The notes under the pieces: generated by a model | The model's input: the letters and a program-made list of their open reading frames with translations, nothing else | What the model was told of the DNA's origin: nothing | Databases searched by the model: none | Shown: piece by piece, positions 1 through 64,000 of the stretch | Position numbering within the stretch: the stretch's first letter is position 1 | Layout: every line of letters starts with the position of its first letter | Translations under genes and position numbers: made by a program | Source of the DNA: Chrysoperla carnea | Taxonomy: Eukaryota; Arthropoda; Insecta; Neuroptera; Chrysopidae | DNA: 64,000 bases | Direction: 5' to 3' | NCBI RefSeq assembly: GCF_905475395.1 | Contig: NC_058337.1 | Span: 137,537,960-137,601,959, forward strand

Positions 1-607
1 ATATAGAATTTCTAGAAGATAAAATGTAGAAAACAGATGTCCTGAATACACATGAAAACACGTTTCTATAGGTGTTTTCTATTCACTATTAAGGAAGTTG
101 CTCCGCTAGGATATTCTATAAAAAAAGTTTTGGATTGTACGCAAGGTAGCAGTAAATAGGCTTATAGTGAAATAAAGAATACCTTTTCTTAAATACCGTA
201 TTGCGAATGCTTCACAAACACTCAACGTGTGATCAGCTGTTTTCAATAATTCTACTATACTTGTTTCTGTTACAATCATAATAGTCTTCTATAGTATAAA
301 AGTTTATAAGCAGTAATTTACGGATATTTGAGTATGAGAACAATGTTTGATTTAAAGGCTCAACATCTTTTGACAGGTAGACTTTTACTGAAAAAAATGG
401 TTAAAATTTCTGGTTAGTTATCCATACAAGTTTTTAAGAAAAAATAATTTAAAATCGATATAATGCATTGGCTCTTATGGAGAATTCTCAAAAAAACCGA
501 CATATTTTGAAAGTTTATGATAATTTTCACTTGGACAAGACATTTTACTAGGAAGTAAACATATTAGTAATAACATAGAATAAAAATTGCCAATTGTCTC
601 CATCCAT

Positions 608-1007
608 ATAAGGGATGTACGACCAGGGTAGATTTAGGGTTAAAATTATTTTTATCTTACTTTAAACTTTGATGATAAATTTTATTATAACTTGATGAAT
701 GTAGACGAAAAATAAGGTTAAAAATTTTCGGTTTAGATTATCTGCCTTGATTTTCGAAATATCAAAAGCTGAATAGAAAAAGAAAATTTTGTCAGATATC
801 CGTCAAGCTATAGTTCACTATCAGAATTGAAAAAATATATGTTTTTAAATTAATTTACGCTGTATGTATCATATTAAAAATCATCAATTATAATCGAGAG
901 ACCAAGATGTCAATAAATATCGTATACATAATTAAAAGTAAACAAAAACAAAAATTAATATTTAAAAAAAAATTGTTTATTAGAAATACAAGCTCATACA
1001 TCCTTAA
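608..1007. mobile_element. TTAA-type foldback repeat (GGATGTAYGA family), copy 1
   Basis: The left end AAGGGATGTACGACC and right end GCTCATACATCCTTAA are inverted. The body (AACTTTGATGATAAATTTTA, ATGAATGTAGACGAAAAATAA, ATCTGCCTTGATTTTCGAAATATC) recurs at 39629-39953 and, reversed, in the gene D intron. Confidence 0.55.
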
Positions 1008-1914
1008 CCTGTACAAAAAGTGTTGGTAGCGAATATCTTATTGACAAAAAATTCTGAATTTACCAATTCTCAAGGGGACAATGATTCTAATCATCGACTC
1101 AAAATTTATTTTCATTCAGGAAAAAATTAGATTTTCGGACATTACCTTAAACTTAAATCATTTGAAAATATTACGTTTCGAAAAAATTTATTTTCAACTT
1201 ATTATTACTGGGGCTTTCTTACACCAACGGCCTTAAGAAAACACATTTCTGTAAATCTGTATAAATCCCAGGTTTTAAGTACCAAACATTATTGACGATT
1301 AAAAATAAAATGAGTTTTATTTGCTATACATATATGTGCTTCGTTCGATATATCGGTCCTTATCTTTCATAAATAATAATGTATATAATTTGAAATAAGA
1401 TAGCAGATATATATGGAAATACGTTTAGTTAGAGATTTGGTGAAAAACAGATTTGTCTATGTGTTTGTAATTCTAAAAGTTTGGATATGGTTTTCTATCG
1501 GTTACGACTGCTTTCTACAACGAATATTAACGTAGTTTGTGGTTCGTGATGAATTTGAACTTTTCACTTCCCAAATGTTTTAACTCTTCGTTTCATGTAC
1601 AAAATGTTTCAGTTAAACACTGTGGCTTAAGGAAATGAGCAGTTTTTTTTACCCTAATTAGTAACCATCAAATTTATATTTTCTAGACATGGCAGAAAGA
1701 AGATGTTCTTTTCGTAGTTATATATGTTAGGTCATTATGGTTTTAGCACATCAAAACTAATTATTTTCTGAAAACAAATAATTCATTTTGGATTTTAAAC
1801 ACAATAGTCTCACAATAACGATGCTGTATGATGCTGTATGTACAGTCTCGCCTAAATACATACATTCCAATACTGTTTTTGCAATACTTAATTTTTTTTA
1901 CAGTGAATTTTTTC

Positions 1915-1995
1915 ATACAATTCCAGTAATCGTAACAAATCCAGTAATCGAAACAGTCCTTGTTTTATATTGATTCCCAATTATCGAGACTTTAC
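1915..1995 (+). repeat. 18-bp tandem motif, dispersed copy 1
   Basis: TCCAGTAATCGTAACAAA then TCCAGTAATCGAAACAG, followed by a segment (TTGTTTTATATTGATTCCCAATTA) that matches 49380-49405. It shares the motif and flank with copy 2. Confidence 0.5.
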
Positions 1996-2845
1996 TGCAG
2001 TATTGTACCTACTTACGAGATACTAATAAATCGTCTTCTATACTTGCTTGCTGGTTTAAAAATAAGCTCTGTGTGGGTACAAGCTACCAAGTCGTACGTA
2101 GGGTGGTAGAAGTCATAAATACCACATGCCTTTATTAATTTCCTTTTGCAATTGCTGTAATATATTTTAAATTTTTCTAAAACAAAGGCCTGTTGGTAGC
2201 AAGTGATTATGGGTTCGATTCTTGCTCAAATGTATCATTGATGTATCCTTACATTATAAAAATAAGCGATTCTAAAAAGGGCTGGATAAACGGTAGTTTA
2301 CATTAAATAAAATAACTCTTTTTACATAAGTATAGCAAGTTTAACTGTTTTTCTGGAATGCTTATTGCTCCGGTTTTTAAAAATTGGCACTGAAAGGATC
2401 ACATTGTTATGAATTTAGCTGTATGTTCATCAACCAAATTTCTATATACATCAATTACCTAGAAAAACGTTAGATATGTGTTAGTAATCACAAAACGTGT
2501 GATAACTCTATTCGATATAAAACGTTTATATATAGAATTCTACGAATCTAGAAATAATTTAGTTTTCTTTATCCAAACGCTATTCGTAAATATTTAATCC
2601 ATCATCACCTGAATACTTTTAGACAATAGAATGTCCTAGGATTGGAAATATATGGGTGATATATATAAACTTTTTGTTAGTGAAACATTATGTCAGCAGT
2701 TAGTATATTCCTCTAATCAATAACATGACTAGATTTTCCAGGAAAAAATATTCCTAGAAATTTTCCAGAAAAAAATATTCTAAAAACACATCCGTAAAAA
2801 ATGATAAAAGCTATTCGGTTAATAAACAATTAGGGTATGTATCGT

Positions 2846-3210
2846 TTAAGGATGTACAAGCACCAAGGCAGTTTTGACTAAAAAGCTTGATTTTTTTTAT
2901 ATGAAGTTGGAGTAAATTAAGCATTCTGAATTATGCCCGATTATTTAAATAAGTAAATGGAAAAGTAGGCACATTTAACATTGGCATTATTGTTAAACGG
3001 TAGATGGAAGATATAATTAAAGTTTAAACCTTAATAAATCTTTGAAAATAATAAAAAACCTAGACCGTTGTGTCCGACTAATTAAGGATGTATGAGCACT
3101 GTAGTGAGAATACAAATTTAAATTTTAAATCTTGATGGTGAATTATGTTATAACTTGACAATAATAAGGCGAAAAGTAAGAATGAAATTTTTAAATATTT
3201 GGTTCATGTA
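2846..3210. mobile_element. TTAA-type foldback repeat fragments, copies 2 and 3
   Basis: Two left ends in direct orientation, TTTAAGGATGTACAAGCACC at 2845 and TTAAGGATGTATGAGCAC at 3082, each followed by parts of the family body. The second has the ATGGTGAATTATGTTATAACTTGAC segment. Both are truncated. Confidence 0.45.
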
Positions 3211-5504
3211 CTAGAACCTTACAATAGTTCATTTTCCGATTCACAGATGGCAATTTATTGCCATTCTACATAATCAATTACAAATACGATATTTTTTTCT
3301 TTAATAAATCGTAAAACTAATTTATTACCTTCTTTAATTCGATGAATTTACCAACGCCCCATTTTTTGATGATAAGATAATATCTACCCATAAATATTTT
3401 ATTGATTTTCAAACATTTATACCAATGTACCTGAATTTTATTAATATCCTTAAGGATATTCATTTATATATAATATTTTATATGTATAAGGATAAAGGAT
3501 ATCTAACAATGAAATCCGTTAATTCTTGTGTAAATGTCTGTTAGAATACAATATAATATGTAGAATACAAATTCGATATCTAGACTCCGATAACGATTTG
3601 ATTAAGAAAAACAAATTAAGAAAAGTTTTCCTTATCAAAGTTTTAGTTTTTTATTCTTCTTTCAAACTAAATACTTTTCGAAAATGTTTTAACCATAATT
3701 TCGTTGAATTTTCATACAGAAAATCTGCTTTATTGAAGATTTATGGAAATTCGCCTCAGAAATTGTAATCAAGAGTTATTATTCTATAAGACTATGTAAG
3801 AGTAACAAGGCCACAAGTAGTTTTCGAATTAATTTTCAAGGAACTACAACGTCAGGAAAGTTTTTGCTTCATCAAAAATGACGAAAATCTGATACAATAT
3901 ACTTTGGTATAATAATTCAGTCGGGATCTTCCATTTTCGTCTATACTTGAATAAATTTTGATACTGTGTCGTTTGAGTTTTACGATTGCTAGTATGATTT
4001 TAACTTACATATGTAACCTAATTCATATCGATAGTACAATTTTATGTAAATTAGTTAACTAACAATATTTATCAAAACAATAAGTTAAAAAGCTATATTC
4101 TGTAAATATCCTTTAATACCTGTGTATCGTGATACCTGTATATTGTGCAATTCCAACCTATGCGACAAACAAAATAACTATAATATTACCTTTAATATTC
4201 GTTACAGTTTCTGGAACGAGACAACTTTGTATACATAATACATACGATTTAAATCACTCCGTAAACGGATTCCATCGTGCATATACATATAAGACCGATA
4301 TCGATAAGTATATACTGAAAAAAGAACGCCGTACTTGTGTTTTCTGGTTATTAGGAGAGAGAGAGACTATACTATGAGCCTAGGTTAGTTCGTAGTAATA
4401 AGACTATGTGAATGTTTGGTTTGCATATTAAATTTATTTATTCATAAACCTGGATCAACACATATTATATTATAGAATTTGATTGTGTCCGTTAGTGTGT
4501 CCATGGCGTAGAATCGTTGGACAGGATTTTACAATCCAAATATGAGTTTTGTCATATTAACGTAGTATTATACAAAGTGTTGCAAAAATGCGAGGCAAGC
4601 TATGGAATAATCGATTCTACAAATAATAAATATTAGTTTTATCAGCTATCTTTAGTTCGTTTTTTTCTCAACGTTTAAGTACACTCCTATAAATCTCGCG
4701 AGTCATTTCTTGAAACGTTTCCCTGATTATCTTTTCAAAGTGGTTTACATTTCTAAACGACCACTAACATTCCTATTGATCTTTCTCAATTTGAAACACC
4801 CTGTACATTCAATGTGAAAAGTGAATTGCTGAATGTTATTATTTTCGAAAGCAGAGAATTTTGTAAAGGATAACTTTTTCCGTAAACCTTATAACAAAAA
4901 AGTTTTCCAAATGTAGGCAACTAAAGTAGTTACCCTGTATTTATTTTCAATAGCTTTTGGATAAATTTTCTGAAAATTTGGAAAATAGTATTTCTACAAG
5001 AGTAGGACAATAATCTAGAAAACATTATCTTGAAATAATTTAGTTAGGATTTACGAAATATAGAAGTACTGGGAAGAACCAGGATTTGTTTTCAATAACC
5101 TGGAAGATTCAGGCCAAATTTAAATTCACCATCATATTTCCGCCTTTAAACGGACCTTTACAACGGAATATTTACATTTTTATGTCTAAATCATAGGTTC
5201 CGGATGTAGTAATTTTTTAAAATCCTGTACCTGAACTAATATCTGCTGTGTAGTCCTATTGGTCGCTATATGTTAATACTAGAGACATCTATATGAATCA
5301 TATTTACTACGATGGTAAACGAATCCCAGGTGTTTTGATCATTATCACTAAAACAGTTTCATGTACTCATAAAGAATCATATTTCATCTATGTAGATAGA
5401 GATAAGGCCTTTATTCATTAAACATTCTCTACTAAGTGCATTTATAGGAGGGTGCATAAGTAAGAATACAATATTTATTATATCTTTATAATGCGTATGT
5501 TAGT

Positions 5505-6110
5505 TACAAAAAATAATTATTATAATAAACAAGTGAAAACAAATAATTGACTGAATTAATTGTTGAAATACCATGCATAGTCAGTGTTGATTTCTTTATC
5601 ACATTACACATGCAAACATGTGACACATACATAACTGATAATCAAGTATAGTACATATTATAAAATTTCCGCCTAATTGGCGCCCTCACGGGTAAACAGT
5701 GATGTTTACGAAAAAATGTTTCAAACAAAAGTTGTTCAATTTAATAGATAAGAAACATTTTTTACATTTAAACTTTTGTTCTATCTCTAACGGTTTACAA
5801 GATGGGTCCTACGGATCCAAGATCCAATTGACCTATGATGCTCATTTACGAACTCGACCTTACTTTTTATGTCCTGAGTACGCTGTAAAAATTTCAGCTC
5901 GATATCTTTTTTCGTTTTTGAGTTATCGTGTCCACAGACGGGCGGACGGACGGACAACCGGAAATGGATCAATTAGGTGATTTTATGAACACCTATGACA
6001 AAATTTTTTTCCTAGCATCAATATTTTTAAGCGTTACAAACTTGGGACTAAACTTAATATACTATGTATATTTCATATATACATGGTATAAAAACCATGA
6101 AAGTATCAGA
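5505..6110 (+). repeat. Dispersed repeat R1, copy 1
   Basis: Contains GCCCTCACGGGTAAACAGTG, a segment on either side of TAACGGTTTACAAGATGGGT, a run of (GGAC)n near 5940, and ATCAATATTTTTAAGCGTT. Parts recur at 18360-18660 and 43800-44275. Short open frames inside it are shared by the copies and are not genes. Confidence 0.65.
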
Positions 6111-6679
6111 AAACCAAAGCATGCTGTTCTTAATAAAGGATGAATACTGTGAATAGTTTTATTTGTTTCAAACGTCAAAAGTTAGTTTGAAATAGCGCTC
6201 AACCACGCTGAACGCTTAAATTGTCCACTTATTCTACAGAAATAAAAATTCTGTAGCAAGAATCTAGTTTGTAGTGTTAAGACTTTTCGATAATATTATG
6301 GCCAGTTTAATCGTCTTAGTGAGCGAACAATTCGGCGAAAGCTATAAGAATTGGAGATAGCGTAAGTCATGTGTGTATCATGGTCACTCTGCAACGTTGT
6401 AGCATCTAAAAGCGAACATCTGCCAAGTTATAGTCGAAATAACACTTCGTTATTTGCGAAAAGTCATAGTACTCGAACGAATAAACCGCTGCAGAAGATC
6501 CAAGCTCCACATTCGAGCCAAAGTTAAAGCTTCAAATTTTTTTATTATAACAAATTTAGCTTAACGATTCCTCGAAAAAGGGAGCAAGAAGAATCATAGA
6601 AATTTCACCTTCTTATGAAATCGCTGTCGAAATTATTAAATAATAAATTCTTCAAGATATACATCAGAATTACACACAC

Positions 6680-6800
6680 ATTGTAGTTAACCAATCAAAA
6701 AATAACTTAAATAAAAGTTTTAGAGTTTGATAAGGGTCATCATGTTCTGACAACAGATTGGATCTTGTTCTTCGGGTTTCTTTAATAGCCAATCTAGATT
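6680..6800 (+). repeat. Internal fragment of the same MITE family
   Basis: TAACCAATCAAAAAATAACTTAAATAAAAG, then GATAAGGGTCATCATGTTCTGAC and AGATTGGATCTTGTTCT, nearly the same as 60825-60910. Both termini are missing. Confidence 0.4.
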
Positions 6801-9779
6801 CTAGGCTTTAGAGATAGAATTACACACTAAATAAGAAAGTTGATCCTCAAAAAATCTAACAATTGTTGTTTTAAAACATTTTTCGAAAAACATTAGCTTT
6901 TGGAGGAAATGTGACTTATATCCTTTATAAGTCACAACGATACAAACACAAGGGCAGTCAACTTTTGCCTAAAGCTTTCGATTAAATGCGTTTTCGATTA
7001 GGTTATTTTTTTATTGATTGACTACAAAACGACATATTACCTACGTGTATAGATTAAATTGGCCTACATTTTTAGTTTTATATCACCATTTTTCGATAAG
7101 GTGGCTTGGGATTTTAATATAAAATCTGCGATTGAACTTCTCTGAAAAAGGATGAAACGATGAGGACCATACATCAATGATACCAAACAGCGAAGATGCG
7201 CATAACTGCTTTAGTTTTATATATAAATAAACCTATAAATAAACTTTGTTTACCAAGCATATAAACTTAATCCAGCTTAAGATTTCATAATACCATGCAT
7301 GTAGAGTAGACTTTGATGATGCTTTTACAAACGAACTGCATGCATTAAGAACAGGAACACAAGCAAGGTATATCATTATTAATTTAATATTTTCATATAA
7401 AATTATTTCATAATTATTTGTTTAAACTCTCATCAGGTGGTGTATGCATGTGGGGAATGTATCTCTGTATAGTGGGTATAAATGTGTATACTAATGTCTG
7501 TAAATCAAGAGCCAGACCTACCATCTTTCGATAATCGGTAGACTTAGCCCGTCCTAATAAGTTCTCAATTCGATTCCACTTACGAAAACTATAGGGAGAA
7601 ATTACCGTTTTTACATAAGGTCGTTCCAAGAAATATAAATAAATATTATATCCCTGCAAATGATCTCAATTATTTATATTTTCCTCTCAATATTAGAACC
7701 ATAGCACAGCAAGAAGTAAGATTATACATTAATGGCAATCTATATTAATGGAATCCCCAGGAGTCAGGAATCCTTGAAAATTTTATGGTAAAATGTCCCA
7801 TTTCTTACGCAGTTAGAAACGCTTTTCTCCACAGACACCTTCTAATTGCGAATCAAAGTGAGTATTGCCTAATTTGATATCAACTCTAAATATCGAGAAA
7901 ACAACTGATATACATAACTATTGCGATAGTACTTTAAAGCTTGGCAGCTTTGCAACAGATTACTGAAACGCTTCATCGTGCTTAACTCTTAAAACATGCC
8001 ACATAATGAATTTTTTTTTTCTCAGTATAAAAATTTGTTTCTTTTTACTTTTTTACTTCACATTCATATTTTATTTAAGAAATTGTTACATTTGTTTAAA
8101 TTCTGCTATTTGTAAAAAGACTCTTGTATTAACTGACCATTTAAATACAGTTATTTTTATTATTATTATTATTAAGAAGTTCCGAACCAAGTTTCCGATT
8201 CAGAAAAGATTCATTGAGCCATATTCAATTTAGTCCCAATATTTGTATTGGGCCAAATTCTACATGGAAAAGGGCGTAGAAAAAGATCGGAACTCCAGAG
8301 TTACTCGAAAAATAATGATTTCCTTTAAAATTTCATAGGGAATCATATTTTTTTGCCATTGTAAATGAATAATATATATATAAATAAATGAATAAAGCCT
8401 ATATTTTTACTTTGAAATTTGACATCAAGGTTAATTTCAAAGTAATATTAGTATAACTCTGCTAAGCATTTAAACATACTTTTCATTTAATCCTACCTTT
8501 TTTTTCTACCGAAATGTTGATTTTTTGAGTAACAGTATTTCATTTCACACGAATGTTATAATATAGCTTTTATCTTTCGTGAAATAATTGAAAGTTCGCT
8601 TGTTTCAGAAATTTATTTTGTCTTTAAGATAGCATTGTCATTATTCTTACAGTCTGTTACCCAAGTGCAGAAAACTATTAAGAAGTAACCGAGGAATTTT
8701 TTTTGTGAATGTAACAGAAGAATGAAAAAATTCGGATAAAATTGTATTGCTAGATGTAAAATGACAGCATACTGCCTGCCTAATTCACATATTTAAGCAA
8801 TGCAAAATTTGCAGCACACGAAAAAAAATTTAACAAGTCTAGCTCGCGGTATACTGTTGCTATACCCATGGTATTATTTACATTAAAATTTTAAGGTCAT
8901 ATTAAAGTAATAATCACAGTATGTGGGTGAAATCTGTTGGTGTCAGACCAGATTATAAAGCATTCAATAATAATCTTTTGTGTTCTTTTGTTCGGAAATT
9001 TAATGTAACTTAGAAAATTTTCCTTCCGTGTTGATGTGTTTACAAATTTTCTAATTCTGGGCTTGCATTGATATTTCTGCTCTGAGCTAGATGAAGTGAC
9101 TCTGAGCTGATGGTTTATTGTTTCAAGTCTCTTCATGGCATCGTGTATCAAGTCTCTATGGCGATACATAGAAGATAATATCCCGGTTTAATTAACACTT
9201 TTGAACGATCATATTTTCTAAAGATTCTCGAAATGCAACTTTTATTTTCTGTAAGTATAGTAGAAATTCTTAGCCTGAAGTGATAGTATTATCACCAAAA
9301 TGCTTAATGACAAAATTACAAATTTATATTTACAAATAACATACAATAGTGGAATATTGTTTTTTATTCGACAACCAAATGGCAATGATTTTCAAGAAAA
9401 TATTAATCACAAATTCATAAGAATTTATTAATATGAGTTAAAAAAAGAGGTGTTCTTAGCTATGTTTTATGTGCGAGCTCAGAGTTTTGTACCCGACAAA
9501 ACTAAAAAATTGACGATGATCTCCAAAATCGATTCAGTTTGGAAGAGGCATGACATATAATTTTAACATATAAATAATTGCTATGGAAATGAATGGTCAA
9601 ATAAACGTGGCTCAATTCATTTCGAAAAGTGACATGGTAAAATAATTAGGTAATTCAAAACAATAATTCAAAAGAACAAAGTCAACTCAAATATTTCAAT
9701 TTCAATTAAAATATTTCCAAAAGTTTGTCCCAAAAAATGATACGTCTCTAAGTATTCTTTTCATCTCATCTGATGTCCT

Positions 9780-9965
9780 TGACCATCACTTTGATATTGA
9801 TTAAAGAAGGGGTGTTATAAGTTTAAAGTGTTTACCTGTGCGTCCATGTGTTTCTCAGTGACATCGTATTCCTTAAACCGTCGAACTGACTTGATTGAGA
9901 ACATATTATAGCTAAGTTTCTAAAAATCGGTTTAAAAAAAATAATTCGCATTTGTCGGGGGTTTT
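9780..9965 (+). repeat. Dispersed repeat R2 (GGTGTTATAAG type), copy 1
   Basis: AAGGGGTGTTATAAGTTT, then GTGACATCGTATTCCTTAAACCGTCGAACTGACTT and TCGGGGGTTTTTTC. The order matches 38900-39010 and, reversed, 38385-38560 and 35900-36070. A widely scattered insect-type repeat, identity not assigned. Confidence 0.5.
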
Positions 9966-10425
9966 TTCAATTTTGTAAATTCCACTTGTTAATAACGACT
10001 TTCGAAGATGATTATAATTTTAATAATTTTACAAGAAATATTATATCTACCTACAAAATTCGTTTTACATTATTTATATCAATGTGGGATTTCATTCTTA
10101 AGTTTAACATTACAAAACTATACATCTCTCTAATTCAATATAATTTATCACAAGACAACATTAAAGTTAAAATAAAGTTATTGCATAGTTAGATGTTATC
10201 CCTGATAAAGATAGTTGTCTCCCGTGTACAAAACTTATTTAATTAATTATATTATATTGCATAATGCATATGCATTGAAAACGTGCCACAAAGTTTAAAA
10301 GTGACTTTAATTTAATAAATGTATAGCATTATTGTTTAATATAAAAAACATTAATAAAAGTTTGAATTCTATATTCATAATATTCCAAATCGAATATTTA
10401 CAATTAAATCTTTTTTAAGTCATAA

Positions 10426-11440
10426 TCTATATATATAAGAATGGAAACTGATTGATCGATCAACGCACAGCTGAAACCGCTAGTTCTAGAAGCCTGAAAT
10501 TGTGTACGCACGTTCCTTAAGAAACGTAAATGAACACTAAGAAGGGTAAGATTTTTGGAAAATCATCCCCTAAAGGGCTCAAAAGGTGATGTTAATAATT
10601 TTATACACAAATATAGATCAACGTATGCTATAATGCTACCAAGATTTTTTTAATATACAATATTTACAAAATTCAAAAAATAATCATTCTTCTCCCAAGC
10701 GGTATGATATGAATGCTTCTTTATAAATCGTTGTACGAAATATTTGAAGCAATGGTTTTGAAGGAGCTCTTTTGAAAAAATTGAGAAAAACGCAAAAAAA
10801 TTTTGTTTTGGAATTTGATGAAACTCGGTGGATACGGTAATTTTGATAAAAAAAAGGTATAAAAAATCAGGTTATTTTAGTGATTGGATGCAGAGTTTCT
10901 GAAATATCGCAATATTTGGATCGATTTTAGTTCATATCTCAAAAAATTTTCGACCAGCAATGAAATGTGCCCGATTTTTTGTACTTTTTGGGTCAAAATT
11001 ACCTTATATACTGAGTTTTATCGAAATTGGAGATAAAAATTTTTCGATTTTTCTTGCAATTTTTTTAAGGGGTACGTACCCCTTTGAAAAAATCGAAAAA
11101 AACGCAAAAAAAATTTTTGTGTTGGAATTTGTTGAAACTCGGTGGATGAGGGAACTTTGATCCAAAAATTATAAAAATCGGATTAATTTAATGATTGGAT
11201 GCAGAGTTTTTGAGATATTGCAATATTATGATCGATTTTATTTCGTATCTCAAAAACTTTTGGACCAGTCATCAAATGCACCCGATTTTTGTACTTTTTG
11301 GGTCAAAATTTCCTTACATACTGAGTTTTATCGATATTGGAGATTCAAAAAAATTCTCGTTTTTTTTGCAATTTTTTTAAGGTAAATGATTTTGATACAA
11401 GTGATTTATTTAGCCAGAGGCAAAGAATTTGGTAAACAAA
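10426..11440 (+). mobile_element. Helitron-like element carrying a ~308-bp tandem unit
   Basis: Begins TCTATATATATAAGAATGG, like many Helitron 5' ends, then a leader also present at 14130-14290 (CCCTAAAGGGCTCAAAAGG, CTCCCAAGCGGTATGA). Two tandem copies of a ~308-base unit follow (about 10765-11075 and 11076-11385), marked by GATTGGATGCAGAGTTT and TTTTTGGGTCAAAATT. No CTRR end was pinned down, so the Helitron label is tentative. Confidence 0.45.
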
Positions 11441-12190
11441 AAAAGCTGTTTTATCGAAGCTACTGGATAATATTTGTGATATTATGGCGCTGAAATCTTA
11501 ATTTAAATTCAATAAAACCTCGTAATAAACTTGATAAAAGAATAGGATTTATTCATTTGAAAAGTGAATTAGGTTGTCAATATTAATATTCATTTAATAA
11601 CAATAAAAAAAATTAGAATTCTTTTTTAATTATAATAAATCACTTGACTTGAATGAATTGAATGTAGGGTAGCAACTAACATAAAGATAATCATGAAAAG
11701 AAACATTTTTTATATAAAATATTAATTACTGTGATGGTCACTGATCCGAATTAAAAACGATAATTTGTTTGATACATTAAAAACTACATATACCAATAAG
11801 TAAAACATTTAGGGCCAGGCAGTTTCAAAACGGAAGGAAATGTTCAAACCCAAAACCTATGATAATGAGTACTCAGCTTATTTGTCTGAATTTTTGATAT
11901 GTTGTTGTTCTAAGCATTCTTATTCAATGCCTCAGTAGGCACAACGAAAAATAATTTGGAGTTAATAAGCATTTCACTGGTTTTAATCTGAAAATATTGA
12001 CAAATACCACGCTTGGTTCTAGACCGACTATAACTTAGGTACTTATTATTAATACTTTGAACGATTACTCTTGTTTGTTATGTAATTAAACGCAGTTCAC
12101 TTGTTCAAATATCAACGTCGACATTATGTGTCTGTTTTTCAACCAAAGAAAAACCAATGGAATACAGACAGTCTATGTACATATTATATT

Positions 12191-12300
12191 ATATTACACG
12201 TCCAGGGAGCAAAAGTAAAAACTGTCTCAGATCTCATATACATTGTCAGGAAATATGAGGTCTGAGGCATTCTTTACTTGCTCTCGTGGTGTGTATACTA
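12191..12300. repeat. Short hairpin element, copy 1
   Basis: An 86-base near-perfect stem-loop: GGGAGCAAAAGTAAAAACTG through CAGATCTCATAT pairs with ATATGAGGTCTG through TTTACTTGCTCTC. It is bounded by TATATTACACG and GTGTGTATACTA, and the same edges flank the element at 22157. Confidence 0.55.
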
Positions 12301-14089
12301 CAGAGACAGAAAGCAGCAACTTCGTTTTGCACAGCGGGACGACAGTTGGCACTTTCTGCACGAAAGTGAGAAAACAAATTGTATTGTGTAATGTTAAGGT
12401 ATTTCTAGCGACATGAGATTAAAAATGGGCTTGCGCAAAAATATTGTAAAGAGTTAATTTTCAAAGACATCCGCTCCGATAGAAATACTTTAAAACGAAT
12501 ATTTTAGTATAGCGGACAGTTTACCTAAAGCATCTTTTGAGTGCATTCAAGTACATTGGATACACTTTCAAAGCGTAATTAACCAGCCACGGAAACGCAG
12601 AATGCGCTTTAAATTTTTGCCTGACAGATTTATGGTAGACTTTAGAAATTGATACAAACTTTTGTCCTAGCTTTTAGATTTTCTTGAGTAATTCATAATT
12701 GCTTGATAGATTGCAAGCGGGCGGAAAAATCTCGCCCGGTTCAGTTCCCACCCAGGTATAAAGAACTTATTAATAATGAAAACTGTACAGTTTTTATTTG
12801 GATTTATTATATGACCTTCATCAAAAATTGGTTGCTAATTTTTTTTGCTTATATGAACCGAACTACTAGTTTTTTCCATTTATTTCTTGAAATATTTTTA
12901 CCCTTCCGAAACTTTTCAAATACATTGTACTACAATTAATGTGATGAATGAGTCCACCATATATAAACCACACACATCTATCTAACTGACTCCCACAATA
13001 ACTTATTTTGAACAAAACGAAACTTAACTTGCTTGGTTCAGTATCGGTTCAGTCCTCAACTACTCTGGTCGATAATGTAGACAACAACTACTTCCTTCCA
13101 ACAATGTATTATTATTTAATTGAATTATAATGAAGTTATTGGTTTTATTGGTCTTACTATGATAGAAGTAAGTATATGGTTTTTCAATAAACTCTAAAAC
13201 TGATGTTTAACAATGAATAAAGTTAACTTTCTTCACTTGTTAAACTGAAAAGATAACTTTACCACCATACATGTTATTTTGCGTTCAGGCCAAATGAAAA
13301 TTTAATTTTATTTATTTATGAATAAATAATTTTATGGTAGAGCAAATTATATTTAAATATTCATTTTATTTTGAGGGATAATGAAGGAGTTGTTTTAGGT
13401 AGTTGTTCTTTATTAATTTGAAAATAATAAGTATCGAATACCGGGCGTTTCAGTTATTTTTATCAAAGAAACTATTAAAAATTTTAAATTTTAGAAACTT
13501 TTTAAAGTTAATGATTGATTGTTTCAATTTATCTAGCATTATAGTTCAATTTCAAAGCTTCTATTTAATAGGGGGATCAGATTAAAGTTTTTTTATCACT
13601 GCAGATGAAGAATTCTCACTTCACGAAAAGAAACGTGAAGTTGGTTTTTAAAAATTGTTTACTAGTATGCAAGATATGAACGTTTAAAATTCCTAATTAA
13701 ACAAAGAGGAAGATACCTACTAGTGACATCCTACGTGGGTACCGCCATAGAGATAACATATAAAACTTTGTTTTGTTGAAAGGACCTTTGAAAGCAATCT
13801 TTGATTGCTTATAACTTCTTCATTTTTAAATCAATTTTAATTTCACTTTCAAATTTTATCATGGTATCAAATCTAGTTTTACATTTTTATGGGTTATATG
13901 ACCAATTCGATACCAGGATTATCCCCTATTTGAACAAATTTGGATAAATATCAAAATTCAACCATTAAATATTATTTTATAATAAAACTTTTTAAGATAA
14001 ATGATACACTTGGGTACGATTAATTACGATATACAAATAATTAAAATGAAACTAATATAATTATATAGTTCCTGCGTTAATGAGTGAGG

Positions 14090-14720
14090 TAACATCTACA
14101 TAAACAATATTCTTGAATATTCGTTGTTCGGTAAAACATTGAATTTTTGGAAATTCGGCCCCGGGGCTCAAAAGGGGATGTGAATTTTAAGTGTACAATA
14201 TTTACAATATTCAAAAAATAACCATTTTTCTCCCAAGCGGTATGACATGAATGCGTCTTTATAAATCGATAATCTGAAACTATATTTAATCACAAAATAT
14301 TTGAAGCAATGGTTTTAAAGATAGTGGTAGGTAAAGCAATGGAATTTGATGAAACTCGGTGGATAGGGTAATTTTGATCCAAATAGTATAAGAATCAGGT
14401 TAATTTAATGATTGGATGCAGAGTTCCTGAGATATCGCAATATTTGGATCGATTTTAGTCCGTATCTCAAAAACTATTCGACCAGTCAACAAATGCACCC
14501 GATTTTTTGTACTTTTTGGGTCAAAATTACCTTATATACAGAGTTTTATCGAAATTGGAGATAAACAAAATTTCTCGATTTTTTGCAATTTTTTAAAGGG
14601 GTACCCCTTTGAAAAAATCGAGAAAAACGCACAAAAAAATTGTTTTGGAATTTGATAAAACTTGGTGGGTGGGGTAATTTTGACCCAAAAAATCCATAAA
14701 CAAAAGGGAGGAAAAGTGAA
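14090..14720 (+). repeat. Second copy of the ~308-bp unit and its leader
   Basis: The leader (GCTCAAAAGGGGATGTG, CTCCCAAGCGGTATGACATG) matches 10560-10720, then one full unit (14335-14640) and the start of another. The same order at both loci shows the unit travels as part of a larger element. Confidence 0.6.
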
Positions 14721-15689
14721 AACGCTAAAAATTCGATGTCAATCATACGATCGTATGTCCTTTTGTCTCAATTTGAGAAATATGATAAGCTTTTCTAAGA
14801 ACTTTCCTGTTCGATTCTTATAATATCCCATAATTTTTAACATCTAATAATAATATCATCTAATAATATAACTCGTTGTCGTTGTCAAAAAAGGGCCTTA
14901 AACACTAATAAATAAATTTTAATAATATCTCAATAATAACAATAGCAATAATAGTAATAATAGAATGATATATGTAATATTTCAAATATATATTCGATTA
15001 TATTATATTACGTATATAATCATATAATTACATTAAAATGTAACTATAAATTTTAATAGGTATACGTTCGACTTCAACAATGCGTATGGATGTAATAATA
15101 TAATACCTACCTCCCACTCCAACATTAATATATGTATATAGATAGATATATAGAATATATCTAAATCCAATCCATATATGATAATTATAAACTAAAATGA
15201 TCCCCTAAATTATATATCATTTATGTACAGGATGTTTATTATATATTCAAGGAAGAAATTAACGTTAGCTTTTGTAGAGCTGGAGAGGAAACGTTTTGAA
15301 TTACGGCGGTGACAATGTATCGGTAAAAATTAACGGAGATATTAAATTGAGGACAAGGTACAAATCTTATTATATAAAACAAAGTCGGGCTAGTTACACC
15401 ATTTTTAACTCAAGAACATGTAAACCGATTTAAACCATCTCTGTATTGTTGGATTCGTCTCCACCCTGAATACTAAATTGATTTTACAAATAATATTTCT
15501 ATATTCATGGGCTTTATTTTATTTTATAAAAAGTTAGGGTTGCTTATCAAAAAATTTAAACCCCTGAAACAAAAAGGAAGACAAGTGAGCAAAAAGGAAG
15601 TAAAGTGCGGTACTATTTGTGTTTAAAGTTGAAACTGTCTAGCGAAGAGGGTGCGTAATTGGCAATATTGTGGTGTGGATTATTATTTA

Positions 15690-16440
15690 AATTACATTGG
15701 AAAATAATTCAAATTATAAAATTCAATGACCAAAAATATTTTACTCTGGTCAAATTTCTCTGGAAAATGATTGTCATCAAATTCAATAAAAAAAAGTAAT
15801 TTTCAGTTTTTCTAAAAATTAGGTTTTAACTATAAGGTTTTCACCGAAATTAACTGAATATGAGGCCGACTCCCAATTTTGGTATTTGAGTCGGGCTATA
15901 CATGCTTTATTTCAAAAACTAGAATTTAGGAGCTTTTTTTGTGTGAATTTTTCTTTTCCCTGGTGCAAATGACTTTGGAAAATGATTTTCATCAAACTTA
16001 TTTACAAAAAAATAGTTTCGATTTTTCCAAAATTTCTTTCTTTTTAACCTGTTTAAAAATGGTGTTAAAAGATCATTTTGAGGCATGATTTACGAAAATC
16101 CATTTCAAATATCGATATGAAACATCAGGTTTTTAGAAATCTTTTTTAGCCATAATTTACGAAAATTCATCTCAAATTTCGGAAGGGGGGGGGGTGTTTT
16201 TACATGCTATATTTGAAGTATGGCACTATTTTCTCTCGGGTTTTAGCAAAGTTTGATAAACTTTCATTAAATTGAATGACCAAAACCTCTGCCCTTTTAT
16301 AAAATCGAGATATCTTAAAAAAAAAAATTTCTTCTGAAGTTGTGAAAAACCATGTTTAAAAATCATTTCGATTCTTAATTTACGAAAACGCTATTGATTT
16401 TTACAATTTTAAGAATTTTGGGCTGGGACAGGGGTTTTAG
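15690..16440 (+). repeat. Diverged direct repeats
   Basis: CTCTGGAAAATGATTGTCATCAAATTC near 15765 and CTTTGGAAAATGATTTTCATCAAACTT near 15970 head similar segments (AGTTTTTCTAAAAATT, TTTTTCCAAAATTT). A third weaker copy is near 16270. A run of 10 G is at 16187. Confidence 0.5.
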
Positions 16441-17002
16441 GCCATAAAACAAAAAGACAAATTTATAATTTACTTGTAATCTTACCTTCAAAATTTAAAG
16501 AATTCCTTATACATTACAATATACATATATATGGGCATCCGCATGTATTTATTGATAGGATTTATGTAGGATATTGTTAAGTTTAATGTCAAATAGGATT
16601 TGCTTTGTATAACACCCCTACGTTTACATATAACAAGCGGAGTAGAATTGATGATGTAGATAAGATAAAATTGATCTGACCATCATTTAAACTTTATTGA
16701 TGCATGGATAATATTAAATTATACCTATCTATACATAATCTATTATTATTTATGCTGAGGAAATAAACAATGCAACTATACAATTAATAGATATTATTAG
16801 CAAAATGACATGATTCTTGTCAAAGATCTTATAGAAAATTCGAAGTGTAAGGCTTAATGAGACAAGAGTAAGTTAATGACATAAAGTTCATATTCGATTC
16901 GAGTTCATTTCTAAAATTTTATTACTTTTGCATATTAAATTTCTACATTTCTGAAGGAAATTACCTTTAAAGCTGAATCATGCTTAAATGAAAAAAAAAC
17001 AG

Positions 17003-17075
17003 TCGAACCCGGACTTCTTGGATTCATGTCAAGCGCCCTACCAATTAGGCTATTCGAGTTCTAGACATGAATGCT
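17003..17075 (-). mobile_element. tRNA-like SINE head or tRNA pseudogene
   Basis: TAGCCTAATTGG fits the A box exactly and GGGTTCGACT the core of the B box. The anticodon loop has extra bases and the acceptor 3' half is replaced by a T run (17003 leftwards). Confidence 0.45.
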
Positions 17076-17639
17076 ATTTTTTCAACTTGAATTTTCTTAC
17101 TTTGTTTATCCACTTATTTATTATTATTACTTTTTGTTTTTTCTTTACTTTTAATCATGCATACGATATTTATTTACATCATGGTCTCTTCGATTATAAT
17201 TGATGTTTTCAATATGATACATACAGCGTAAACTAAATATTGACAAATATCTTTTGTAGTAATCTTAATTAAAGAGAATTTAAAAAAAAATTAATCTCAA
17301 TCATACTGTTCATAAAATGTTTCTAGTGGATCATTTTCCTCGCTGTTAACTGTATATCGTCGACTATTGTCGGCTGGCTGGTTTCCGAATACAAGATAAA
17401 CTTTTATTTTGTGAAGAAAAACTTTTCAATTTGATAAGTAAATAAAAATAAGTTGGATACTTCATTTAATTTTTTTCTAGCCGATATATAGGATGAATAC
17501 AAATTATACTCATTCTTAACATGAGTAGCTTTTTCTTTTAAATAATTTGATTAAAACGAAGTGAAAATTTCTTTAGGCGAGTAAAATCTTATGAATTAGT
17601 ATCACCAACCGACATTTTAATGCTAGGCAAAAAAAAGTT

Positions 17640-17700
17640 AATAACTGCACCGAGATTCGAACGCAGGCCTTTCTAGAAAGTATGAAACGAACTGACCAAA
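17640..17700 (-). mobile_element. tRNA-like 3' half, SINE fragment
   Basis: On the minus strand TTTCTAGAAAGGCCTGCGTTCGAATCTCGGTGC looks like a tRNA anticodon and T arm with an intact TTCGAATC; the 5' half is poor. Confidence 0.35.
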
Positions 17701-18359
17701 AAACTTTTGTGTTTTTTTCATAAAAGATAAAAATTGATGCAATTCATAATTGTTACTCGGCACTTACACGGTTCCTAAGCACTCTGAGCTTTGTCGTTTT
17801 TGAGATCTAAGATTGATGATCGCATGCTCGCTTATTTCATCAGCCATTTGCTGATTGATTTTTTTTTTACATTTGATTGGCAGGAGCCCCTATGCATTCG
17901 TCCATCCTGGACCAGAGTCATAGTTAAATTTTTTAATTAAAAATTGATTCGTGATGATAAAAAACTTAAATAAAACATCCTTTATATTTAAGAAAGGATG
18001 TTATAAGAAAAAAGGATTTTACACTGAAGAAAGTCAAATAAATCTCAGTATATTTAAATAAATAAATATTTGACTAATTATATGAAGCAGATAAAGAACA
18101 TTTGTCATTATTTGTTTGTGTCTGGTTCTAGATTTTTGTATTCGTAACAAAAAAAACTAAAAATTAATACAAAATGGGGCAAAAAAAAAAAACAATTTTT
18201 AATTCAAAAAATCATCGGATATTCTTATAAGTCTTGTTCAATTTGTTTTCTAGAGATCATTGAACGTCTGAACTTCTGATAAGTCCGTCAAATATAAGAG
18301 ATTGGTTGAGGTATCTAACGTCACAACAACGTAAAGCAACCGAATTTTTGCCTTCAAAA

Positions 18360-18660
18360 TTAAAAAATATATTTGTATACCATGTATATGAAATATACCA
18401 AGGAATACTAAGTTTATTCCCAAGTTTGTAACGCTTAAAAATATTGATGCTATGAACAAAATTTTGGTATAGGTGTTCATAAAATCATTTAATTAGTCCA
18501 TTTCCGGTTGTCTGTCTGTCTGTCTTCTGTCGTCTATCCGTCTGTCATCACGTTTACTCAAAAACGAAAAGAGATATCAAGCTGAAATTTTTATAGCGTG
18601 CTGAAGACGTAAACTACTTCTTGAACTTTTTTCGTGGCGTTGCCTAACTCATAAATTATT
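18360..18660 (-). repeat. Dispersed repeat R1, copy 2
   Basis: Reverse-orientation match to 5880-6090, including the AACGCTTAAAAATATTGATGC segment, a CTGT-rich simple tract at 18510-18550 and AAAACGAAAAGAGATATCAAG. Truncated at the distal end. Confidence 0.65.
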
Positions 18661-19299
18661 TTCTTTCCAGATCTCATCATTGAGATAGTATGCTTCTGGG
18701 ATACAGATGAGTTCTGCCGGAGCGATACAGTGTTTCTATCAAAGATACAATCTTTATCTGAGTAAATTATCTTGTATAAGAAGACGTAATCGAAAGACTA
18801 TACTTCGGGCGGAAATTTTTTTTATATACTCTGATATAATATATCCAGAGTATATAAACAACTGTCTCTGATAGTTGATGTATTTTGTTAAAGAAACTTG
18901 AATACTACGAAGATTTTTATGATAGTAAGCATAAAATTTTATATTTCGTTTCCTCTTTCTTATCTTGCTGTACTAACATCTAACGGTTTTCATAACAAGA
19001 ATTTGACGGAAAAAAAAACTTGAACTCCTTTCACAAAAAGATTTTCATTTAAAAAAATAAAAAATTTACATGAAGGAAAAAGCATTTTTAAAAATATAAT
19101 ATTCACACTTACTAACAATAGAAAGAAAAGCGTACATTGTATTGGGATGATGTATTACACATGCGAAATCGTTTTTTAAAATTGTCGGTACAATTGCCGA
19201 AAAATAACTTTATTCATAAAAATTTTAGTGCTTTTTCTTATCTGTGCCATTATATCAGAACAGAGAGATTTTTTTTTAAGTTTCCACTTCTTTATTTCG

Positions 19300-19806
19300 A
19301 ATACTGGGTGGAAAAAAAAAGTAAGGATGTTTGTTTGTGTGTTTGTTTGTTACGCTTGCTTTCACGCAAAAACTAGCAAATGGTTTTTAATGAAACTGTA
19401 CAGAAATACAGCTCATACATCCGAATAATCAGAATAATAAATGAGCTATAAATTAAAAAGATATAGATAATAAAAAAAATTTTTTATTTTTAATAAATTT
19501 AATCACTTATTTACTATTTTAAATTTTTATAGACATCTTTAATTTATGGTTCAAAATGATGATCACAGAGCAGAAAATGAACATAAATATTTCTGTAAAA
19601 ATTTAAAATAGTAAATGCCACAATTCATGGCTACCTTTTCTGATATACTCAATGAATTATGACTACTTTACAATTTAAATAATTGAAAACTGTGTATATC
19701 TTCTAGCTGCGTAAAACAATCCCTTCAAGTGTTTACGGTGGAGGCTATAAAGCGGTGGTTTTTACTTTTAAGCCCAGTGAAGCGGGCGGGTATCAAGCTA
19801 GTATAG
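19300..19806 (+). mobile_element. Non-autonomous Helitron-like element
   Basis: The 5' part (GTTTGTTTGTTACGCTTGC, CACGCAAAAACTAGCAAATGG) is a common insect Helitron-type start. The right end has a GCCC...GGGC hairpin followed by GGGTATCAAGCTAGT, the hairpin plus CTAG|T pattern of Helitron ends. The left border is approximate. Confidence 0.5.
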
Positions 19807-20099
19807 ACTAAAACTCCTCAATTTTTTTACCATGTGTCTCATGAAATTTCACGTCCAATGCAAATAATCGCAACTTTCTAAGGTAGAATGTATAGATTCA
19901 AAATGGTTGTTTTGGAGGTTGATTTATTCAATTTCCGAAGTAGAATTGTGACGTATTATTACAATTTTTCCAAGTATTCTATTAATTATGATGCGTCAAA
20001 GAGAAAAATCCCATATTTAGAGCGTAAATACTTCATAATCTTAGCGTGAATATATTTAGGGGTTGTTTTCCTCATTTTCGGAAATAGATATTAAAATAA

Positions 20100-20260
20100 A
20101 TTATAACTGATATCCTATTCTGATGTATAAGCTATAATACTGTGAAGTTTCATAAAAATCCGTCAAGCAGTTTTTGCGTGGAAGCGTAACAAACCAACAC
20201 ACAAATAAACAAACACAGTTACAGTTATATTTATAATAATAGTTATAGGATAGAATGTAA
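20100..20260 (-). mobile_element. Fragment of the same Helitron-like family, reversed
   Basis: GTCAAGCAGTTTTTGCGTGGAAGCGTAACAAACC is the reverse complement of the 5' region at 19340-19390, with the same spacing of GTTTCATTAA-like and (AAAC)n tracts. Confidence 0.45.
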
Positions 20261-20289
20261 ACTTATCGTATATGTAAATTCTATGATTG

Positions 20290-20840
20290 GGTGACACTAA
20301 AGGCCGATACGAACGTGCTCCAATACAAAGACCGGGTATTCCATTGTATTTTAAGTATTTTGCACTTTAAAGATATATTTCATATAAACAGGATGTCACC
20401 ACATATTGGACACATGATCAGTAGATTCAATAAATTTTATATGTACGCGGATGACACAAATATTAAAACTTCCTCAATTGTCGTAACAGAAACTCAATCT
20501 AAGCTCGACATGTTCACAGTCTTTGACGACTTTTGCCATAGAATCAGTACCAAACTGAATCAAATAAAGATTTCGCCATTCTGCTTGCGAGGGTTGATTA
20601 ATATTCGATTGAAAACACTTCGATAATACGGAGCAGTCTAAACATTTAGGTTTAACAATTAATCGAAAGCTCGGCTGGGTCTGATTGATAACTTTAGTAC
20701 CAAAATTTCAAGATACTGCAAATAAATTATTTTTAAAACGAAAAATTATTCTTCGCTTTATGTTTCACTTAAAACCCAGAAAATCCATTGAACTTATTGT
20801 AAAAGTTTAACAATTTTTACTGTTCTTTGCACTTTTGGAG
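20290..20840 (+). mobile_element. Decayed non-LTR retrotransposon (reverse transcriptase remnant)
   Basis: A 111-residue frame contains FYMYADDTNIKTSS, the catalytic YADD box of a LINE reverse transcriptase, followed by a QSKLDMF...STKLNQIK stretch typical of the helix after it. After a frame break, EQSKHLGLTINRKLGW (about 20630-20680) matches the K-[YH]-LG-[VL]-T-[IL]-[DN]-x-K-L-x-W motif of jockey/CR1-like elements, then stops. Only this part of the palm and thumb is left, with at least one frameshift and one stop, so it is not functional. Confidence 0.68.
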
Positions 20841-22150
20841 GTATAAATGTAGAATCAACCCAAAATCTATACTAAAACTAAAATCGTTAACTTAACAGTA
20901 TACATAATATGACGAAAAATAAAGCATATTTTGGGTCAAATTTAGTGTAAGTAAATCACAAATGTTGGGTGAAAATTCAAATTTGGATATACGTACAAGA
21001 TTCTTAAATAATTAAGCTTATTAATTTTGAAAATATTTGAGAAGTAATCACATATTATTGGGAAAGGTAATAATAATTTGAATTACTAGAAAGTTTCAAA
21101 AAAAAACGTTACAATACTTACCTAATTTGTGAAAAGAACTTTATCGATAAGACTCCCTGTTTTAAAATCATCGCTTTACTATTGTTCCTCCTATCTATAA
21201 CAAACGTTCCTCGCTCGCGCTACTAAATTTTACATTCTCGTCTTTTGATATGGTGATTCCTTTTTTATTGTAATTTTTTTCGAATCATTTTTATGGTTCC
21301 GTCTCTTAAAATGGGGAAAAAAATGAACTGTTGAGTCTAATTGAGCGTTCTAAGAAATTTTATCGAACGGCTTGTTTATTGGACCATTAATGGACGTATT
21401 TAGTAGTTCATTAGAAAAAAAAACCATACAAAAGCTTGTTGGAAAAGTATTCTACTTCAAATTTTTTAGACCTAAAAATGAAATTTACAATTTTCGATAT
21501 TCTTTAAGAATGGAAACGTTACCTATATAATCATACCTGTGTCTTTAATTCTTTACTGATAAGGATTTGGTACGTATAATTCAAGGATTCTCTAGGGAAT
21601 AGCAAAAAATTTTCTGATTAATGAAGTTAGAGCTTAATAATGTCTGTAAGGCTCGATATACTTTTGAAGAATTTTTACTTATTTTGACTACTCGAATTCA
21701 ATACCTAGAAATCGACGTTACTAATGATAAACTTCTGTAAAATGGAACCATTTAAATGCTTCTTCGTCTTTGTACATACTTGACGATTTTATTCTATTTT
21801 TTTTTTTCTTCAAAAGAATGGTGTATTTTTTTGGTAAATTTATGGTTGCTCTATTGAAATATAATTTAATTGAACTATTCTTCATAAAAATGTTTGGGGT
21901 CACATAAATTTACGAACTAGGAAAAAAGAAAAATTTAATATTTTTCTATTGTATGAGTGTTGTAAGAATTTCCTTTATCGATGATTTCGATGAATTGATT
22001 TTCACTGATTTTTTACGATTTTGATGTTTTTATCTTATATATCGAATTGAAAATGATACAAATATGTACACCAAATAATATTTTAATAAAAGATTGTCAG
22101 TAAATCCAGCAACAAGAATTCTAATTTTGTTTGCATAATTAAAAAGTAGT
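20840..22150. other. Intergenic, nothing identified
   Basis: AT-rich and unremarkable between the LINE remnant and the 3' side of gene A. Confidence 0.45.
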
Positions 22151-22156
22151 AAAATA

Positions 22157-22239
22157 GTATATTACTCTACAAGGGCAGAAAAATATGATGGCGCGCAGAT
22201 CAGAGCTCTCAAGCTTTCTGCCCGTGTGATGTATACTAC
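22157..22239. repeat. Short hairpin element, copy 2
   Basis: A stem-loop with AAGGGCAGAAA pairing with TTTCTGCCCGTG, edges TATATTACTC and GTGATGTATACTA as in copy 1. Only the edges are shared, the stem sequence differs. Confidence 0.45.
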
Positions 22240-22244
22240 TTTTC

Positions 22245-22250
22245 TTTATT
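22245..22250 (-). terminator. Poly(A) signal AATAAA, gene A
   Basis: AATAAA on the minus strand about 195 bases past the gene A stop. It is the nearest perfect hexamer, just beyond a short hairpin element at 22157-22239 in plus-strand order. Confidence 0.45.
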
Positions 22251-22442
22251 TTCGGCCAAATGTACGTGCTTGCGGTTTCTTTTAGGAGGCCGAAAGTCTG
22301 ACATTTATGCTTTGGTACCATAGCATAAATTTCGGACTTTCTGTCTCTCAACAGAAGCAGAAAGTACGTACTCGAAGGAAAAATCAAACAAAAAATTAAA
22401 TTGACTATTAAAGCAAATACATCAATGATCTTTCTTCGAACT

Positions 22443-24338
22443 CTAATTATTTTTAATATTGATTTTTATCTGGCAACGTTCTTTTGCCTCACTACTCGAG
22501 GCGCCGCCTATGCCATGATTTAGACTAGGCCAAAGGTCAAAGGGATAGGGTCTAGTCTGACTGATCCCTGGCCAATTTAATAATGAAATACCATCGTCTA
22601 AATAATCTGAAAGTAATGGATTTCTTTCAAATGATTCTTCTTCATCTGAATCTCCTTCATCTAAAAATGATGGATAATAAGCAAGTGGATTTACTTCAAA
22701 TGGAACTTCTTCATCTGAATCTTCATAATGTGGATCATATGAAGGTTCAAATGAACTTTCTTCATCTGAACCTTCTTCATCTAAATAAGGTGGAATATAT
22801 TCTGGAATTATTTCATCTGAATCGTCTTCATTGGAATCTTCTTCTGGATAATAGGAAGCAATTGGACTTATTTCAAATGAATCTTCTTCATCTGAATCAT
22901 CTTCATCTGAATCGTCTTCATCTGAATTTTCTTCATCTAAGTAAGGTGGAACATATACTGGAATATTTTCATTTGAGTTTTCTTGAAGTTGTGGGTGTAC
23001 GCTAGACATGCCTGGTGAGCCACCCATCCCTGGGAAGCCTTGCATGTTAGGTGGATACATCATAATTGTCATATCTTTGCCCATTACTTGTTTTTTACCT
23101 TTATATAGATTATTGTTCGTTTTAGAAGGATGTCTAGAATGATGTTTTTGTATCCCATTGATTCTACTTTCATTTAAATTTACAACTTTTGCACGATTTG
23201 GGCTTCCCATTCCCATTAATACTCGTCGTAATTCGTTGAAATTGTTGAATGGTCGAGCACTTCGTGATCTTCGGTTAGAAACATCGGTTGAAGCGTTTGA
23301 TAACCAAATTTTGGAAATAATAATACTGCATACTGCCAACTAATCAAAATATTTTATAAGTATTTTTTTAAGACTAATCAGATAAGACAGTTCATTATAA
23401 ATATTCAATGTACGTGTGATATTGAAAAAATCGATTGGAAAACGAAAAAAGCACATCTAGGCGAACGAAAAAGATCTCTACAAAATTTCTATTTGATGCG
23501 AAATTTCCGAGATATTCCCAGTTATTATCCAATCACACACAAAACACTAAAAGTCAGGGGACAAGTAATCAGATGTTTTTTTTAAGGAATGGAACAATAT
23601 TGAAAATGCATATTTTTTTGAAACTGAACTGAAAATATACGAATATTTTTAATAAATCTGATTAAGAATGTTTCTAGTTACTTAACCACGCTTTGGTATA
23701 TAGTACTAAGAATGAGTTATAATAGATCTGCAGATAAAAGGACGTTCCCAGAGTGTATGAAAATATTTGAGACTTACGTTTCAAATTTTCAGGATGAATT
23801 ATGTCAGAACTTGGAAAAATTAGACGAAAATTAATAATAAAATTTTTCGATATTATAGTTTTTGAAATGTTGATGCCTAAAGATTTAGACAAAATCACTT
23901 ATAGAAGAAATAAAACACAAATGCAATTCATTTCATCATTTTATATGTATTTGATGGAAAAACGAGGGCCGCTTGTTAAAATTTTCTTTATAGGAAAATA
24001 TTTGTCATATTTTTAGTTAATGAATATATGAAGTTTTTCCAATTAATTCAAGAAAATTAGCCTTGGTACATATCTAAGCATATCTTTAAAAACACTTCAA
24101 TATAGCATTTACATGTTAAAAATGCAAACAGCTCAAATCAAAAAATTTATCACCGTAGGGAGTTTTAAAAAATTTACCTGCTTATGTGGCATTAATGAGA
24201 ATGCATATAAACGATTTAAAAATGATGCTAAGAAAACGTAATTTTTGTCGCAACGTCCTTAATTGATGGAACACAAAAAGCAAGTAAAAAAATAAAATTA
24301 AAAATTGAATTTACCAAAAAAAAATTCGAAACTTTCAT
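22443..24338 (-). CDS. Gene A: secreted acidic SDEE-repeat protein (two exons)
   Basis: Not a family I can name. The model has exon 1 at 24315-24338 (ATG AAA GTT TCG ... TTG, 8 codons), a GTAAAT donor, an intron at 23340-24314, a GATTAG acceptor, and exon 2 at 22443-23339; total about 306 residues. The joined N-terminus, MKVSNFFL + LAVCSIIISKIWLSNAST, is a good signal peptide split by a phase-0 intron. The mature chain starts basic (RRSRSARP), carries a GKDMTIMMYPP segment matching gene D's GKQNMAIIFPP, then a Pro/Gly/Met stretch (FPGMGGSPGM). About 150 residues of SDEEDD clusters alternate with PPYLDEE and SFE/PFE motifs. The tail is Trp/Pro-rich and ends CQIKINIKNN, like C and D. The many S-x-E sites would suit secretory-pathway (Fam20-type) kinases, which is inference. 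TATA, initiator and poly(A) signals lie in place. It is the leftmost of four tandem paralogues. The exon 1 assignment rests on its close match to exon 1 of gene D. Confidence 0.84.
22640..22965 (-). repeat. SDEE-rich coding repeat region of gene A
   Basis: Imperfect repeats on the GAT/GAA/TCA codons encode SDEEDD clusters. A looser ~45-residue period joins PPYLDEE, a SDEE run and an SFE or PFE motif. Less regular than the repeats of C and D, so probably older. Confidence 0.75.
23340..24314 (-). other. Intron of gene A
   Basis: 975 bases, GTAAAT donor and GATTAG acceptor, no coding signal. At about 23795-23850 it carries a short stretch (GATGAATTATGTCAGAACTTGG) resembling the TTAA-type foldback repeats at 608-1007 and 3082-3200. 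Confidence 0.7.
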
Positions 24339-24395
24339 ATTTGATTTGAAACACTAAAATATTTTTAAATTCAACGATTTCATATTTTTTTAATA

Positions 24396-24430
24396 ACTGA
24401 TTTTTAATTGAATGTTTGCTTGCTTTATAC
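24396..24430 (-). promoter_or_regulatory. Core promoter of gene A: TATA box and initiator
   Basis: On the minus strand GTATAAAGC (24422-24430) is followed 31 bases later by ATCAGT (initiator A at 24398), the standard arthropod TATA-Inr spacing. The 5' UTR to the ATG at 24338 would be about 59 bases. The same pair at the same spacing precedes gene D. Confidence 0.7.
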
Positions 24431-25334
24431 GATGAGAGCAAGAATTTAAAATATAGAACAAGAGCCAATGATTCATTTTGTTTTGGTAGTAAAGATATTT
24501 TAAATAAATTAAGTAGAAAGATTCTGTTAGATTCATATGTACCTTTACTCCATGTCATTAAAAACACACATTCTAAGCGTTATTACTATAATCTTACATG
24601 TGATGAGTACACTTAGAATGTCTTAACTAGAGTCATTTCAATAAAATTGAATATAAGCTAATAAAAGCTAGGTCACATATATTTTGATCCATTTTCGAAT
24701 TTGAAGGTGTTTACAATAGCTTCATACTGCATTATCATATTGAAACATGCAAATTATAGGCAACATCACGAAATATTGCATATTTTTGAAGAAATTTTTT
24801 GATGAAATCTTTATAATTAGATTATATCGTGGTATTTTCTAAAAAAATCAGAATCTTTATAGATAGAGAATCAAAAGCTAAAAAAACCCACATTTTCTGC
24901 CTAAAAAAATCTTTGGCTCTTCGTCTAAAATTCGCGGTATATTATCTACATACTAATAATCACAGTTGATGTATCATATTTTATACCGATTTTTGTTTTT
25001 CTGTAATTTACACTTCTCCATTTCTGAAACTTAATGCTAGTTTTGGTAATTGCATACACGATCTTTTTGAATGTCTTCTTTCCAAATGTCTGCTCATGGT
25101 AGAGGTACCTAAATTCAAAAATTATGTTTTTATAAATGAACTCTGAAAAGCGTTATATTATTTTGTGTAAAATTTTATTAAGATTATTTTTGTACATAGG
25201 CTATAAGGTAGCGAAATTCTGATCGCGTTTAGCGATTTTATTATATTAATTATTTAATTGGGGGTAAAAATTTTAATTTAATGGCTACCATGGTTTGAAT
25301 CGTCACCTTGGAAGCGGCATGCATACCACATACC

Positions 25335-25445
25335 ATACAGGGTGGATCGTTTTAATCTATTATAGCTTATGGCTGGTTTTGTAGTAGACCAATCAAAAAA
25401 TAACTTAGGCCCAAATTGCTGAATTTCAAAAGTTTAAAGTCTTTA
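25335..25445 (+). mobile_element. Left part of a mariner-like MITE
   Basis: TACAGGGTGGATCGTTTTAATC followed by GACCAATCAAAAAATAACTTA, matching the left ends at 51200 and 60775. No right end seen. Confidence 0.4.
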
Positions 25446-25949
25446 TTTCTGTCTCTAATTCCCATGGCAGCCTATCGTCTTTTCTTTTTTTTTTTGTTTC
25501 TTTTTATCAATTTCAGTGAAGTCTTCGTTTAGTGCAGAAAATATAATCAAAATGAACGCTACCTAGCATAAATATTAACCACTTTTAATTTTATGAGTAA
25601 TCTAGATTTTTATTTAGAGTGTCATTGATTATTCAATGGGTTTTAGTAAGTAGAGATTTATTTATCATTAAATTACGAAATTCTATACATTAAAAAAAAA
25701 AAAATTTTTATTTCTTTAAAACTCGAATTAAATTTTGTAATGAAAAATTAATTATTTTGAAAACTAATACTATCATCAAGCAGTCTAATCTTACAGTCTT
25801 ACAGATTACAGAAATTCAATTCACGAATAGATTTCATGAGGTAGTTTAGTCACGCAAGCCAAATCTTAAGAAATCTTCTAAACTTTGAATATAAACCATT
25901 GATTAATTTTTTTCCAGTGAAGGAGATTAACCGTTTTGTCAAAAAAGTA

Positions 25950-26096
25950 ATGTTCTTGACGTTCTTGCCTGTATCCTTCTTCTTCCATCTTATACTCTTT
26001 GGGAATGGTAACTTTAGCAATTGTTATGGCGGACGAGTCAATGCAGTTGGTGATTCGCGCAATACTTCTGGTGGAAAGCCCTATTCAATACTGTAA
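25950..26096 (+). CDS. Candidate small secreted peptide or terminal exon
   Basis: A 48-residue frame begins MFLTFLPVSFFFHLILFGNG, a credible signal peptide, followed by a 28-residue polar chain with one Cys (FSNCYGGRVNAVGDSRNT, then GGKPYSIL and a stop). A strong pyrimidine-AG (TTTTTTTCCAG at 25908-25918) lies just upstream and the frame is open back to it, so this could be the last exon of a longer gene. An AATAAA-like motif is near 26209. It stands in the spacer between genes A and B on the opposite strand. No known neuropeptide motif with a dibasic or amidation site is visible, and a chance frame in AT-rich DNA is quite possible. Confidence 0.3.
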   Translation: MFLTFLPVSFFFHLILFGNGNFSNCYGGRVNAVGDSRNTSGGKPYSIL

Positions 26097-26489
26097 TATT
26101 ATTTAGGTTAACATAGATACTATATTATTTGTCTCTATATCAAACCAGCTTTGTAGTAATTTTTGGACAAATTGACATATTTTAGTTAATAAGGATATCA
26201 ATTGGGTATAAAATAAAAATTGGAAAATTTTATAATTAAAATTATTTTATTTCAAGAGTCAAATAGTAGTTAGTTTATAATACAACTTTTGTAAAAAAAC
26301 ATTTCAAGAAGAAAAAAAACCTAAAGATAAAGAAAATGCTGGTTTGTAAATCAATGTGTGATAATACTCAGGAACGGTTCCATTCAGTTGAAACTTAATA
26401 AATATTAAGTAGCTGTCGTTGAATACAAGTGCCATCTGTTATCAAATAAAATAATCCATTTATTGTATATCATCTCTGTTCCTATCCCT

Positions 26490-26660
26490 ATATATTATAA
26501 ATGTGAAAGTAAGGGTGTTTAATTATTTGTTTGTTACGATTTGGCGGAAAAACTACTGAATGTATTTGAAAGAAACTTGACAATAATATAGCCCATATAT
26601 AAGAATAACACATGGGCTATAATTTTTAAAGATACATTTAAAAAATGATATTTATTGTTT
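26490..26660 (+). mobile_element. 5' fragment of a Helitron-like element
   Basis: GTGAAAGTAAGGGTGTTTAATTATTTGTTTGTTACGATT followed by GGCGGAAAAACTACTGAATG matches the start at 19320. No 3' end found. Confidence 0.4.
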
Positions 26661-26840
26661 TGACATTTCATAAAACATTGCGAAGGAGATGCAGTTTATG
26701 GACATCTGTTCAAACAAGGTTATATTATTTTATTTACTTTTTATTGATCTTTGCCATTTATTTAAGGACGAAAGAAATTATTGTGTAATTTAAAAAAAAT
26801 TAAAAGGTCATTTTTAAAGACTTTATTACCTACGTCTTTT

Positions 26841-27311
26841 TTAAGGTAGTACCAGCATGAAATCACTTTTCGACAGATTTGGCCGAATTTTTTTTCTCGG
26901 GTTTATAATAGCTTTATTTATGAATTCCTAAAATTTCATAATTTTTGACCGTTTAGATCGCGAGATATTTAAAGACAAAGTTCGAGATTTTGAGGGTCAT
27001 GTCCCATTTAAAGCATGTAAAATGTCCGGTCTCTCCAACTATTTTTTATGATATTATTATATATTGAAGAAAAAGTAGAAAAAAATGTTTATACAATAAA
27101 ATTCTAAAAAAAAAATTTAGAAATTAATTTTCACTTTCGAGATATTAATTTTGACGTAAATTGATCGAAATTGGGACGTTGGCATAATTATTTCCCATTT
27201 TAAACGGTCAAAATTTCTGAAACTTTGGGAATTAATAGTAAGCATTATTAAATTCTTAAATTTAATTTTTCGTTAAATTCTGTCGAAAAAAAAATTGTAC
27301 CATTGCTTTAA
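26841..27311. mobile_element. TTAA-flanked foldback MITE
   Basis: Starts TTAAGGTAGTACC and ends GGTACCATTGCTTTAA-like, with imperfect inverted arms of about 200 bases (shared TTTTTCGACAGA and TTTTTGACCGTTTA). TTAA at both ends points to piggyBac-type mobilisation. It lies in the spacer between genes A and B. Confidence 0.6.
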
Positions 27312-27471
27312 CATAGAAACTGCAAATACCATGCTGGAAATACCTTAAAGAAACTAATGGGTATTTTTTTTTTTTTTTTTTTTTGATAGCAGTTAGAACT
27401 GATGCACATCGACATATGTGATATTTATAAAAAAAATCGACTAAAATAATGTTTTCTAAGAATATTCCAAC

Positions 27472-28528
27472 TTAATTGTAAACAGTTTCGAATGGATTAT
27501 TATAATAAAAATCGTCGTAATGGTTGTCTCCAAAAGAATTTTGATCGTATTCGTCATTTGGTAAAAACGGATCATATGCGTAATCTGATAAAAAAGGATC
27601 AACATTTTCATATGAAAATTCACGCTCATTGACAACAAATGGATTTTCATCAAATTGATCAAATTCATAATTCATTTGTTCTCGCTCATCCAAGTCCTGT
27701 AAATATGCATCCAATTCGCGGCGTCTTTCAAGACTTGCTTCCTGAGCTCGTATTTTGTCTTCTTCTTCTTTGCGTCTTATTTGTTCTTCTAGTTTTGTTT
27801 GAAGTTCTTGTCGTTTTGCTAGAGATTCCGTGGTGGTTGAAATTTTGAATGTCGTCGACGTATTTTTCTTCTTTATGTTGGTGTTTTTAAACGCGACTCT
27901 ATTATGCGGTATGTTAGTGTCAGCTGTATCCAAGTCCCGTCTGAGTGGTTTGACATGTTCAGGATACGAACTATATATTGAGTTCCAATTGATTAACGGT
28001 AAAAGCATAATGGTTTTTTGTCTTTCATTTTTTCGTAAAGTTGTAATTTTTTCATCTTTCAACATTTTTAGTTTCCTTAGAAAACTATGAAAATTATTGT
28101 ATAAGTTCAATGGAAATTCTCTTGCATTTCTCGAAACAGTTGTAACAACATTGCCGCTTGCAAAGCTAGTATAATGTTGGCAGATTGTAATGCAGCAAAC
28201 TGAAAACTGTCAAAAAATATTTTTAAATTTCAACAATTTGCATAAAATTCATCAGGCAGGAACTAACTATGTTAGTTAAGCGAATTCCATCTTAAGAAAA
28301 TTAAAAACTAAAAAGAACTACAATATCTTGTAAGATTGTGTAGTAAAGTGTGATTGGATAAGAGTTATACAATTTTTCAGTTTAAATAAAAACAAAACGG
28401 TATAAGATATCAGGTTTTTTTTTTTAAATTTTTAGACATTGTACATAAACACACGATTGTTAATCGGAAAGTGTGAATACATTGAAAACGATGAAACGTA
28501 AAGATATATTGAATATTTCGATTTCCAT
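27472..28528 (-). CDS. Gene B: secreted charged coiled-coil paralogue (two exons, exon 1 tentative)
   Basis: Exon 2 at 27472-28206 is open for 244 residues from a TTGACAG acceptor and begins FSVCCITICQHYTS, matching the exon-2 openings of A, C and D. The best first exon is 28481-28528, giving MEIEIFNISLRFIVFN before a GTATTC donor and a 274-base intron. EIFNISL aligns with KIFNLIL of gene D, and a TATA box lies at the right distance, but the donor is weak, so the exon end is uncertain. An ATG at 28540 in the same frame would add four residues. The mature part has a basic N-terminal half with a QKTIMLLPL segment resembling TIMMYPP/MAIIFPP of A and D. A Glu/Arg/Lys-rich predicted coiled-coil follows (KRQELQTKLEEQIRRKEEED), then an acidic Asp/Asn/Tyr/Phe tail (DPFLSDYAYDPFLPNDEYDQ) ending ETVYN. 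It lacks the C-terminal Cys tail of its neighbours and is the most divergent member. A run of about 21 T (A in the transcript sense) lies 88 bases past the stop. Confidence 0.62.
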
Positions 28529-28540
28529 TTTTGGACCCAT

Positions 28541-28574
28541 TATGACAACTATCCTATACTGGGAACTTTATAAC
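28541..28574 (-). promoter_or_regulatory. Probable core promoter of gene B
   Basis: GTTATAAAG (28566-28574, minus) lies 29 bases before a TCATA initiator-like site (A at 28543). The candidate ATG at 28528 is then only about 15 bases from the start site, and another in-frame ATG at 28540 is 3 bases away, which is short for a leader. The position fits the exon 1 assignment but does not prove it. Confidence 0.5.
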
Positions 28575-28677
28575 TTTAGTACCTACATATTCTGTACGCA
28601 GAGGGTATTAAAATTTAAAATAAACCAAATTATTTTGTTAAAACTATTTTATTTAAATCATGCACTTGTATATTATT

Positions 28678-28683
28678 TTTATT
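28678..28683 (-). terminator. Poly(A) signal AATAAA, gene C
   Basis: AATAAA on the minus strand about 78 bases past the gene C stop, in an A/T-rich tract that separates it from the promoter of gene B. Confidence 0.5.
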
Positions 28684-28759
28684 AAATAGAAAACATTTCG
28701 AAGGGAATATATAGAAAACAAAGAATAAACAACATTATTAACTGAATCTTAAAAAAGTT

Positions 28760-30310
28760 TTAGGTTAATTTATTTACATTTATTATTATATTACAGCCGT
28801 CATTTTCTTTGTACTTAGATGCTGCGTCCGCTAGTAACCCTTCTTTACTGTTTGAGTCACTCGATTCATCATTGTCGATTTCAAAGTCATCCTCTTCAAT
28901 ATCTCGAAAGTCATAATCTCGTTCTCCAGAATTTTCATAATCATCGCTTCCTTTTTCAAAATCCTCTTCGATTTCCCATTCATAGTCGTCTTCGTTTCCC
29001 CATTCATTATCCTTTTCGTTTCCCCATTCATCATCCCCTTCGTTTACCCATTCATCATCCTCTTCGTTTCCCCAGTCATTATGCTCTTTGATGTCGTCTT
29101 CATCATCCTCTTCTTGTCCCCATTCATTACCCTCTTCGTTTCCCCATTCATCATCATCTTCGTTTCCCCATTTATCATCCTCTTCGTTTCCCCATTCATT
29201 ATCCTCTTCGCTGCCTTCTTCATCATCCTCTTCGTTTCCCCAGTCAATATACTCTTTGATGTCGTCTTCATCATCCTCTTCTTGTCCCCATTCATTACCC
29301 TCTTCGTTTCCCCATTCATCATCATCTTCGTTTCCCCAATCATAATCCTCTTCGTTTCCCCATTCATCACCCACTTCGTTTCCCCATTCATTGTCTTCTT
29401 CATCATCCTCTTCTTTTCCCCATTCATTATTCTCTTCGTTTCTCCATTCATCATCATCTTCGTTTCCCCAATCATAATCCTTTCTGTTTCCCCATTCATC
29501 ACCCACTTCGATTCCCCATTTATTATCCTCTTCGCTGCCTTCTTCATCATCCTCTTCGTTTCCCCAATCAATATACTCTTTGATGTCGCCTTCATCAACC
29601 TCTTCTTGTCCCCATTCATTACCCTCTTCGTTTCCCCATTCATCATCATCTTCGTTTCCCCAATCATAATCCCCTTCGTTTCCCCATTCATTGTCTTCTT
29701 CATCATCCTCTTCTTTTCCCCATTCATTATACTCTTTGTTTCCCCATTCATCATCGTCTTCGTTTCTCCATTCATCATCCTGTTCGTTTCCCCATTCATC
29801 ATCCACTTCGTTTCCCCACTCATAATCGTCTTCATCAGAAACAAAAAGATTATATCGTCCCCAATAAGTTTTCTTCTCTTTCTGAAGAGGGGCATTGCCT
29901 TGTAGTTTGAAAGGGTACCCTGCGGTAGATTGCGATGAGTATGATAATGAATTCAAATGATAGGGATAGCCTTGTTGATTCCTTGAATACAGATAGCCAG
30001 GGCGGTAGTAAAAGTTGTAAGGTTTCATTGTATAGCCTGGGTTGCCATCGCTGGGATATTTAATTCTAAAACTTTGCTTGCCGGTTAGTGTTTCATCATA
30101 TCTTTGATCTGTAGAATTTTTAGACTGTTGTTGGCGTGTGGCAAATATTGTTCTTCCAAAATGCTTTTGTTTTCTTAGTGTGTTTATATTTCCTCGATGG
30201 TTACTATGCCTATTGGACGATAGTTGTCCAATACCATATACCAAATTTGTTGATGGTATGGCATGACAATCAAAATGTTTGACGAGCGTGAACATGTACA
30301 ATACTGTAAA
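28760..30310 (-). CDS. Gene C: secreted acidic EWGNEEDD-repeat protein (main exon)
   Basis: A single open exon of 516 residues follows a TTTTTTTGTTAG acceptor and opens FTVLYMFTLVKHFDCHA, the second half of a signal peptide. Residues about 25-100 match gene D closely (NHRGNINTLRKQKHFGR against NHRSSVNALRNQNHFGR; RYDETLTGKQ against RYDKTITGKQ). A Tyr/Gly/Pro/Asn segment follows (YRPGYLYSRNQQGYPYH). Then come about 290 residues of an octamer near EWGNEEDD, arranged in longer blocks marked by WGQEEDDEDDIKEY. The tail is acidic and ends CNIIINVNKLT, matching CNIVININ in D. The main open frame is intact. The problem is the first exon: the aligned position at 31198-31242 reads MHEIFNRKFSLKQK and stops with no GT donor in frame. 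Without exon 1 the only nearby ATG (residue 6) gives a poor signal peptide. Either the gene uses another leader, such as exon 1 of gene D, or it is recently disabled. Poly(A) signal at 28678-28683. Confidence 0.74.
   Translation of the reverse strand, partial: FTVLYMFTLVKHFDCHAIPSTNLVYGIGQLSSNRHSNHRGNINTLRKQKHFGRTIFATRQQQSKNSTDQRYDETLTGKQSFRIKYPSDGNPGYTMKPYNFYYRPGYLYSRNQQGYPYHLNSLSYSSQSTAGYPFKLQGNAPLQKEKKTYWGRYNLFVSDEDDYEWGNEVDDEWGNEQDDEWRNEDDDEWGNKEYNEWGKEEDDEEDNEWGNEGDYDWGNEDDDEWGNEEGNEWGQEEVDEGDIKEYIDWGNEEDDEEGSEEDNKWGIEVGDEWGNRKDYDWGNEDDDEWRNEENNEWGKEEDDEEDNEWGNEVGDEWGNEEDYDWGNEDDDEWGNEEGNEWGQEEDDEDDIKEYIDWGNEEDDEEGSEEDNEWGNEEDDKWGNEDDDEWGNEEGNEWGQEEDDEDDIKEHNDWGNEEDDEWVNEGDDEWGNEKDNEWGNEDDYEWEIEEDFEKGSDDYENSGERDYDFRDIEEDDFEIDNDESSDSNSKEGLLADAASKYKENDGCNIIINVNKLT
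28983..29830 (-). repeat. 24-bp coding minisatellite of gene C
   Basis: About 35 units of a 24-base repeat encode EWGNEEDD variants. Units group into longer blocks that each begin with WGQEEDDEDDIKEY, seen at about 29084, 29270 and 29600, so expansion happened at two scales. No stop falls in several alternative frames, so long false open frames appear on both strands here. Confidence 0.9.
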
Positions 30311-31197
30311 CTAACAAAAAAGTTGGTTTTTATGATACATATTGCGTTGTTAAACAATTTTAAGTTTGCAAAAATTCAAAGTTAAAAGAAATTTTATTTT
30401 GATAAATTTGTCAAAATCAGTTGGCAAAAGTCGCATTCAAGCAAACAAAATTTTAATTCTTTATTTACAAAAATAAATCAAAAACTATAGCTTGAACTAC
30501 AACAGATCTCAGTGCAATTTTCTCTATCAAGAACCCATCTGCTGCTGTCCAGGTTATATGTTACTTCTGCAATGGAATCTAAAAATGGGTTGGGTTGGAA
30601 TTGAGATATGGATTTTTGTACATAAAGTTATAAGACTCCATTAGACCGTGTGATATAAATTGTGCTTTCTAAAATGATTACCACATACTTGAAACCTTAG
30701 TGGCTTCCTTTTGCCGAGTTTACCATACTTCTCTCAACGAATTTTTTCGAAAGTGCTGCGTTTTCAAATGAGCATGATAATAGCATATTTAAGTTATCGG
30801 TCTGAAAAAACGCGACATGGAATTTGTCATGGACTATGAACACTTGATAGCATTAGTTATTCGACAGTGCTTGAAGTCAATATTTAAAACTTGATTTTGA
30901 AATTACAGGTTTAAAAAATTTTTATCGCCCATTTATATGGAGAGAGGAGTGGGAGGTATATGCAAATAAAAGTGACAGTAGTATTATTGATATTATTTTA
31001 TTTAAATTATTTCATTCATATAACATTTTCTTCGAAAATAAAAGAAAAATTAAGGAACTGAATGGAATAAAGACGTAAATTAGCGCAGTGTATTTTGCAG
31101 AAAACGCTCATAAAGATTAAAATAGGATATTTTGAATCTTATCTTTTTCCAGGTTATTTTATGCTTAAAATTTCTTATAATTTACGGTTTGAGCTAT

Positions 31198-31242
31198 CTA
31201 TTTTTGTTTTAAAGAGAATTTTCTATTAAAAATCTCATGCAT
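31198..31242 (-). pseudogene. Exon 1 remnant of gene C, no splice donor
   Basis: Just below the promoter-like motif at 31264-31289, ATG CAT GAG ATT TTT AAT encodes MHEIFN, aligning with MKIFN of gene D and EIFN of gene B. The sequence then runs RKFSLKQK to a TAG with no GT in frame before it. A second ATG at 31238 gives MRFLIENSL and stops at TAA. The first GTAA donor downstream (CCGTAAAT) lies beyond the stop. This looks like a family first exon that has lost its donor. Confidence 0.5.
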
Positions 31243-31263
31243 AGAATTTTCAACTTTTCCAAT

Positions 31264-31289
31264 ACTGATGATCCGACTCTCTTTAATAC
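31264..31289 (-). promoter_or_regulatory. Degenerate core promoter of gene C
   Basis: TATTAAAG (31281-31288, minus) precedes ATCAGT (A at 31266), but the spacing is 22 bases where genes A and D have 31, and the TATA box is imperfect. This looks like a copy of the family promoter that has lost about 9 bases. It sits just past the poly(A) signal of gene D. Confidence 0.45.
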
Positions 31290-31370
31290 ACCGAATCTAC
31301 GGAAGAAAGGTATATGTTTTTAGAGACCTTAAACGAATCGAAGCAAAAAGAGCGTAAGCACACTTACGCC

Positions 31371-31376
31371 TTTATT
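31371..31376 (-). terminator. Poly(A) signal AATAAA, gene D
   Basis: AATAAA on the minus strand 41 bases past the gene D stop, followed by a GT-rich stretch (GGCGTAAGTGTG) suited to a downstream element. Confidence 0.6.
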
Positions 31377-31416
31377 CCACACAGTTCCCCAATTGACGCT
31401 TAATACATTTTTCGGT

Positions 31417-33536
31417 TCAATTAATATTTATTACTATATTACAATCCTCACTATTTTCGGCCTCGCCGCTGTACATGCCATTTTCGCCACTTTCCTCTGA
31501 AGAGAACTCAGATGAAACTTCGCCGCTGTCTATCATACTATGTTGGTTCGTGTCTTTATTCCATGTTAAACCTTCATCTTCCTCGGATGAAAATCCAGAT
31601 GAATCTTCGCCGCTGTCTATCATACTGTGTTGGTTCGGGTCTTTATTCCATGTTAAACCGTCATCTTCCTCAGATGAAAATCCAAATGAATCTTCGCTGC
31701 TGTCTATTATACCGTGTTGATGCAGGTCCTTGTTCCATAATAAACCGTCATTTTCCTCGGATGATAAAAGTTCAGGTGAATCCTTTTGCTCGTGCATTAT
31801 ATTATGCTGGTGTGGTGGCCTGTTGATTTGAGGAAATGGAAATGGACCGAAGGCTGGAATTTGTCCAGGATAACCAGGGTGGTTGGGTGAAAATCCAGGG
31901 AATTGAGGATACATTGATGGATTTCCTTGCTGAGTAATTATTTGTGGAGGACCACCACCTGGACCGGGGGGAAATATAATTGCCATATTTTGTTTGCCAG
32001 TTATCGTTTTATCATATCTTTTATTAGTAGGATAATCGTGTTTTTGTTTGCGAGTCGGTCTTGATCTTCCAAAATGGTTTTGATTTCTTAATGCGTTTAC
32101 AGAACTTCGATGATTGTTTTGCCTATTTAACGACAATTTTTTAAAATTTTTGTTCCCATTTGCCAATTTAGATGTAGTCCTCGCATTACATCGGCAATGT
32201 TCGACCACCATGAATATACACACTGTAAACTAAGAAAATATTTTTTTCAAATTTTGTTCTACTTTTGATTAGGTACACACGTATTTAATTTTTTTGATTT
32301 TTCACCTTTCATTGAGAACGCTCATAAAACAAAAATCGAAAACATGGTTCACCTCATTTTAGAAGGAACGAGAATACAGTATTTATTTTTACCCGACTTT
32401 CTGGAAATTTTTCAAACATTAAACTGATTACGACTCAAAAACGATGAACTTTAGGAACAAATCACAGCATCCTTTTTGACGTAAAATTACCTACAAAAAC
32501 CTCGTGTAGCTTTATTTGGTTCAAAAAATTTACATTTAACTGTTTCTGGGGAGCGAAAGGGATATACAAAAATTGGACCAACATCCGTTTTTGGATAACA
32601 TTCGGAATATTAATCTATTAGCTTTTCCGAACCAATAAGTAAAATTTTCGATATTTGGCGTAATTTTCAAAATATCGAAAATTAAAAATTTTCTTTAATT
32701 ATTGAGCTTTCGATAGTTCGAAAACCTAGGCAGATATCGCAATATTTATTTCTTATTTTTAGTCTACATTCATGAAGTTATAATTAAATTCATCATCAGG
32801 GCTAAAAAATCCTTTTTTTCTTTTCGATGGCATTACTAATATGCTTTCTTTCTTAAAAAAAGGTTTTTACTTTATTTTTTTTAAACGTTTCAAGTGAAAG
32901 TTAGCAAAAACTTTCAAAATATGTCGTTTTTTGAGATTTCGCTTTAAGAGCAGAAGTATTTTATACCGATTTTCAATGAATTTTTTCTTAAAAATTTGCA
33001 TGGATACATAAGTTGAAATTTTAAACACATATTCTTTGAGTAAAAGTCTACCTTTAAAAAATTTGGTCCCTTTAAATCAAACATGTCATACTCATGTATT
33101 CTTGAAATCAGCAATTTTCGCAGCTTTTTTTTCGGCATGACGCACTACTAAACACAGTTAACGAAACCGTTCTCGATACCAGAGGTACATCATCTCTAAT
33201 TAATTGCGGCCGTAAAATTTACTGGGTGCAGTTTGTTAAAGTTGCAAATATTTGCATAAATTTTAGAAATCTATGATTAGGAACAAAATTTTTTTTCCCG
33301 CAACCGCTAATAATACAGTAAGTTCTTAAATCTGATTTTGATTCTTAAATTACCTCTTGCAATTACCCATCTAAATATTATTAATATGCCATTACGTCTA
33401 TAAGCCAATCGAAAACACCCAAAAAATACCCAAAATTTTCCATATGTATAAAGGGAAAACGATTAATAATGAGAAGAAATTAAGAAAAACACAAAAAAAA
33501 AATTAAGCTTACCAAGATCAAATTGAAAATCTTCAT
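31417..33536 (-). CDS. Gene D: secreted acidic protein with 29-residue repeats (two exons)
   Basis: Family not recognised. Exon 1 at 33513-33536 (ATG AAG ATT TTC AAT TTG ATC TTG) ends at a good GTAAGC donor. The intron is 32230-33512, and exon 2 at 31417-32229 follows a TTTTCTTAG acceptor; total 278 residues. The joined start, MKIFNLIL + FTVCIFMVVEHCRCNA, is a classic signal peptide, probably cut near CNA. The next 70 residues are basic (LNRQNNHRSSVNALRNQNHFGR, then RYDKTITGKQNMAIIFPP). A Pro/Gly/Gln-rich segment follows (PGPGGGPPQIITQQGNP, PQFPGFSPNHPGYPG). Three copies of a 29-residue acidic unit, SSEEDDGLTWNKDPNQH-SMIDSGEDSSGF, come next, and the chain ends DCNIVININ. TATA box and TCAGT-type initiator precede exon 1 at the same spacing as in gene A, and AATAAA is at 31371-31376. 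It is the rightmost and best-formed member of the array and the reference for modelling the others. Confidence 0.87.
31500..31762 (-). repeat. 87-bp coding tandem repeat of gene D
   Basis: Three 87-base units encode the 29-residue SSEEDDGLTWNKD-type repeat. The first (N-terminal) copy is the most divergent (GLLWNKDLHQHGIID) and the last two are nearly identical, suggesting recent duplication. Confidence 0.88.
32230..33512 (-). other. Intron of gene D
   Basis: 1283 bases, GTAAGC donor and TTTTCTTAG acceptor. A minus-strand copy of the TTAA-foldback repeat body lies at about 32640-32810 (matches 650-800 and 39690-39830). No open frame here looks real. Confidence 0.72.
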
Positions 33537-33570
33537 ATTTGTTTGAACAATTTAACTTAAAATTTCTTAA

Positions 33571-33606
33571 ACTGAATTTGAGATGATAATTTTTATGCTT
33601 TATATA
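33571..33606 (-). promoter_or_regulatory. Core promoter of gene D: TATA box and initiator
   Basis: TATATAAAGC (33597-33606, minus) is followed by TTCAGT with its A at 33573. The distance from the first T of TATAAAG is 31 bases, as in gene A. The ATG is 37 bases downstream of the inferred start site. Confidence 0.72.
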
Positions 33607-33609
33607 CAA

Positions 33610-35640
33610 AAATAGGCCAAGAGACTATGTGTTATTTAGATGCTTAAACTCTTTATATGTAAATCTAAATATTCCGTTTAGGAACAGATCAAAGTGCTTC
33701 ATAAATACCCAATCATTTCAACCCTTTGTATAGAAGTTTGGTTGAGGTATAAAAAGTGCTTTAGCTATATTTTGAAGGGGGAAAATTTAATTTTAGTACA
33801 TTCTCAAACTATGCTATAAATATGAAAAATTAATGAAAAACTTTTGTTTCTTGCATTTAAACTCTAACATCACGATTCATAATAAAAGAACGAGCGGTGT
33901 CGTGGGATACCCGGTTGGAATGATTTTCCTTCTCTCATTTTAAATTACGTATTATTTAATAAAAATCACTTTGAAGGAATGGTAATAACAAAACAACAAT
34001 TATTATAACAAAAAATTTAGTAAACAAATAAAAGTAGTAAATAAATCGTAAGAATCTTTGGCTCTTACCCTATAATTTGTTCATATCATATTACTTCAAT
34101 TATCTTTATGAAACTTATCCGAAAATTTGATATTGCATCAATTTTATTGCTTTTCTGTAATTAAGACTCTGAAAATCAAACTGAAAATTACTTCAAAAAA
34201 ACTTATTCTGCCTAATGTGACAATTTTTATTTATTTTTTTTAAATTCTAAACCTGTCCTATCAGATATCGAACAAAGCTGAGAAGATAAATCTGATTTTT
34301 AATTTTTCTGGATCAAAATTACTATAGAAACTGATTCTTGGTTTTTTCACAATTAGTTTATAAAGTAGTGAGAATTCTTCACATGAAGTGGAAAATTTAG
34401 TCAACATGTCTATTGATCATTTTAGAGAATTGATCTTTTTGAAACGAATGTATGTAGATCAAAGTTAAATATGTAAATGAATATACTGTTCAAACATGTA
34501 TGAAAATGGAATGACTACTCCATTAGTCCAAAAACATTTTAGGTGCCTTTCATGAAACGTTTGAACTACGTTTATTATTATATCGAATATAATAATATAA
34601 TGGAATCGATAAATATAGAACCAGTTTGTAATTTATCTAATGTAGATACCTAAAAGTGTATCTAGAAACATATACTTTCTATGCAATAACAATTTACAAT
34701 ATTGCATATTGTACAGTGTGTGCCAGAATTACTTGGCCACCTTTTAACCCGTCAGTACTCGCTTTATGAGCATTCTGCTTACGTTCGATTTAAAACATAA
34801 ATATATTTTTCAATTGATATATGTGGTAGGGAATTTTCCTATCTTCAAATAATTATATTTACAGTTTGAAAAAATATATTTTTTTCAAGTCCTTCAGAAA
34901 TTTTGAGAACTTTTCTTATCACGAGAGTAATGCAAATATTAAAATATTCAAGTTCGAAAATTTCGAAGCCTGTTCGTGTATTAAAGGTACCTAGTCTAAT
35001 ATAAGTCGTATTCAATATAGTGAAATAATTCAAATGTCTTAGTTCACTAAATAAAGTCAATTAGAGCCCAAAATTCAATTAAACCCCAAAAGACTTGTCA
35101 ATTAGAGCCCAAAATTCAACAAAGTTTAATGAATAAACTTTTAGTTGATCGTTTTTCCAGAATCAAGTCTTGGCTTGTGTATAACGGACTGGAACGTTTT
35201 TTCTGACTTAAACTGCCATAACTGACAATTTTAGAATCGGGTATGCATTTTAACAGTAGCAAATATATTAATCACTTTGAAATAGTCCATTAAAATAATT
35301 ACTCGGTAATAGTAATTTTAACACAATCCAACGGTGGATTCTATGGGTAATGAAAATATTATTTTTCCACCAATGTAGCAAATATTTACCTAAAAGTGTT
35401 TATTTTTCATTGTTTTAATTATTTAAAACTATAAATGCATCATTTTTTATATAAATTAGTGAAATGGATTCTATATGAACAAACGGTTAAAATAAACAAA
35501 TTTTTAAAAGCAAAAAATTTTAATTGGCCAATATTTATAAAAGTAACAAATTATCTGGGCAGTTTTGGAACAAGAAAGGGTTCCGCACAGGATAACAACT
35601 AGAAAAGAAATAAATTTCGTAACTCCGTGCAGTCCGGCAC
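33610..35640. other. Upstream flank of gene D, nothing identified
   Basis: Apart from the duplication at 35040-35125 and a TACAGTGTGTGCC MITE-like end near 34713, no structure stands out. Regulatory sites for the array may lie here but none can be shown. Confidence 0.4.
35040..35125 (+). repeat. Tandem duplication of about 43 bp
   Basis: GTCAATTAGAGCCCAAAATTCAA occurs at 35057 and 35098, joined by TTAAACCCCAAAAGACTT. Two copies only. Confidence 0.6.
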
Positions 35641-35644
35641 CAAA

Positions 35645-35830
35645 TATGCAACAAGTAACATACATAATAAGAGTAATTACGATTAGCTAATTCAGACTGA
35701 TGATGATTACTTGGTAGTTGAAATACGTTTTTATAAGATACAAAAAACTGATCTAGGAAATCGGGGCAAAAATCAAAATTTATTTCGTAATATTCTCATT
35801 TACTATCTTCGATTATCTGTTTAGGAACCA
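35645..35830 (+). repeat. Relative of the insert at 43838-44010
   Basis: Shares GATTAGCTAAT, GTTGAAATACGT, ATCTAGGAAATYGGGGCAAAAATC and TTCTCATTTACTATCTTCGAT with the 43.8-44.0 kb element. One end only is clear. Confidence 0.45.
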
Positions 35831-35889
35831 CGAAAAGATCAAACCTGATTTTATGTCGGGGTTTCTTTAAATCTGAACAATTTTGGAAT

Positions 35890-36075
35890 AAGAAAATGTT
35901 TAGGGCTTAGGGTATCGCACCAAATGATGAGCAGATTTTCTTAAAGCATTGCTAAGAACACTTTTAAACAAATTACCCTTCAAACAAAAAAACAAAAAAT
36001 CAAAATGTTTTCTTTCGTTTAGGAGCTACGGTGCTCCAAACGCTTCCATTTTTCCGTGCTTCCGTTTATGTCAGG
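35890..36075 (-). repeat. Dispersed repeat R2, reverse copy
   Basis: AGCATTGCTAAGAACACTTTTAAACAAATTACC, then TTCGTTTAGGAGCTACGGTG, the reverse of the R2 core. The edges fade. Confidence 0.4.
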
Positions 36076-36825
36076 CGTTTGTTAAAATTTTTAATTAGTT
36101 TAAATTAATATATCATAAAATATTTAAATATTTATAAAACATTATCTCAATTTCGTTCCGCATAAGAGCAAAAAACGAACAGAAGAGAACTGAACAGACC
36201 AAGCAGAATGATTCATAATACCCATTTTCCCATTTTCCCATTAATAAAAATAACCTACTTTAGAATATCGATTAATATACCTCACTAAACGTGTACGTGT
36301 TAAGACTACCAATCAACTAATATTTAATATAATAGCTCTCTCTTCAAGTACCAACTACCCACCTTGTAAAAATCATGGTGTTAACACGCTCACATCACCT
36401 CTATGTATAGTACACTTTTTGAAAATTAGCTGACAATTATTTTCTCATTCAAATGGCCCAGCCTGCACTTTATTTTCTCTCTGTTTTAGATAGTTTCTTC
36501 GCGATTGCGCAATAATATACTAGATTATTGTGGTAATACCAGACACAACTATAGTAGAAGTAAGAAACTGATCATCGACTGAGTATTGTGTATATGAAAT
36601 CTCCATTGGTACAGTATTAGACAAAAATTATACTTCATTTCACTACAAGTTCTACCGTGCATATAATCCAAAATTTTTTGACTGATTTTCTGACAAGAAA
36701 ACTGTGATGATTTGGATATTTTTCTTACTGCTTTGCTAATTTTTTATATTTGACAGGCCAAAATAATTCAATTATTTTCAATTTATAATTTATATAAATT
36801 TATATTGATAATGCGAAATACCACC

Positions 36826-37005
36826 AGTGAAGGGAAAATAGAACTATTGATAAGTTGTAGTACACGAGCGCTGTCTGCGAATGGGAAATAGAACTGTTGT
36901 TAAATTTTTGTACACAAGTACTATCTGTGAATGGGAAATAGAACTATTGTAAAACTTTAGAAAACAATCGTCACCTGTGAATGGGAAATCAAATTATTTT
37001 TAAAA
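36826..37005 (+). repeat. 50-bp tandem repeat, about 3.6 copies
   Basis: GAATGGGAAATAGAACTATTG recurs with a 50-base period at about 36829, 36879, 36929 and 36979 (last copy diverged). Spacers share GTACACRAGYRCTRTCTG. No coding content. Confidence 0.75.
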
Positions 37006-38384
37006 AAGTGGCGGACTTTCCAAATGTATTTTTGTAAACAAACCAAACTGATGACGTCATAGACTCTCTGTGGTACTATTTTCATTTGAGAATATATATT
37101 TTTCAAGCACACAATTTTATTAACAAATTCCACAGACTTCAGACCCAGACATAATGCCAATATTAATTGTTGGCTTCGTAATCTTTCATCTACTTTCATA
37201 TTTTCGACTGAAAGTATTTCGACTTAATCGAGAAAAATTTCAAAGAAAATCAGTAGGAAGTTGTAACCATCCAGCGCCTATTGTCTTCTGATGTTAGGTT
37301 TTATGATAGAAATATTTCAGGAAATGTGAATAAAAATAGAAAAAAAATTTTCGATTTTCCACGTTAACCGCGGATCTATCTCTAATTCGAGTCAAGACTG
37401 ACATATAAATTCTGTTCGGAGTTGGAAAGGGAAAATAGTACACTCTGTTCTGGGTCCTTGAATCAATCTTTCGAGCAATTTTGGATAATATTGCTTAGAA
37501 TTGACTAAATTAGTACATAGGAGTTAAAAGTAGGTTTGTACACACGGAATTTCATCAACCTCATTCTAGTCAAAGCTGAAATTTATTTCTTGCTCAGTAC
37601 CTACATCTTTGAATAAGATATCGCTTGGAGTCAACTCAATTTGTACATAGAAGTTAAAAATAGGCACAGTTTCCTTGTAGCTCAAATAGAACACCCAAGG
37701 AATACTTTTAACAACTAACTGATGGTGTTAATTTCACAATTTTACTTTAATATTACAACACATACGTTATGTTTGTTATTTGTTGTATGTACAAGAATAC
37801 AACAGACAACAGCAACAATAATGATAACAATGTCGATTAAATAGGTTGTTTGTTATATATATAAATAAACAAATATTTGTTGTTTTAATATGAAACAAAA
37901 GAAAATGTGTGTTATATTTAAAGAGTAGGACAAGTCTGTTGAGAATACCAGCCAGCAACATAGATAAATAGGTGTAGATACCATATATATTAGGTAGATA
38001 CACTACTGTTCAAAAAGTTTATTGTCCATAATATTAAATTACAACTTAAAAAAAGACCCGAAGTAAAATCAGGTTGATGGATTCGTACCTCCAAAATGGA
38101 CGATTAAACTTATTTCCAGTAACAATTTTGTTTTTTTAACGGTAATTTGATGTGTTTCAAGAAAATCTACTCAACCGTTTAAAAATCATTACCTCTTTTC
38201 TAGCTGTTTCTGGTACGAAATCCTTAACTCGAACTTGACAGATTGCTAAGGACACTCTTGGTTGTAGCTGGGAACACTCAAATTGGTTCATCCATTTACA
38301 AGCTACGATGCCACAAAATCGGGTCAAATCGATTTGTTTGTGATGTTCTCATTTGGATTTGGATTTTTGTTTGTTTAATCGACA

Positions 38385-39015
38385 TTGCTCTTAGCTATAT
38401 TTCATGAAAATCCGGCCCTTCGTTAGAAGATCGAAGAACGAATTCCATCAAGTAACTTTCAAAAAAAAAAAAAAGAAATCAAAATCGGCTCACCCGTTTA
38501 GGAGCTACGAAATGACAGACATGCACACAAGTACACCGACACGTTAAACTTAAGGTAGACAGTTAGAACAGTGTCTATTAGGTCCTTCATAAAATCGTTA
38601 AAGGGCCTCAATGACCAAATTTATGATATTGATTATCTACTTTCAGCCGTTCCCTTTTCTTTACAATAAATTAAACACTATTAAATTTTTCCCAAAATAA
38701 TTTGTCAACACTAGACTGGCTTTTAAACTTTTTTTGAAGGGTGTATCTATGAACATTTTATGGCAATTTTTGGAGCAACTAAGAATTTTATACGCTTTTA
38801 CTTTTTATCATATCAGTTTGTGATTGAGCCACATATAAGAGTTTAAGACTAAAATCTCAGTAACTACTCGTCCATTCACTCCAATTTTTTATCCTCGACA
38901 CAAAAAGAGGGTGTTATTTGTTAACACTTGTATCTTCGTATCTGTGTGTATGTTTGTGGCATCGAATCTTTAAACTAACGAACCGACTTCGATGTAGTTT
39001 GAAAGGAGACTTGTG
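38385..39015. repeat. Dispersed repeat R2, two facing copies
   Basis: Reverse copy at 38385-38560 (GCTCTTAGCTATATTTCATG, CCCGTTTAGGAGCTACGAAATGACAGACATGC, ACACGTTAAAC) and forward copy at 38900-39015 (GAGGGTGTTATTTGTTAACACTTG, TGGCATCGAATC, TAACGAACCGACTTCGATG). Confidence 0.45.
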
Positions 39016-39628
39016 AATGATCGTACCACTGTTGAACATACCAGGCATACACTTTCGATGTCCATGCCGTATCTCAATTTACGCTCGTCAACACTGTCTA
39101 ATAATATCCTTAAGTTGACTTATAATAGTTACTGATTTTGAATTGGTAGTGTACATATTATTAGCAACAACACATTATTGCTGAATCGAATTTAAATGGG
39201 AGTAGAACATAAAATAATACATAATGACGATGGTGTTAGAATGGTCGATACTACTCGATGCGATGCTGACAAAAGGTATGAGGATGTTCAGCTTTAGATG
39301 CTAAGAAATTGTATGAATCTACTGACTAGTATGAATGCACGTACAAATTTATCTATAGGCGAATTTAAATTTATCTACTTTTAATCACTTTTTAAACTGT
39401 TAGCCACCATGGATGTTCCCAAGCTTTTTTACCAAAAAGAGGAGGAGAAATATTTTGGCCTGGAGGCGAGAAGGCAAAAAATTTTTGGTTAAAAAATAAA
39501 AATAAAGCGGAGTTTGTGGCAAAAGCACTTACTTAGCCGACTAAATCAATGGTAAGTCGAAGTTCAAGGTATAAATGTCTGTAAAACATAGAACCAATCA
39601 GACGTTGTAAAAGGCGAAGATCCAACTA

Positions 39629-39953
39629 TTAAGGTAGTATGAGCGCCAAGGCAATTTTAGACTTAGGGTTGAAATTATTTGTACCTTATTTTCAACTTTG
39701 ATGAGGAATTTTATTCATGAATGTAGAAGGAAACTACTTCATGAATGTAGAAGGAAACTAAGAATACAATTTTTCGATATCTGCCTTGGTTTCGAAATAT
39801 CGAAAGCTTCAATACTTTGAAAATTACTCCAGATATCAAAAAATTTTATTCATACTTTTCGTTTTATATTATCATGTTGTAAAATAATTCACCATCAAAA
39901 TTGAAAATATATATAATATTTAATTTGTATCTCCACTAACGTGCTTATACAGA
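39629..39953. mobile_element. TTAA-type foldback repeat, copy 4
   Basis: TTAAGGTAGTATGAGCGCC starts a body that folds back on itself and ends near GTGCTTATAC. A 24-base segment (TTCATGAATGTAGAAGGAAACTAC) is duplicated in tandem at about 39713-39760. Confidence 0.5.
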
Positions 39954-41984
39954 AGTTGTTCTTAGAAAACTGAAGACCCAAAAAAGCCACAAAAATGCAA
40001 AACATCAAAATAAGCCACACCAAATTTATTAAATCTTTTAAGAAAAACGGAACCACCCTGTACGAATCAAATGAACGCTAAGTAATTTCTAGAATATTGT
40101 TGTATATACGTAGATATACTTAGTACATTCATATTATACATTAAAGTGAAGTAGAAACTCTAGAAAATGAGAGAGAAATGATAACGAACGTCGCCTGATA
40201 TCACAAACGACAAGTAATGAGTCCCCAGGATACACGTAGATTAGATGATACAGTAGCGTCCGTTTAAATATACGCATCAGTAGATAAATTTACGATTATA
40301 TTATTGGGTAATATGTTGTACCTTGGATTATTCTCAGATTCTTGAAAATGTTGATATCTACGAGATAGATATTGTACAGAGATGAAATTTACTTACTTTA
40401 TATAAGACAAGCAATCACAAGGATAATTATCTATGAATATTTCACTAAACAAAATGAAATTAAACTTTTTAGTATTTTAAAGTTGACTGTTTTGTATTTT
40501 AAACCACATTCTACCTAGACCAATACCTTTCGGTGGACAGCTTGCAATTCCATGTTTCAGTTTAAAACATAGCGTTACATTTTGAGGATTAAAGTTTGAA
40601 ACTGCGCATCGTAATGTACCTTGAATCGAAAAACGTAATGTACCATTGACACATAAAAGACGTATGTACTATCTGCTGTGACTTATTCAACTCGCCATTC
40701 AATAAAAACATCACTTGAAGTTGTTACTGTAAGCTCAAAGAAGGAATCACCTGCAAAATAAACTAGGAAATTTGAAGGTTTCAATGTTTCGGGCACAAAC
40801 ATAATACGAAAAACGTTGTTCGCAAAAGTTACCTTAAGAGATAACATGTTAAGGAAAATATCTTCAGGTACAATAGATGAAGCAATTGTGGGTTCAATAG
40901 GTCATAATATTTGGTGCATTATGATCTTGTACCATTGGTCACATATTTTTCAATAGCTTTTTAATATTTATATTTTTTTTAAAAATTACAAAGGGCTTGA
41001 GGTTTGTTAGATAAAAGATTAGAGATACATCCCTAGTAATCGAGTTTATAGGGTTTATGTTTACTAAATTACTAATAATAACAAAAATTTTCTTTTGGCT
41101 ATGTCCGACATAGTTGACGAAATTTTCGTAAATTTTTTATCTTTTGAATTTATGTATTTGTAAAAATTTTCGACTAACTTTTTATTTTTTATATTAATGT
41201 TTTGTACGAGCATTAATTTAAAAAATATAACTCTTTAATTTATAGAGAAGACTCTTTAATCTTTAAGAAGGTGAAGCAGCATTATCGAAAATGAAAAATT
41301 TCTATTTTTTAATGAATGATTACATGAAAATTCTTTGCCAAATACTTTATACGTTTGAGTTAGCAATTAATAACACATAAAAAATTTAGATATTTATTTT
41401 GCCTTAATATTACCAAATCTCGTCAACTCAAAGAATAAATTTTCACCATCATATTCTAAGACTCTTCTCTATTAAATATCAAAATTTGAACGACTGGTAC
41501 AACAGTCTCCCGTTCACATTTATATACATTGTATTATATAAGTGTATAGTCGTGTATGTATATACGCAAGGATTCAACAAGTTTTTTTCTTAAGAAAAAT
41601 TTAATTTAAATAGAGAAAAAAACGAAATGTCATGTTTTCTTTTTTAACTATAATTTTAAATATATATATTTTATTTGAATTCGTAAATGAATGTTTTAAA
41701 GGATGATTCATATGAATTAAGAAATCCAGCCCATCTATTATTTTGATTTTTCTTTATTTGTTGTACCTACTCACCTGCATACAGGATATCCCAAGAGTAA
41801 TTAATATTGCTTAGATGACTGTAAAATCGAAGTATTGGAATTCTTTTTTAGAATTTAGCATGTGGAAATTTTTTGAAAGTCAAAATCAAATATAACTTTG
41901 TTATTAATCACGGTCTTCTTAAACTGAACAAAGATTTATTCGACCAATTCGTTTATATTGGTTTGTTACTTTATGCAAATATTT

Positions 41985-42606
41985 CAAACTTTTTTGAAAA
42001 TGAAGTTCCAATCATTAAATTAACCTGATTTTTATACTTTTGGATCAAAATTATCCACTTAATTTCATCAAATTCCAAAATAAAAGTTTTTTTGCGATAT
42101 TCTCAATTTTTTCAAAGGGGTAAAAAATTTTCCAAAAATTTCCAAAAATTCAAAAATTTTGTTTATCACCAATTTCGATAAAACTCAGTATATAAGGTTT
42201 AATTTTACCCAAAAAGTGCAAAAATCGGGTGCATTTGATCACTAGTCGAATAGTTTTTGAGATACGGACTAAAATCGATCCAAATATTGCGATATCTCAG
42301 AAACTCTACATCCAATCATTAAGTTAACAGGATTTTTAAAATTTTTGGATCGAAAATACCCTATCCACCGAGTTTCATCAAATTTTTTTGAGTTTTTCTC
42401 GATTTTTTTAAAGGGGTACGTACTCCTTAAAAAAATTGCAAAAAATCGAGAAATTTGGTTTATCCCCAATTTCGATAAAACTCAGTATATAAGGTAATTT
42501 TGATCCAAAAAGTACAAAAATCGGGTGCATTTGTTGACTGGTCGAATAGTTTTTGAGATACGGACTAAAATCGATACAAATATTGCGATATCTCACAAAC
42601 TTCGCG
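41985..42606 (-). repeat. Third locus of the ~305-bp tandem unit, reverse orientation
   Basis: Two and a part units on the minus strand; the AATCATTAARTTAAC landmark recurs at 42012 and 42314, a ~302-base period. It shares the TTTGAGATACGGACTAAAATCG and GGGTGCATTTG segments with the other two loci. The leader is missing here. Confidence 0.65.
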
Positions 42607-43714
42607 TTGTAACTTATTATAGGTGAAATAATTTTTTAAATCGGTTTAGTAGTTAATTGAAAAATGATTAATTTTCCTACAAACTATCATCTTATTTTCA
42701 CGACAAAAATTACAGAGTTTCATATAAACTTTCATCCTCAATTTCACCCTCTTAAAGCATGAATTTTTATGAAAAAAGTAAAATAAACTTTTGTCTCAAG
42801 CCATGAGCTCATATATCAAGTTTTACATGTCTTACTTTAAAAATGCCATAGTTTCTTATAAACTTTCACCCCTTTGAAAAATGAATTTTTTGAAAAAAGT
42901 CATAAAGGAAACTATTGTTTTTTGTGGGAGAAGTGGCAAATTTTCTAGTGCCAACTATAGGAACATTACTTAGCCGTCTATGAAAGCTATAATAATAAAA
43001 TTGAATTTCTTTTTTTTTTTTACAAATCTATATTATTAGATAAATTGAAGAATAAAACTAACTGCTAACAGACAATTTAAGTTTCTAAGAGAGAAAATAT
43101 ATCGGAATAGAAAATACCAAACAAAGTTCGTCGAACATACGAACATACGAACAACGAACCAATAATAATATAAATTAAAGAAATAGATATGATCCACTAC
43201 GTTTAACTAAGTTTATGAAACGTGTTAATAGAACTTTGACTTGTGTTAGTTGGTTGTGTCTTAAAACTTTATGGCCGTTAAAGTCACACAAGAATGAAAA
43301 ACTTTATAATTCTTTTTTTTTGTTTTTTTTTTTTTTTTTACAAACAAATAATAATAGTTTTACCTGATGTCTTTATATTTTTTTTTAAATTTAGTTTTTC
43401 TCTATTTTAATCAAAAAAGTTTCTTTATTATATAATAATAATAAAGTTGGGTTTTTTTTTGTGTGTTCCCAAAATACCAACTATAACAGAAATAAAACAT
43501 ACTTTTATTTGAATGTAAAAAAAATTTTGAAATTAAAAAAAAGTAATAGTGACCTATATATATTTTTTTAAGGTAACTCGGTTACAGGCGTAATATGTGT
43601 AACACAAATTTTCTTTTTGGAATTATGTTCCTTGTACACGTAAGATGGATGGAGGCTAGACAAAAAAAGTTGTCTAGTAGTTTTTTTTATCTCGAACTAT
43701 TAAGAGTATTCTCA

Positions 43715-43780
43715 TAGAGGATATGGTCTTGTGGTTACGGTACTCGCTTCTCAAGCGGAAGGTCGTTTGGATGAATTCCA
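43715..43780 (+). mobile_element. tRNA-like SINE head (Glu-like)
   Basis: ATATGGTCTTGTGGTTACGG resembles a tRNA-Glu D arm and A box. The next hairpin has a TTCTCAA loop (CTC in anticodon position). The B box is damaged (TTTGGATGAATTCC). Confidence 0.4.
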
Positions 43781-43799
43781 TCTAGATCGATATATTTGT

Positions 43800-44275
43800 A
43801 TACATGTATATTTGAAATATATCAAAGTATATAAATATTATCGAAGATAATAAATGAGAACTCTAGGATATTTCGAAATAAATTTCGATTTTTGCCCCAA
43901 TTTGCAAAGAGTAACATTCATAATAAGAATAATCACGACTAGCTAATAGTCGAAATACGTATTTATAAAATACAAAAAACAGATCTAGGAAATTGGGGCA
44001 AAAATCGAAATTTATATCAAAGTATATTAAGTTTAGTACCAAGTTTGTAACGCTTAAAAATATTGATGCTACGAACAAAATATGGTACGGGTGTTCATAT
44101 AATCAGTAATCACCTAATTAGAGAAAGAAAAAAACTTTAAATACAAAAAATGTTCCTTATAAAAAGCTTTTTAGTAAAGCAGACGTTAAAAAACGATTGC
44201 GTCCACACTGTTTATACATGGTATTTCAACAATTATCTCAGTCAACTGTTTGTTTTTACTTATTTTTATTTTATT
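43800..44275 (-). repeat. Dispersed repeat R1, copy 3, split by an insertion
   Basis: Matches copy 1 in reverse (AACGCTTAAAAATATTGATGC near 44050; TTGAAATACCATG complement near 44220). The match is interrupted at about 43837 and resumes at about 44012, with ATATCAAAGTATAT on both sides of the insert. Confidence 0.6.
43838..44010. mobile_element. Short inverted-repeat element inserted in R1 copy 3
   Basis: The inner ends are inverted repeats, CGATTTTTGCCCCAATTT and AAATTGGGGCAAAAATCG. A related sequence with ATAATAAGAGTAATTACGATTAGC and GATCTAGGAAATCGGGGCAAAA lies at 35645-35830. The host segment ATATCAAAGTATAT is duplicated at the insertion. Confidence 0.5.
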
Positions 44276-44571
44276 TTTAGTTCAATCACTTTTGATTCCG
44301 ATCCTTGGTAACATCTGATGACTGTTCATTGATCGCTTTTCTCATAAAATTTAAAAAAAAGGCTCCATACTAAGCTAACTTAGTTAAAACGATTCGAGCA
44401 ATAACAATTTCGTACAAAAACAGTTCGATCAAAACAACTAAGTAAAAAATAGACTTGGTACCAAAACAACTCCGGCAAAGATAGTTTGAGACAAAACAAC
44501 TACGAATGTATCTCTATTTTTGATTATGAATAACTCAAAATAGCTTAGTTTAATGTAGAACAGTTAGCTAT

Positions 44572-44900
44572 TTACAGCACAGGGTTAATGCTAGTCAAAA
44601 ATTCCACATAATTTTTTTGAGCTCCGTTGATCAGCGAATGAAAGCAATCACAGGATTGAGCCAAGTGCCAAAAAAATCGCAACTCTCATACCAACTCGAC
44701 CCCATTAAACTCAAGATCAACTCGTGAATCAGCGAGTAAAAGTTTAATAACTTCATACTTCATCGAAGTATGAGTCATTCCCAAAATGGTCACACCATGT
44801 AATTGAGGTCCATGCGGATTGAGGGAAAAAATTTTGGCAGGCGTGCCGATAGAATGGGGTAGTAGTTCTGCATTGGCAGCCACGGATTGAATAACCTTGT
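44572..44900 (-). pseudogene. Ankyrin-repeat fragment with an internal stop
   Basis: The minus strand encodes LHGVTILGMTHTSMKYEV-IKLLLADSRVDLEFNG, a good ankyrin-repeat match (G-x-T-x-L at the first turn, then x-EVIKLLL, then a hairpin like DPRVD). The frame runs on after a TGA at 44686-44688 into WHLAQSCDCFHSLINGAQ-KNYVEFL, another ankyrin-like helix pair, and stops at 44572. An AG at the left of the coding match (TTTCAATACAAG) and GTATGAG over the TGA could instead be splice sites, making 44690-44898 an internal exon. No other exon was recognised nearby, so a dead fragment is the simpler reading. Confidence 0.45.
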
Positions 44901-45349
44901 ATTGAAATTAAAAAAATATAATTTGAATATTCAAGCTCTGTTTCTTTCATGTTTCCAAAAAATAAAAAAATATTTGTCTTTTCCCCATATTACCTACATT
45001 TGTGTGGGCGTGTAAGTGTTTTACTAAAAGAAATAATATATACGTTTCGCTGTAGTATTTTTAACACACCGTTTCATAAATTTAAAATGAAGTTAATTTA
45101 GAAAAGGCACAAGCAAGGTTAGTTCGTGATGTTCATTACTGTACCATTTTAAAAACAAATTATATTATAATTTATGAGATTTGACAGAGAAAATTAAATT
45201 TTGTGAAATATTTAAACATTTTATTTGCTAAATTACGTTTAAATTATGGGTCTAGGGTCCGACGTAGTATTTGTGATACCTTTCAAAACGATTGAAATGG
45301 CATAAGAGCTAGAAAGAACAGAAATGTTTGATTTCTCGACACCTTCTTG

Positions 45350-45740
45350 AATTGTCGTCAATTTTGGTTTGATACGTAAAAATTTCCAGCCCCCCTGGGA
45401 GAAAAGTTCCTAAATTTGAAAATTTTCACAAAGGAACATTTTTGTATATAACATTTTTCAAAGGTAAATTCAGAAATTTAGTTATAATTTTTTTGGCATT
45501 TCTGATTTGAACCACGAAAAAATATTTTGAAGAAACGATGTTTGCTTTTTTATTAGGATCTACTTTTTTAAAGTGTTTTTTTTTTTTCTCTTATAAGTAA
45601 GGATATAAACTTTAACTTATCTTTGAAGGACAAAAAATTTCCAGTCTTCTTGAGAGACAGTTCCCAAATCCGAAAATTTTGTCTGCGGAAAAGTTGTAGA
45701 ACCTTGACAACCGTTTCTTAAAGTTCTAGTTTTTATCAAA
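45350..45740 (+). repeat. Diverged direct repeat, two units
   Basis: AAAAATTTCCAGCCCCCCTGGGAGAAAAGTTCC near 45380 resembles AAAAAATTTCCAGTCTTCTTGAGAGACAGTTCCC near 45630. Both are followed by AAATTYGAAAATTTT and a GGAAMAKT-like segment. Confidence 0.4.
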
Positions 45741-47294
45741 TATCACAACTGATTCTTGACCTATCACTGCATGTACATATAATATTCTTCCCCCAATTTT
45801 TTTCCTTACCTGAAGGTTTAAAAATAAAGTGCCTATTTTATATGTGACTTATTACAAGGGAGTTTTTTTTCCCATTTCGACTTGATTTGATCAATTTTTC
45901 GTTTTTTTGTTTAAAATGCCGCACATGTGGAAGCGTAACTTTTAGTTAAAATGTAAGAAAGAGACAAATTGTGTTTTATCCCTCAAAACAACACAAGCTA
46001 CTGCGAGACTTGCTTGCTACAAGGCCCCTCTGGGCATTTTTATTAAAAAAATCATTGTAGGCAGAAGTCAGGAGAATGAGTTAAACTGAAAATCAAAAAA
46101 TTAAATTACTTGTGATTGCTTAGAATACAAGATGTTTTTGAATAATTGATTAATTAACCAATGGCACGCTAAGGTATGTGTAATATGTATGTAGCAAAAG
46201 TAAAACATGTCAGAGACCAATCTAGGTAAAGAACCAACCCTCACAAAAAAAGATAATTCTATCCTACTTTTATTCCTTTTTGAGATGAGCCATTTCCACT
46301 TGCAGCATTACCTATCCAGGTTCTGTACCATAATGTTTATTACTTCTGGCAGTATCAGAAAAGCAATTAATATTTCCTTTCAGAGAAAATAATGATGTAT
46401 AAAATGACTTAACAGTGTTCATTTTTCCAACAGAAGAAAAAAATTCTGGGAAAAATACATATATAAAAAAAATAAATAAGAATACATTCAAAGTAATTTA
46501 TCATAAACTTTTCCTAGAAGATGTTATAAAGTTACTTAGTTGAAAAATACACTTTTCATCATCATACATACAAGATAATACGATTAAGTAAGTGTATTGG
46601 TTAAAAGAAAATCATCTTCTCCAAGATGCATAGCATACCAAGTGTCTCATACTAAACAATCCAGCTAAGTATTGTTTCAGCGACCGAAGGGCTCTTGGAA
46701 AAACTGGCCTTAGTAATAGTTGTTAGTTTAACAGTTTTTAACTTGTGATAGTTATAAATAAAGTACCGACATTTTCTGGTAGACCAGAAGCATATTTGAA
46801 ACCCTACATGTACTTTACTACCTTTTTCGGGAATTACTTCTGCTCTTTTCTTATCTGGTATGATTGATCACATCTCCATGAGGCATGTACCATGCACTAC
46901 CTACTTCAGCCCTTCATAACTATTAATTAACTTTTGTTGTGTTGAGAATTAGTTAAACAATCGCCCTTATTAGCTCATCCTTTACCGCCTTTACCAGCTT
47001 TTCCCGTAAACCATATCATTTCGAGGGATATTTTGGTGCAAAAGTTTATCTCTACTTGTTTCTGAGTAAATTTTGAAATTTTAAGATTTTCTCTATCTTC
47101 ATATGAGTCTACACAGAATTTGGTTTTTAAAAGATGTTTTGCTATAAAAAAATGTTTGATATTTTATAAAAAACAACTTTCTCATTTAAAGTTTTCCTCT
47201 ATCTCTTATCATTCGTGATCATAATTTGGTCGTGGAGCAAAATTCGCCAAAAGAAAGCACTTATTACCACATTATTGTTGTTATGGCGGGATAC

Positions 47295-47375
47295 CGCGAA
47301 CGGAATCAGTAACGCTTTAATCAACTGAGACTACCAACGGGATTAGTAACACTTTAACCAACTGACAAACTCTCA
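47295..47375 (+). repeat. Tandem duplication of about 38 bp
   Basis: GAATCAGTAACGCTTTAATCAACTGAG is followed by GATTAGTAACACTTTAACCAACTGAC, diverged copies of one unit. Confidence 0.5.
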
Positions 47376-49321
47376 TCTAACTTTGAAGTTTATTGTTATG
47401 TCTAACATTGATGTGACAAAAGCTGTTGTTTTCCCCAAGTAATCGAGTTGTTGCTTTTTTTAGCGAAGTCAGCCAACGAAAGGCAAGGCCAGACGAGACA
47501 CTACAAATATTACAACCATATTCTCGTATCTTTCCAGACTTCGTGCTAATTTAAAGCTTGTAGAGGAAAACTTAAAAGAACAGCATTAATCAGACCTTGT
47601 TTTTTTTACAAATCATTTTGTTAAAAAAATCTTCAGCTTGATTCTACAAAATGAGATACTTGGTATGTATACAGATACTCACTTAATGTAGCTCACATAT
47701 TGAGAGATATCGTCAAAGTAAAAGTAAGAGATTAGCAAACAATCTCAGTGATGTTTCTGTATGTGGCTTTGGTTTGGTTATTTTCATCGACATAATGATA
47801 GTTATGTATTGACAGTATATAATAGATTAGATTACTTATTATTATAAAATATAATATATCTTAGAAAAAAGAATCGAAAAAAAACATACCAAATACACAC
47901 AACTTGTAACTCAAGTAAAACATTCAGCTTATAGTGTTTCATGGTACAGGATTATTCGAAATAATAACGGCACGATATTCCTCAAAATCTTAGTAAGAGT
48001 AGTTACTTCAAAAACTTTATAAACACATGAAAACGTAAATTTCTTTGAAAAAAAATATTTAAATCTAGAATATGGTATAAAAAATTCCTGTAACAGAAAC
48101 ATGCAATGGTTTGCCTGTAAATAGACAGCCATAAAAATCAAATTTTGTAACTTTTTACGAAAAAAAATTGTATTTTTAGTTTTTTCAAAAACAGAACCAC
48201 ATTTACCAGTCTTCAGCCTACATGTATTCTGATCAAATATCCTCATTTCAATCTAGAGTACTAGACACTCTAGGTATTACATCTTATCCTATCTATATCT
48301 ATATTTTAACTGTTACAAAGAATCTTCGAATTTTTATTCTTAAATTGCTGTTGTAGAAAAATTTTGAAATAATTCAGTACAATATAAAAAAAAATTAGCT
48401 TCATGAAACAAAATAAAAACCACTTGAAAAACTTTTATGATATATAAAAGAATAACAACTTTTTATGTAACCGGATATTTTCAACCACCTCTTAAACTAG
48501 CCATCAATCGTTCATTCTTGACATTTTCTTCTCTGATCGAACATTATTTGTCAAGTAGATCGTTCGAATCTAACCTATTTCTTCATATTGTTTTATATAT
48601 TTTTAATATTCCGTATCAAAACGATGAAAAAGCAACTCTTTGCTGATAAATCTACATACATCCGGATAAATTCGAAAAACTATAAAAAAATTTCTCTAGG
48701 TATGGGAATGCCAAGTGAATAAATATTAGGAATATTTTTTGAGGATAAGGACGTAGATTTTAATTGATGGTAATTAGGTTGGTTTTTAAAATGAACTGAT
48801 CGAGTAATATTTATGGAACCCTCAACATGCGAGTCGCTGTCGCACTTTTTGCTTGCTTTATTACGTAATGGACTGTATACTATTATTGTTATACAGCTCA
48901 GTTGATGATCACTTTATTCGAAACACGACAGTGATAAAAAAATTCGTCAATAGTTTGATGTATTACATTACCGAAGAAGTTTTAACGAAAACCAAAAATG
49001 TCACCAACTAGAAAGGGTAATAATATAAATAATCTAAGTTCATGTAAAAAATGACCATACAACAAAACTTTTCGTTTCGAAGGGAGAAAATTAGCTCCCC
49101 TCAGACCTGAACTTATTAAGCATTCAGTTGTGGGAGCATGTATAAATGCCCAAAAATATTATTGATTTTGGGAAATTTTGTCCAAAAATTCTAAATTGCC
49201 GTCCTCTATGCCAAAACATTTGTTATTAACCCTCTCTTCCGTGGCTGAAAACTGATTACGTCCTTGGGTAGACACATGTCAAAGCCTATGTAAGCAAATT
49301 CAGAAGAATCTTGACAATCGG

Positions 49322-49410
49322 AAATATCCAGTAATCGGAGCAAATCCAGTAATTGGGACAAATACAGTAATCAGAACTCCCCTGGTTTGTGTTGAGTCAC
49401 AATTAAACTC
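49322..49410 (+). repeat. 18-bp tandem motif, dispersed copy 2
   Basis: Three units near ATCCAGTAATCGGAGCAA in tandem, with the downstream flank GGTTTGTGTTGAGTCACAATTA as in copy 1. Shared flank plus different unit number shows it is part of a larger dispersed repeat. Confidence 0.5.
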
Positions 49411-51199
49411 CTTCTTGAAGTCCTGCTATATGGCTGGAGCTAAATTCAAGCTATATGGCGAATGAATATATACCATCATTTATTTTTTCGTTCTTTACAG
49501 TCACTTAACGATGCGGGCCTTAATTTGAGTCTTCCGAATACATATCGAAATCCATTAAACCAATAAGGCTCTAAAGTATTGGACATTTGAAGATATTTAT
49601 TATATTGTATTTTTTTGATAACCTCAACGAAAATGAAGATGCGGAAATCAGCATGTAACCTCATCAAATATTTACTGAATGAAGTATAATTTAAAAATTT
49701 CAAAAAAAAAAAAGAGAACAAAAAAAAATGAAAATTATTTATATCAGAGAAAAATGTTCAAATAGGAAAATTATTACATAAAATGTTAAAAGAGAAAAAA
49801 AATTATTGCTAATATCAGAATAATGAAAAAATGTCTTCAATTTGTGAAAAAGAAAATTTGTATACTGGCACAAAAAAAAAAAAAAAAAAAAAAATTCTCT
49901 CATAAAAAAAGGAAAACATGTGGCAGACAAATAGATGTATAGGTATATCGTTAGCAGCAGTAGCTGTACCTAATCTAGCATACATTGGCATACGAAAGCG
50001 AAAACTTTGTCAAAAGTTTTTTCATTCAATTTTCTAGAATGCACTCCACTCTTGACTAAAAGTCAAGCTGTTATTGCATAATTAAGTTCGCTTATCAGGA
50101 ACTTCTAGGCTTGAAATCAATTGCGCTACTTTTGCGCTATAAAATATTTTCCATATTTAGCAAACCATACAAATTTTTCGAAGTCTTATTCTACGATCTC
50201 AAGCCTTTCTACGAAAGATTCATAAGTGGTTATCTGCGGCTTGGTTCTGTGATTTATGATTTTTTTTGTGTTGTGACTAGATGATATCAAACTTATAATT
50301 ATGGCTGGAAATCTATGGCTACATTGGAGTCACCCTCATGAGTCATCCTCAGTATACCATATCCTCCCTAATAGACCTCCTTCCCCCCGGCTTTCGGAAT
50401 GATTTCCTTGATTTATTCTCAAAGAAAAATACATGGAAAAATAGAGTCAACATTATCTTCCCTTTCCGTTTTGGGCCTGGACCATCTGTTCATTTCTGTT
50501 TTAACTCCAGTTTCCTTCCTCTACCAATTTCTTGTCTCTAAAATAGCACTCCCTAGAACTTTATCATCCAAGCTAAAGCAGTGGAGTACCAAGTATGAAA
50601 TGACATAACGGACACCTTAAATAACATTTACAGTGGAATCGAAATTACGTTAGGAATGTGCTAATATTCTGTATTCTATGTCACATTAACCATTCATTCA
50701 AAGACCAATGTATATACGTCTCGTTATCTCAAGGAAACACACTTCGCTATGTACTCTATAGCTCTTCCCCCTCGATTTCACTCCAGTATTCTCCACTATT
50801 CCCGTATCATCATCATTCAAACAACTGTGTTTTATTTAACTCATTGTCCCTGTGGGTTGGTTTTTGCGTTCTATATGAGTGAAAATATCTATCTTTGAGA
50901 ATATAGTGAATACCAGCGACTGGCACATATACCAGCTCAAATATAATTAGAGAAACAAGAAGTTGCTAAAAACCTTGTTTTTATTTTTTTCTATGTAACT
51001 ATTTTCTAAAACAAGGTGATTTATTATACTTGCGTGTAATTAGTGTTCATGAAATTAATGCCCTGCTGTAACGATTTGTTCATCTTTTAACGATATTAAA
51101 CATTTTTCCAACAACCAAAAATTATAGTTACTGTAGTAAAGTTTTGTAAAAATTTGAAAAAAGTTTACTTTTTCTCCAATTCTGAGAAATGGTTGCCTA

Positions 51200-51470
51200 T
51201 ACAGGGTAAATCATTCTAATCTTACATGGCTAAATAGCTCCTTTTACAGTTAACCAATCAAAAAATAATAAGAAGTCAAAAGTTGCAGAGTTTGATGGGG
51301 GACATCATCTTCTGACACCAGATTGGACCTAGTTATTTTCTAAAAGCGAAGAACTTGGTCCAGTCTGATGTCAGAATATGATATCCTCCATGAAACTCTG
51401 CAATTTTTGAACAAGTTAATTTTTATTGGTTGATTTCGGAACGAGCTATACAGTTTAAATTTCAAATGTT
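51200..51470. mobile_element. Mariner-like foldback MITE
   Basis: TACAGGGTAAATCATTC opens an inverted arm with TAACCAATCAAAAAATAA, then CATCTTCTGACACCAGATTGGA. The mirror arm runs from about 51346 (TCCAGTCTGATGTCAGAATATGAT) to TTATTGGTTGATTTCGG. Related arms are at 6690-6800, 25335-25440 and 60775-60920. Confidence 0.6.
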
Positions 51471-52949
51471 AACAAAACGGTATGGGATATCAATTTTTTT
51501 TTTATAATAACATGACAGGATTGAACCGTCAGATGTCGGAATATCTTATTTTTACAACTATGACTTGGGGGTGGAGTGGGAAAAGTACATTCATATTGAT
51601 CAGAAAAGGCAAAAATTTCTGAGGCTTTCTCGTAGCAAATTTTTTATACAACGATTTTGGGTTCTCTGTCATGTGTATACAGAATAAATTATCTGACAGA
51701 AACCCAGATTGGAAAATAATAAGCATAAGGGAAGGGTTGCAAATGACAAAATATTTGAAATAAGGGCTAAATGTCGCTAGAGATCTAGAAGAATTTCAGG
51801 AGTTCCTTACCAGTCGAAAGTACGACAGTGGATACTTCCAGACTTCAAATACTAACATTAGACCTGCTGTAAATGAGCAAGTAACTTTATAGAGAAAAAA
51901 ATTGAAACAGAATGTTTTCATATATTATCCATCAAGTTAAACTCTCAACCCAATTAATGAAGTCAACCCATTGAAATCACAATGTTTCTTGATCCCGTTG
52001 ATCTCCCGTTTATATGTCTATACAAATATCAATAAAAAAAACATTTTTTTGTATGTCTCGTTTGAATTAATGTTTAGTAAACTTGTCTTGAATAAGATGT
52101 TATTTATTTTTATATGTGTGTCCAGAACAGCAAACTAGGCCATCATATGTCATTCTCTACCACTAACTAATATGGCACTCATCATATATAAATGTTTTTA
52201 TCTAAAGCACACAAAACGGTTTTTTTTGTGCATTGTTTGTTTTTATTGTGCTATACATAATATGTTGGTACCATTTGTTGCTGGTTACAGAAATTTTAAT
52301 GAACAAAGAAAGCAATATAAAATACACTTTCGTAGTTGTTTTCTACCTCTATATACTGCGGAATAGGAAACCACAAACTCATATTTAAATGATAATTAGA
52401 AACTTTCAATCTTGCTTAACATTCAAGCAGTTCTACCTTCTCTATCTTCATATAATGCATGTGCGTACCAAGCCTTAGCTGTCAGTCAAATCTTTGAGCT
52501 CAATCTCTTGAACACTTGATATTTGACGAGGGTGAGCTACGCATTTGTGGAACATTATGAAACCTGCAATATTGTCACTTCTAATTGCGAAAGGAATGGA
52601 ATACTCTATTTTGTATGTTTAACACCTGAAACTTTCTTTACTGAGAGAACTCCCAGAACAAAAATTTTCTCTGCAATATTCTCTAATTACACTAAGTTTC
52701 AATATAACCTATCATCAAAAAGCACATCTGCTTATACGAAACATTTTGTTTGCAAGGAGAGTAAAAAGAACAAGTGGATCTTTTTTAACTGTTGGTGATA
52801 TAATAAATATGCCCAATTCTCATCAAATTAAAAAAAAAAAATTGATCCGTAGGAAAAATCTTCAATTCTACTATTTATCGTAATAAATTATATATGGCAA
52901 TTGAAAGAAATAATTCCATTCTTAAAGTTGGCTATAGAAAGGTTTAGGA

Positions 52950-53375
52950 AAATGCATTAACGAAAAGTTCAAGAACAATAGAAGACATTCACCTGTGTCC
53001 ATGACTGACCAAAAATTCTAGTTTCAAAGTTATTTCACCTTGATCTTTAAATGATCTTGAAAATTAACTTAGGCTTAAAAGTTATTAAGACAGACGAATG
53101 ACGTTTATTGTCCTTGATAACTTCTGTCTTAAATGTTTTTCTCAAACTAGCACATTTTTTTTTTCGATTAAATACATTTGTGACATATTTTTTAGTAAAA
53201 TTTCTTCCGACTAACGATTTTCGAAAAAAAGATTTGAGTAATATTAGTTTTTTTATGAGGATAAACTTTTTAATATAAAATGTTATTCTATCTCTTACCA
53301 CTTAGAAACTAAATTAACTATTAAAGGAACCCGGAAAACTAGTAGCCATTATAGATTGAAATGGTCGACCCTGTA
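52950..53375. mobile_element. Partial mariner-like MITE
   Basis: Shares GACATTCACCTGTGTCCATG and GCTTAAAAGTTATTAA with 60990-61110 and ends GGTCGACCCTGTA, a family right end. The left end is not recognisable. Confidence 0.4.
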
Positions 53376-54517
53376 TATCGTAGAAATAATCTGACCATCT
53401 TAAATCGCTATCTGAATTAAATCCTCACAGTGGCAGATATTCATTAAAACCTCGACTTACCCTTGTAAAACCTGTACATAGATGTCGTATATGAACAGAA
53501 TTTAAGAAAGATTTTTCTTCTTAAATACTCTTCAATATTAGCATAATTTATATATATTCTTTGTGTTTGTTTCTTTATATGAAAATGACTTTTCTTTATT
53601 GTTATATATAACCATTACATTTTATGAACTAAGTACCTACTCTCTCTCTCTCTACATACTTGAACATTATTATTATTATTATTATTATAATTATTGTGAT
53701 TATGGAATATGACGTCATTAGCTTAGTTAAAATTTCAATGCACTCATTAAGAGTAAAAATTTAATTTAATTTAATAATCATATTATTATGATGATGATAA
53801 TATGCATTTAATGGTTAAATTATTTAAAATCACTTTTTTTTTTTGTTAGAAGCATTTATATTCAAATTAATTGTAAATATTATCGTCACATGGTAAGTCA
53901 TTATTATACCAACGTTTAAAAATAATTGTCTTAGAAAAAGATAGTCTTTTCATTACTAATGGATTTTAATGTTTGAATCTCTTATCTATTTCCCTGCGTT
54001 TACTAAGCGAATCCCCACAGAGATTGAAAAAACAACAAATTTTTCTTAAAATCGAATATAACATTTTAAGAGAGATATTGCTTTTATTTAAAAACTCTGC
54101 GCTTAGAGAAAAAATTACAAAAGTATTTTTTTGCTTAAAACTGATCATAAAATACAAAAATATTTTTTATTTTGAAAAAATTCAAAATTATGTATTTTGC
54201 GCACCTCTCAACTCCTTTTTTTTATATTATTCGTCTTTTCTCATTAACGAACTTGACTTTTCAAACCTTTCTTGATACCAAATTTTATTCAAATCGGACT
54301 TAAATTGTGACCGCTAGCTGAGAGCTTACACACACATAAACGTATAGAGATACATATATGTATATAGAAATTTTAACGATGGTCATTTTTGACGTCTATT
54401 AGGTAGGATCGACGAACATTTGAAGAAAGTTTTCCAAAATTCCTTCATCAGTACAAAAGCAATAGCTGCATTTCCTTCGGCAATTCAATTATAGTAGATC
54501 CATTTAATCCCTATACT

Positions 54518-54903
54518 GGATAGAATATCTCTGCTTCTATGAATCAGATTGAGACGAATAAACAAAATTATTGTTGGTTAACAATTTCTGCATCGACCTT
54601 GATTGCTGTCGAACGCTGAGAATAGCAAAATAACCTCAAAGTCTCAAGAAAAAATTTACAACTTTCTCTGATAACTTTTCGAAAAATGTAGGAATTTCCG
54701 GAGTTGAAATTCGGGAAAAAGATGTAAGTTATCATCATAAAAAAGTTGAAAATTTGAGGTTACTGTGGTTTTCTTGAGGTTTGGAGATTATTTTGCTATG
54801 TTCAGGATTCGATTGCAAGAACGGTCGATGCAGAAATTTTTAACTAACAATTCATTTTTTTATTCGTCTCAATCCGATCAATAAAAGCAGGGAGAGATAT
54901 CCA
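54518..54903. mobile_element. Palindromic foldback element
   Basis: Arms of about 165 bases: GGATAGAATATCTCTGCTTC...GATTGAGACGAATAA on the left mirrors TTATTCGTCTCAATCCGATC...GGGAGAGATATCC on the right. Matches continue inward through the TGCATCGACC/GGTCGATGCA segments. No coding content. Confidence 0.7.
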
Positions 54904-55009
54904 AGAAAATAACGTCACTAAAGAAAAAATGTAGAATTATAAACCACGTGCAGAAGGTTGTGTGGATTGAAACCCAAAAAAAAGGTTAGCCCTTATCCAA
55001 AATTTATGG

Positions 55010-55105
55010 TATTTATTATCAAAATCCGGTAGATTTATCCTACAGCCTTATTTACCGAATTTATTATCAAAATCCGGTATATTAATTCTACTATGGCTTT
55101 ATAAG
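55010..55105 (+). repeat. Tandem duplication of about 50 bp
   Basis: TTTATTATCAAAATCCGGTAGATTTAT and TTTATTATCAAAATCCGGTATATTAAT occur in direct order about 50 bases apart. Confidence 0.6.
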
Positions 55106-56520
55106 AAAAACTAATTGTTAGGTAATTGTTTAAGCTATGCGGCAGTGTCTGTATTCTTTTAGTGTTTTTATAATTTTCCATTTTGGAAATAAAACACGTT
55201 TGAAGAGGAACATGCGATAAAAAATTGTAAAAACTTAAACATCATACAAATATTAAATCAAAATATTAAATTTAGTATAATATTTTATTTGACATTAAAT
55301 AAGAATGTAAATATTCAAATACTACACTCGTACTGAATTCATTCATTTTAATAGAATAAATACTTCAAATTTAATTCTGCTTATTATTTTATACATTTAT
55401 AACTATACTGCATGAATAATACAGGTACTAGAAACATATGATTTCTAGAGTATATATTAAAATAATACCTACTATACAAGGTTCTACAAGAGTTCACATT
55501 CAGCAACTGTCAAGAAAAACCAATCTTATCTTGAAAACGAACAGATTTTCGTAATTTTTACGTAAAAAAAATAGGGCTTATTTATCGATTCGGCTAGAAT
55601 TTGTTGAGATACAGCCTAAAACTCTATCAAAATAGTTATTAATTGAGCGATTTTGACGATATTTGATTTCAAAAAAGAGTGAAACGTTTGTAGAAATATT
55701 TAAGATTTAATTTTGTTAACACGAAATTTTATAAAACAGTTTATAGCTGTCAATTGCATCTATGTCAGTAGAATCTCGATAATCCAATCCAATTCTTCCA
55801 CTCGCGCCCTTTTCATTCCGCTTCCTACGTCTGTGATATCATAATCAATATACATATATTTGTACGTGAATTATTTTATGCCATCCCAGAAATCCAACCA
55901 AATCATGTTACCCGAACAACACTGGAGTCCCGAATATAGAGACTTTATACTGTATTTTAAGATACCCTATATCTTACACATATCTAGATATGAAAGTATA
56001 CATTTCATACAACATATTATATTTGCAGGTAACTATTTACATTTTAAAAGGTAGAAGGTAGAAGGTTAGTAAATGTAGATACATACCTATAGTAATAATA
56101 ATAATAATCGCAATCATGATAATAATATACGAAATGTTAAAAGCTCTTTCGCAATATAATAACATATATCATAAATTTATTTATAGATGAAAAGTACATA
56201 CCAAAAAACATATACATGTACAGGGGTGTCCCAAAATTATCGAAAAAAGGTTATTTTGTGCGAAAACACAGTTTTTTAATTCAAAGTTGTAAATTTTTTA
56301 AAAGTATAGGGTTATGTATAGAATAGCATGTCGGTAAAATTTATAGCATATCAGGTATCATTCTTAGATCTTGAAGGTGTAGCGGGCTGGTGACTATTGT
56401 TTCTTATTGATCGTATGAAAGATCAATGAGATTCATGGTTGCCATCTTTTTCATATTACTTTGGTTACGCAAACAACCAATAACCCTCTACTGGAGTAAA
56501 TCCAAGCAAAAAAAGACTGT
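55105..56520. other. Intergenic with a mariner-type left end
   Basis: TACAGGGGTGTCCCAAAATTATCG at 56220 is a mariner-type terminal sequence without a matching right end before the palindrome at 56524. Nothing else identified. Confidence 0.45.
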
Positions 56521-56523
56521 TAT

Positions 56524-58921
56524 ATGGATTAAAAGTTCGAGCAGCGAAACTTTGGGGTTTTTCTTTTCACATCAAAATAAGTATTTTTTGAAATTTTTTA
56601 CTTTCCCGGAGTGGTGCAACATGTTTAAAAAACAAAATGGCGTCAAAAATGGAATTTTTTTCAGAAATTTTATCATTTTTATTTTATATTCTCAAAAGAG
56701 GACATCGGTGGATATCCAAATTTATTAGGTTTGTAGTCAATGTTAAGAACTACTCCTCATATTTGGGGGGGGGGGGTTCATCCCTTCCCCTCCCAGTTAT
56801 ACTGGGTGTTCCAAACCACCCGTCCAGGCTGATTATTCTGAATAGTTTTCAAAAAAAATTGAAACGAAAAAACACGTATCAAATATTTTTTGAAACTCTA
56901 TCTAACCATACCAAAAACACCCTCCACCCTCAACCCCTGTTAGGGGTAGGGGGTGTAACTTGAAAAAATCAAATGGAAACCCATATTTTTTTCTGCAGAT
57001 TTGGATTCTTCAGAAGAAAAGACAAACATTTTGTCTAAGAAATTTTTCCCGATTTTCGGTAGATCGCGCTACAATCGACAAAAATCGTTCTTTTAGATTT
57101 GGCATAAAAATTGCGCCGTTCAATGACAAAAATCAAAACGAAAAAGTAAAAAAAATAAAAACACAAACACACAGAACCAAAACAAAAACAAAACAAAAGC
57201 AACACAAAAGCTAGAAATTCAACGAAAATAAAAGAGAAGCGAAAATGTCGAATTGCGGTAATTGAGGTAAACCACTAGACAATTGGGAGGATACTAAATA
57301 AAGCTCTTAGAAAGAATTAGATATGAATCATTTTAGATTTAATTTTTTTTCAGACTTTCCAAAATAAAGAAAAACATTTTTACAAAAATAATTTTTCTAA
57401 ATCATAATAAAATATGAAAAACAAAACAGAATAGTCTTTTCTTCAAAAAAACAAAAACAAAATTGAAATAACTATTCTCGACTCAAAAAACTTTTCTCGC
57501 CTTCACTTGAACTGCAATTCTAATGCCAAATCTAAAAGAACGATTTTTGACGATTGTAGCGTGATCTACCGAAGATCGGGAAAAATTTCTTAGACAAAAT
57601 GTTTGTCTTTTCTTCTGAAGAATTCAAATCTGCAGAAAAAAATAGGGGTTACCATTTGATTTTTTCAAGTTACACCCCCTACCCCTAACAGGGGTTGAGG
57701 GTGGAGGGTGTTTTTGGTATGGTTAGATAGAGTTTCTAAAAATATTTGATACGTGTTTTTTCGTTTCAATTTTTTTTGAAAACTATTAAGAATAATCAGC
57801 CTGGACGGGTGGTTTGGAACACCCAGTATATATATGTATACATACATATGGTAAAACAGTTCATTTGACTGTAAATTCAAAAATATTTGATTGATTTTAA
57901 TGAAACTAATATCAATAGTAGGTTTTATTACTTACAACTTTCGGTTAAAATTTTAGCGAAATCCGTTACATAGTTCGGCCAAAATTTCCAATTTAGTAAA
58001 TTGTTTAAAATGGCTGCCATTTTATGCCATTTTGTCCTACGAGGTTAAATTTTTTTTTAAATTGTATAATTTTTTATTATCTTGCGATTTTATCATAGTG
58101 GCTTACCCGTAAAATGACTCCATGATCCAAATTTTTGCGAAAAACGGAAAATTTAACACTTTCTGGAAATAATTGTTTGGGGGGGTGTATGGACTGGCTT
58201 TGGGGGGTGTTTTTTGCTTTGGCTTCAGAAAACTATTTTTAAAAGAAAGTCTATATGGTTTAAAGCAAAATTTTTAAGTTTTAACCCCCGCGCTGTTAGG
58301 GGGAAGGGGTGTATGGATAAATGTATTTTAAAAAATTTTAAAAAGAGGTCAAAATAGTTTAAAATGCTAAAGTAACCCAAAACCTTAGATGTTTTTATTA
58401 ATATAGCCCTTTTTACAACATCCACCCCTCCCCGTCCCGCTTTCATATTTTTGCAAATTTAAACAATTTACTAAATTGAAAATTTTGGCCGAACTATGTA
58501 ACGGATTTCGCTAAAATTTTAACCGAAAGTTGTAAGTAATGAAACCTACTATTGATATTAGTTTCATTAAAATCAATCACATATTTTTCAAGTTACAGTC
58601 AAATGAACTGTTTTACCATATGTATGTATACATATATATATAACTGGGAGGGGAAGGGATGAAACCCCCCCCCCAAAAAAATATGAGGAGTAGTTCTTAA
58701 CATTTACTACAAACCTACCAAATTTGGATATCCACCGATGTCCCCTTTTGAGAATATAAAACAAAAATGATAAAATTTCTGAAAAAAATTCCATTTTTGA
58801 CGCCATTTTGTTTTTTAAACATGTTGCACCACTCCGGGAAAGTAAAAAATTTCAAAAAATACTTATTTTGATGTGAAAAGAAAAACCCCAAAGTTTCGAT
58901 GCTCGAACTTTTAATTCATAC
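56524..58921. mobile_element. Large palindromic foldback element (outer, interrupted)
   Basis: The outer arms are inverted copies: 56524-56799 matches 58641-58920 in reverse, and 57829-58010 matches 58458-58640 in reverse. Without the inner insert, each arm is one continuous ~460-base sequence around a 450-base centre (58011-58457). Arm ends are GGATTAAAAG and CTTTTAATTC. The arms carry the same short open frame on both strands (MASKMEFFSEILSF), which is a by-product of the palindrome. The outer centre is rich in C/G runs (GGGGGGGTG). Confidence 0.8.
56802..57826. mobile_element. Mariner-type MITE nested in the palindrome, TA duplication
   Basis: The ends CTGGGTGTTCCAAACCACC and its complement are flanked by TA on both sides (56800-56801 and 57827-57828). 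The terminal repeats extend about 300 bases on each side around a unique centre. Removing the insert restores the left arm of the outer element, shown by the uninterrupted right arm at 58620-58650. TA duplication and the GGGTGTTCC end are typical of Tc1/mariner-mobilised MITEs. No transposase is encoded. Confidence 0.85.
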
Positions 58922-58924
58922 ACA

Positions 58925-60240
58925 AGGCGTAATTTCACTCTACTACTCAGAAAAGTGGATTTATAGACGTCAAAGGGTTGTTGTTAGTTCTTCTCTACAT
59001 TTCAGCTTTAATATGTAGGAACAAGCTCTTACAAATGCATAAAGAAGTTTTTTTGTCGAAATTTTCCTTGACCATTTTGCATATGTAGCTGAATAGCTGT
59101 GATACAGATCTAAACCTTTAGGTAGTAGTCGCAAGCATATGTTGTCAGATATCTCAGACTTCATGGTAAAAAATCCAATAATATATTAAACCCCATATGA
59201 TTTGAGCGGTCTATATCATAGTCGCATGCCTCTGAATTTTTTTTAAATTAATCTTTTCACATTTGATGAAGCTAAATCATTATTTCAACCTTAATTGACA
59301 TAAAAGCGAGAGCTATAGCTTCTTAAACTTTACAATTTTTAAAACCATGCGCAATAGTGAAATCACGATCTTTTATCATCGAGTCCTCCATTTAAAAAAA
59401 TCCTAAATTGCCAGCTGTCACTCTGCCTGTACTATTTTATTGTCAACACTTTACTACGCAAATGGGCAAACATTCATAGCTTGCGCTAATTTTGGGACAA
59501 CCTTTACATATACATGTACGAAATATTTTGAATATTATATATTACTGTCTATTTATATCGATCATATTATGGCATATATCAAAGACTATAGGATAGACAA
59601 GAAGCAGAAGTATAATTATAAGTGACATCTGGAGTCTGAGGCGATCAACTATTAAGTTTGTAGGCCTTTGCGGGTATGGCTATTAAGTTTAACTACTTTG
59701 CGGGGGTGACTATTAACTATTAAGTTTGAAAGCCTGACTCGGTAGAGGCGCTGAAACTCGTATACTACGATTTTACATTAGCTCATATGGGCTGCTTCTC
59801 CTCTATCCTATGCTCTTTGGCATATATGTGCAACAATATGTCTGTAAATATTCAGAGTGCAGGGCCTGGAAATATATAGAAAAGTTCATTTTTCAGAAAA
59901 TCGTCTAGATTTTTTCTTCTTGCCGATTACACCATATTTTGATGTATAAATCGTTTTTACACCCTACATTCAACGTATATATAACGTGATTCTTTCCATT
60001 ATTATTTACCAACCTGATTTCAGCAATTTCTCAAAAGAAAAATTTTTTTATATATTCTTATTTTTATCGAAAAACAAGTAATATTTGTCCACAAAATTTG
60101 TTTCTTATATTGTTCTTACAGTTTTTATATTTGCTTTAAAAAACCGTAAATTTAAGCATATAAAATTGAGTTCTAAGAAAAAAGAAATTCTTTTTGGCAG
60201 CCAAGAAAGAATAAGAATCTGATTACAAACATATTTACAA
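58925..60240. other. Intergenic, weak repeats
   Basis: At 59645-59735 CTATTAAGTTT recurs three times with GCGGGKRTG-like spacers. No gene seen. Confidence 0.4.
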
Positions 60241-60430
60241 TTACATTTTGATGTGGGTGGAGTCGGATACTTCGTTCTTATTCAAGCGACGACAATGTAA
60301 TCAATTCTGCACTCCCATTAATTATAAATTGTTCACACTGCCGCTGCCTGGATTCGAACCCGCAACCTAAGTCTAAATGGACAAACAGACAAAGGCAAAC
60401 GCCTTAGACCGCTCGGCCATTTAGGCTCTT
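60240..60430 (-). mobile_element. tRNA-derived SINE (class II, Ser/Leu-like head)
   Basis: On the minus strand TGGCCGAGCGG (A box) and GGTTCGAATCC (B box) are both perfect, with a long variable region between and a GCCT/AGGC acceptor remnant. The head (60340-60430) is followed by a body through GTGCAGAATTGATTACATTG to CCACCCACATC. The anticodon arm is disrupted, so it is not a working tRNA. Confidence 0.55.
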
Positions 60431-60774
60431 AATAAGAGAAATTATTAAAAAATAAAATAAACAAAAGTTGATGGTCAAGATAATTGAAACTGAAAAAAAG
60501 GCTTCTACTAATCTCTGCCACAGATACAAAATAGTAAGAATGCTGCAAGATCTTCTCGTAGGTCATAAGCGTCTGCTTTTATTCAATTTATATAATGAAT
60601 ATGAAAATTATGATAAACTTGTACTAAACTAACAAAGAAAATCTAACATTTATAGTAAATGATAATATTTAATGTAAAATTAAAGACAAAGATAAGAAAC
60701 AGAGGAGCAATGAGGTTTCCTTAACATTTTAACTACCACACACAAACACACACGCAGACATATTATAAATACAT

Positions 60775-61165
60775 ACAGGCTGGACCATATTAATCTAATT
60801 TGGATAATAGCTCGTATTGTAGTTAACCAATCAAAAAATTACTTTAATAAAAGCTGCTGGGTTTGATAAGGGACTTCATGTTCTGACATCAGATGGAATC
60901 TTGTTCTCCGGAATGCGTTAAGAGCCAATTAAGATCCTCATTATTGCTTTTAATCGAAAGAAAGCACGCTAGCTATACAAAAATGCTTTAGTCAAAAGTT
61001 GTAAGGACAATACAGGACATTCGCCTGTGTCCATGATTTTGACCAGAAATTTTAGTTTCGGAGTGTTCTTCAAATGATCTCGAATTTACCTATGCTTAAA
61101 AGTTATTAACACAATTGAATTTTAATCTATTAGCCATAATAAATTCAAAAAGGCTCCATCCTGTA
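60775..61165. mobile_element. Mariner-like MITE, TA-flanked
   Basis: The left end TACAGGCTGGACCATATTAATC and right end GGCTCCATCCTGTA are inverted. The left part carries TAACCAATCAAAAAATTAC as in the 51.2 kb element. The right part (GACATTCGCCTGTGTCCATG, GCTTAAAAGTTATTAA) matches 52960-53100. Confidence 0.6.
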
Positions 61166-61379
61166 TTACTATATACTCGCAGACAGATACACAAAGATTT
61201 GTTCCTATTGTCTTCCGTTAAGATAGGAACTAAAATCAAGACGTCTTTCTGTCATTCAGTATAATATAAATTGGTAAAAGGGCTGGAACCGTTTTCTAAA
61301 GTGTATTTTAGACGAAGGATAAACTACGATTAACATCTAGGATCGATTGCGTTGAATTAAATCTTATGAAATTTACTCT

Positions 61380-61425
61380 CCTAATAATTTATATCGGACA
61401 AAGCCACAGCGAAAGTGGTCGGGCT
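61380..61425 (+). mobile_element. Helitron-like 3' end
   Basis: A CCAC...GTGG hairpin (GCCACAGCGAAAGTGG) followed by TCGGGCTTAGCTAGT fits the hairpin-plus-CTAG|T end. The body upstream was not assigned. Confidence 0.4.
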
Positions 61426-61429
61426 TAGC

Positions 61430-63670
61430 TAGTATGCTAATAATTTCTATTTTCAAACTATGAACTTTTAATTATTCATACTAAACTTAATTTAAAAACT
61501 AAAAAGAAAAAAAACACAGTTATTACAAAGTTTTAAAACAAAAAATTGTTGTAAAATATCTGCCGACGGAGGTGAGTTTTCGCGATAATCTGTCGCGACG
61601 TTTCCAACGGTAAAACTGTCTGGAAATTATAAAATTTATATTGATAAAAAGACGAGAAATTTTATTTTAAAATCTGTAATTTTCTTTAATTTTTACAGGA
61701 ATGCTCATTAGTAAAATTTGTAAACGCAATAGCTCTCAGATGTCAAAGTTGCTTCATTCTTACCTACTTGCAGTAAGAAAATAACTATTCCAAATTCAGC
61801 CCCCTTGAAATCTACTTTTTTGTGACGCTACCAGCACTTACAACCATATTTACCAAAGTTAGTCAGAGGGACGAAGACGAAGAAGAAGTAAGAATATGCT
61901 TTGGTACTTTTAAATACATGCACATTCACATCAGTAAGTAAGTGTATTCCCATTGGATTTTAAGGATAAAATTTAAATCTATTAAATTCACAAGACTTGA
62001 AAATATTTATGTTAGGATTGTGTTGGATTTGCATTGGGATATTATTGTTCATTTAGATAGAAAATTGATTTGAAATCCTTTTGACTGGAGTACTTGGTAC
62101 TACACAAACCAGTTAAGAGTGGATTCTGTATTATTATATTATTATTTAAATATAAAATATAAACTTTTAGAATTTACAGTTGTATATAAATAAAATTTTA
62201 TTGCGTTTTAAAGGTGATATCGATATTAGATATGTACAGAAATCGAAAATTTATTTATATAATCAGTCCGGAGGTGTGCTTATACACTGACCGGATCAAA
62301 TACTAAGATAACGATAAAACAGTTAACAGTAAAACTTTCAGTTACAACTGGTGTTTAATTTCGAACATGATGTAAAACAAACTACTAAGCTCAACTACAG
62401 AGCTTCATGACTAAGATCATATTTTCCCGTGAAAATTAAGTCATTCTTTCTTCATAATTGTAAGACATAAAATAGTAGCTTTAAACCGCGGTTCACATGC
62501 GTATTTGTCCTAAAATAACTGGCAAAGCCCATTAAGAAGTAAAAATTTATCATATTATTTTATTGCTTAAATAAGAAAGGATTTAATAATACTAGGAATT
62601 TCAATAAAACTTTATTTATAAATACATTTTTTGATTTACAAAGTTTCCAAAAATCACAAAAAATTCCTAGGTCATCGGGCTTTTTATTATTATTTTATCG
62701 TTCAAAGTTGGCTGAAAAAATGATGAATCATATAGGTTATCCTTTTTAATTGGATAATTCTATATCAAAACATCTAGAGAATGTGATAAAAAAAAACATC
62801 TAAAATATTTAGACAACCTTGTAGTTTATAATAATACCATAAAAATATAAGGTTGTCGATGATATAAAAACAAAATTTTAAATTAATTATGAGTTCATCG
62901 AAGATCCATCATTTGATGAACAGAGACGACTATAGTAAGAGTACTGAAGATTGAAAAGCGATATTTATATTATCAAATTTATAACCTTCACTTGCACACA
63001 ATATATTATATATTTTTGTAGTTGTGTGGTATTGTAAAGCCAAAAATAACTTATTACTTCACTACAAAACATGTATTTGGTTTACATATGTACCGTGCAA
63101 CAAACCAAAACTTTTTTACAATACTGTAGGGTGCCAATCACCTCAAATTGTTGAATAATAAAAATGTTTAACTATTAAATTATAAAGAAATGATTTCTCA
63201 TGTTTTTTACCAACTTGTGTATTTTGAACCAGTAATCAATAAAAAGATTATAATAATTTAAGGTATAAGATGGTAGAAGGAATAAAGCCAGCCTAAAGGT
63301 ATATATTATTATGCTATGCGTAAGATATAAATTTTCTTTTATTGTTATCAATTTCATTTAAATGATAAAAATATTCAAATCAAAATATTTTTATCGAATT
63401 AAATGAATCTTTAGACTTTATTTTTAAATAAGTATTTTTTTCAGTATGTTAAAGTGTATAATAAAGTTGTTTTCCTTTTTTGCCGAAAGAAATGAAAATT
63501 TTAAAAGATAATTATATCTAATATTCAAGACAATAAACACATCACGTTTTCTTCATCAAGTCCTTCATCGATTCGTCGTCAATAAATACTAGGAAATAAA
63601 ATTGTTTATAAAGAAATTTTATTTAAAAAATATAATTAAAAAACATACAGCAGACATATATTTCGCGTAA
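61430..63670. other. Intergenic, nothing identified
   Basis: AT-rich, no coding or repeat structure that I can support. Confidence 0.4.
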
Positions 63671-63910
63671 TATCGATATTTCGATTGCAACGCAACCATC
63701 GTCAGTGGCTAAATTTATTCATTGAATTATATAAATCAAAAGTAAATATGAAAACAACAAAAGACTTTTTCAAGACCACCTAATTTTTTGAAACAGTTCA
63801 CAATGCATTAAATAATTTGTTGTGAACTATTACAAACAATTTTTTTGGTGGTGTTATATTAATAAATTAAGCTACTGACGATGGTTGTTTCGCAATCAAA
63901 ATATCGATAA
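63671..63910. mobile_element. Palindromic foldback element
   Basis: TATCGATATTTCGATTGCAACGCAACCATCGTCAGT at the left is mirrored by ACTGACGATGGTTGTTTCGCAATCAAAATATCGATA at the right. The centre has a further small hairpin (AGTTCACAA/TTGTGAACT). Confidence 0.65.
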
Positions 63911-64000
63911 TTATCTAAATGCAGGTCTTTTGGATGTTTTTTCATTATATTTTTTAAATAAAATTTCGTAATATACAATTTCATTTCGAATATCTTGATA

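Follow-up and report, generated by a model that had tools for sequence, protein, structure and literature searches.

Introduction

The gene plan with which this work is concerned, a short first exon or a first intron within the signal peptide, is not new: it is found in the moth fibroin heavy chain, in caddisfly cadhesins and pseudofibroins, in certain salivary genes of the Hessian fly and in the Sgs genes of Drosophila. The fibroin heavy chain gene of Antheraea assama (AaFhc) is described with a TATA box, two exons, of which the second is long and repetitive, and an AAUAAA near the stop (PMC4522600). Its first exon comprises 69 nt, of which 27 nt are UTR, leaving 42 coding nucleotides (14 whole codons) that lie within the 18-residue signal peptide; the C-terminal region contains Cys, and a disulphide-linked homodimer was suggested (PMC4522600). 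In the caddisfly Limnephilus lunatus, the cadhesin (caz) genes are clustered and mostly have two exons, a short first one that codes for part of the signal peptide and a long, often repetitive second one; their products are Ser/Thr-rich and, as characterized there, the genes are without a conserved Cys-coding 3' end (PMC11092239). The pseudofibroin (Pfib) genes of Plectrocnemia conspersa are all reported to have two exons, the short first one with part of the signal peptide, and contain Ser-Ala/Ser-Gly motifs (PMC9432349).

Glue and salivary genes offer further parallels. Drosophila Sgs1, Sgs3, Sgs7, Sgs8 and Eig71Ee occur in clusters, undergo turnover and have a short first coding exon with the intron inside the signal peptide; the proteins are disordered, and some contain repeats (PMC6352337, PMC10835880). 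The Sgs intron is in phase 1, at residue 10, and is short (50–71 bp in Sgs1), while the proteins are described with Pro/Thr/Ser-rich repeats and a C-terminal IRXC[L/V]C motif (PMC6352337, PMC10835880). Lepidopteran Ser1, Muc1 and P150 have a C-terminal CXCX or CXCXCX motif (PMC9745057). The Hessian-fly SSSGPs are tandem genes for secreted proteins of 50 to 200 aa, in which the promoter and the nearly identical signal peptides are kept and the mature parts diverge until they are little alike; the first intron lies at the boundary of, or inside, the signal-peptide coding region, and UTRs and introns are highly conserved (PMC2955719). The aphid KQY and KHI families are likewise described as having common signal peptides and divergent remainders.

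Results

Four homologous reading frames on the minus strand

Four minus-strand frames, which we call A, B, C and D and which contain no internal stop, were found in the 64-kb stretch of DNA analysed here (the window).

22443..23339, minus strand: exon 2 of A, 298 codons and stop; AATAAA at 22250, 193 nt past the stop
27472..28206, minus strand: exon 2 of B, 244 codons and stop; charged middle, C-terminus without the Cys motif
28760..30310, minus strand: exon 2 of C, 516 codons and stop; acidic WGNE repeats, acceptor intact; AATAAA at 28683 and 28653
31417..32229, minus strand: exon 2 of D, the terminal exon, 270 codons and stop; AATAAA at 31376, 41 nt past the stop

No other frames of at least 150 aa occur in the window, apart from two that run across C's own repeat array. 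The longest frame per random 64-kb window averaged 123 aa and reached at most 186 aa, in 100 Markov-1 windows modelled on DNA outside the cluster. A sequence-only reading had pointed to four same-strand main exons opening with [FL]-[TSA]-V-[CL] after an acceptor, and this was borne out: all four open directly behind an AG, with LAVC, FSVC, FTVL and FTVC. N-terminal homology exceeds chance for the pairs A–D, D–C, A–B and D–B (0/500 shuffles each) but not for A–C (reached by 90/500 shuffles) or C–B (126/500). All four are thus genuine reading frames that lie on one strand and are homologous. Their sequences further point to a clustered, secreted and diverging family with a split leader, a description that is well supported for A and D, probable for B and possible for C. 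The sequence-only reading had left out the TATA/initiator promoters, the candidate leader of B, the decayed leader of C and the Cys motif with which A, C and D end, all of which are described below.

Leaders and core promoters of A and D

A and D each contain a predicted set consisting of an 8-codon leader exon, a phase-0 GT–AG intron and a TATA/TCAGTT core promoter.

33599..33604, minus strand: TATA box of D, the TATAAA of TATAAAG
33570..33575, minus strand: initiator-like TCAGTT of D, 29 nt from the first base of TATAAA to that of TCAGTT
33513..33536, minus strand: coding part of D exon 1, MKIFNLIL; donor GTAAGC, phase 0
24424..24429, minus strand: TATA box of A, in the same TATAAAG...TCAGTT pattern as D
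24395..24400, minus strand: initiator-like TCAGTT of A, in the same pattern as D
24315..24338, minus strand: coding part of A exon 1, MKVSNFFL; donor GTAAAT, phase 0

The two 8-codon exons and their phase-0 junctions (24315/23339 in A, 33513/32229 in D) are present in the sequence as had been claimed, with splicing predicted. The predicted introns follow residue 8 and measure 975 nt in A and 1283 nt in D; among the matches listed, they gave only weak alignments. The arrangement TATAAAG-N(20-28)-TCAGTT, a pattern picked after reading A and D, occurs exactly twice in the window against 0.04 expected, and across 124 kb it was again found only at A and D. Promoter and exon 1 of D show modest similarity to those of A (local score 38; background maximum 28).

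The leader of A or D joins a 16-residue stretch ending at a conserved Ala, likely the signal peptide cleavage site. Across the family (A, B, C, D) this Ala is exon-2 residue 16, 16, 17 and 16, and position -3 is S or C. Addition of the D or A leader raised the best 10-residue hydropathy in all four proteins (in D, from 2.29 to 3.05).

A probable leader for B

Candidate leaders for B and C were taken from a scan of phase-0 ATG..GT stretches without donor or hydropathy filters. Stricter scans, for GT[AG]A donors or for a donor score of at least 2 with hydropathy above 0.5, returned none for either gene; the leader scans covered coding ATG..GT first exons rather than non-coding first exons or multi-exon leaders.

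28566..28572, minus strand: candidate TATA box of B, TATAAAG; TCAT 27 nt further on, at 28545
28481..28528, minus strand: candidate leader exon of B, MEIEIFNISLRFIVFN; phase 0, weak donor (aat followed by GTATTC)

The candidate peptide contains EIFNISL, which scores 21 against KIFNLIL of D; none of 600 background phase-0 ATG..GT peptides reaches this score, a post hoc figure because the resemblance was noticed before testing. At the DNA level the candidate scores 19 against D and 18 against A, no more than background, and its donor scores -0.8. There are 30 copies of TATAAAG in the window, and 110 of 1000 background stretches of 553 nt contain it; TATAAAG, ATG and a phase-0 GT occur together in 36 of 1000. 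Taken together, B probably has its own leader at 28528–28481 behind TATAAAG.

An open frame behind a broken leader in C

Upstream of the C exon lies a copy of the region that holds promoter and leader in D.

30352..30488, minus strand: decayed copy of promoter, 5'UTR and exon 1 of C; TATA altered, TCAGT gone, ATG missing from the aligned position, GC at the donor

This copy matches D with a local score of 37, which none of 2411 background windows reaches (maximum 28). The claim of a signal peptide split by an intron is thereby limited: it is clear in A and D and probable in B, but the homologous leader of C is broken. The best score for a resemblance to the A and D leaders in C's upstream stretch was 8, which amounts to none. 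An alternative phase-0 ATG..GT stretch at 30786–30724 (MLLSCSFENAALSKKFVERSM) has a donor score of 4.8, against 3.7 for A. C may use an unseen leader, share that of D or be dying, and we weighed the three readings as follows.

That C has a leader of its own, be it diverged, located elsewhere or part of a three-exon gene, and that B uses 28528–28481, falls just short of an even call; A to D would then be four ordinary separate genes. The resemblance of B's candidate leader to D's speaks for this, as do the intact acceptor of C and the fair donor at 30786–30724. However, the latter candidate is hydrophilic, bears no resemblance to the leaders of A and D and, unlike them, brings no hydrophobic gain (2.08 with and without it), and C's homologous leader is present but broken.

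Possible, though on the sequence rather unlikely, is a single leader for several bodies, in which the promoter and 8-codon leader of D would be spliced alternatively to the terminal exon of D or to that of C, 3.2 kb downstream, and perhaps also to that of B at 5.3 kb. One signal-peptide start would thus serve different mature secreted proteins. C's promoter, start and donor would have decayed because they were no longer needed, with the acceptor and the 516-codon frame kept, while A would retain every part itself, as B probably does.

We consider it doubtful that C, and possibly B too, is a gene copy in decay that still reads through by chance. C has lost TATA, initiator, ATG and donor, and its repeats give no clear sign of purifying selection (dN 0.22, dS 0.26, with control frames doing as well as frame 0); B has a weak donor, and the only polyadenylation signal listed for it within 450 nt is ATTAAA at +206. 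Against decay, a C that had evolved neutrally from the loss of its start onwards would keep 516 open codons alongside the donor lesion and indel with a joint probability that did not exceed 3.7e-5 at any of six divergences, or 5.4e-3 when stops and donor lesion alone are counted, with rates assumed and the lesions dependent on the alignment. The comparison of the C and D heads (dN 0.36, dS 0.62; one-sided Fisher p 0.053) is no more than suggestive in the same direction.

Composition and motifs of the predicted mature proteins

The predicted mature proteins follow one plan, a basic head followed by an acidic tail; A, C and D have a Pro/Gly/aromatic linker, and B has a middle of mixed charge. 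Their pI ranges from 4.05 to 5.23. The earlier description of the proteins as acidic is accurate for the tail, but residues 1–80 of every mature protein are net basic. A C-terminal C-x-I-x-I-[NK] motif with a single Cys is common to A, C and D.

22446..22475, minus strand: C-terminal motif of A, CQIKINIKNN, with the sole Cys of the predicted mature protein
28763..28795, minus strand: C-terminal motif of C, CNIIINVNKLT, the Cys motif common to A, C and D
31420..31443, minus strand: C-terminal motif of D, CNIVININ, with the sole Cys of the predicted mature protein

By chance, C.I.I[NK] would occur in 2–3e-5 of random 12-residue tails; among 1078 frames of at least 30 aa, C.I.I falls within the last 14 residues in A, C, D and one other. 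S-x-E sites are enriched over shuffles in A (13 vs 3.9 +/- 1.7) and D (15 vs 2.2 +/- 1.3), but not in C (5 vs 4.6) or B (2 vs 1.3). The repeats are rich in Asp/Glu/Asn/Trp or of SDE type; every period reported for the array in C is a multiple of 3, and the repeats of A have dN 0.33 > dS 0.13. An AlphaFold model of A exon 2, built on a 4-row alignment, has a mean pLDDT of 41.9 and helices at 2–17 (the signal-peptide part) and 34–42; the low pLDDT is a weak sign of disorder.

The NHR..LR.Q.HFGR block noted previously is found in C and D and is absent from the other two. HFGR resembles an amidation site; a signalling-peptide precursor was rejected, since the block occurs in only two of the four.

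Searches for relatives

No Pfam family matched the four proteins at E <= 0.001, and a known domain was accordingly rejected; the best hit of the search, which extended to E 1, had 0.026 and fell short of its family's cut-off. PDB sequence searches found no relative of D (best E 0.73) or B (0.053). A viral origin was also rejected, as D gave eight pattern matches among viral contigs, of which none was confirmed. Ten other long frames of the window had no Pfam family above cut-off (best E 0.027), and the window yielded neither a tRNA nor an Rfam match at gathering score.

A family profile recovered only A–D among frames of at least 30 aa in the window, among frames of at least 25 aa in the window plus 30 kb on each side, and among frames of at least 25 aa in fetched loci of 130 kb on each side, a scan that left out 40 nt right of the window end and cut frames across locus ends. 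Searched against its own genome, A (E <= 0.001) matched itself alone and not D, while D (E <= 10) matched D and C, missed A and B, and had no clear relative outside the cluster. Two D matches were taken as chance: C3:82780629-82780841 (E 0.05), which contains two stops and reaches 7.4 bits against the profile, and C1:86597660 (E 1.4), which by eye looks like a zinc finger. Because the D search missed A and B and the A search missed D, members no closer to the query than A is to D would escape, and the absence of relatives elsewhere in the genome holds for close ones only.

Titles and abstract beginnings in the literature held no description of the A–D family or of such a shared leader, which is no proof that it is unpublished. 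The family can be called undescribed as far as searched, that is in Pfam, PDB (D and B), viral contigs (D) and its own genome (A and D); its gene plan is already known.

Discussion

We regard it as an even call, made from the sequences and for no named tissue, that A–D form a family of secreted, disordered matrix or adhesive proteins. By analogy they are perhaps a lineage-specific silk- or glue-type family of largely disordered structural proteins. In the sequence, a TATA/initiator promoter precedes a tiny exon with the first signal-peptide codons (in A and D, and probably B), and a predicted phase-0 intron connects this exon to a single long last one. If the signal peptide is cut at the conserved Ala, after 24 residues in A and D, a two-block polyampholyte would be left. 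Basic heads might pair with acidic tails of other chains, those of A and D being partly phosphorylated at S-x-E, so that the secretion would condense. The single C-terminal Cys of A, C and D, within its short I-x-I motif, could link chains as disulphide dimers as the secretion sets. The mature parts would evolve by in-frame repeat expansion, with leader, head and C-terminus kept. Several observations weigh against this reading: S-x-E sites are not enriched in C and B, B has a mixed-charge middle and no Cys motif, and the repeats are without clear purifying selection in C and have dN above dS in A.

Another extracellular matrix role, in eggshell, in cuticle or as an acidic protein that binds minerals or calcium, seems unlikely. 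The tails of A and D are acidic and S-x-E-rich, and Fam20C-type secretory kinases phosphorylate sites of this type; the literature found on such kinases was, by title, not about insect substrates. The absence of a Pfam match and the few S-x-E sites in C and B argue against this role. The earlier suggestion of salivary effectors, extended to venom-type effectors on host or prey, found no specific support and is improbable: the SSSGPs do form clusters in which promoter and leader are kept while the mature parts diversify (PMC2955719), and the aphid families have a similar signal-peptide pattern, but SSSGPs are small with dissimilar mature parts, whereas A–D are long and have a common basic head and, in three, the C-terminal motif.

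A real family would be one more example of the plan, seen in silk and glue genes of several insect groups, in which a tiny leader exon precedes one long, often repetitive exon, and its two-block charge and single C-terminal Cys would allow a simple hypothesis about the material to be tested. Should C depend on the leader of D, the cluster would capture an intermediate between a duplicated gene and an alternatively spliced one, with a duplicate that has lost its own promoter and start surviving as an alternative last exon.

A–D are likened to known silk and glue proteins by their gene plan. They depart from the SSSGP type in the modest similarity of promoter and exon 1 between D and A and in mature parts that share head and tail motifs. 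Compared with Sgs1/3/7/8, the introns of A and D are longer and lie in phase 0 after residue 8 rather than in phase 1 at residue 10, and the ends of A, C and D and the Cys-free tail of B differ from IRXC[L/V]C. The CXCX/CXCXCX ending of Ser1, Muc1 and P150 is likewise absent, with one Cys in predicted mature A, C and D and none in B. A and D have the exon plan of the caz genes, but the conserved C-terminal Cys of A, C and D falls outside the caz definition. AaFhc is much longer, has crystalline repeats and lacks the basic-head/acidic-tail plan; its likeness to A–D is one of gene plan, by description. Fibroin heavy chains more generally have Ala/Gly/Ser-rich crystalline or (SX)n repeats. These repeats and the conserved terminal domains are not found in A–D, whereas the whole-codon short leader exon and long repetitive exon 2 of lepidopteran and caddisfly fibroin heavy chains occur in A and D and probably in B, though not in C by itself.

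Four minus-strand frames form one divergent family

The window lies at 137.54–137.60 Mb of a 140-Mb contig, in a genome of 559 Mb. Besides two frames crossing the repeats of C itself, its only frames of at least 150 amino acids are the four below, all on one strand as the sequence-only reading had held, and listed here in order of transcription:

31417–32229 (−), D, exon 2, 270 codons
28760–30310 (−), C, exon 2, 516 codons
27472–28206 (−), B, exon 2, 244 codons
22443–23339 (−), A, exon 2, 298 codons

The longest chance frame in 100 trials of a Markov-1 model of the DNA outside this cluster did not exceed 186 amino acids. N-terminal local alignments, which took in exon 1 for A and D, scored above all 500 shuffles for D–C (z 25), A–D (7.7), A–B (6.7) and D–B (4.2); the A–C and C–B scores were not above chance, being reached by 90 and 126 of 500 shuffles. 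Judged by these alignments, it is through the links of D and A that the four are tied into one family. A four-member profile found no fifth copy in the window or within 30 kb and 130 kb on either side. Searched against the whole genome, A returned only itself at E ≤ 0.001, and D at E ≤ 10 returned itself, C (4.7e-10) and two chance-like matches; at this sensitivity D missed A and B, and A missed D, so equally distant relatives would escape.

Leader exons and core promoters of A and D

The 8-codon exons proposed earlier for A and D are again predicted from the sequence, joined in phase 0 to exon 2 across introns of 1283 nt (D) and 975 nt (A):

33536–33513 (−), D exon 1, ATG and 7 codons, then donor GTAAGC
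24338–24315 (−), A exon 1, ATG and 7 codons, then donor GTAAAT

The exon-2 opening pattern likewise recurs in all four frames (LAVC, FSVC, FTVL and FTVC); further in, an Ala is conserved in all four, at residue 16 in A, B and D and residue 17 in C. With the 8-residue leader, the signal peptide of A and D would have 24 residues and end in that Ala (−1), position −3 being taken by S or C. The hydrophobic stretch lies only partly within exon 2, and adding the D or A leader lifts the best 10-residue hydropathy in four of four frames. We infer that the transcripts are spliced and the proteins secreted and cleaved at the Ala.

Both leader exons stand behind a core promoter. The window has just two instances of TATAAAG followed 20–28 nt on by TCAGTT, which matches the arthropod initiator; one precedes D and the other A, and in both TCAGTT begins 29 nt after TATAAA begins. 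The combination is expected 0.04 times and two copies were reached in 0 of 100 shuffles, a descriptive statistic only, as the pattern was picked after seeing A and D. The presumed 5′UTR of A also holds an upstream 9-codon frame, MKSLNLKIF-stop (24383–24354, −), which shares the reading frame of the main ATG and is similar to the leader peptides; it may be an upstream ORF or what is left of a duplicated leader.

A candidate leader for B

28528–28481 (−), B candidate leader, MEIEIFNISLRFIVFN, phase 0, donor aat/GTATTC

From its sequence features, this stretch is the probable leader of B. TATAAAG precedes it at 28572, with TCAT 27 nt further; the TATAAAG motif together with an ATG and GT of this kind arose in 36 of 1000 background stretches. 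Its EIFNISL resembles KIFNLIL of D, and an equal phase-0 ATG..GT peptide occurred in 0 of 600 same-length background stretches, a post hoc count, the likeness having been noticed before its test. The donor is weak (−0.8, against 8.0 in D and 3.7 in A), and DNA similarity stays within background (19 to D, 18 to A; background mean 15, maximum 28). Just upstream of the B acceptor, 28244–28214 (−) is 90% like 24384–24356 of A's presumed 5′UTR over 31 alignment columns, an AT-rich likeness that may be chance.

C has a broken leader and an open frame

The leader of C has decayed. A stretch of 137 nt (30488–30352) aligns to D from promoter to exon 1; its local score is 37, against at most 28 among 2411 background windows. 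In this remnant TATATAAAG reads TAAATAAAG, the aligned place has no ATG and the donor GT has become GC, with gap placement varying between two alignments; TCAGT is absent from 30500–30311. The splice acceptor is kept. The only other phase-0 candidate with a fair donor in the 1106 nt upstream, 30786–30724 (donor 4.8), is hydrophilic and does not resemble the leaders of A and D. Right before exon 2, at 30340–30311 (−), an ATG starts a run of 9 codons (MYHKNQLFC) that shares the reading frame of exon 2; only the acceptor's TAG stands between the two.

Had C been neutral since losing its start, 516 open codons with the donor lesion and an indel would have p of at most 3.7e-5 across six divergences, in a model with assumed rates, indels at 10% of substitutions and 80% of them frame-breaking; counting stops and the donor lesion alone, p is 5.4e-3. 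Between the C and D heads (the N-terminal mature parts), dN is 0.36 and dS 0.62 (one-sided p 0.053); the repeat units of C (dN 0.22, dS 0.26) do no better than control frames. On balance C is probably, though not provenly, not neutral, and it may still be in use.

C might be expressed as an alternative last exon behind the leader of D, which would account for its lost promoter, start and donor alongside the kept acceptor and frame. Polyadenylation at D would then need skipping, since an AATAAA lies 41 nt past the stop of D, and after B's candidate leader turned up we came to regard this arrangement as rather unlikely.

Predicted proteins

The earlier description of the proteins as acidic holds for the tails of A, C and D and the end of B; it fails for the heads, all four of which are basic, with 13–17 Lys/Arg versus 2–8 Asp/Glu in residues 1–80 of the predicted mature chains. 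After the head, A, C and D continue with a Pro/Gly/aromatic-rich linker and an acidic tail; in B the middle carries charges of either sign and the end is acidic and aromatic. Predicted mature A, C and D each contain a single Cys, which is the first residue of a tail of 10, 11 and 8 residues, respectively, with the motif C-x-I-x-I-[NK] (chance 2–3e-5 per random 12-residue tail). S-x-E sites exceed expectation in A (13 vs 3.9) and D (15 vs 2.2) and show no excess in B (2 vs 1.3) or C (5 vs 4.6). AlphaFold, given a 4-row alignment, modeled A with a mean pLDDT of 41.9 and two helices, one in the signal-peptide part and the other short. Pfam at E ≤ 0.001 gave no family for the four proteins, and a PDB sequence search with D and B gave nothing convincing.

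The proteins are presumably disordered. Basic heads would pair by charge with acidic tails, head to tail, the single Cys could form disulphide dimers, and the acidic tails may be phosphorylated. Silk, glue, a salivary sheath or another deposited material would be their most likely use.

Neighbourhood and repeats

Features in the window and in separately numbered loci (L) up to 130 kb either side
L005 302–799 (−), CLIP domain, PF12032, E 6e-10
L006 8474–8833 (−), trypsin-domain stretch, PF00089, E 3e-22
5922–6140 (+), recurring frame with SIFLSVTNLGLNLIYF-like text
18253–18492 (−), the same
43866–44102 (−), the same
L005 2478–2741 (+), the same

The CLIP and trypsin-domain stretches belong to a serine protease gene about 9–12 kb beyond the left window edge; the CLIP domain, a mark of arthropods, fits an insect source. 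The SIFLSVTNLGLNLIYF-like frame is probably an interspersed repeat of the Chrysoperla carnea genome; the one copy scanned, 43866–44102, has no Pfam match. Inverted repeats at 56508–58935, complementary over 317 nt (97%), 188 nt (96%) and 269 nt (93%), probably represent two oppositely oriented copies of a repeated element; peptides that look similar by eye turn up again at L004 4682–5137. Judged by eye, two long adjoining frames of 1235 and 174 codons (L013 5620–9788, −) resemble a Copia-type retrotransposon with little decay. Two further frames, of 292 and 323 amino acids (L009 7805–8680, −; L010 421–1389, −), are related to each other and lie some 80 kb to the right of the cluster; they carry many hydrophobic stretches, appear receptor-like by eye and have no Pfam match.

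Comparison with known insect genes

A short exon encoding part of the signal peptide, followed by one long repetitive exon, is described for the moth fibroin heavy chain (PMC4522600), caddisfly cadhesins (PMC11092239) and pseudofibroins (PMC9432349). Drosophila glue genes pair a short signal-peptide exon with a long repetitive one, but in phase 1 (PMC6352337, PMC10835880), and Hessian-fly salivary genes have the first intron, in some cases, inside the signal peptide (PMC2955719). Membership of A–D in none of these groups is established: for every group, a defining feature that was tested fails. The family may work like these systems.
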